Part shown: one piece after another, positions 1 to 25,086 of the stretch
Layout of the letters: each line of letters opens with the position of its first letter
Position numbering within the stretch: the first letter of the stretch is position 1
DNA from: a virus
DNA: 25,086 nt
Reading direction: 5' to 3' (one strand)
Virus record (IMG/VR): IMGVR_UViG_3300042569_001655
Coordinates: 1 to 25,086 of that record
Program-made: the position numbers and the translations under genes
The notes under the pieces: generated by a model
The model's input: the letters and a program-made list of their open reading frames with translations, nothing else
Database searches by the model: none
Told to the model about the DNA's origin: nothing

Positions 1-49
1 CGGTGTTTCAGTTGGTATAATTTGCCTATGTCTCGTGGCCTAAATTTGC

Positions 50-289
50 TCAGTTCCATGCTTTTAAATCCTTGGGACCAACAAAAATTATCTGCGTTAC
101 AATACCATTGTGCTTGATCGGCAAATCCAAGTGTACACTAACCCTGGGACCTTGCCGTTCATTGATCAAGGTATCGTTGCCCACAGTGCCCACAAAAGGA
201 ATTTTGTTCCACTTGCCATGCACACGATCTCCAATGTCCCAAGTGGCCTTGTATCGGTTCTGTGCAAAGTATTCGGCAAGATTACCCAC
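50..289 (-). CDS. Small phage-type protein of unknown function (79 aa, GTG start)
   Basis: I do not recognise the family. A longer frame opens at a TTG (334), but I prefer the GTG at 289 because a GGAGA ribosome binding site lies seven bases before it and because this start overlaps the upstream gene by only 8 nt. The product is soluble, with a basic, glycine-rich middle (GDRVHGKW, then FVGTVGNDTL) that reads like a small beta-barrel of KOW or Tudor type; that fold is a guess. It is the last visible member of the operon that begins with the VWA protein at 2285. What follows lies outside the window. Confidence 0.6.
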   Translation of the reverse strand: MGNLAEYFAQNRYKATWDIGDRVHGKWNKIPFVGTVGNDTLINERQGPRVSVHLDLPIKHNGIVTQIIFVGPKDLKAWN

Positions 290-431
290 GTGGTTGTCTC
301 CACTGCTCACGTGCCAATTTGGTTTCTTCTGCAATTCTTTTGCTCAAAGACCAAAGTGGTTGCCAGAAATAACCAATTACAAATCCACCGACCAAGCAAG
401 TCAGAGCAATCTTTATTTCTTCCCAGTTCAT
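282..431 (-). CDS. Small single-pass membrane protein (49 aa)
   Basis: A 49-codon frame starts at ATG 431, overlapping the upstream stop as ATGA. Residues 7-24 (IALTCLVGGFVIGYFWQP) form one hydrophobic helix. A basic, acidic-mixed tail follows (SKRIAEETKLAREQW). It has no catalytic motif, and the topology suggests a membrane anchor or a holin-like accessory protein, which cannot be settled from sequence. The stop-start coupling on both sides makes it a real gene of the VWA operon. I do not recognise a family. Confidence 0.55.
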   Translation of the reverse strand: MNWEEIKIALTCLVGGFVIGYFWQPLWSLSKRIAEETKLAREQWRQPRG

Positions 432-643
432 ACAATTTTTCCTATGCCCAAATAGATTAGTTCATCTAGCTCACGCTGGTAGTCTTGACTCAATCGACGT
501 TTTAGATAGATTGCTGTAAGCAGTTCAGTTCCAGACTGGCTAGCCATGCCCTTGCCACGACTTTCTAATTCTTCAACAAGATCTTCAGTGTCAAAATCGT
601 GCAACCCTACGTCAACTTCAACTTCTGTGTATACTGTTGGCAT
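428..643 (-). CDS. Hypothetical acidic protein (71 aa)
   Basis: The frame can be read from farther upstream, but ATG 643 overlaps the preceding stop as TAATG, so I use it. The protein opens MPTVYTEVEVDVGLHDFDTE, which looks like an extended acidic strand, and continues with helical stretches (EDLVEELESRG, then YLKRRLSQDYQRELDELIYLG). This resembles small phage proteins of unknown function. It is translationally coupled to both neighbours. No motif allows a function to be assigned. Confidence 0.65.
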   Translation of the reverse strand: MPTVYTEVEVDVGLHDFDTEDLVEELESRGKGMASQSGTELLTAIYLKRRLSQDYQRELDELIYLGIGKIV

Positions 644-987
644 TATGCCACCTCCGTTAGTTTTTTCCAAACAGCCTTCTTTTCTAGCTCGGTGCGATAT
701 GTAGTACGACAGCCGCCTAAATCATCACGCCACATTTCGATTGCCTTGTAACTGCCACGTGATTGAGTAGGCATACTCTCGTTGATCCACATGGCAATGG
801 CCCAGAACATTTGACGGTTGGCAGTATCAGCTGAGTATAAGGCACGTTCGTAATCCTTGGCAATCATTGACTCAACAAAGCCACCTGGGGCCCAGCCCCG
901 TAGCAGGTAGTTACTGATTGTGTCACGAGTATGACCAGGCACTTCCATGCCCATGTGCTTGGGATCGAGATTATCAAAGTCAATCAT
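643..987 (-). CDS. Hypothetical phage-type protein (114 aa)
   Basis: ATG 987 shares its A with the TGA of the VWA gene (TGATG), which argues for coupled translation; a GTG three bases earlier is the alternative start. The product is mostly helical, with several Trp and Met residues (WAIAMWINESMP, then YKAIEMWRDDLGG). No known catalytic signature is visible. Its position directly after the MoxR/VWA genes suggests it may be a partner or substrate of that pair, but this rests on context only. Confidence 0.65.
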   Translation of the reverse strand: MIDFDNLDPKHMGMEVPGHTRDTISNYLLRGWAPGGFVESMIAKDYERALYSADTANRQMFWAIAMWINESMPTQSRGSYKAIEMWRDDLGGCRTTYRTELEKKAVWKKLTEVA

Positions 988-2285
988 CACTCAGCCTCGT
1001 CGTAGTAGGCGTGTTGACCCCAAGGTGGCTCAATAGTTGTGGTACCATGCAGTATCCAAACAGTATCTGCATAATTCTCATCGCCCCAAGAACCAAACGG
1101 ATATCCGTCTGTAAACACAACCAGGCGCTTGGGTTCAATCTCGTTTTCTTTGAGATAGGTAAAGATACAATCAAAGTCTGTGCCACCACCACCTTTGACT
1201 TCGTAGTCGCAAATGTCATCCAGGTTGTCTGAGTCATATTGTGCAGGATTATATGCTTCAGTATCAAACGTAATAACATGAATCTTGTAAGCAGGGAACG
1301 AGTCCATGATGCCTTGTATCTCGCCCAAGAAGTCCTTGAGCATGCTTTCGCTAATTGACCCAGAAGCGTCCAGGGCCACAGCAATATCGATCATGGGATC
1401 TTGTTTCATGCCCGGCATTACTGCATCCATGTGCCAGCCACGTCGGCTTGCTCGCATCCAAGTGTAGTCACTCTTGATAGTGCTTTCTAACTGCATGCGG
1501 AGCAGTTCGCGCCAGTTCATCTTGGGCTCAGTAAGCTCTTGAATCAGACGCTTGACACCTGCAGGCAAGTTACCTGCACCGTCCACAGTAGCGGCAGCCG
1601 CCAGCATGGCTTCCTTGATCTCATCGCGGATCTGTTGCTTTTCAGCATCGCTAAGTTTGGGACGACCCTTGCCTTCGCCTTCTTCTCCGTCACCGTCACC
1701 TTCGCCATCCAAGTGCTCGTCCAACATCTTGTCAATAAGATCACCCAAATTGATTTTCTGCACGTTCTTCATCAAGTCGTCGTAGACTTCTTCAGAGCTA
1801 AACCCATCATACTTGCGGTCGTACAAACAAGGCACTGTGGTAATCTTTTCACCTACATTGTGTTTGACAAGGTCGCCGTTGACACAGAAGTCGTTAGCAA
1901 TGTTCCAGATCTGCGGATCTCGATCACCACGACGTCCAAAGTGATCATAAACACAATGCAACACCTCGTGCCCAAACAAGAACTCAATTTCTTTGGGCTT
2001 GAGCATTTTAATAAAGCGACTATTGTAATAGAAGTGGCGTCCGTCCGTTGCGGCAGTACCACACCATTCGTCAGCGTTTACTAACTTGAGTCGAGTAGCA
2101 AGGTTGCCAAAGAAACTGGCCTTGAGCAACAAGCCCACACGGGCAGTAATCAACATTTCGCGTACTTCGCGATCCAGTTTGGGTTCCATGGGACCAATTA
2201 GATTGGCAAATTTTTGTTTGTCTTCTTTAGTAGCAGTGGTACCGCTAGCTTTTGCATATAGCACGTCGGGAGTAAAATAGTGCAT
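987..2285 (-). CDS. Metallopeptidase-like / VWA domain protein (432 aa)
   Basis: The N-terminal half carries a zincin-like motif, HEVLHCVYDH, at about residues 106-115, which fits the putative metallopeptidase domain found in DUF2201-type proteins. A low-complexity acidic and glycine-rich linker follows (around 195-210, GEGDGDGEEGEGKG). The C-terminal half is a von Willebrand A-like domain: a MIDAS motif DASGS near residue 300 and TDG near 395. In bacteria such proteins pair with MoxR AAA+ ATPases, which act as chaperones or metal-insertion machines, and a MoxR gene lies just upstream at 3025. The gene has its own promoter (2313-2341) and an AAAGGA ribosome binding site five bases before ATG 2285. 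Whether the HExxH motif is catalytic is unknown. Confidence 0.85.
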   Translation of the reverse strand: MHYFTPDVLYAKASGTTATKEDKQKFANLIGPMEPKLDREVREMLITARVGLLLKASFFGNLATRLKLVNADEWCGTAATDGRHFYYNSRFIKMLKPKEIEFLFGHEVLHCVYDHFGRRGDRDPQIWNIANDFCVNGDLVKHNVGEKITTVPCLYDRKYDGFSSEEVYDDLMKNVQKINLGDLIDKMLDEHLDGEGDGDGEEGEGKGRPKLSDAEKQQIRDEIKEAMLAAAATVDGAGNLPAGVKRLIQELTEPKMNWRELLRMQLESTIKSDYTWMRASRRGWHMDAVMPGMKQDPMIDIAVALDASGSISESMLKDFLGEIQGIMDSFPAYKIHVITFDTEAYNPAQYDSDNLDDICDYEVKGGGGTDFDCIFTYLKENEIEPKRLVVFTDGYPFGSWGDENYADTVWILHGTTTIEPPWGQHAYYDEAE

Positions 2286-2312
2286 GTGGGTCCTTTGTTG
2301 CGTTATGTGTAT

Positions 2313-2341
2313 ATTATAGCAGAATGCAATTTATTGGTCAA
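2313..2341 (-). promoter_or_regulatory. Sigma70 promoter for the VWA operon
   Basis: On the minus strand, TTGACC is followed by exactly 17 bases and then TATAAT, with an extended -10 (TGCTATAAT). The expected start is near 2306, giving a leader of about 20 nt that contains the AAAGGA site. Confidence 0.85.
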
Positions 2342-2364
2342 GTTGTAAGTGTAGCACTTGAGTA

Positions 2365-2649
2365 CTACAAATTCAAGTACTTTAGTTGAAACCATGACTG
2401 TGCCTGCTCACTGTAAAAGTCCAAACAAACTTGGTCTTGGTAGTGCATTTTTGGTCCATTTGGGGTTGGGTGGTCAATTGGCACAAGTCCTTGGTGGTAG
2501 CGATACATAAACCCTAGCTCACGCTTTAGTTTTGGTCTAATGGCCATGCTCATGCCGTACTGTTGCAAAATTTTAGCATAGATATCTGCCCACTCACCAG
2601 GGTTGTGAAAGATGATCAGGTTCTTTTTTATTGTGATGCGGGATGACAT
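2365..2649 (-). CDS. Hypothetical protein (94 aa)
   Basis: ATG 2649 lies inside the end of the preceding gene (22-nt overlap). The longer frame from 2661 is less likely because it would add only four residues with no better binding site. The protein has a central basic helix (SMAIRPKLKRELGFMYRYHQG) and ends hydrophobic-aromatic (AQSWFQLKYLNL). It is followed by an imperfect 9-bp hairpin (around 2345-2380) and then by the VWA promoter, so it closes a two-gene unit. I do not recognise it. Confidence 0.6.
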   Translation of the reverse strand: MSSRITIKKNLIIFHNPGEWADIYAKILQQYGMSMAIRPKLKRELGFMYRYHQGLVPIDHPTPNGPKMHYQDQVCLDFYSEQAQSWFQLKYLNL

Positions 2650-2957
2650 AACACAAACCAACTCAGTGTTTTATCTTCGTCTACATAGATGCGATAGTCG
2701 CCGTACTTGACAGCATAGGCCCAGACAGGATTGATGTCGTTGTCTTGATATACTTCACGGTGGTTGCGTTTATTTTGCATCATTTGACTGCGAGTCTCAA
2801 CATCCTGACTCCAACCAAAATGTTCGTTGAACCAGCGTCGGCATCGATCAAAATCTAGCACGCCAGTGCCACGGCCAACATCTTTTTTGAACTCAATAAG
2901 GTATCGGTATCCATGTCTGGAATACCTGCCATCCATCTTGATAATTTTGTAATGCAT
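2628..2957 (-). CDS. Hypothetical protein (109 aa)
   Basis: The open frame extends back into the terminator and MoxR gene, but ATG 2957 lies just after the terminator and gives a sensible N-terminus (MHYKIIKMDGRYSRHGYRY). The mix of aromatic and charged residues (RRWFNEHFGWSQD, then WAYAVKYGDYRIYVDED) suggests a small globular alpha/beta protein of phage type. No ribosome binding site is clear. Transcription probably depends on read-through of the hairpin at 2971-3021 or on an unseen promoter. Confidence 0.6.
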   Translation of the reverse strand: MHYKIIKMDGRYSRHGYRYLIEFKKDVGRGTGVLDFDRCRRWFNEHFGWSQDVETRSQMMQNKRNHREVYQDNDINPVWAYAVKYGDYRIYVDEDKTLSWFVLCHPASQ

Positions 2958-2970
2958 AGTTATAAAAAGA

Positions 2971-3021
2971 AAAGGAGCCGTGTGCCACACAGCCCGTGTA
3001 TTTAATACACACGGCCCCTTT
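2971..3021 (-). terminator. Strong intrinsic terminator after the MoxR gene
   Basis: The minus strand folds into a 14-bp stem (3021-3008 with 2984-2971) containing one G-U pair, with a smaller hairpin (GTGTATTAAATACAC) in its loop. The tail reads TTTTCTTTTT. It begins four bases after the MoxR stop codon. Confidence 0.85.
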
Positions 3022-3024
3022 AAC

Positions 3025-4110
3025 TTAGGCTGAAGCCTGCAAGATGTACTTGCCAAATCGCGAGTGGAACTCGTCAAAGTGCTTGAGCTTGGTGGGCAGG
3101 AAGGGCAAGTCGTATGTGGTAAGAGCAATACGAGCACCCATCACAGTGAGCTCAGTCTCAAAGTTCTTCATCATGTATGCCAGGAAGTTGTCTGCCATGT
3201 TATGGAACTCCTTGCTGTCAACTTTCTTCTCAACAGCATCCTTGAGCTCGTAGCACATGGAGATCACCAGACTGTACATGGCACTCACTTCTTTTACGTT
3301 CAAGTCCTTGACCTTGCCATCCAAGATGTCCTTGGGGTTGGGCATACGTCCAGCAACCTTGCGGTGGCTCATGAACTTAACTGCAAGGCCTTCGCCCACA
3401 GTACCTGCAATCAGATTAGTTAGAGTCTCGTCGTCAGTGGACTCGTCGTTTAACAGCTGGCTCACAAAAGTCCATGAACGCGGAGTAGCAAATGCACGTG
3501 AGCTAGACTTGGCGTCAAAGTCGTACAAGTCCTGCTTGGCAAAACTCAAGTAACCCACAACGTCTTTGTGGATCTTGTTCATCACAGCCCACTCTTGGTA
3601 GCTGGCAAAGTCCACCTTCATCTCTTGGTGAATAAAGCGGTTTGCCAGCGGTGTTGGCATGCGATATGTAACACCCTTGTCCGACTCACGGTTACCTGCG
3701 GCAACCATCACAACATTGTCGGGTAACTTATACTTGCCAATACGTCGATTCAAGATCAGCTGATACGCCGCGGCCTGTACACTAGCCGGAGCCGAGTTCA
3801 GTTCGTCCAAGAACAGCACCACAATGGGATACTGGCTGGCAAGTTCGTCGTCGGGCAGTTCCACAGGAGGTGCCCAATCCATCTTGCCAAGGTCCTTGTT
3901 GTAATACGGAATACCGCGAATGTCTGTGGGTTCCATCTGACCCAGGCGCAAGTCAATCATAAGACCATTAAGGTCATTAGTGATGCCTTCAACAAGTTCA
4001 CTCTTGCCAATGCCGGGAGGACCCCACAAGAACAAAGGACGTTTGACTTGGAATGCCTTGAGCAGACTTTTGCGAGCTTGCAGGGCGGTAACGGTGCGTG
4101 ATTCTGACAT
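3025..4110 (-). CDS. MoxR-type AAA+ ATPase (361 aa)
   Basis: Walker A is GPPGIGKS at residues 30-37 and Walker B is VVLFLDELN at about 96-104. A sensor-1-like VVMVAAGN follows near 135, then RMPTPLANRF with an arginine-finger-like R. This is the layout of MoxR-family AAA+ ATPases, which remodel partner proteins together with VWA-domain proteins. The gene is followed by a terminator, so the pair is not one transcript, but the VWA gene lies only 0.7 kb downstream. The C-terminal 150 residues are helical and fit the MoxR lid. A phage copy could act in virion assembly or in host takeover; the sequence does not say which. Confidence 0.88.
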   Translation of the reverse strand: MSESRTVTALQARKSLLKAFQVKRPLFLWGPPGIGKSELVEGITNDLNGLMIDLRLGQMEPTDIRGIPYYNKDLGKMDWAPPVELPDDELASQYPIVVLFLDELNSAPASVQAAAYQLILNRRIGKYKLPDNVVMVAAGNRESDKGVTYRMPTPLANRFIHQEMKVDFASYQEWAVMNKIHKDVVGYLSFAKQDLYDFDAKSSSRAFATPRSWTFVSQLLNDESTDDETLTNLIAGTVGEGLAVKFMSHRKVAGRMPNPKDILDGKVKDLNVKEVSAMYSLVISMCYELKDAVEKKVDSKEFHNMADNFLAYMMKNFETELTVMGARIALTTYDLPFLPTKLKHFDEFHSRFGKYILQASA

Positions 4111-4146
4111 GGGCTGTGCCTTTTAAAAAATTGTTGCTAAGTCGTT

Positions 4147-4175
4147 ATTGTAGTTGATCTTGATTTAATGGTCAA
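4147..4175 (-). promoter_or_regulatory. Sigma70 promoter for the MoxR gene
   Basis: The minus strand reads TTGACC, 17 bases, TACAAT. The TGA of the -35 box is the stop codon of the upstream 57-aa gene (TGA at 4174-4172). Confidence 0.8.
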
Positions 4176-4345
4176 CTGTTCATTGTTGCAAAAGGGCTAA
4201 GAACTTCTTCAGTTTCTCCATCCATCTCCTGCGCCTCGTAGACCCAGTTCACTGGAATCTCCAGCTCACGGGCCACGTCCATGGGAGTATTGCCTGCTTT
4301 CAGCAAGTACTCGATGTCTAGTACTAGTTCGCTCATCTTACTCAT
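4172..4345 (-). CDS. Small helix-turn-helix-like protein (57 aa)
   Basis: ATG 4345 has AAGG eight bases upstream; a GTG at 4354 is an in-frame alternative. The core LLKAGNTPMDVARELEIPVN, followed by WVYEAQ, looks like a short helix-turn-helix of the kind found in small phage regulators. There are too few basic residues to be sure it binds DNA. Its stop codon is embedded in the -35 box of the MoxR promoter. Confidence 0.65.
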   Translation of the reverse strand: MSKMSELVLDIEYLLKAGNTPMDVARELEIPVNWVYEAQEMDGETEEVLSPFATMNS

Positions 4346-4360
4346 GTTATTCACCTTAAA

Positions 4361-4588
4361 TTAAGCCGGAACTCGAGCATCCATCATTTCTGACAGGATA
4401 AATTTGGCAATGTTGATTTGCTTGCGAGCAGTTTCAGTCTGGCCCATGGCCATTAGTTCTTGTGCATCACTCAGCACACCCATAGCAACCATTTCAAGTC
4501 CAGTGAACTTTGCTGTGATGCTTTCCATGTACTGCTCACGGATATCAGCTTCAGACATACCGTAGCACTTGTTTTCAAATTCTGTCAT
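4361..4588 (-). CDS. Conserved-looking small phage protein (75 aa)
   Basis: The product is all helical and methionine-rich (FTGLEMVAMGVLSDAQELMA, then ARKQINIAKFILSEMM), like short phage proteins of unknown function. AAAGGA sits a few bases before ATG 4588, and its promoter at 4620-4648 is one of the best in the window. The 57-aa gene follows after 15 nt, so the two are probably co-transcribed. Confidence 0.75.
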   Translation of the reverse strand: MTEFENKCYGMSEADIREQYMESITAKFTGLEMVAMGVLSDAQELMAMGQTETARKQINIAKFILSEMMDARVPA

Positions 4589-4619
4589 TTCAAGTTCCTT
4601 TGTGTTTCAATATGTGTAT

Positions 4620-4648
4620 ATTATAGCAAATTGGGCGTTTTTGGTCAA
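4620..4648 (-). promoter_or_regulatory. Sigma70 promoter for the 75-aa gene
   Basis: TTGACC, 17 bases, TGC-extended TATAAT on the minus strand. The -35 box overlaps the TGA stop of the upstream membrane protein gene (4647-4645). Confidence 0.88.
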
Positions 4649-4875
4649 ATCAGAGCTTTGAATAACCCTACAATGCCAATGGTCAAAGAAATCAGGTTGA
4701 CCATTAATTGGGGACGATTTTTAACCCGTGCCGCCCAGATCAAAAACAATACAGTGCCCAGGGCAAATGTCACAATGTTGTAAGGGTAAACTGAGGGTCC
4801 GATTGCGTTGAGAGTATGGCCAGCCACAATTGCTATGGCCCCTGCCCACTGTATTGCTTCATTTGTTTTGTTCAT
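4645..4875 (-). CDS. Small two-helix membrane protein, probably leaderless mRNA (76 aa)
   Basis: The frame can be extended upstream, but that would run through the promoter at 4882-4910, so the start must be ATG 4875 (MNKTNEAIQWAGAIAIVAG). Helices: about residues 9-24, 30-47 and 55-75 (LISLTIGIVGLFKALI), with positive residues between the last two (RVKNRPQ). The initiating A is the seventh base after TATAAT, so the transcript probably begins at or next to the start codon. The family is not recognised. Confidence 0.65.
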   Translation of the reverse strand: MNKTNEAIQWAGAIAIVAGHTLNAIGPSVYPYNIVTFALGTVLFLIWAARVKNRPQLMVNLISLTIGIVGLFKALI

Positions 4876-4881
4876 GCCACA

Positions 4882-4910
4882 ATTATAGCATTTTGGGAAT
4901 AATTGGTCAA
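4882..4910 (-). promoter_or_regulatory. Sigma70 promoter placed directly on the start codon
   Basis: TTGACC, 17 bases, TGC-extended TATAAT, then six bases and ATG. This predicts a leaderless or near-leaderless transcript for the 76-aa membrane protein. Confidence 0.85.
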
Positions 4911-4913
4911 CCA

Positions 4914-4944
4914 AAGAAAAGGCCTGCATAGGGCAGGGTTTTTG
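4914..4944 (-). terminator. Intrinsic terminator after the phosphatase/kinase/Bug operon
   Basis: The stem is CCTGC/GCAGG (4937-4933 with 4927-4923) with a 5-nt loop and a CCTTTTCTTT tail on the minus strand. The plus strand also ends in GTTTTTG, so it could work in both directions. Confidence 0.75.
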
Positions 4945-4965
4945 TAGTACTTGAGTATTAGTTTT

Positions 4966-5913
4966 TTATTTGACTTTTTCGGTAAGTTTGACCCACGTTT
5001 TTCCATCGCTAATAGCTTGCTGAGCAAAGTTCTTAGGGGTAGGGGCGTTTGGGTCAACTAACCCACGTTGCACTAGCTCATCCACAGACTGTTCGTATGC
5101 AAGTGCAACATCTTCTCTAAGAGTTTTAAGAATTGCAGGCGGGGTTTTTGCTGGTGCAAAAATAGCATAGTTGGTGTGAATATTTGGGAACTGTCTCAGA
5201 CCCAGTCCAACCATGGTTGGGGTATCAGGCAGACTTGGTACCCTACGATCACCTACCACTGCAATTGGTATTAACGTTCCGGCCTTGATGTGTTGTATAA
5301 CCTGTGCTGGTGGTGCAAAAATCATGTCAAGATTACCGGCCACTACGTCCAACACAGCAGGCGGAGCAGCCTTGTAAGGTACATGTACGCCCTTGACTCC
5401 CAACACATGTACAAACCACTCACCATAGATATGGAACGGGCCACCAGTACCAGCACTGCCGTAAGTGAGTCCTTTGTTCTGAGCATATGCCTTGAGCTCC
5501 GGCACAGTTTTAACATTGAGCTTGGCACTTACTGCCAGTACAAAAGGTGGCGCCGACCCAATGTATGCAACTGGTACCAAGTCAGTTTCCCAATCATAGG
5601 GTACCTGATCCAGTAACACAGATGACGACGCTAAAATATTGGGCTGAGCCGACAATAGCGTGTAGCCATCTGCGTCACTTTTGGCTACAAAATTTGCACC
5701 AATGGTTGTTTGCCCACCAGCTTTGTTTTCAACAATAACCGGTTGCTTCCAGTTAGCTGAAAGCCGTTGGGCTACAATCCTGGCAATAACATCGTTGCCA
5801 CCTCCGGGTGATAGGGGCACAACAATTTTGACTGTTCGATCAGGAAACGCAGTCTGCGCCTGTGCCAATGACACCCCTAGCAGAGCTAGCACAAATAAAA
5901 TTTTTCTAAACAT
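4966..5913 (-). CDS. Bug / TctC-family periplasmic binding protein (315 aa)
   Basis: The N-terminus is a clear signal peptide: MFRKILFVLALLGVSLAQAQ, with cleavage likely after AQA. The mature part opens with the family pattern FPDRTVKIVVPLSPGGGNDV and continues with ENKAGGQTTIGANFVAKSDA, as in tripartite tricarboxylate transporter receptors and Bordetella Bug proteins. These capture carboxylates such as citrate or nicotinate in the periplasm. No membrane partner (TctA/TctB) is present here. The gene starts 18 nt after the metallophosphoesterase stop with AAGGAAC as ribosome binding site, so it belongs to the 7500-4966 operon. Bug proteins are abundant in Burkholderiales, which hints at the host. 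Confidence 0.9.
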   Translation of the reverse strand: MFRKILFVLALLGVSLAQAQTAFPDRTVKIVVPLSPGGGNDVIARIVAQRLSANWKQPVIVENKAGGQTTIGANFVAKSDADGYTLLSAQPNILASSSVLLDQVPYDWETDLVPVAYIGSAPPFVLAVSAKLNVKTVPELKAYAQNKGLTYGSAGTGGPFHIYGEWFVHVLGVKGVHVPYKAAPPAVLDVVAGNLDMIFAPPAQVIQHIKAGTLIPIAVVGDRRVPSLPDTPTMVGLGLRQFPNIHTNYAIFAPAKTPPAILKTLREDVALAYEQSVDELVQRGLVDPNAPTPKNFAQQAISDGKTWVKLTEKVK

Positions 5914-5931
5914 GATAAGTTCCTTGTAATA

Positions 5932-6537
5932 TTACATTGTAGGACCGTTGCCGTTCCTAAATCCAATCTCACCACCTTCTGCTGTGATACGCTTATAAAC
6001 GTCTTCCAACAAGATAGGTGCAAAATCTGTTTGCTCCACGCATACGCAATGGTAACGCACATCAATTTCGTTACTGTACAATACTGTACCAGTTTTGGCA
6101 TCAACCCCACGTGCTCTCTTAACACGGCTGGCATGCAAGTGTCCGTGAATGTTCACACCAAAGCGACCAATGCTGGCCTCATGCACAGGAATGTGACTCA
6201 AGATCATGCCGTTCAACACATGATACGCTCGCAACTCACGAAAGTACTCACGGTACTCGTCATCACGAAAAATGTCATGGTTGCCGCGGATCAATACTTT
6301 GTCGCCGTTCAAGCGAGCCAATGTTTTCAAGGCCTTGCGGTTGATAACAACATCACCCAAGTGGTAAATCTTGTCGCCGGGACGAACAGTATCGTTCCAT
6401 CGACGGATCATTTCCTCATCCATCTCATCAGGATCATCCCATGGACGCAACTTCACGGTGTCGTCATCAGGATGTGTAAACTTACACACCCCAGCATGAC
6501 CAAAGTGCGTGTCACTGACTAAAAATACTGCTGGCAT
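5932..6537 (-). CDS. Calcineurin-like metallophosphoesterase (201 aa)
   Basis: Metal-binding motifs of the family are all present in order: D-T-H at residues 9-11 (SDTHFGH), GD in HLGDVV, GNHD in IRGNHDIF, and GHLH in IHGHLHA. These coordinate a two-metal centre that hydrolyses phosphomonoesters or phosphodiesters. Compact versions of this size are common in phages, acting on nucleotides or nucleic acid ends. ATG 6537 comes one base after the kinase stop, and its AGGAG site lies inside the last codons of the kinase. The neighbours suggest work on RNA or DNA termini, although the substrate is not shown. Confidence 0.88.
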   Translation of the reverse strand: MPAVFLVSDTHFGHAGVCKFTHPDDDTVKLRPWDDPDEMDEEMIRRWNDTVRPGDKIYHLGDVVINRKALKTLARLNGDKVLIRGNHDIFRDDEYREYFRELRAYHVLNGMILSHIPVHEASIGRFGVNIHGHLHASRVKRARGVDAKTGTVLYSNEIDVRYHCVCVEQTDFAPILLEDVYKRITAEGGEIGFRNGNGPTM

Positions 6538-6538
6538 A

Positions 6539-7012
6539 TTATTCTCCTACTATCCAAATTTCTTTAAAACCTTCATCTAACGATGGGGGTTCAAAACCTG
6601 TAATCATCTTTTCCATCACATCTGCTGGAATGTTCTTACCAGGGCGATTTGCCAATCTACGTACCAACTCTTGTGGCCCAGGCACTTTGAATACCACAGC
6701 AATGTGTTCGTATTGTGAAGGCAACAGTGTGTTAAACTTCTTTTTACGACTTGCTACTGTAGTGCTTGTTTGGTCCCAGATAAAGTCCAAGTTGTTAGCT
6801 TGACAAGTCAACGCATGGTTCACCATCAAACGAACTGCAATAGGCATGTATTCGTCAAACACTTCACTATATGTTTTACCCTGGCGGTGTGCCTCTATTT
6901 CAACATACATATCAGTACCAACCACTGGCATACCTAAAGCCCAGATTTGATTTTTAATCCAAGTACTTTTACCCGAGCCCGGGACCCCGATTAATTGATA
7001 ACACTTGTTCAT
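6539..7012 (-). CDS. P-loop polynucleotide-kinase-like protein (157 aa)
   Basis: The Walker A motif GVPGSGKSTW at residues 9-18 lies straight after the N-terminus, as in the kinase domain of T4 Pnkp and related AAA_33 proteins. A DQTSTT element near residue 75 and a lid-like region with several arginines (ELVRRLANRPGKNIP) follow the same plan. I chose ATG 7012 over an upstream frame because GGAG lies four bases before it and ATGA overlaps the phosphatase stop. Likely activity is 5'-OH phosphorylation of a nucleic acid or nucleotide. The separate phosphatase next door could replace the phosphatase half of T4 Pnkp. Confidence 0.8.
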   Translation of the reverse strand: MNKCYQLIGVPGSGKSTWIKNQIWALGMPVVGTDMYVEIEAHRQGKTYSEVFDEYMPIAVRLMVNHALTCQANNLDFIWDQTSTTVASRKKKFNTLLPSQYEHIAVVFKVPGPQELVRRLANRPGKNIPADVMEKMITGFEPPSLDEGFKEIWIVGE

Positions 7013-7500
7013 ATATCTCCTTCGCGGGCTTTTGGGATCACAAAGCCCCAATCTGTTGTTTCACCATTGATGGTGTGTTTTTCGTCTTCGTCGTAAGTCC
7101 AACCCAACACCTTCATCATCCGGTGCTTGACCAACAAGTTGGGGCTACGGAACGATTCAGTATCCTTGAATCCTAACATCACACCAATCTCACAAACTGC
7201 ACCTGAACGACACACACCTGCATGACAATGCACGATGACATTCATGCGTTGCTCTTGTGCATGTTGCAATAGTCGAACCAGTTCTTGTGCCTGTTCATCT
7301 GTGCATTTGCACTCGTCAGGGAAAAATTTATCGTCCTGTTCGGCATCCAAGAATTCAAACTGGTGAACTTCGCGGAACTGATACTTGGGTACAGGGAATT
7401 CGTATGCAGGATCCACAATCTGAATCAGCATGGAATTAACGCCAGGGTCAATATGAAACCCCTGCCGAATGTCACTCATGCTAACGTTTTGAATCCACAT
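7009..7500 (-). CDS. Cysteine-based (dual-specificity-like) phosphatase (163 aa)
   Basis: The signature VIVHCHAGVCRSG contains the CX5R loop, with catalytic Cys92 and Arg98. An upstream Asp-rich segment (FLDAEQDDKFF) may supply the general acid. This is the protein tyrosine / dual-specificity phosphatase fold, which in viruses also includes RNA 5'-triphosphatases. The gene has its own promoter (7523-7551) and GGAGA eight bases before ATG 7500, and it is coupled to the kinase by ATGA. Substrate (protein, RNA 5' end or nucleotide) is open. Confidence 0.85.
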   Translation of the reverse strand: MWIQNVSMSDIRQGFHIDPGVNSMLIQIVDPAYEFPVPKYQFREVHQFEFLDAEQDDKFFPDECKCTDEQAQELVRLLQHAQEQRMNVIVHCHAGVCRSGAVCEIGVMLGFKDTESFRSPNLLVKHRMMKVLGWTYDEDEKHTINGETTDWGFVIPKAREGDI

Positions 7501-7522
7501 ACGAAATCTCCATTAATGCGTT

Positions 7523-7551
7523 ATTATAGCACTAATGGAGAATTTGGTCAA
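7523..7551 (-). promoter_or_regulatory. Sigma70 promoter for the phosphatase/kinase operon
   Basis: TTGACC, 17 bases, TGC-extended TATAAT on the minus strand, five bases after the AhcY stop codon. The start is expected near 7516. Confidence 0.88.
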
Positions 7552-7555
7552 CCGC

Positions 7556-8842
7556 TTAGTATCTATAGGTGTCGGGTTTGTACGGGCCGTCAACTGTGAC
7601 ACCAATATACGCGGCCTGCTTGAGTGTCATTGCAGTGAGCTCCGCACCAATCTGCTCCAGATGTAGTCGTGCAACTTTTTCATCCAGGTGCTTGGGCAAC
7701 AGGTACAGTCGACCTGTTTCGTATCGACTGGTGTTGGTGTAAAGATCAATTTGTGCCATGACTTGGTTGGTAAAACTGTTACTCATCACAAAGCTGGGAT
7801 GGCCAGTGCCACAACCCAAGTTAACCAGTCTGCCTTCTGCTAGCAAAATAATACGTTTGCCACTGGGGAAAATAACATGGTCCACTTGTGGCTTGATGTT
7901 TTCCCACTCACAGTCCTTGATACCTGCAACATCAATTTCAGTATCAAAGTGACCAATGTTACACACAATAGCATTGTTCTTCATGGCGTCCATGTGTGCG
8001 CGAGTGATAACATCTACGTTGCCAGTGGCAGTTACAAAGATGTCACACTTGTCTGCCGCGTATTCCATTGTGACCACACGATAACCTTCCATTGCCGCTT
8101 GCAGGGCACAGATAGGATCTGCTTCTGTAACCCAAACTTGTGCAGAGAGTGCTCGCAGAGCTTGTGCAGAGCCCTTGCCCACGTCTCCATAGCCGGCTAC
8201 CACTGCAACCTTACCGGCAATCATGACGTCAGTGGCACGTTTGATAGCGTCTACAAGACTTTCTCTGCAACCATACAAGTTGTCAAACTTGGTCTTGGTT
8301 ACAGAATCGTTTACATTGATAGCAGGCATCCGCAGTGTGCCAGCCGCAATGCGCTCTAGTAACTTGTGAATACCTGTTGTGGTTTCTTCTGTGACACCTC
8401 GGATACCAGGAACTAGATCAGGGTGTTTGTCATGGATGTACCCAGTTAAGTCATGTCCATCATCAAGGATCATGTTGGGAGTCCAACCATCTGCACCACG
8501 CACAGTCTGCTCAATGCACCACCAGTATTCCGCTTCTGTTTCGCCCTTCCAAGCAAAAACAGGAATACCTTTTGCAGCCAAAGCAGCCGCGGCTTGGTCT
8601 TGTGTGGAGAAGATGTTGCAACTACTCCAACGCACACTAGCACCAAGTTCAATTAGTGTTTCGACCAGCACAGCCGTTTGAATGGTCATGTGCAAACTGC
8701 CCACAATACGTGCGCCTGCCAAGGGCTTTGAGCCAGCATACTCACGACGGATTGCCATCAAGCCAGGCATTTCGTGCTCGGCGATAGCAATCTCTTTGCG
8801 GCCCCAATCTGCAAGGCCAATATCTCTAATTTTGTAATCCAT
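7556..8842 (-). CDS. ahcY: S-adenosylhomocysteinase (428 aa)
   Basis: This enzyme splits S-adenosylhomocysteine into adenosine and homocysteine with bound NAD, relieving product inhibition of methyltransferases. The start is ATG 8842 ([18 protein letters not shown]), with GAGG five bases upstream; the longer frame would invade rpoZ. Family marks include [13 protein letters not shown], the NAD-binding [14 protein letters not shown] and the C-terminal PDTYRY that reaches into the next subunit. The length is that of a full bacterial enzyme, so it looks intact. It lies two bases after rpoZ. In a phage it could support heavy methylation of DNA or RNA, though no methyltransferase is seen in this window. 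Confidence 0.96.
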
Positions 8843-8843
8843 G

Positions 8844-9107
8844 TTACCTCGATTCTTTGTATCTACGTCGCGGTTCGATATCAATTTCTTTGTACAGATA
8901 ATCTCTAGTGACGTGTCCAGCTTCAATTTCCAGCAGTGCTGTTACTGCATGATTGTGCTTGATAGCACTGGCAATTTTTGGCATATCGCCTCGACCCAAT
9001 TCTCGCATGCGACGAGCGCCTACTAGTACCAAATCGTATCTATTTCCAATTGCTTCCACAGCGAGTTCGCTTGTGAGCCCAGCAGTTTCAGGTGTGGTCA
9101 TATTCAT
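8844..9107 (-). CDS. rpoZ: RNA polymerase omega subunit (87 aa)
   Basis: Residues 20-33 ([20 protein letters not shown]) match the conserved core of bacterial omega, followed by the [20 protein letters not shown] segment that corresponds to the second helix pair. Omega binds the beta-prime C-terminus and helps assemble the enzyme. ATG 9107 overlaps the preceding stop as ATGA and has AAGGA six bases before it. The length matches the usual 70-100 aa. A copy inside a phage region could compete with the host subunit and retarget host polymerase; that is inference. Confidence 0.9.
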
Positions 9108-9409
9108 GTTAGATCCTTAGGGTTGATTAATCCATTACTGTGCTTGTCTTTGATCTTGTCAAGATCTTGGAACAAACGTTTTTCTTGTTGCGTCAATTTA
9201 TCCTTGTGCGTTTTGCGAGGATTTCCACACAAATAACATTTTGGATTACCACAATCCATAGCATGGTGTTTGGCCAAGCGATGTGTTTGTTTGATATTGA
9301 GCTCATTGAATGAACTATGACTCTTGGCAATTTTAACTTGCCTTGAAATCGCAACATCAGTTTTGTGGCGTCTACGTGAATTAATAAATTTTGCTAGATC
9401 GTTACTCAT
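9104..9409 (-). CDS. Small zinc-knuckle phage protein (101 aa)
   Basis: The start is ATG 9409, because the longer frame would run through the promoter at 9435-9463. The basic N-terminal half (FINSRRRHKTDVAISRQVKI) is followed by HRLAKHHAMDCGNPKC and YLCGNPRKTH, giving a Cys/His cluster that most likely binds one zinc. Small proteins with this pattern recur in tailed phages, with no assigned function known to me. There is no clear Shine-Dalgarno sequence; a TAAATA lies five bases before the ATG. Confidence 0.75.
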   Translation of the reverse strand: MSNDLAKFINSRRRHKTDVAISRQVKIAKSHSSFNELNIKQTHRLAKHHAMDCGNPKCYLCGNPRKTHKDKLTQQEKRLFQDLDKIKDKHSNGLINPKDLT

Positions 9410-9434
9410 ACAGTTATTTAATTGTGTAGAACTT

Positions 9435-9463
9435 ATTATAGCAAGTTCTACACAAAAGGTCAA
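9435..9463 (-). promoter_or_regulatory. Sigma70 promoter for the zinc protein / rpoZ / ahcY operon
   Basis: TTGACC, 17 bases, TGC-extended TATAAT. The -35 box contains the TGA stop of ahpD (AATTGACC). Confidence 0.88.
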
Positions 9464-9966
9464 TTGTTTAGAACACGAGCAACACTAGTAATTACCGCCG
9501 CAATTCGCCCAATATCGCGAAGTTGTTCTACGGTGTAGCCTTCTGTCTTGAGTGTTTCGTAGTGTGCCTTGACACAGAAATGGCACTTGCCCACAATTGA
9601 CGCTGCCAAACTAAATGCTTCAAAATTTGCTTTAGTTGTGCCACCATGACTTGCAATAGCATTCATACGCAACTGCGCTGGCAATCCTTTAAGGGCAGGA
9701 TCATCTGCCATTTCAACGTAGGGATACCATACGTTGTTCTGTGCCATGATGCTGGCCGCTGTCATTGCTGACTCTGCGTGAACAGGAGCATCTGCCAACA
9801 ACACCGCAAGTACCTTGCCGTTGCCAGTTGCAGCCAGCGCGGCCACAGCACAACCCATGGCCACATCTGCATCTAGTGTACTACGAAGTAGCACAGCGTC
9901 AAGATTTAACTTGGTGTCTTTTGCGTAGTCTGGCAACGCACCTTTTACTGATTCAATAAAACTCAT
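9460..9966 (-). CDS. ahpD: Alkyl hydroperoxidase D-type protein (168 aa)
   Basis: The redox centre is CHFC at residues 128-131 followed by His135 (KCHFCVKAHYETLK), the arrangement of AhpD, which reduces AhpC in mycobacteria. The length is close to the usual 175 aa, and the sequence is alanine-rich and helical as expected. ATG 9966 lies one base after the aldolase stop. Together with AhpC in the same operon it forms a plausible complete thiol peroxidase system. Confidence 0.92.
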   Translation of the reverse strand: MSFIESVKGALPDYAKDTKLNLDAVLLRSTLDADVAMGCAVAALAATGNGKVLAVLLADAPVHAESAMTAASIMAQNNVWYPYVEMADDPALKGLPAQLRMNAIASHGGTTKANFEAFSLAASIVGKCHFCVKAHYETLKTEGYTVEQLRDIGRIAAVITSVARVLNN

Positions 9967-9967
9967 T

Positions 9968-10618
9968 TTAATATTTTCCTGATGCTAATACGATTTGACA
10001 AATGTGTTCCAATCGTTCAATATGTTCAAATGCTCGCCACGGGCTGGTGTCAATAGCAACAACACCGTGTCCTTTGATGCCCACAATGTCATACTCAATA
10101 TTACCAGCATCGTCCAACTGCAAGTTCCTGTGGCACTCATCGCCCAGTTCTTGACTAATTGGGGCCACATCACCAACATTAGGTGCCACCCGAGTATAAC
10201 GACTGAGTTCTGGAAAGTCGTTAGCAAGACTACTTAACTCAATGCCACGATGCATGGCAGCAACACAGTAGGTAGGATGTAAGTGAACTACCACCCTAAC
10301 ATCTGTACTGTGCTGACCCATTGCTCGTTGTAGTCCAAAGTGTAAGGGAATCTCTCCACTAGGCTTTAGATTAGTACTGATGTCTGTGTAGAATTCTTCT
10401 TCCCAAGATTTAGATAGGAAAGGTGGAATGGCACTAATCTTGTCAATCAATTTAATTTTCTTGAACTGATCCGGTTGCATTGTTTGCTTGCGAACGCCAC
10501 TGGGTGTGATATAAAAGTGATCACGGTCGTGATGACGAATACTAACATTGCCATCACGACTGGTAATCCAGTTGCGTCTATATGCTTCGACTAATGTGTC
10601 GCATATAGTTTCTAACAT
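9968..10618 (-). CDS. Class II aldolase/adducin-family enzyme (216 aa)
   Basis: Family motifs appear in order: GNVSIR near residue 24, ITPSGV near 37, KPSGEIPLH around 86-94 with the catalytic Glu, VVHLHPTY with two zinc ligands near 112-114, and IKGHGVVAID with the third His near 187. The fold includes fuculose-phosphate and ribulose-phosphate aldolases and methylthioribulose-phosphate dehydratase (MtnB). A role next to SAM recycling (ahcY is 1.1 kb away) would suit MtnB, but the motifs do not decide the substrate. TAATG overlap with ahpC and a 1-nt gap to ahpD show a single transcript. Confidence 0.85.
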   Translation of the reverse strand: MLETICDTLVEAYRRNWITSRDGNVSIRHHDRDHFYITPSGVRKQTMQPDQFKKIKLIDKISAIPPFLSKSWEEEFYTDISTNLKPSGEIPLHFGLQRAMGQHSTDVRVVVHLHPTYCVAAMHRGIELSSLANDFPELSRYTRVAPNVGDVAPISQELGDECHRNLQLDDAGNIEYDIVGIKGHGVVAIDTSPWRAFEHIERLEHICQIVLASGKY

Positions 10619-11175
10619 TACAGAGTCTCGCCACCAACTGTGCGGTTACAAGCACATAGTTCGCCAGTTTGTAACGCATCTAATACACGAAGTGTTTCTT
10701 CTGGGCTACGACCCACGTTCAAGTTGTTGACAGTAACGTGTTGGATAACGTTGTCTGGGTCAACGATGAATGTAGCACGTAATGCCGCCCCTGCTGGAGC
10801 ATAGAACACGCCTAGCTGTGCAATCAAACTCAAGTTGTCGCCAGTTTCTGGATTGTAACGCTGTGTGTCAGCAAACTGGTTGTGTGTGATCTTGATCAAG
10901 TCACTGTGGCTCTTTTGCCATGCTACTTTACAAAACTCATTGTCTGTGCTTCCTGTGAGCAATACTGCATCACGGTCAGCAAAGTCACTTGCTAGTTTGT
11001 CATAGGCTACAATCTCTGTAGGACAAACGAATGTAAAGTCCTTTGGGTAGTAAACAATTATTTTCCACTTGCCTTCAAATGACTTTTCTGTAATGTCAAA
11101 GAAAGCATCTTCTGGCTGTCCTGGCTTGACACCTGTAACCACAAACGGTTCTAACTTATCACCAACTGTTTTCAT
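10618..11175 (-). CDS. ahpC: AhpC-type 2-Cys peroxiredoxin (185 aa)
   Basis: Peroxidatic Cys51 lies in FTFVCPTEIVAYD. The C-terminus carries GELCACNR with Cys174 and Cys176, the layout of AhpC proteins that are reduced by AhpD instead of AhpF. That agrees with the ahpD gene two genes downstream. The enzyme reduces hydrogen peroxide and organic peroxides. GGAG lies six bases before ATG 11175, and a promoter is at 11223-11251. Confidence 0.95.
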   Translation of the reverse strand: MKTVGDKLEPFVVTGVKPGQPEDAFFDITEKSFEGKWKIIVYYPKDFTFVCPTEIVAYDKLASDFADRDAVLLTGSTDNEFCKVAWQKSHSDLIKITHNQFADTQRYNPETGDNLSLIAQLGVFYAPAGAALRATFIVDPDNVIQHVTVNNLNVGRSPEETLRVLDALQTGELCACNRTVGGETL

Positions 11176-11222
11176 TTATATCTCCTATTAAAAAATGATC
11201 ATAGTGTTTCTACTATGTGTAT

Positions 11223-11251
11223 ATTGTAATAGTATATAGCAATGAAGTCAA
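11223..11251 (-). promoter_or_regulatory. Sigma70 promoter for the ahpC operon
   Basis: TTGACT, 17 bases, TACAAT on the minus strand. It lacks the TGC extension found at most other promoters here. The leader is about 40 nt. I see no OxyR-like operator. Confidence 0.75.
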
Positions 11252-11304
11252 GCAAAAATCAAGTTTTTCCTATTGATTGTTTCTATGCTGGAGTTTAATA
11301 AAAT

Positions 11305-11457
11305 TTATGATGGTATTAGTTTTGGCAAATACGGAACTGCTCTAGGCCCGTAGCGTGTTTGTAGCAGTAAGCGAGCTTCTTGGGCGGTTTGAGCCCCAAC
11401 TCGATCTTTAAATTCCTTGCCGTCTGATGTGCGTATAGTTGCTTCAAAAAGTTTCAT
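11305..11457 (-). CDS. Small hypothetical protein (50 aa)
   Basis: The longer frame would run through tRNA-Arg, so the start is ATG 11457 (MKLFEATIRTSDGKEFKDRV). The product looks like a small alpha/beta protein of phage type. No Shine-Dalgarno sequence is present, and TAAATA lies five bases before the ATG, directly after the CCA end of tRNA-Arg(TCG). Confidence 0.65.
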   Translation of the reverse strand: MKLFEATIRTSDGKEFKDRVGAQTAQEARLLLQTRYGPRAVPYLPKLIPS

Positions 11458-11469
11458 GCAACTATTTAG

Positions 11470-11545
11470 TGGTAGGCCTTGAGAGGATCGAACTCCCACC
11501 GCTTGTTTCGAAGACAAGCATGATATCCATTTCACCAAAGGCCTA
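11470..11545 (-). tRNA. tRNA-Arg(TCG)
   Basis: The acceptor TAGGCCT/AGGCCTA is complete with encoded CCA. The anticodon loop is CTTCGAA on a 5-bp stem, and the T-loop TTCGATC is normal. Confidence 0.92.
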
Positions 11546-11547
11546 TG

Positions 11548-11621
11548 TGGTGCTCTCAACAAGAATTGAACTTGTGTTTCATCCTTACCAAGGATGTGTA
11601 ATGCCATTATACTATGAGAGC
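11548..11621 (-). tRNA. tRNA-Thr(GGT)
   Basis: Acceptor GCTCTCA/TGAGAGC, loop TTGGTAA on CATCC/GGATG, T-loop TTCAATT, CCA encoded. It is separated by two bases from tRNA-Arg(TCG). Confidence 0.92.
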
Positions 11622-11625
11622 TAAG

Positions 11626-11699
11626 TGGAGCAGGATACCAGAATCGAACTGGTGACTGGACCTTGGCAAGGTTCTATTTTACCCCTAAACTAATCCTGC
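11626..11699 (-). tRNA. tRNA-Gly(GCC)
   Basis: Acceptor GCAGGAT/ATCCTGC, loop TTGCCAA, CCA encoded. The anticodon stem GAACC/GGTCC has one A-C mismatch. Confidence 0.88.
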
Positions 11700-11712
11700 A
11701 ATTTTTTACTTA

Positions 11713-12186
11713 TTAGGCTGCTCGTAGACTTTTGAATCTATCTGCCGCGTATGATGCCGCAAATGCTTCTGGCTTCACAAACGGGATCACATTGCATGTT
11801 CCTTTAATGTAGCCTACAGCTTGTGAAATCACACAGCTTGATCCGTGCATTTCGTTTGGGTTGATGTCCAAGTGAACTTCAACTTCACGGCCTTCTAGCA
11901 CATCGGCCAGCTTCAAATACAATTCGCTAACCTTGTATACTTCTGTCATGAGTCGCATGGCCGGCTTGCTTGGTTTTTGATCGTAAACACGTTCTCGGTG
12001 TACTTCGCCAAACAGTTTGCAACCGTTGTTGCCGTTGATGTGTACCACAATGGCCAGCACATAGTCAGCATACCAAGCACCGTCAATTTTGATTCGTTCC
12101 GAGTCGCAGCCAAGATAGATTCGAGTTTCGGGTGTTTGGGCCCGGATAAACTCTGCTACTTGATTGATGTCTAGTTTTTTCATCAT
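11713..12186 (-). CDS. RNase H-like fold protein, YkuK/DUF458-like (157 aa)
   Basis: ATG 12186 (a second ATG follows at 12183) lies after tRNA-Leu(CAA); the longer frame would cross two tRNA genes. The sequence has IYLGCDSERI, then strand-rich WYADYVLAIVVHI, EVHLDINP and a late DRF, which matches the acidic-residue pattern of the RNase H-like YkuK group. Function in that group is uncharacterised; nuclease activity is possible. It sits between two clusters of tRNA genes, where an RNA-acting role would make sense. TAAATA lies eight bases before the ATG. Confidence 0.7.
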   Translation of the reverse strand: MMKKLDINQVAEFIRAQTPETRIYLGCDSERIKIDGAWYADYVLAIVVHINGNNGCKLFGEVHRERVYDQKPSKPAMRLMTEVYKVSELYLKLADVLEGREVEVHLDINPNEMHGSSCVISQAVGYIKGTCNVIPFVKPEAFAASYAADRFKSLRAA

Positions 12187-12226
12187 TGTCTTTCTATTTA
12201 ACTCGGGAACCGTTACAGTTTTATTA

Positions 12227-12306
12227 TGGTACCCCTGCTCAGATTCGAACTGAGAACATATACTCCCTTTTGAGGAGAGTGACTTTACCAATTTGTCCAC
12301 AGGGGC
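12227..12306 (-). tRNA. tRNA-Leu(CAA), short variable loop
   Basis: Acceptor GCCCCTG/CAGGGGT (G1-U72), loop CTCAAAA on CTCTC/GGGAG, T-loop TTCGAAT, A73, CCA encoded. The variable region is only about 8 nt (TATATGTT), unlike the long arm of normal bacterial leucine tRNAs. Confidence 0.85.
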
Positions 12307-12321
12307 ACAGCGTTTGAAATT

Positions 12322-12398
12322 TGGTGCCCCAGGGGAGACTCGAACTCCCAAAATTTGGCTTCTAAGACCAACACGTATACCAATTCCGTCACCGGGGC
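12322..12398 (-). tRNA. tRNA-Leu(TAG), short variable loop
   Basis: Acceptor GCCCCGG/CTGGGGC, loop CTTAGAA on TTGGT/GCCAA, T-loop TTCGAGT, A73, CCA encoded. The D-arm is leucine-like (ACGGAATTGGTATACGT), yet the variable region is only ATTTT. Confidence 0.87.
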
Positions 12399-12409
12399 TT
12401 AAATACAAT

Positions 12410-12625
12410 ATGCACGAAAAGGAAAAAATCTATGTTAAAGATCTCTACAGATTGTTCTGTACAGAACTTTACACAACTACCGCAAGTTGGGTAACCGCAA
12501 AACACTTTGTGGCCGACCCTTTGCTGGATCTGAAAAAAGAATTTATTCCTGATGCTACATTGGTACCAGGAGACGGGATCGAACCGCCCACACCTTGTGC
12601 TTCAAACAAGTGCTCTACCAACTGA
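12410..12625 (+). CDS. Possible small plus-strand gene inside the tRNA array (71 aa)
   Basis: The frame from ATG 12410 codes for MHEKEKIYVKDLYRLFCTEL and continues with TASWVTAKHFVADPLLDLKK, which reads like a helical protein. The last 22 codons run antisense through tRNA-Phe, so the natural end may be overwritten by the tRNA, or the frame may be fortuitous. TAAATA lies four bases before the ATG, as at other genes without a Shine-Dalgarno sequence. It fills the only gap in this tRNA cluster. Confidence 0.45.
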   Translation: MHEKEKIYVKDLYRLFCTELYTTTASWVTAKHFVADPLLDLKKEFIPDATLVPGDGIEPPTPCASNKCSTN

Positions 12626-12636
12626 GCTATCCTGGC
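12561..12636 (-). tRNA. tRNA-Phe(GAA)
   Basis: Acceptor GCCAGGA/TCCTGGT (G1-U72), loop TTGAAGC on CTTGT/ACAAG, T-loop TTCGATC, CCA encoded. Confidence 0.93.
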
Positions 12637-12642
12637 AATATT

Positions 12643-12717
12643 TGGTACCTGGTCACGGTTTCGAACCGCGGACCCTCTCCGTGTAAAGGAGACGCTCTAC
12701 CCCTGAGCTAACCAGGC
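12643..12717 (-). tRNA. tRNA-Val(TAC)
   Basis: Acceptor GCCTGGT/ACCAGGT, loop TTTACAC on TCTCC/GGAGA, T-loop TTCGAAA, CCA encoded. Confidence 0.93.
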
Positions 12718-12726
12718 AAACTATTT

Positions 12727-12818
12727 TGGCGGAAGACGGAGGAGTCGAACCCCATCCCTGTTAAGAGAACCTGGTTTTCAAGGCCAGTCGCGGGACCAAC
12801 CCCACTGCATCATCTTCC
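12727..12818 (-). tRNA. tRNA-Ser(TGA)
   Basis: Acceptor GGAAGAT/GTCTTCC, loop CTTGAAA, long variable arm, G73 and CCA encoded. One C-A mismatch closes the anticodon loop. The retained long arm contrasts with the two short leucine tRNAs nearby. Confidence 0.9.
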
Positions 12819-12823
12819 ATATA

Positions 12824-12900
12824 TGGTCGGAATGACACGGTTCGAACGTGCGACCACTGCGTCCCAAACGCAGAGCTCTACCAGGCTGAGCTACATTCCG
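12824..12900 (-). tRNA. tRNA-Pro(TGG)
   Basis: Acceptor CGGAATG/CATTCCG, loop TTTGGGA on CTGCG/CGCAG, T-loop TTCGAAC, CCA encoded. Confidence 0.93.
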
Positions 12901-12908
12901 AATTAAAC

Positions 12909-13127
12909 TTACTTTAACTTGGGATCAATTGACTTATCAACTTCGTGCGGTTCTGCAAACCTAGGAGTTGGCTGATCCCAATACGCTGGAAAGATCTTCC
13001 AGCCAAAACTTTTCCAGTAACGATGAATGATGTTGTTTATCACAACAACCCCAGCCACGATTACAATTACACCTGTCATTGTTAAAACACTGCCGGCTAA
13101 AAATACTGCCGCTTGATCCATATCCAT
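12909..13127 (-). CDS. Small membrane protein (72 aa)
   Basis: After a short acidic N-terminus (MDMDQAAVF) a single long hydrophobic segment runs over residues 10-33 (SVLTMTGVIVIVAGVVVI), followed by a basic-aromatic stretch (HRYWKSFGWKIFPAYW) and a polar tail. This fits one membrane span with the tail in the cytoplasm. It lies 24 nt downstream of the oxygenase-like gene and ends just before tRNA-Pro. Function unknown. Confidence 0.7.
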   Translation of the reverse strand: MDMDQAAVFLAGSVLTMTGVIVIVAGVVVINNIIHRYWKSFGWKIFPAYWDQPTPRFAEPHEVDKSIDPKLK

Positions 13128-13151
13128 ATTTGTAAATCCTTTGGAGTTGTG

Positions 13152-13769
13152 TTATTTCAGCATCAATTCCACAGGATCAATAATGGGCATGGTTGCCAGC
13201 ATGATCCTGGGATATTTTGCATCAGGCCCCGGCATAACCCTGTGAGGGATATAACTGTTGAAAACAATAGGATGCTCATGCATGTTATACCTCAGCAAAC
13301 AAGGATACTGATCTTGTACAGTGTGATGTAACACAGAAAAATTATACTGTTCTGTGCCTGTGTATGGGTTTGTCATAACCGGGAGCCGATTCATGGCTTC
13401 CTTGGGAATATCATACCACTCTGTATAAACATCCTCAGTGTTGTAGATTGGAAAGTTTATTTTGAAGTTCATGGGCGGTGCATCGTTGTGCAACACAACC
13501 CCATCGGTCATACCTTCTGTCAGCAATCCCACTGTGATTTCTTTGATAGGCAGGTTGACTCGAAACATAAATCGCAACAAATTTGGACACACCTTGGCCA
13601 TTTGTTTGTAATCTATCAGATGCCAGAACTTTTTTTCTTGTTTTTCGTTTAGAAAATCAGTGTTATCTACAACCCAGTTCATTATCTCTTCTTTGATTTG
13701 ATCAAGGTTGTCACACTCAAGTTCGTGTATACATTTGAAACGACTTTGGTCTGGGATATAATCAATCAT
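13152..13769 (-). CDS. 2-oxoglutarate/Fe(II) oxygenase-like protein (205 aa)
   Basis: The segment VVLHNDAPPMNFKINFPIYN holds an H-x-D pair in a beta-strand setting, and the later FNSYIPHRVMPG supplies a distal His and an Arg, the usual iron and 2-oxoglutarate ligands of the double-stranded beta-helix family. Small enzymes of this type are frequent in large phages and modify proteins, nucleic acids or small molecules. The motif match is by eye only. TAAATA lies four bases before ATG 13769, and there is no good Shine-Dalgarno sequence. Confidence 0.6.
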   Translation of the reverse strand: MIDYIPDQSRFKCIHELECDNLDQIKEEIMNWVVDNTDFLNEKQEKKFWHLIDYKQMAKVCPNLLRFMFRVNLPIKEITVGLLTEGMTDGVVLHNDAPPMNFKINFPIYNTEDVYTEWYDIPKEAMNRLPVMTNPYTGTEQYNFSVLHHTVQDQYPCLLRYNMHEHPIVFNSYIPHRVMPGPDAKYPRIMLATMPIIDPVELMLK

Positions 13770-13794
13770 GATATATTTACTACCTACAATTATT

Positions 13795-13868
13795 TGGAGC
13801 AGGGTAGGGGAATCGAACCCCTCGCTTTAGCTTGGAAGGCTAAGGTATTACCACTATACGAACCCTGC
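13795..13868 (-). tRNA. tRNA-Gly(TCC)
   Basis: Acceptor GCAGGGT/ACCCTGC, loop CTTCCAA on TTAGC/GCTAA, T-loop TTCGATT, CCA encoded. Confidence 0.94.
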
Positions 13869-13880
13869 GTTGAATTACTT

Positions 13881-13909
13881 ATTATACAGCATCTTAGCAA
13901 TACTGTAAA
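13881..13909 (-). promoter_or_regulatory. Sigma70 promoter inside the tRNA array
   Basis: TTTACA, 17 bases, TATAAT on the minus strand, between tRNA-Ile and tRNA-Gly(TCC). It starts a new transcription unit six bases or so before tRNA-Gly(TCC). Confidence 0.75.
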
Positions 13910-13916
13910 GCAATTT

Positions 13917-13991
13917 TGGTAGCCATGGACAATTTCGAAATGTCGACCTAACGCTTATCAAGCGTTTGCTCTTCCTCTGAGCTACACGGCT
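13917..13991 (-). tRNA. tRNA-Ile(GAT)
   Basis: Acceptor AGCCGTG/CATGGCT, loop TTGATAA on AACGC/GCGTT, T-loop TTCGAAA, CCA encoded. Confidence 0.92.
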
Positions 13992-14000
13992 AAATATTGA

Positions 14001-14174
14001 ATGCACATTGACGTCTATCTACAAAAACAGTTGTACTGCACCATTGAACTAAGTCAGCCCGGTTACAATGTGCCTGCTATCTTGGATCAAATCCAAAGTG
14101 ATCGCGAAGCTGGCAACTTGACCTGGGTACAGTGGGATCAGCCGCTTGACTTTGAAGTCAAATACTTTGAATAA
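14001..14174 (+). CDS. Small plus-strand protein inside the tRNA array (57 aa)
   Basis: The frame fills the gap between tRNA-Ile and tRNA-Gln exactly and does not overlap either. The product begins MHIDVYLQKQLYCTIELSQP and ends acidic-aromatic (LDFEVKYFE). Codon use and the strand-like alternation look like a genuine small protein, of unknown family. It runs against nearly every other gene in the window. TAAATA lies four bases before the ATG, and there is no Shine-Dalgarno sequence. Confidence 0.6.
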   Translation: MHIDVYLQKQLYCTIELSQPGYNVPAILDQIQSDREAGNLTWVQWDQPLDFEVKYFE

Positions 14175-14176
14175 CT

Positions 14177-14250
14177 TGGCACGGGAACTAGGGCTCGAAC
14201 CTAGAATGACAGAGTCAAAGTCTGTAGTGTTACCATTACACTATTCCCGA
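14177..14250 (-). tRNA. tRNA-Gln(TTG)
   Basis: Acceptor TCGGGAA/TTCCCGT with an open U1-U72 pair, which suits glutaminyl-tRNA synthetase. Loop CTTTGAC on ACAGA/TCTGT, T-loop TTCGAGC, CCA encoded. Confidence 0.92.
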
Positions 14251-14258
14251 ACAAAACT

Positions 14259-14333
14259 TGGTGGATGTAAGTAGATTCGAACTACTGACCTGCCGCGTAT
14301 GAAGCGAATGCACTACCGCTGTGCTATACATCC
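14259..14333 (-). tRNA. tRNA with CAT anticodon (probably Met)
   Basis: Acceptor GGATGTA/TACATCC, loop TTCATAC, T-loop TTCGAAT, A73, CCA encoded. The anticodon stem is only four pairs. It has no GGG/CCC initiator signature, so elongator Met or lysidine-modified Ile are the options. Confidence 0.85.
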
Positions 14334-14336
14334 GAT

Positions 14337-14410
14337 TGGGGTATCCAATGAGAATTGAACTCATGATAGCGGAATCACAATCCGCGGTTTTACCACTAAA
14401 CTATGGACAC
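14337..14410 (-). tRNA. tRNA-His(GTG)
   Basis: Acceptor GTGTCCA/TGGATAC with C73; the base before G1 is G, giving the G-1:C73 pair typical of histidine. Loop TTGTGAT on GCGGA/TCCGC, CCA encoded. Confidence 0.93.
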
Positions 14411-14411
14411 C

Positions 14412-14526
14412 ATATAGGAGCACTCTCAACAGCAGGCCTAGGAGGCAATCTGGTTGCTGAAACTTTTGCATCTGCAGATACTAGGCTTCTTCTCCCGCGT
14501 TGACTTACGCCAAGAATGCTTTTATA
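14412..14526 (-). ncRNA. Candidate structured RNA between tRNA-Lys and tRNA-His
   Basis: This 115-nt stretch has no start codon that yields a plausible protein. On the minus strand AGCATTCTTGGC (14520-14509) pairs with GTTGAGAGTGCT (about 14430-14419) using several G-U pairs, and inside it GCCTAG pairs with CTAGGC. The GCATTCT...AGAGTGC arms recur at 15217-15272. It has no CCA and no cloverleaf. Confidence 0.4.
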
Positions 14527-14600
14527 TGGTAGGGGTGTTCGGGAACGATCCGAATTTTACTGGTTAAAAGCCAGTTACTTCACCTTAAAGTTTCACCCCC
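14527..14600 (-). tRNA. tRNA-Lys(TTT) with unusual T-loop
   Basis: Acceptor GGGGGTG/CACCCCT, loop CTTTTAA on ACTGG/CCAGT, A73, CCA encoded. The T-loop reads ATCGTTC instead of TTCRANY: T54 and A58 are exchanged to A54 and T58. Position 8 is A instead of T. Confidence 0.85.
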
Positions 14601-14651
14601 ATAGGTTTATCACTCTTGTCACTAGTCATGACAGATCTCCTTTTAAAAAAT

Positions 14652-14728
14652 TGGTACCACCTGAGAGATTCAAACTCCCGACCCCTAAGTTCGTAGCCTA
14701 GTGCTCTGTTCAGCTGAGCTAAGGTGGT
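14652..14728 (-). tRNA. tRNA-Arg(ACG)
   Basis: Acceptor ACCACCT/AGGTGGT, loop CTACGAA on CTAGG/CTTAG, T-loop TTTGAAT, CCA encoded. ACG would need A-to-I editing by host TadA to read CGC and CGA. Confidence 0.92.
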
Positions 14729-14732
14729 GTGT

Positions 14733-14808
14733 TGGTGCCCCTTGTCCGACTCGAACAGACCACCTACTGCTTACAAAACAGTTGCTCTACCGGATGAGCT
14801 AAAGGGGC
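14733..14808 (-). tRNA. tRNA-Thr(TGT)
   Basis: Acceptor GCCCCTT/AAGGGGC, loop TTTGTAA on ACTGT/GCAGT, T-loop TTCGAGT, CCA encoded. Confidence 0.93.
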
Positions 14809-14815
14809 AAATTGT

Positions 14816-14905
14816 TGGCGGTGCGAAAGAGACTCGAACTCTTAAAGCGGCTTTCACCACTCGACGGATTAGCAATCCGCTCCAATACCATTATGGGACC
14901 GCACC
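14816..14905 (-). tRNA. tRNA-Ser(GCT)
   Basis: Acceptor GGTGCGG/TCGCACC, loop TTGCTAA on GCGGA/TCCGT, long variable arm, G73, CCA encoded. Confidence 0.92.
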
Positions 14906-14912
14906 TCAAATT

Positions 14913-14988
14913 TGGCTCCCCAGCGTGGGATCGAACCACGGACACCTTGATTAACAGTCAAGTGCAACTACCGCTGTGCTACTAGGGA
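14913..14988 (-). tRNA. tRNA-Asn(GTT)
   Basis: Acceptor TCCCTAG/CTGGGGA, loop CTGTTAA on CTTGA/TCAAG, G73, CCA encoded. An 8-bp hairpin (TAGTAGGC/GCCTACTA, 14999-15020) lies upstream and may guide processing. Confidence 0.93.
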
Positions 14989-15029
14989 ATAATCTACTTA
15001 GTAGGCACTCATGCCTACTATCAAAAACT

Positions 15030-15106
15030 TGGCGACCCGGGAAGGATTTGAACCTCCGACATTTGGTTTTGGAGACCAACGTTCTGCCAGACTGAACTAC
15101 CGAGCC
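15030..15106 (-). tRNA. tRNA-Trp(CCA)
   Basis: Acceptor GGCTCGG/CCGGGTC, loop CTCCAAA on TTGGT/ACCAA, G73, CCA encoded. Confidence 0.93.
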
Positions 15107-15111
15107 ATATT

Positions 15112-15186
15112 TGGTGGAGGATAAGAGAATTGAACTCTTTTGACCTACGTGCAAGGCAGGCATAATACCCAGTATATGAATCCCCC
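15112..15186 (-). tRNA. tRNA-Ala(TGC)
   Basis: Acceptor GGGGGAT/ATCCTCC (G3-U70, the alanine identity pair), loop CTTGCAC on CCTGC/GTAGG, CCA encoded. Confidence 0.93.
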
Positions 15187-15216
15187 AAATTTTCAAACAC
15201 ACTGTTTCCAATGTGT

Positions 15217-15272
15217 GTATTAAAGCACTCTAAAATACTTAGGCTGCCTGTTCGTAAAGAATGCTTTAATAC
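15217..15272 (-). repeat. 15-bp inverted repeat / hairpin
   Basis: GTATTAAAGCATTCT (15272-15258) pairs with AGAGTGCTTTAATAC (15231-15217), with one G-U on the minus strand, enclosing a 26-nt loop. There is no U-tract, so it is probably not a terminator. The loop holds GAACAGGCAGCCTAA, which recalls the end of the tmRNA tag frame; this may be chance. Between here and 15360 I see no convincing gene, only a weak 22-codon frame (15357-15289). Confidence 0.65.
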
Positions 15273-15368
15273 GCTGTAATTTTTTATCTCACAAAAGAGA
15301 CTCTATCCTACAGGCCGCCCATTTGTAGTTTAGAGTGATACCGGCTCTCGTTGCCATTGCACTAAATG

Positions 15369-15400
15369 AAAAACCCTGGAGTGTTTAGTTCCAGGGTCTT
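15369..15400 (-). terminator. Intrinsic terminator after the 44-codon ORF
   Basis: The stem ACCCTGGA/TCCAGGGT is 8 bp with a 9-nt loop, followed by TTTTTC on the minus strand. AGACCC at its 5' arm is complementary to GGGTCT inside the preceding ORF, which could form a competing antiterminator. Confidence 0.75.
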
Positions 15401-15420
15401 GTTGAATTTGTCAGTTACTT

Positions 15421-15555
15421 TTATGCGTAACCTGCACCTTCAATAGACCCCGACATCCCTAGAATACTATTCACGCGACCAGAGGCGTGTGACCAGGTAA
15501 ATGTTGCCTGGAGCATCGCGGGTTTTGTCGACAGTGAACGGAATGTTGTTTTCAT
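15421..15555 (-). CDS. Small ORF, candidate leader peptide (44 aa)
   Basis: ATG 15555 opens MKTTFRSLSTKPAMLQATFT and ends GAGYA. It lies about ten bases after the -10 box of its own promoter and is followed by the terminator at 15369-15400. The same order (promoter, MKxTF peptide, GGGTCT, AGACCC-containing terminator) recurs at 17237-17403. It may be a regulatory leader peptide for the tRNA genes downstream or a small protein in its own right. Confidence 0.55.
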   Translation of the reverse strand: MKTTFRSLSTKPAMLQATFTWSHASGRVNSILGMSGSIEGAGYA

Positions 15556-15565
15556 CTTAAGTCCT

Positions 15566-15594
15566 ATTGTAGTTTATTTATGATTGTTTGTCAA
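15566..15594 (-). promoter_or_regulatory. Sigma70 promoter for the 44-codon ORF and tRNA unit
   Basis: TTGACA, 17 bases, TACAAT on the minus strand, between tRNA-Met(CAT) and the 44-codon ORF. Confidence 0.8.
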
Positions 15595-15610
15595 TCACAA
15601 ATGGTAAAAT

Positions 15611-15684
15611 TGGTTGCGGGTGAAGGATTCGAACCTCCGTCTTCTAGGTTATGAGCCTAGTAGTCTACCACTGACGTAACCCGC
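15611..15684 (-). tRNA. tRNA-Met(CAT)
   Basis: Acceptor GCGGGTT/CACCCGC with a G-U-type mismatch near the base, loop CTCATAA on CTAGG/CCTAG, T-loop TTCGAAT, A73, CCA encoded. Probably elongator Met. Position 8 is A. Confidence 0.88.
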
Positions 15685-15703
15685 GTTAACTTTTATTTAT
15701 ATC

Positions 15704-15779
15704 TGGAGTAGGTGACAGGACTCGAACCTGCATTTTACGGATTTGCAATCCGGCGCCTAACCATTCGGCACACACCTAC
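15704..15779 (-). tRNA. tRNA-Cys(GCA)
   Basis: Acceptor GTAGGTG/CACCTAC, loop TTGCAAA, T-loop TTCGAGT, CCA encoded. One mismatch lies at the outer anticodon stem pair. Confidence 0.9.
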
Positions 15780-15784
15780 ACTAA

Positions 15785-16002
15785 TTGAATTTGCAAGTAG
15801 TTGCTCCATCGTTATAGCAACCATTCACCCGTGTAATAAACTCGAGCGGGACTCGGTACGTCACTTGGGATACTAGTCCAGTTTGTCTCCGTTACAGACA
15901 CCACCCTTGCGAGTGGTTGGGAGTTGAACCCATCACCTTCTACTGTTTTGGTCCTTCGAAGAAACCTAGACAGCATGACATTCTCTTGCTGACACTTACA
16001 AA
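15785..16002 (-). ncRNA. Candidate structured RNA block A in the tRNA array
   Basis: No protein frame is convincing. The minus strand contains a string of hairpins: CAGCA/TGCTG (about 15991-15971), CCACTC-GCAA-GGGTGG with a GNRA tetraloop (about 15916-15901), TGTCT/AGACA (about 15901-15885), GGACT/AGTCC, and GTTGCT/AGCAAC (about 15822-15801). A T-arm-like TGGG-TTCAACT-CCCA is also present, without a cloverleaf around it. Confidence 0.5.
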
Positions 16003-16005
16003 ACT

Positions 16006-16080
16006 TGGCGATGCATGGGAGAATCGAACTCCCGTCTCCGGATAGACAATCCGGGATAATGACCATTATATGAATGCACC
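16006..16080 (-). tRNA. tRNA-Asp(GTC)
   Basis: Acceptor GGTGCAT/ATGCATC, loop TTGTCTA on CCGGA/TCCGG, T-loop TTCGATT, G73, CCA encoded. Confidence 0.94.
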
Positions 16081-16087
16081 TTAAACT

Positions 16088-16162
16088 TGGCGGTCCCAGG
16101 GGGTAACGATCCCCCTCTTCAGCAGTGACAGTGCTGTGTGCGTCCATGAACACCTTGAGACC
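16088..16162 (-). tRNA. Second tRNA-Asp(GTC) with unusual T-loop
   Basis: Acceptor GGTCTCA/TGGGACC, loop CTGTCAC on CAGCA/TGCTG, G73, CCA encoded. The T-loop is ATCGTTA on a GGGGG/CCCCC stem, with the same T54-to-A and A58-to-T exchange as tRNA-Lys, and position 8 is again A. The D-arm is short. Confidence 0.72.
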
Positions 16163-16164
16163 AA

Positions 16165-16317
16165 TTTTTATAGTTAAGCACCGAGAATGCCAATTTAGGA
16201 GTCCGGTGCTTCTGTTCCAAAGCCGATGCAGTTATATCAGGATCAGTCGCCGGCCGCTGTGACCCGAATAGTGTAAGCGTCCTTACACGATACCTTATCG
16301 GTGCTTAACTATAAAAA
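16165..16317 (-). ncRNA. Candidate structured RNA closed by a perfect 20-bp stem
   Basis: The arms 16165-16184 and 16298-16317 are perfect inverted repeats of 20 bp. Inside lies GTGTAAG-GACG-CTTACAC (7 bp). An internal AAGCACCG (about 16209-16202) can also pair with the CGGTGCTT of the downstream arm, which would compete with the outer stem. There is no protein frame and no CCA. This is the clearest folded non-coding element in the window. Confidence 0.65.
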
Positions 16318-16319
16318 CA

Positions 16320-16520
16320 AAAATGCTCTGCATCCCCCGGCGGTAATTGTAGTACATCAAGATACGACGCTATCGTACCCATCACACGTACCTTCCACCC
16401 GCTTCCCGACAGGGACCGTTATCGCATTGCTAGCGGCCTTTGGGTTCAAAGACTACCACCCGTAGCTGTCACGCTACTTCTCATCGTGTGGGTCACACTA
16501 TCCGGAGACACCCGGAACGT
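16320..16520 (-). ncRNA. Candidate structured RNA block B in the tRNA array
   Basis: At least five perfect short hairpins follow one another: CCGG/CCGG (16515-16502), GTGTG/CACAC (16498-16486), GTAGC/GCTAC (16477-16462), CTTTG/CAAAG (16451-16438) and TACGA/TCGTA (16377-16363). The plus-strand frame through this region includes the tRNA-Tyr antisense and is not protein-like. It may be part of one larger RNA together with the neighbouring blocks. Confidence 0.5.
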
Positions 16521-16523
16521 TCT

Positions 16524-16609
16524 TGGTGGAGATGGATGGATTTGAACCACCGCGCTTTTTACAGAACAGATTTACAGTCTGCCGCCTTCAACCACTCGGC
16601 CACATCTCC
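16524..16609 (-). tRNA. tRNA-Tyr(GTA)
   Basis: Acceptor GGAGATG/CATCTCC, loop CTGTAAA on CAGA/TCTG, long variable arm, T-loop TTCAAAT, A73, CCA encoded. Confidence 0.93.
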
Positions 16610-16680
16610 AAAAAAGGGAGAGCTACGGTTGCAGGACCTAGTGCCTCTTGCGAGGGAAGTATCCAGGCGATGTAGCTCTC
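16610..16680 (-). ncRNA. Candidate small RNA with 3' U-tract
   Basis: GAGAGCTAC (16680-16672) pairs perfectly with GTAGCTCTC (16626-16618), followed by CCTTTTTTGG. The 45-nt interior contains CCTC-GCAA-GAGG, another GNRA hairpin. It could be a small stable RNA, comparable in position to the extra stable RNAs of the T4 tRNA cluster, or an elaborate terminator before tRNA-Tyr. Confidence 0.5.
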
Positions 16681-16684
16681 AAAC

Positions 16685-16759
16685 TGGTAGAGCGTAGGAG
16701 AGTCGAACTCCTCTTATGCGGATGAAAACCGCATGTCCTAACCGATAGACGAACGCTCC
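16685..16759 (-). tRNA. tRNA-Glu(TTC)
   Basis: Acceptor GGAGCGT/ACGCTCT (G1-U72), loop TTTTCAT on TGCGG/CCGCA, T-loop TTCGACT, CCA encoded. Confidence 0.93.
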
Positions 16760-16790
16760 ATAGTTCACTATATGAAAACACATTAGGATG

Positions 16791-16859
16791 TTTGATAGAA
16801 GTAACAGTTTTGAACCTGCCCTACTGTGTCGTCCACAGATTTGTCTATCAACCACATTA
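16791..16859 (-). other. Degenerate tRNA-like element
   Basis: TTGATAG/CTATCAA forms a 7-bp acceptor-like stem around a hairpin CTGTG/CACAG and a T-arm-like CAG-GTTCAAAA-CTG. No D-arm, no U33 and no CCA are present. It may be a decayed tRNA gene or part of the structured RNA on either side. Confidence 0.35.
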
Positions 16860-16861
16860 CG

Positions 16862-17045
16862 GGCCAACTAGATCCGGCGCGCTTCGCTCTTTCGAGTCTG
16901 CTTTCGTGTAGTCCAAGTAGAGCCTAGCCGTCACTAGGATTTAGTTCTCTACTTGGGTACCTACCGGAGTTGGTAACCCAATGCGTTTACATATAGTGCC
17001 CAGAACTGAATCTGGGTACACTATACAAAATTAAATTTTTAACGA
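16862..17045 (-). ncRNA. Candidate structured RNA block C at the head of the tRNA transcript
   Basis: The minus strand folds into three strong hairpins: TATAGTG-TA-CCCAGA with TCTGGG-CACTATA (17025-16992), GGGTTACC/GGTACCC (16979-16955) and CCAAGTAGAG/CTCTACTTGG (16956-16913) with an inner CCTAG/CTAGG. It starts about 45 nt downstream of the promoter at 17094-17122. I see no coding frame in 16760-17090. Confidence 0.5.
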
Positions 17046-17093
17046 ACTCCAAAGTAGCTTCGATCAACTGTCTTTGTTTTCTAACTTGTATCT

Positions 17094-17122
17094 AGTATAA
17101 CATCTTGTGCTATTCTGGTCAA
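17094..17122 (-). promoter_or_regulatory. Sigma70 promoter for the tRNA / structured RNA transcript
   Basis: TTGACC, 17 bases, TATACT with a TG extension. The 25 bases after the -10 box are similar to those after a weaker TATACT at 17196-17201, suggesting a duplicated promoter. Confidence 0.82.
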
Positions 17123-17132
17123 CTTGTTTTGT

Positions 17133-17160
17133 AAAAGCCCCGCCTTGTTGCAGGGTCTTT
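17133..17160 (-). terminator. Intrinsic terminator (minus strand)
   Basis: CCCTGC (17155-17150) pairs with GCGGGG (17143-17138) through one G-U, followed by CTTTT. The G-U pair exists only in minus-strand RNA, which sets the direction. Confidence 0.65.
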
Positions 17161-17195
17161 ACAAACTTTGCTGTGTTACTTCCTAACTAGTCTCT

Positions 17196-17224
17196 AGTAT
17201 AACATGATTCCAATTCTTTGCCTA
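17196..17224 (-). promoter_or_regulatory. Weak duplicated promoter copy
   Basis: The -10 box TATACT (17201-17196) and the bases after it (TAGAGACTAGTTAGGAAG) mirror the promoter at 17094, but the -35 box (TAGGCA) is poor. It would give only a 60-nt RNA before the terminator at 17133-17160. Confidence 0.35.
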
Positions 17225-17230
17225 ACACAT

Positions 17231-17263
17231 AAAGAAAAACCCTGCTCGGTGCAGGGTCTTTGT
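17231..17263 (-). terminator. Intrinsic terminator after the 28-codon ORF
   Basis: ACCCTGC/GCAGGGT (17257-17251 with 17245-17239), 5-nt loop, TTTTTCTTT tail. Its 5' arm overlaps ACAAAGACCC (17263-17254), which is perfectly complementary to GGGTCTTTGT at the end of the ORF (17297-17288). Confidence 0.85.
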
Positions 17264-17281
17264 AGATGTAGTACGAAATAC

Positions 17282-17368
17282 TTACACACAAAGACCCCGA
17301 GATGGATCATACTCACGCTCGCATGTGAATGCCATTGAATTGAGGATGATTGCGAAAGTTTGTTTCAT
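17282..17368 (-). CDS. 28-codon ORF, candidate leader peptide
   Basis: ATG 17368 lies six bases after TATAAT, so the mRNA is probably leaderless. The peptide begins MKQTFAIILNSMAFTCE and ends SRGLCV. Its last codons (GGT CTT TGT GTG) carry the 10-nt segment that can pair with the terminator's 5' arm. A ribosome finishing the ORF would cover that segment and let the terminator form, while one stalled earlier would favour read-through. This is attenuator geometry, but no run of one amino acid marks a sensed tRNA. Confidence 0.55.
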   Translation of the reverse strand: MKQTFAIILNSMAFTCEREYDPSRGLCV

Positions 17369-17374
17369 AAGTGT

Positions 17375-17403
17375 ATTATATATGACAGCAGACAAAAAGT
17401 CTA
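17375..17403 (-). promoter_or_regulatory. Sigma70 promoter for the 28-codon ORF
   Basis: TAGACT, 17 bases, TATAAT on the minus strand, placed so that transcription starts at or next to the ATG. Confidence 0.7.
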
Positions 17404-17419
17404 CTGTTTTGGTAAAATT

Positions 17420-17750
17420 GGATAGGTTTATTCTGTTACGAGGAAAACCTATCAAAACCCTAGGCAGTGTTTAGGCTGCCAATGCGAACTGTTCGTCGTT
17501 TGCGTTTACGTTTTTTGCTTCTACGACCGGGAAACCCCAACCCTACGGCTTTCACATTGCCGAGCTGTCCACTCTGTTACTCTTTGCCCTGTCGAAACCA
17601 TGGCAGGCCCATTATAAAACATACTCAAACGGGTCTTTTCGCCTATCCCCGTGCCGTGGCTTGCAAGGATAGGGCTGAATATGCTTTATGGTGGACCTGG
17701 CGGGAGTCGAACCCGCGTCCAGAACACTTTTCTCTTTGCTTCATACAGCA
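17420..17750 (-). ncRNA. ssrA: Two-piece (circularly permuted) tmRNA
   Basis: The acceptor piece comes first: about 17750 to the encoded CCA at 17691-17689, with T-arm GCGGG-TTCGACT-CCCGC and acceptor strand CAGGTCC. The coding piece starts at G17610 with GGGCCTG, which pairs with CAGGTCC through one G-U, followed by the tmRNA signature GGTTTCGACAGGG. The tag frame is GCA at 17518 to stop TAA at 17473-17471 and encodes AKNVNANDEQFALAA. The stop lies in a hairpin (GGCAG/CTGCC). The spacer 17611-17688 folds into a long hairpin (ATAAAGCATATTCA with TGAGTATGTTTTAT, plus an inner CCTATCC/GGGATAGG) that would bring the two ends together for cutting. A 9-bp hairpin (17453-17421) closes the 3' side. 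tmRNA rescues stalled ribosomes and tags the product for proteolysis. Exact piece ends are estimates. Confidence 0.93.
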
Positions 17751-17759
17751 ATAACCTAT

Positions 17760-17788
17760 ATTATATTAGGCTTTCTGAATTTTGTCAA
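17760..17788 (-). promoter_or_regulatory. Consensus sigma70 promoter for tmRNA
   Basis: TTGACA, 17 bases, TATAAT: a perfect consensus on the minus strand. It lies inside the last codons and stop of the DctP-like gene. The start is expected near 17753, at the head of the acceptor piece. Confidence 0.9.
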
Positions 17789-18710
17789 CCAAACCGGCAC
17801 TGAATGTGTTGGCAAATTGATCATATACTTTGGCAGTTACCTTGCGAAAAGTTTGCTCATCAGCATCGCTAAATTTAATAACACGAATGCCATCTTGCTC
17901 ACAACGTGCCTTGGTAGGCTCAACTTCGGCCACAGCCACAGCACGCTCAAAACGTCCAGCTTCTAATGCCGCATCTTTCATGACCTGTTGCAGGTCTGCA
18001 GACAAGCCAGCCAAGAAGTTCTTGTTCACAATGATGTTAGTCAACAACAAGCGATGGTTGGGTTCCAAGATAGATTCAGCAACTTCGTTTTGTTGGCAAG
18101 CATAGATACGTGGCCATGAGCTTTCGCCGCCATCAATAGCACCATCTCGGATGCCTTCGGCCACACGTTCAACGTCCATCACAACTGGATCAGCGCCCAG
18201 GGCAGTCCATGTAGCGGCTGCAACTGGTGAATTTGACACACGCACTTTAACGCCGGCCATTTCACTTAGACTTGCAACGTCACGATTCATGGGCATGTTC
18301 ATAAAGCCACCTGAGTAGGTAAATGCCATGCCTTTGATGTTGCTGTTCTTGGCGTAACCATCCAGCAAACTCTCGCCAATTTCACTTTCAAACACACGTG
18401 CCGCGTGATCGTGATCACGGAACAAGAAAGGCAAATCAAGTGCGTCAAGATCATTGTTGTACTTGCTGAGTACATAAGTGTACATCTGGCTCATTTCAAT
18501 AGCGCCAGTGTCCATAACATCCAACAGGTTATGTTTGGTGATTGGTTCACCATGATTGTACTTGCTGGTATACTCGCTTAGAGTCAGCACTTCAATCTCA
18601 AACTGTCCTGGTGCACGGGCTTCTACTACTTCAGTAAATTTTTCAGCGGCACGAATAAAAATGTCAATAGGTTCATGGGCTAATACCCATTTGATGTGGA
18701 TAGGTTTCAT
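17766..18710 (-). CDS. DctP-like TRAP solute-binding protein without signal peptide (314 aa)
   Basis: The sequence follows DctP-type receptors of tripartite ATP-independent transporters: AAEKFTEVVEARAPGQFEIEV near the start, ALDLPFLFRDHDHAARVF, GGFMNMPMNRDV, then GVKVRVSNSPVAAATWTALG with the ligand-binding Arg, and GAIDGGESSWPRIY. These proteins normally bind carboxylates in the periplasm. Here ATG 18710 (AAGGA nine bases upstream) leads straight into the mature domain, MKPIHIKWVLAHEP, with no signal peptide, and the 11 upstream in-frame residues add none. The product may stay in the cytoplasm or the gene may have lost its export signal. No TRAP membrane genes (DctQ/DctM) are seen. It lies 185 nt after the PP-loop/halogenase operon; that gap holds a possible TGCTATACA -10 box (near 18845) and short GC hairpins. 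Confidence 0.85.
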   Translation of the reverse strand: MKPIHIKWVLAHEPIDIFIRAAEKFTEVVEARAPGQFEIEVLTLSEYTSKYNHGEPITKHNLLDVMDTGAIEMSQMYTYVLSKYNNDLDALDLPFLFRDHDHAARVFESEIGESLLDGYAKNSNIKGMAFTYSGGFMNMPMNRDVASLSEMAGVKVRVSNSPVAAATWTALGADPVVMDVERVAEGIRDGAIDGGESSWPRIYACQQNEVAESILEPNHRLLLTNIIVNKNFLAGLSADLQQVMKDAALEAGRFERAVAVAEVEPTKARCEQDGIRVIKFSDADEQTFRKVTAKVYDQFANTFSAGLVDKIQKA

Positions 18711-18895
18711 AATATTTTTTCCTTGAGTAATAGCTTGCATGTGTATGCTACGGTGGGCGTTCTAGGTATTGTGCTAGTAAAGGGCATTGCCCAAGCGTCC
18801 ATTATTTCCGACGTCAGCCCCTGCTGGCGTTGCTAGAATTATTTAGCTTTTGCAAGCGTCTTGTATAGCATTTTTAAGGCATTAGTGCGCAATTG

Positions 18896-20080
18896 TTAAA
18901 ATTTAAAATGATTGTTGATACCTGAGCTTTCAAAGTCAGCTTCGCCCAGGTAATAAAAGGGTGATAAAAACCCCACAAAGCCAACTGCTTGCCCCATTTC
19001 TCTGTTGAAGTACTTGCTGTCAATAGTTTTTACTAGATGTGCAAGACCCGCTTGCCATTTGGCATACTGTGCAGTTTCTTTAAAGTTGGTATAAAACCAA
19101 TGATCCATCTCGTTGTAAAAACTGTTGGTTGGTTTACTGGTCTGGAATGTTTCTTGATTGTACTGTGGGTAGATTAACGGCTTGATCAAGTGCTCGTATG
19201 TTGTTCGATGGGTGTAGCTGTAGTTTGGCCAACGGCACACATACTGCATGTGTTTGTTGTGCTCTAGCATAAACCAGTTCTTGACCATGTGGCATTGTTT
19301 GATAAACATCTCTGGCAAGTCAGGCGTCCAATAAAAATATTCGTTGGTCATGTTGGTATAATCACCAAAATCACCCATGCTATGATTGGCCATAACATCA
19401 ATAAAGTAAGCGTACCACTTTTTGTCCTTGATGCATAGCTTGGGCTTGTCTACCCCGTACAAGATGCAAATGCGTTGACCAGTGTCTGCTAGCTTTTTGT
19501 GACCTACATAGCCTGTAGCTGAGTGCTTGAACGCATGTCCAGGTTGGAAATAATCTTTAGTTTTCATAACCCAAGATTCATCATACACTTGAGTTAACAT
19601 GTTTTCACTGTAGTCGTGCATGGTAATTTTTGTGCGAGGTGAAGCAGTGGTCAACCAGTTCAGCACAGGATATGCCGCATAACGTGCTTCGCTTAGAGTG
19701 TTCTCAGGTTTGCAGTTAAACGGATCGTCGCTAACATCTTTCTCACCAGTCTTGGGATATCGAAAAACAACCTCATCAAGGTGTATTCCGTTGTTGATAA
19801 AGCTATACAATGCTGTAGTCGAATCTCCCCCACCAGAAAATTCTAAACGAATGTAATCGTACTTGTCCCGTAATTGTTGCGCACGAATTCGATACAGGTC
19901 TAGGATATTGATATTGGGTTCAACTAGCCAATTTTCGGCACCAAATATTTCGTTGCTGAAATTCCATTCGGGAAACTGATTGGTTTCTGTTGCCTTGGTC
20001 AGTGCCATGGGCTTGCTAAAAAACTTTTCAGTTCCTACAGTGTAGTACCCCAACTTGGGGTTTTGTTCAATCTTGATCAT
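18896..20080 (-). CDS. PP-loop ATPase-like protein 2 (394 aa)
   Basis: The P-loop of N-type ATP pyrophosphatases is at residues 82-87: IRLEFSGGGDSTTALY. Enzymes of this fold (asparagine synthetase C-terminal domain, tRNA thiolases, NAD synthetase) activate a carboxyl or carbonyl by adenylation. The N-terminus (LGYYTVGTEKFFSKPMALTK) matches the other PP-loop protein of the operon (GFYTVGPRKTYSKLEAIEHS), so the two are paralogues. The C-terminal 250 residues are rich in Tyr and Trp and are not recognised. ATGA overlap couples it to the halogenase-like gene. Confidence 0.72.
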   Translation of the reverse strand: MIKIEQNPKLGYYTVGTEKFFSKPMALTKATETNQFPEWNFSNEIFGAENWLVEPNINILDLYRIRAQQLRDKYDYIRLEFSGGGDSTTALYSFINNGIHLDEVVFRYPKTGEKDVSDDPFNCKPENTLSEARYAAYPVLNWLTTASPRTKITMHDYSENMLTQVYDESWVMKTKDYFQPGHAFKHSATGYVGHKKLADTGQRICILYGVDKPKLCIKDKKWYAYFIDVMANHSMGDFGDYTNMTNEYFYWTPDLPEMFIKQCHMVKNWFMLEHNKHMQYVCRWPNYSYTHRTTYEHLIKPLIYPQYNQETFQTSKPTNSFYNEMDHWFYTNFKETAQYAKWQAGLAHLVKTIDSKYFNREMGQAVGFVGFLSPFYYLGEADFESSGINNHFKF

Positions 20081-21690
20081 TGTGAGGTTCCAAAAAAGTT
20101 GTTGTACCAGTTGTTGGCTGACTGTGCATGCTTGGCTTGTATTTTATTTTTGCTGTTAAAGTAGTCAAAAAAGTTTATGGCCAGTTGTTCAGTTTCGTTG
20201 TCAATGTCTATTTGCCAGGGCAGATCTATGCCATAGTACATGGCCATGTTTGCTAAAGGACCTTGATACCAAAAGTGCTGAAGTTTATCATTATAGTGTC
20301 GTCTTGATTCAGACACAACAGTGTCCTGCAGCCATTCCTTGATGCAAAGCTCTTGACCAACAGAATTCATCAATTGCCAGTATGGAGTATCGTTTTTTGG
20401 CGCTAGATACATACCAACTTGAATACGTTTCAGCACGTCATTATTGATGTTGTTAACAAACTGATTGTACGAATCTTTCCAGTCAAACGTTCGATCATGA
20501 TCCTGCTTGATGTAATCAACCAATTGATTAATAAAAGCCAACTGAGTTGAAAATCCATTGGCGTCATATACGTCAGTAAACCCGCTGGAGATACCCAGCG
20601 TCACACAATTAGCCACAAATGTTTGTTCAAAGAATCCGGCCTGCCAAGATATTTTTCTTTTGATTGCACCCTTCATCCACGGGAACCGCTGATCAAACTC
20701 GTCAATCAACTGCTGTTCATCAGTAGTAAAGTTTTTGTTGTACACATAACCATTGCCACTGCGCCCTGGTTGTGGCAGACCAAACACCCATCCTTGACTC
20801 ATGGCATAATGTCTGGACACACAATCTGATGGATTTTCTAGATCATGACGATTTGGTCCCTGCCCAACTATTGCGGCATTGTTAATAGTATCTTCAACCG
20901 GACGCCAACGAAACGGTACAAACTGCGAAAACAATCTCTTGAACCCGGTACAGTCAACAAACAGATCTGCATGCACCTGTGAATCGTCTTCACCTACTAG
21001 GTGAGTAACTCTGGTCCCATCAAACACCACATTCTTAATTCGCAGAGCTTGAACTTTGACTCCGCAAGGAATGCCCACGCTTTCGTGAATTACGTCTTTG
21101 ACATAATCAGCATTGAAATGAAAACTTGAAACCAATCGCTTCTGTGGCAGATGCTGTTTGTTCATGATTGTTTTGTAATAGCTATACCAATAGCTTTCGC
21201 TTAGGTCGCCAGCCCTGTTTTCATTTTTACGCAGTCCTTTGTTGTATAGGTGTAACCATACGTCCCACAATGTGTATTTGTCATCTTCGGCACCCGATGC
21301 TGGACCCAGAGGTTTTGTTCTATGCCCATAGGTGTCTGTTATAGATTGTGTAATTATCTTGGCACTAGGATTCCACTGGAATCCAGAGACCATGGGTGTC
21401 TCGGTGCCATCAAATCCAAAAAATGCCACACCATACTTGTAGCTAGAATTTGATTTTTTCATCCAGTCATAAGAGCTCTCGTCATCAATGCCAAACAGTT
21501 TGCGCATAACATCACGACAGTTAAACGCAATGCTTTCTCCGACACCGATGTAAGGAGTGTTGGGATCATGTACAATAGTCACATCAGTTCCTGGACAATT
21601 TCTTTTTATGGCGGCGGCTGCAAAATATCCAGCGGCTCCGGCGCCCACAATCACAACTTTGAGTGGCTTGGCTTCAGCATTTTTTATCAT
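20077..21690 (-). CDS. Flavin-dependent tryptophan-halogenase-like protein (537 aa)
   Basis: The FAD-binding motif VVIVGAGAAGYFAAAAI is at residues 12-28. VGESIAFNCRDVM around 50-62 corresponds to the family's GEAT segment, and Lys85 in SSYKYGVAF sits where the catalytic lysine of PrnA/RebH lies. DCTGFKRLF near 246-254 is also typical. The family hallmark WxWxIP is altered to GWVFGLP at 300-306, with Phe for the second Trp. Tryptophan halogenases use FADH2, oxygen and halide to chlorinate or brominate aromatic rings; homologues with unknown substrates occur in cyanophages. ATGA overlaps join it to PP-loop genes on both sides. Whether it still halogenates is uncertain, and a flavin reductase is not seen in the window. 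Confidence 0.85.
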   Translation of the reverse strand: MIKNAEAKPLKVVIVGAGAAGYFAAAAIKRNCPGTDVTIVHDPNTPYIGVGESIAFNCRDVMRKLFGIDDESSYDWMKKSNSSYKYGVAFFGFDGTETPMVSGFQWNPSAKIITQSITDTYGHRTKPLGPASGAEDDKYTLWDVWLHLYNKGLRKNENRAGDLSESYWYSYYKTIMNKQHLPQKRLVSSFHFNADYVKDVIHESVGIPCGVKVQALRIKNVVFDGTRVTHLVGEDDSQVHADLFVDCTGFKRLFSQFVPFRWRPVEDTINNAAIVGQGPNRHDLENPSDCVSRHYAMSQGWVFGLPQPGRSGNGYVYNKNFTTDEQQLIDEFDQRFPWMKGAIKRKISWQAGFFEQTFVANCVTLGISSGFTDVYDANGFSTQLAFINQLVDYIKQDHDRTFDWKDSYNQFVNNINNDVLKRIQVGMYLAPKNDTPYWQLMNSVGQELCIKEWLQDTVVSESRRHYNDKLQHFWYQGPLANMAMYYGIDLPWQIDIDNETEQLAINFFDYFNSKNKIQAKHAQSANNWYNNFFGTSQ

Positions 21691-22913
21691 GTTATCCTAT
21701 AAGTGTTTTTTAAATTAACGTAACAGCCGTTGAGTGACTTGGTACCGGCAATTTCGTCCCAGTGCTTGGGTGCAATGGTTTTTACATGATTCCTAAGCCA
21801 CGCAAACCCTCGTGCATAATAATTTTGTCCTAGATCAGGAGACAAACTATTCCATAACCATTCGTCACGTTGTGGCCAACTGGTGCATAATGGTTTTTTA
21901 GCCACAACAGCATCGGGCATCCAATCTTGGTAAATTAACCTGTGCATTCCGCCCATGGTCAAGGTATAAGGTTTGTTGTTGTGGGTAAAATACACCGCTG
22001 CCAATCCTGCTGTGTCGTTAAACGAAAGGTGCAGAGATCTTGAAATTTTGCCTTCAACTACATGTTTACCATCACAGTGGCCTGGGTCAAATTTTTCACA
22101 GTAGTTTTTGATCACATGCGCTTGTTTGCAAGGCAACATTGGAAAATCAGCACCCCAATAAAAGTACTCGTCGTATTCGCCAGGTCGATTCAGCATCTGA
22201 GCATAGCCACTAACGCCGTGATCAAGTCCATCTCTAAAATTAACAAACCAATCTGTGCCTTGCTGTGTTATCATGGGCTTTTCAATTCCCCAAATAAAAC
22301 ACAGGCGTTTACCTTGATTGATGATATTGGCGTAGTCGGGTATGTCCTGTCTAAATTGATGTCTTGACAAAGTAACTGGAGAGAAGTAATTGTTGACTCT
22401 GTAAAAGTGATCCCAGCGAGTGTTGTAATCCTTTAACAGTTTGATTTCCATGTCAGTAATATCAACCAGTCGATGTTTAGTGTTGCGATACACAGGATTG
22501 TTAGCCAGCAACTGCTGGGTGATTGGTATACTAGTCTGTGCTAGCTCTTCATGAAAAAAAGTGGTCTTGTCATCGTGTGCGGCTTTCATGTTGGTGTACT
22601 GCGCAATCTCATCTATAAAGATATTGTTGCGTACAAAGGTCTGCAGGATATTGTGACTGTCAGCACCGCCACTAAACCACAGCACAATGTAATCATACTG
22701 ATCTCTAATTTGCCTAGCACGTTGCTCGTACCAAAAATCTAAACTGCCCGGAGGTTCCTGGGACCAGTCAACGGATTGATAGGTGTCTTGATTGTAGTGC
22801 CATTCTACTGGCAGTTTTGATTGTGCGCTGTGCTCAATTGCTTCTAGTTTGCTGTAGGTTTTACGTGGACCCACAGTGTAGAATCCATATCGATCGCGAT
22901 TGTCTAGAGACAT
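21687..22913 (-). CDS. PP-loop ATPase-like protein 1 (408 aa)
   Basis: I start at ATG 22913, one base after the Bug-protein stop (TGATATG). The longer frame would overlap that gene by 104 nt, and the paralogue downstream begins at the same point in the alignment. SGGADS at residues 81-86 (YIVLWFSGGADSHNILQTF) is the pyrophosphate-binding loop of N-type ATP pyrophosphatases. A string of Trp and Tyr residues follows, shared in part with the downstream paralogue (YFYWGADFPML here, FYWTPDLPEMF there). The substrate is unknown. Together the pair may activate a small molecule or peptide for the halogenase. Confidence 0.72.
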   Translation of the reverse strand: MSLDNRDRYGFYTVGPRKTYSKLEAIEHSAQSKLPVEWHYNQDTYQSVDWSQEPPGSLDFWYEQRARQIRDQYDYIVLWFSGGADSHNILQTFVRNNIFIDEIAQYTNMKAAHDDKTTFFHEELAQTSIPITQQLLANNPVYRNTKHRLVDITDMEIKLLKDYNTRWDHFYRVNNYFSPVTLSRHQFRQDIPDYANIINQGKRLCFIWGIEKPMITQQGTDWFVNFRDGLDHGVSGYAQMLNRPGEYDEYFYWGADFPMLPCKQAHVIKNYCEKFDPGHCDGKHVVEGKISRSLHLSFNDTAGLAAVYFTHNNKPYTLTMGGMHRLIYQDWMPDAVVAKKPLCTSWPQRDEWLWNSLSPDLGQNYYARGFAWLRNHVKTIAPKHWDEIAGTKSLNGCYVNLKNTYRIT

Positions 22914-22914
22914 A

Positions 22915-23823
22915 TCAACGTCGAACGCCTTGGGCGGCTTGTTGCCAGTGCCTATTTTCCTGGGCAAAACGTTTTTCCACTTCGGCAAGACTGAGAACAG
23001 GGGTTGACAAATATGCATTGGCCTGACGTTGTTGTATGCCTGAGTCTGTGGCCAGCACCTCTAGGTCTCGACGATATTGAGCAATATCTGCCTCTGGAGT
23101 AGCGGCAGGCACCAGTAACCAAAGATTGAGCACAAAATTTTCTAGTCCACGCATGCCAAGGCTGGCAAATGTGGGAATGCCTCGATGACTGCGAGTGCCT
23201 GTAATAGCGATTGGAAACAGTTGTCCACCATCAATCCAGCCTTCGCTATCAGCCAAGAATTCACTGGTTAGATCAATGTGTCCGCCTATAGCATCACGTG
23301 TGGCTTCGATGCCTCCAGGATAAAACGCCAACACCAGTTCAGTGTTGGGAAGATGTTGTTGCATGGCAATGGCCATAAGATGCGATATACTGCCCGGAAC
23401 AACCCCAATGGTCAATGTGCGTTGTTGGCGTAGTTCAGCCCAGCTACGATATTTTTTGCTCATTAATACCGGCGCTTGGTCGCCAGCAAACATCATGATA
23501 GGACGGAACTGTTCAACTCGATGCGCTTCAGTTTCTTTAAACAGCAAAGGCCTGATCATAAAACTGCTGGATGCGGCCAGCACTTCTGGACGCTGTGCAT
23601 TGGCCACAGAGTTTGCGGCAATACTACCACCAGCACCTGGCCGGGTTGCAAACACATAGGTGCGTTGTGTCTGTGTTTTGTTGGCCAGTGCAGTGCCTTG
23701 TCGCAACACATTGGCTGTATTGCTACCGGGACTGAATCCCCATACCACTGAAACAGTTTCAGCACTGGCGGTCACTGCCATCACACTCAAAATCAAAGTT
23801 AATAAAAATTTATTCATTGTCAT
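22915..23823 (-). CDS. Bug / TctC-family binding protein heading the halogenase operon (302 aa)
   Basis: The N-terminus MTMNKFLLTLILSVMAVTAS, followed by AE, is a signal peptide. The mature protein has VVWGFSPGSNTAN and TRPGAGGSIAANSVANAQRP, the two loops that surround the carboxylate in Bug/TctC receptors. GGAG lies four bases before ATG 23823 (ten before ATG 23817, an alternative). It overlaps the previous gene by 14 nt and is followed after one base by the first PP-loop gene. This is a periplasmic binding protein in a translationally coupled operon with a halogenase, which I have not seen described. No transport membrane protein is near. Confidence 0.87.
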   Translation of the reverse strand: MTMNKFLLTLILSVMAVTASAETVSVVWGFSPGSNTANVLRQGTALANKTQTQRTYVFATRPGAGGSIAANSVANAQRPEVLAASSSFMIRPLLFKETEAHRVEQFRPIMMFAGDQAPVLMSKKYRSWAELRQQRTLTIGVVPGSISHLMAIAMQQHLPNTELVLAFYPGGIEATRDAIGGHIDLTSEFLADSEGWIDGGQLFPIAITGTRSHRGIPTFASLGMRGLENFVLNLWLLVPAATPEADIAQYRRDLEVLATDSGIQQRQANAYLSTPVLSLAEVEKRFAQENRHWQQAAQGVRR

Positions 23824-24364
23824 TATTCTCCACAGGGATCCACCCCAATTTAAAAAAATCCTCTTGGATCTCGTCAGTGACATGACCTTCGCCCACAAAG
23901 TGTTTGTCATACCACTCAATTCTTGCTCGTTGCTCACTAGTCAACTCCGCATCATCTGTTGCGGCACCACCACGTATGCCCGAACAATACCAGTCCATGT
24001 AGTCGCCTTGTTCACGCATGTCGGCCACAATACCCCCGGCGTAGCGCCACGAGCACGACCAAGTTTGGCCCTTCAACAATGGCCACACTGCGTTGCGTTG
24101 CCAGTCTTGATTGCACAAGGCCGCGTAGATGTTTTGTGCATACTCTTCTCGTGCTTTGGCCTTGGCACAGATCCACTCGGTACTGCGTAGATCGTATTCA
24201 AGATTGTTTTTCTTCCACTCCTCGTCAGCGTCGCGGGCAAGATCATGTGCCTTGGCATCTTCGTACATGTTCAAGTAATCCTGATTGGGCTCCTCGCCAG
24301 TTTCTTCACAGCGTTTGATATAGTTTTCTGCTTGAAAGGTATGACGTTCTTTGCTACGATTCAT
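23810..24364 (-). CDS. Phage-type hypothetical protein (184 aa)
   Basis: The protein is acidic and helical. Its start, MNRSKERHTFQAENYIKRCE, and its middle, KAREEYAQNIYAALCNQDW followed by TWSCSWRYAGGIVADMR, resemble a family of hypothetical proteins found in T4-like and other large phages. This recognition is from memory of the pattern and not from a search. It begins 14 nt after tRNA-Leu(TAA) and runs into the Bug gene, so it links the tRNA unit with the halogenase operon on one transcript. Confidence 0.7.
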   Translation of the reverse strand: MNRSKERHTFQAENYIKRCEETGEEPNQDYLNMYEDAKAHDLARDADEEWKKNNLEYDLRSTEWICAKAKAREEYAQNIYAALCNQDWQRNAVWPLLKGQTWSCSWRYAGGIVADMREQGDYMDWYCSGIRGGAATDDAELTSEQRARIEWYDKHFVGEGHVTDEIQEDFFKLGWIPVENNDNE

Positions 24365-24377
24365 GTGTGTTTTTGTT

Positions 24378-24463
24378 TGGTACCAGAGACGGGACTCGAA
24401 CCCGTATGCCCTTGCGAGCGGCAGATTTTAAGTCTGCTGTGTATACCATTCCACCACTCTGGC
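24378..24463 (-). tRNA. tRNA-Leu(TAA)
   Basis: Acceptor GCCAGAG/CTCTGGT (G1-U72), loop CTTAAAA on CAGA/TCTG, long variable arm with a GCAA tetraloop, T-loop TTCGAGT, A73, CCA encoded. It is a normal type II leucine tRNA, unlike the CAA and TAG isoacceptors. Confidence 0.94.
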
Positions 24464-24472
24464 GAGTGTTTG

Positions 24473-24649
24473 TTAACCGCCTCGGCCGGCTGCTTTGCGA
24501 ACTGGTTTACCTGCGGGTGCTAGCGGAGCAGAACGTTTGGCGGCCTTTTGCTGAGTCTTTGATAACTTTGCATCAGGATGCGCAGAGGCATTCTTTCGAT
24601 CTAGTGCTTGTTTCACTGCTGTGATAAAAGGTACTGGCGTTTTTGACAT
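24473..24649 (-). CDS. Small basic protein (58 aa)
   Basis: GGAG lies six bases before ATG 24649. After MSKTPVPFITAVKQALDRKN, the C-terminal half is a lysine-, alanine- and proline-rich tail (KTQQKAAKRSAPLAPAGKPV, ending RKAAGRGG) like the tails of small nucleoid or DNA-condensing proteins. It lies 13 nt after the previous gene and just before tRNA-Leu. The family is not recognised. Confidence 0.65.
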   Translation of the reverse strand: MSKTPVPFITAVKQALDRKNASAHPDAKLSKTQQKAAKRSAPLAPAGKPVRKAAGRGG

Positions 24650-24662
24650 TGTTGCTCCAAGT

Positions 24663-24896
24663 TTATTTAGCGGTCAGTTGTGCCCAGGCCAACCATTGCT
24701 TAAATGCATTATACACTGTTTCTGCTTCTTTGTCATCCACTGGCACTCGAACTCCACGTACATAGAATCCTTCTGGAGTGACCTTTATCATTTCATCTCC
24801 ATCATTTAATGTCCATGAAATTGTATTGTTATGATACAAGCCTTCGGTACTGCCGCCCATGTCTACCTGTAGTGTCTGCGGTTTGATAGGTGTCAT
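24663..24896 (-). CDS. Hypothetical phage-type protein (77 aa)
   Basis: ATG 24896 has AGGA five bases upstream; the longer frame would enter tRNA-Arg. The protein opens MTPIKPQTLQVDMGGSTEGL and ends with a conserved-looking MIKVTPEGFYVRGVRVPVDD and a helix (AETVYNAFKQWLAWAQ). Such strand-strand-helix proteins are frequent in phage accessory regions without known function. Confidence 0.72.
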   Translation of the reverse strand: MTPIKPQTLQVDMGGSTEGLYHNNTISWTLNDGDEMIKVTPEGFYVRGVRVPVDDKEAETVYNAFKQWLAWAQLTAK

Positions 24897-24905
24897 GCTA
24901 GTCCT

Positions 24906-24980
24906 TGGTCCGGCGTGCAAGAATCGAACTCACATTCAAGAGGTAGAAGCTCTTTGTATTATCCATTATACTAACGCCAG
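24906..24980 (-). tRNA. tRNA-Arg(TCT)
   Basis: Acceptor CTGGCGT/ACGCCGG, loop CTTCTAC on AAGAG/CTCTT, T-loop TTCGATT, CCA encoded. Confidence 0.92.
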
Positions 24981-24982
24981 GT

Positions 24983-25057
24983 TGGTGGGACCACTTGGAA
25001 TTGAACCAAGACTCAATCGATTATGAGTCGACTGCTTTACCATTAAGCTATGATCCC
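24983..25057 (-). tRNA. tRNA with CAT anticodon (Ile2-like or Met)
   Basis: Acceptor GGGATCA/TGGTCCC, loop CTCATAA on GTCGA/TCGAT, T-loop TTCAATT, A73, CCA encoded. The anticodon arm resembles E. coli tRNA-Ile2, which needs lysidine at C34 to read AUA. Confidence 0.88.
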
Positions 25058-25066
25058 AATGATTGT

Positions 25067-25072
25067 ATTATA
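25067..25072 (-). promoter_or_regulatory. -10 box of a promoter at the window edge
   Basis: TATAAT with the TGC extension seen at most promoters here, ten bases before tRNA(CAT). The expected -35 box would start at 25090, just outside the window. Its transcript probably reaches through the halogenase operon. Confidence 0.65.
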
Positions 25073-25086
25073 GCAGGAAAATTATT

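Follow-up and report, generated by a model that had tools for sequence, protein, structure and literature searches.

A recurrent gene module of large phages joining PP-loop proteins, carboxylate-binding-protein folds and a structured RNA

Introduction

Why would a phage encode, back to back, a periplasmic binding protein, two PP-loop proteins and a halogenase-like flavoenzyme? The question is raised by a 25,086-nt stretch of viral DNA (IMG/VR record IMGVR_UViG_3300042569_001655; the window), in which a first-pass annotation had seen a small biosynthetic or modification pathway carried by a phage. Judged from gene content, the window operon is one form of a module that many large phages carry. 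The phage-carried unit proposed earlier was upheld, but its recurrent core is different, comprising PP-loop protein, Bug, a DctP without signal peptide and a leader RNA. Literature searches turned up no account of either the module or the RNA.

An odd four-gene block becomes in this way a recurrent and testable phage programme. Its handle is one conserved RNA, usually present as a single copy per contig and probably sensing something; the ligand of this RNA, or of the export-less DctP, would reveal which compounds large phages collect or produce in the late stage of infection.

Results and discussion

Organization of the locus

The Bug stop codon (TGA, 22917–22915) is separated by the single base 22914 from the ATG of PP-loop protein 1 at 22913, and shared ATGA sequences couple PP-loop protein 1 (22913–21687) to the halogenase-like gene (21690–20077) and the latter to PP-loop protein 2 (20080–18896), in agreement with the four-gene coupling described earlier (Table 1). 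An alternative in-frame ATG for PP-loop protein 1 at 23018 would overlap Bug; the start at 22913 is favoured because of the aligned relatives. The first-pass annotation did not include the downstream DctP gene (18710–17766), whose ORF is also open from 18740, or the structured RNA preceding it. The RNA sits between PP-loop 2 and DctP and heads DctP, not the four-gene block. Several other loci encode a relative of the 184-aa protein on the upstream side of the module. A tmRNA gene adjoins the module in the window.

Table 1. Module features and neighbouring gene in the window
Feature	Position	Strand	Description
184-aa protein gene	23810..24364	-	overlaps Bug start
Bug gene	22915..23823	-	Bug/TctC-type solute-binding protein; signal-peptide-like N-terminus, predicted periplasmic
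PP-loop protein 1	21687..22913	-	408 aa; SGGADS loop; asparagine-synthetase-like fold in model
Halogenase-like flavoenzyme	20077..21690	-	flavin-dependent type; Lys85 kept, Asp376, Phe303
PP-loop protein 2	18896..20080	-	394 aa; SGGGDS loop; asparagine-synthetase-like fold in model
CTAAATA box	18840..18846	-	T4-type late-promoter-like; 6 nt upstream of RNA core
Structured leader RNA	18717..18847	-	covariance-model match; core ~18733–18833; no Rfam match
DctP-fold gene	17766..18710	-	no signal peptide; start ATG 18710 chosen by comparison with relatives

PP-loop, Bug and DctP genes recur together in viral loci

Sixty-six viral loci selected by their PP-loop gene had sufficiently long flanks. 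In 61 of these, DctP, Bug or both are encoded on the same strand no more than 2 kb away (both in 39, Bug only in 12, DctP only in 10), which supports the proposed link to carboxylate-binding proteins. The other five have no binding protein within 2 kb, one of them (L023) having a DctP ~2.4 kb away, and in some contigs (G006, G009, G010 and G020) DctP genes lie far from the module. Comparison of the loci shows that the three kinds of gene recur as a set.

The earlier pathway idea had been staked on these genes occurring together elsewhere and on PP-loop models with ATP-binding geometry. A gene-neighbourhood check found the combination in two further loci, one ordered RNA-halogenase-Bug-PP (L155) and one with DctP, PP-loop (on the opposite strand), RNA and Bug followed ~3.4 kb on by the halogenase (L163). 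Because of this co-occurrence and of the AsnB-like PP-loop models described next, the idea survives on both points.

The PP-loop proteins have an asparagine-synthetase-like predicted fold

The PP-loop proteins form a pair of paralogues that share 27% identity (E 3e-36) and show the GFYTVG/GYYTVG and SGGADS/SGGGDS motifs previously pointed out. Neither matches Pfam or NCBIfam at E up to 0.1, or any PDB sequence, and a PHROGs search gave one match (E 0.089). Pfam Asn_synthase matches neither of them nor any of 39 family members; Pfam QueC, another PP-loop family, is matched by 3 of the 39 (best E 0.017). At least 510 relatives are present among IMG/VR stretches, and the family is without clear annotation in the libraries searched.

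Predicted structures (pLDDT 87.7 for PP-loop 1 and 88.1 for PP-loop 2) were compared with known structures by VIA-align, whose fold ranking covers the listed families only. PP-loop 1 aligned with ASNS at Z 11.3 and AsnB at Z 10.8, and PP-loop 2 with the same pair at Z 10.8–11.3; both models taken together gave Z 10.7–11.3 for ASNS/AsnB and Z 9.0–9.9 for beta-lactam synthetase. The top rows were asparagine, beta-lactam and carbapenam synthetases and TsnB9, followed at Z 7–9 by TilS, NAD synthetase, GMP synthetase and LarE. The serines, glycine and aspartate of SGG.DS, together with Lys212, are invariant in 30 diverse family members.

The phage proteins have in common with asparagine synthetase B and beta-lactam synthetase the SGG.DS PP-loop, the whole-length fold (Z 8–11) and an invariant lysine (Lys212), but they share only 7–13% identity with them, have no complete glutaminase domain and are nearly viral-only. 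Among the marks of the asparagine synthetase B family, an SGGxDS PP-loop and an ASNS-like fold are present, whereas a glutaminase domain whose second residue is Cys and a Pfam Asn_synthase match are both absent. In both proteins the PP-loop domain is preceded by only about 57 residues, and neither begins Met-Cys; as predicted, they have no room for a complete N-terminal glutaminase domain. A remnant of that domain may be present in the models, since the structural alignment starts at residue 1–3. The fold argument is weakened by the missing glutaminase domain and by the low identity (7–10%) of the asparagine synthetase match. The PP-loop proteins are probable ATP-using enzymes, and the adenylate-type activity suggested for them gains support from the AsnB-like character of both models.

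In 84,980 species genomes, a relative is encoded in 5 of 62 stretches matching the pattern. Four are from Bacteriovoracaceae (29–32%), and one is on a 3.2-kb MAG contig that also carries DctP and the RNA and is probably viral. A host-derived PP-loop gene was rejected on the near absence of the family from these genomes. A tblastn search found no PP-loop relative in cultured phages.

A probably exported Bug and a probably cytosolic DctP

Both binding proteins share folds with known transport components, DctP of TRAP systems and Bug/TctC of TTT systems, by profile and PDB sequence match. The window Bug matches the TctC profile below the Pfam cut-off (24.7 against 27 bits); in PDB sequences it matches Bug27 (E 4e-12) and BugD (E 7e-11). 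A hydropathy scan finds its N-terminus hydrophobic, as in 79 of 80 Bugs. DctP matches PF03480 at 4.7e-54, and its carboxylate-binding arginine (Arg167) is kept in 40 of 48 relatives.

The marks that set a TRAP DctP apart, an export signal and a DctQM partner, were absent from the phage proteins: by hydropathy scan (rather than SignalP) none of 48 full-length proteins or 12 N-terminal halves has a hydrophobic N-terminus, and DctM was matched in 0 of 24 long contigs (fragments included). For these two reasons the phage DctP is probably cytosolic and hardly works in TRAP uptake. It also departs from TRAP DctP in being split, in 11 loci, into a pair of open ORFs.

A DctP so placed might serve counter-defence by sequestering a signal or toxin that bears a carboxylate and that the PP-loop, halogenase or 2OG enzymes would modify. 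The predicted location and the retained arginine fit such a role, as do the split but open pairs, which suggest binding without transport. We nevertheless regard it as quite improbable: the late-promoter-like boxes described below are ill-suited to early defence, and the Bugs, with their signal-like N-termini, are predicted to be exported.

A covarying RNA with a late-promoter-like box heads module operons

The RNA was aligned in 98 copies (mean identity 57%), with 97.0% of pair cells paired; the fold had been drawn manually from the initial alignment. Double-change cells number 464, against 116.8 in shuffles and at most 50 when slid. The CGG/CCG helix is intact in 88 of the 98 copies and appears as GGG/CCC once and CGA/UCG once; all eight rows without CGG are also without CCG. 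The first 29 copies have 33 invariant alignment columns and 23 further pair types, fewer than shuffles (28.4). Run by itself, RNAalifold predicted 17 pairs, of which 11 show double changes. Single sequences fold no better than shuffles (z 0.54, 0.31, -0.88 and -1.56), but chance hairpins are ruled out by the covariation. As in riboswitch classes, the fold is conserved, shows covariation and stands ahead of related genes. A candidate SD pairing with the P3 3' strand was dropped by eye, as the CCUU letters are not kept.

At the Rfam 15 gathering score there was no match in the window or in 20 further loci (RNA presence being checked for part of the 20), and the best lax matches had E 0.3 and 2. 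A known family was rejected on that score, and the RNA is uncatalogued as far as Rfam 15 shows. The glutamine riboswitch of methylophage Melnitz (PMC9004378) is comparable, being a phage-borne RNA with a regulatory structure whose phage also has a tmRNA gene; the window RNA differs in having no Rfam family and in heading mostly binding-protein genes. PMC7029224 reports no riboswitch in pelagimyophages or cyanomyoviruses by Riboswitch Scanner.

So far the RNA has been found only in viral or virus-like contigs. Under stricter filters, samples of 369 gammaproteobacterial and 398 Pseudomonadota genomes, the two groups covered, each contained it once. The genome concerned was the same MAG both times, and both samples were centred on it. 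One RNA copy had no blastn match in cultured phages.

In the 66 PP-selected loci the gene after the RNA is DctP in 49, Bug in 13 and u276 in one; PP-loop, TctA, halogenase or other transport or tailoring genes are headed less often. A scan by RNA only, counting all 105 new loci reduced to 46 non-redundant ones, placed module genes within 5 kb in 33 (a PP-loop gene in 28) and none in 13, some of them on short contigs. Because some headed operons have no PP-loop, Bug or DctP genes, the RNA may serve late accessory operons in general, not one metabolite.

The T4-type late-promoter consensus is given as NATAAATA/TATAAATA in PMC2984593. Ahead of the 98 RNA copies, NATAAATA stands in 61 and CTAAATA in 30, and the box-to-core spacing is 13–14 nt in 74 of 90 copies; a TATAAATA-like box at fixed distance, as in T4-type late promoters, is present. 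Enrichment of TATAAATA upstream is strand-specific (46 against 10.6 expected; 12 regions upstream of Bug/DctP). Plain AT-richness was rejected as its source: TATAAATA is fourfold enriched and its reverse is not, and the control TATAATAT is enriched about twofold (16 against 7.8). T4-type gp23 is encoded in 7 of 24 long contigs; two longer contigs that carry the window, themselves fragments, gave no gp23 match, and the window phage would be T4-related by analogy.

Each contig has one or two copies of the RNA irrespective of the cargo, and that cargo includes TctA, an ABC-type binding protein with permease, porins and NadE. Both observations fit plain nutrient scavenging, in which unrelated auxiliary genes for organic-acid uptake and for nitrogen or NAD metabolism would share one late slot behind a generic stability or translation leader. 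PstS, for instance, is a phosphate-binding protein. Cyanophages carry pstS, according to PMC2984593, and two Bugs bind quinolinate, an NAD precursor, according to PMC11452294. We think this reading rather unlikely, given that DctP without signal peptide or DctM is a poor TRAP uptake protein and that 33 invariant columns exceed what a stability hairpin would seem to need.

A proposed late programme of carboxylate capture and activation

The module and its RNA suggest a regulated small-molecule programme late in infection. Our preferred reading, to which we give close to even credence, is a conserved, late-transcribed, RNA-led accessory operon for carboxylate capture and ATP-dependent activation in large, probably T4-like phages. 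The late-promoter-like box would place transcription late, and the RNA would act in cis as a 5' leader, probably a switch that senses a metabolite or a protein. In the periplasm, Bug would capture an organic acid and supply it to a membrane permease, either host TctA or, in some phages, phage TctA, and the signal-less DctP would bind a carboxylate in the cytosol. The asparagine-synthetase-like proteins would activate a carboxylate by adenylation and couple it with an amine, the two diverged copies acting on different substrates or in successive steps. Flavin halogenase-like or 2OG-Fe oxygenases would add optional tailoring.

A bolder version, which we consider unlikely as a whole, has a phage-only riboswitch sensing a carboxylate-derived metabolite in late infection and controlling the cytosolic, export-less DctP and glutaminase-free asparagine-synthetase-like ligases. 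Their product would be an amide or another conjugate exclusive to infected cells, in some cases with added oxidation or halogenation.

The halogenase-like flavoenzyme is an optional part

Module genes flank only 3 of 80 fetched halogenase loci, and two of these three are copies of the window. This speaks against the halogenase as a core part; the putative enzyme is a rare, optional part of the module.

The flavoenzyme matches PF04820 at 2.8e-52. As first noted, it keeps the FAD site (GxGxxG and GVGES) and Lys85, and has GWVFGLP in place of the WxWxIP hallmark; it had been missed that the catalytic glutamate position (PrnA Glu346) is Asp376. In 104 aligned halogenase rows the catalytic lysine (PrnA Lys79, here Lys85) is always present, the glutamate column holds Glu 98, Asp 5 and Gly 1 times, with Asp (5/104) confined to three module lineages, and the second Trp of WxW is Trp in 89, Phe in 11 (the window's Phe303, WVFGLP, among them), Tyr in 2 and Leu in 2. 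The suggested aromatic halogenation is uncertain because of the changes from Glu to Asp and from Trp to Phe.

The same two changes raise the possibility that the protein is a related monooxygenase or a slow enzyme rather than a halogenase, since Asp at this position occurs in no row outside the three module lineages and the WxWxIP motif, according to PMC8407142, has been suggested to block monooxygenation. That paper also describes low activity remaining in a halogenase with Glu changed to Asp and some true halogenases missing WxWxIP. The lysine is universal, and a fourth halogenase (L070), encoded 3.4 kb away from a PP-loop gene and on the other strand, keeps its Glu. We lean slightly against the monooxygenase or slow-enzyme reading, while finding it plausible.

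VirX1 and other cyanophage flavin halogenases are likewise phage-borne PF04820 proteins with the catalytic lysine (Lys79 in VirX1), but the window flavoenzyme is only 22–28% identical to them and has Asp for Glu and Phe for Trp. In the two cyanophage copies examined (S-CREM1 and Sf-FP1), unlike the window, the halogenase adjoins tail-fibre/collagen-like genes and a row of 2OG oxygenases. Such neighbours would suit enzymes that modify phage proteins or the virion. No structural gene is recognisable by eye near the module in the window, however, and a periplasmic Bug would be left unexplained, so we hold this role to be very unlikely, even though, of the nine PP-selected loci with a weakly 2OG-like gene, eight have it no more than 2.5 kb from a PP-loop gene.

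A gene module widespread among phages and its probable leader RNA

The window is an IMG/VR fragment of 25,086 bases, and the same module occurs in two longer contigs (128,034 and 100,363 bases) with proteins 100% identical to those of the window. Base-by-base inspection of the joints bore out the first-pass description of adjoining Bug, PP-loop, halogenase-like and PP-loop genes, and comparison of the two PP-loop proteins with each other confirmed that they are paralogues. A fifth gene, encoding a DctP-fold protein, lies 185 bases downstream of the block. The block represents one variant of a module that is widespread among phages and comes with a structured leader RNA; the RNA and the gene linkage together are well supported by the data below.

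Positions of the features discussed
Feature	Sequence	Position	Strand
Bug gene	window	23823-22915	minus
PP-loop protein 1 gene	window	22913-21687	minus
Halogenase-like gene	window	21690-20077	minus
PP-loop protein 2 gene	window	20080-18896	minus
Leader RNA	window	18717-18847	minus
DctP gene	window	18710-17766	minus
Permuted tmRNA gene	window	17380-17802	minus
tRNA genes	window	11470-16759 and 24378-25057	minus
SAH hydrolase, AhpD-like, aldolase-like and AhpC/peroxiredoxin genes	window	7556-11175	minus
Second Bug/TctC gene	window	4966-5913	minus
PP-loop relative and methyltransferase-like gene	L091 (Bacteriovoracaceae MAG)	9977-11658

ORFs were labelled in 82 viral loci selected through their PP-loop gene, using profiles made from the first set; 16 loci with less than 2.5 kb beyond that gene were set aside and 66 were counted. 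A Bug and/or DctP gene lies within 2 kb on the same strand in 61 of the 66 (both genes in 39, Bug alone in 12, DctP alone in 10), counts that are not independent because the set includes near-copies such as L013-L015 and L046-L048. The exceptions are L023, where DctP is ~2.4 kb away, L058, L059, L061 and L069. In these loci binding-protein ORFs made up 147 of 625 ORFs at ≤2.5 kb from a PP-loop gene versus 0 of 574 at >4 kb. DctP genes farther from the module are present in four long contigs (G006, G009, G010, G020). TctA follows in L017 and L023. Nine loci have a gene with weak 2OG-Fe(II) resemblance, and in 8 of them it is ≤2.5 kb from a PP-loop gene.

Structure and distribution of the leader RNA

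A conserved non-coding stretch sits between the PP-loop and DctP/Bug genes. With the fold assigned by hand on 29 freely aligned members, both sides had changed in 14 of 24 pairs, with 99 double-change cells versus 27.4 in shuffled alignments; further pair types were fewer than in shuffles (23 versus 28.4). A covariance model recovered the RNA in the window at 104 bits and at 68 more places from 93 sources, three of them window copies. The enlarged set comprises 98 copies, 97 of them distinct, which form 74 clusters at 80% identity and have a mean identity of 57%. Pairing is kept in 97.0% of its pair cells, and 18 of 23 pairs show double changes, with 464 double-change cells versus 116.8 (sd 17.2) shuffled and ≤50 when slid. 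This alignment was fitted to the covariance model, which works in its favour; the 29-copy alignment was free. In 88 copies the closing helix CGG/CCG is unbroken and in two it is exchanged; both strands are absent in all 8 copies without CGG. Single copies folded no better than shuffles, and no Rfam family matched at gathering score, laxer matches appearing to be chance.

Among the 24 long contigs, 21 carry the RNA (23 copies; one in 19 contigs, two in 2), and the covariance model missed it in G011, G012 and G024. The gene following the RNA in the 66 PP-selected matches is DctP (49), Bug (13) or the gene labelled u276 (1); two run into the contig end and one has its next gene >150 nt off. Of 90 copies, 64 have a Shine-Dalgarno-like motif ahead of the start codon. 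Upstream of the 98 copies stands a box, NATAAATA in 61 and CTAAATA in 30, at 13-14 nt from the RNA in 74 of 90 measured copies. The late promoter consensus of T4/S-PM2, as given in PMC2984593, is TATAAATA/NATAAATA. TATAAATA is enriched upstream on the reading strand only (46 versus 10.6 expected; reverse strand, 9 versus 9.6). The T4-type marker gp23 was matched in 7 of the 24 long contigs, including the six longest; it found no match in the two longer contigs carrying the window module, both of which are fragments.

An independent scan, its pattern derived solely from the RNA, matched 111 viral stretches, 105 of them new loci. Within 220 nt the next gene was DctP (27), Bug (22), PP-loop (14), TctA (6), halogenase (1) or another gene (27), with no gene in 5 and a contig end in 3. 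In 73 of the 105 a PP-loop gene lay within 5 kb. Removing already-seen RNAs and near-copies left 46 loci; at a distance of up to 5 kb, 33 of these carry PP-loop, DctP, Bug, TctA or u276, and 28 carry a PP-loop gene. Other RNA-led cargo, partially surveyed, includes an SBP_bac_8 binding protein with ABC permease, porins, TauD, hexapeptide transferases, a fatty-acid desaturase, an aspartyl/asparaginyl-hydroxylase match, NadE and an AMP-binding enzyme. Given this cargo, the RNA is a mark of accessory operons in which uptake and tailoring genes abound, the PP-loop/binding-protein module being the commonest.

The RNA precedes an SBP_bac_8-type gene in phages L148, L146 and L152; in L148 an ABC permease (Pfam) comes next, with a second permease and an ATPase identified by eye. 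Hexapeptide transferase genes accompany desaturase, hydroxylase and NadE in L158, a desaturase-like gene in L149 (both by eye), and TauD and an acyl-carrier-like protein (the last by eye) in L183. Judged from gene content, these three RNA-led operons would be another small biosynthetic set.

PP-loop proteins and binding proteins

Neither PP-loop protein has a sequence match in Pfam, NCBIfam or PDB; PHROGs gave a single match (E 0.089), and 3 of 39 family members matched QueC (best E 0.017). A profile of the 39 found at least 510 relatives among at least 599 matched viral-contig stretches, the best 80 of which were used further, and 5 in the genome collection. Single-sequence searches of 50,697 phage records found none. 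In L091 the relative shares a 4-nt overlap with a small gene of methyltransferase type (GCGP motif), which we take to be nicotianamine-synthase-like.

The AlphaFold models are confident (pLDDT 87.7 for protein 1 and 88.1 for protein 2; pTM 0.90). Top structural matches of both are asparagine synthetases (Z 10.7-11.3; 242-289 residues, rmsd 4.7-5.7, 7-10% identity), followed by beta-lactam and carbapenam synthetases (Z 8.2-9.9). In BFVD, protein 2 is best matched by six uncharacterised proteins from uncultured Caudovirales phages (query-length TM 0.67-0.89). Loop residues Ser81, Gly83, Asp85 and Ser86, and also Lys212 and Phe251, are invariant among the 30 members of the most diverse set. The structural matches and invariant loop residues suggest ATP-dependent carboxylate activation as the likeliest chemistry, the chemistry of the module as a whole being tentative. 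Unlike in asparagine synthetase, the ~57 residues N-terminal to the PP-loop domain are too short to hold a glutaminase domain, so an ammonia or amine substrate would come from another source.

DctP was matched in 19 of the 24 long contigs, TctA in three and DctM, the TRAP membrane subunit, in none. In a plain hydropathy scan of the first 70 residues, all 48 full-length DctP proteins and all 12 N-halves lacked a strongly hydrophobic stretch (maxima ≤1.82), whereas 79 of 80 Bugs reached 2.0. The customary ligand Arg is retained in 40 of 48 DctP relatives. Phage DctP thus differs from that of TRAP transporters in having neither a signal-like N-terminus nor, in the 24 long contigs, a DctM partner, and the simplest reading of these sequences is a putative cytosolic carboxylate binder rather than a transport subunit. 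DctP is divided at an identical site into two open ORFs overlapping by 4, 17 or 23 nt in 11 loci (L029, L032, L034, L036, L039, L052, L062, L063, L065, L066, L073); the C-half begins at the ligand Arg, with MKIRTN or a closely similar sequence. The window's second Bug/TctC gene is typical (PF03401, 6.7e-43), far from the module and without leader RNA.

The halogenase-like protein is a rare guest

The four genes had been proposed to form a small biosynthetic or modification pathway. This idea is partly supported. The halogenase is a rare guest: 3 of 80 phage halogenase loci (from 297 matched relatives) have module genes in the flank, and two of these are window copies. The order in L155 is RNA-halogenase-Bug-PP. 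In L163, DctP is joined by a PP-loop gene (opposite strand), RNA, Bug and, ~3.4 kb on, the halogenase. The L163 protein is the closest relative found (33%), with cyanophage halogenases at 22-28%. Among 104 aligned halogenases the catalytic Glu position holds Glu in 98, Asp in 5 (three window copies, L163 and L155) and Gly in 1. According to a review (PMC8407142), the Glu-to-Asp change leaves low activity, and the window protein may either halogenate or oxidise. L070, a locus without the RNA, has a Glu-bearing halogenase 3.4 kb away from a PP-loop gene and on the other strand.

In the cyanophage loci L096 and L098 the halogenase gene follows tail-fibre or collagen-like genes and is accompanied by several 2OG oxygenases in a row, and Syn10 (L095) has a tandem pair of halogenase-like genes amid genes annotated hypothetical. 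Elsewhere in the window, SAH hydrolase, AhpD-like, aldolase-like and AhpC/peroxiredoxin genes stand in a row, by sequence reading, and 29 tRNA genes form mostly one dense cluster. The permuted tmRNA gene is of betaproteobacterial type (tag ANDEQFALAA), its predicted end overlapping the DctP gene 3' end; permuted tmRNAs also occur in L050, L053, L054, L189 and L194, loci with an RNA-led module.
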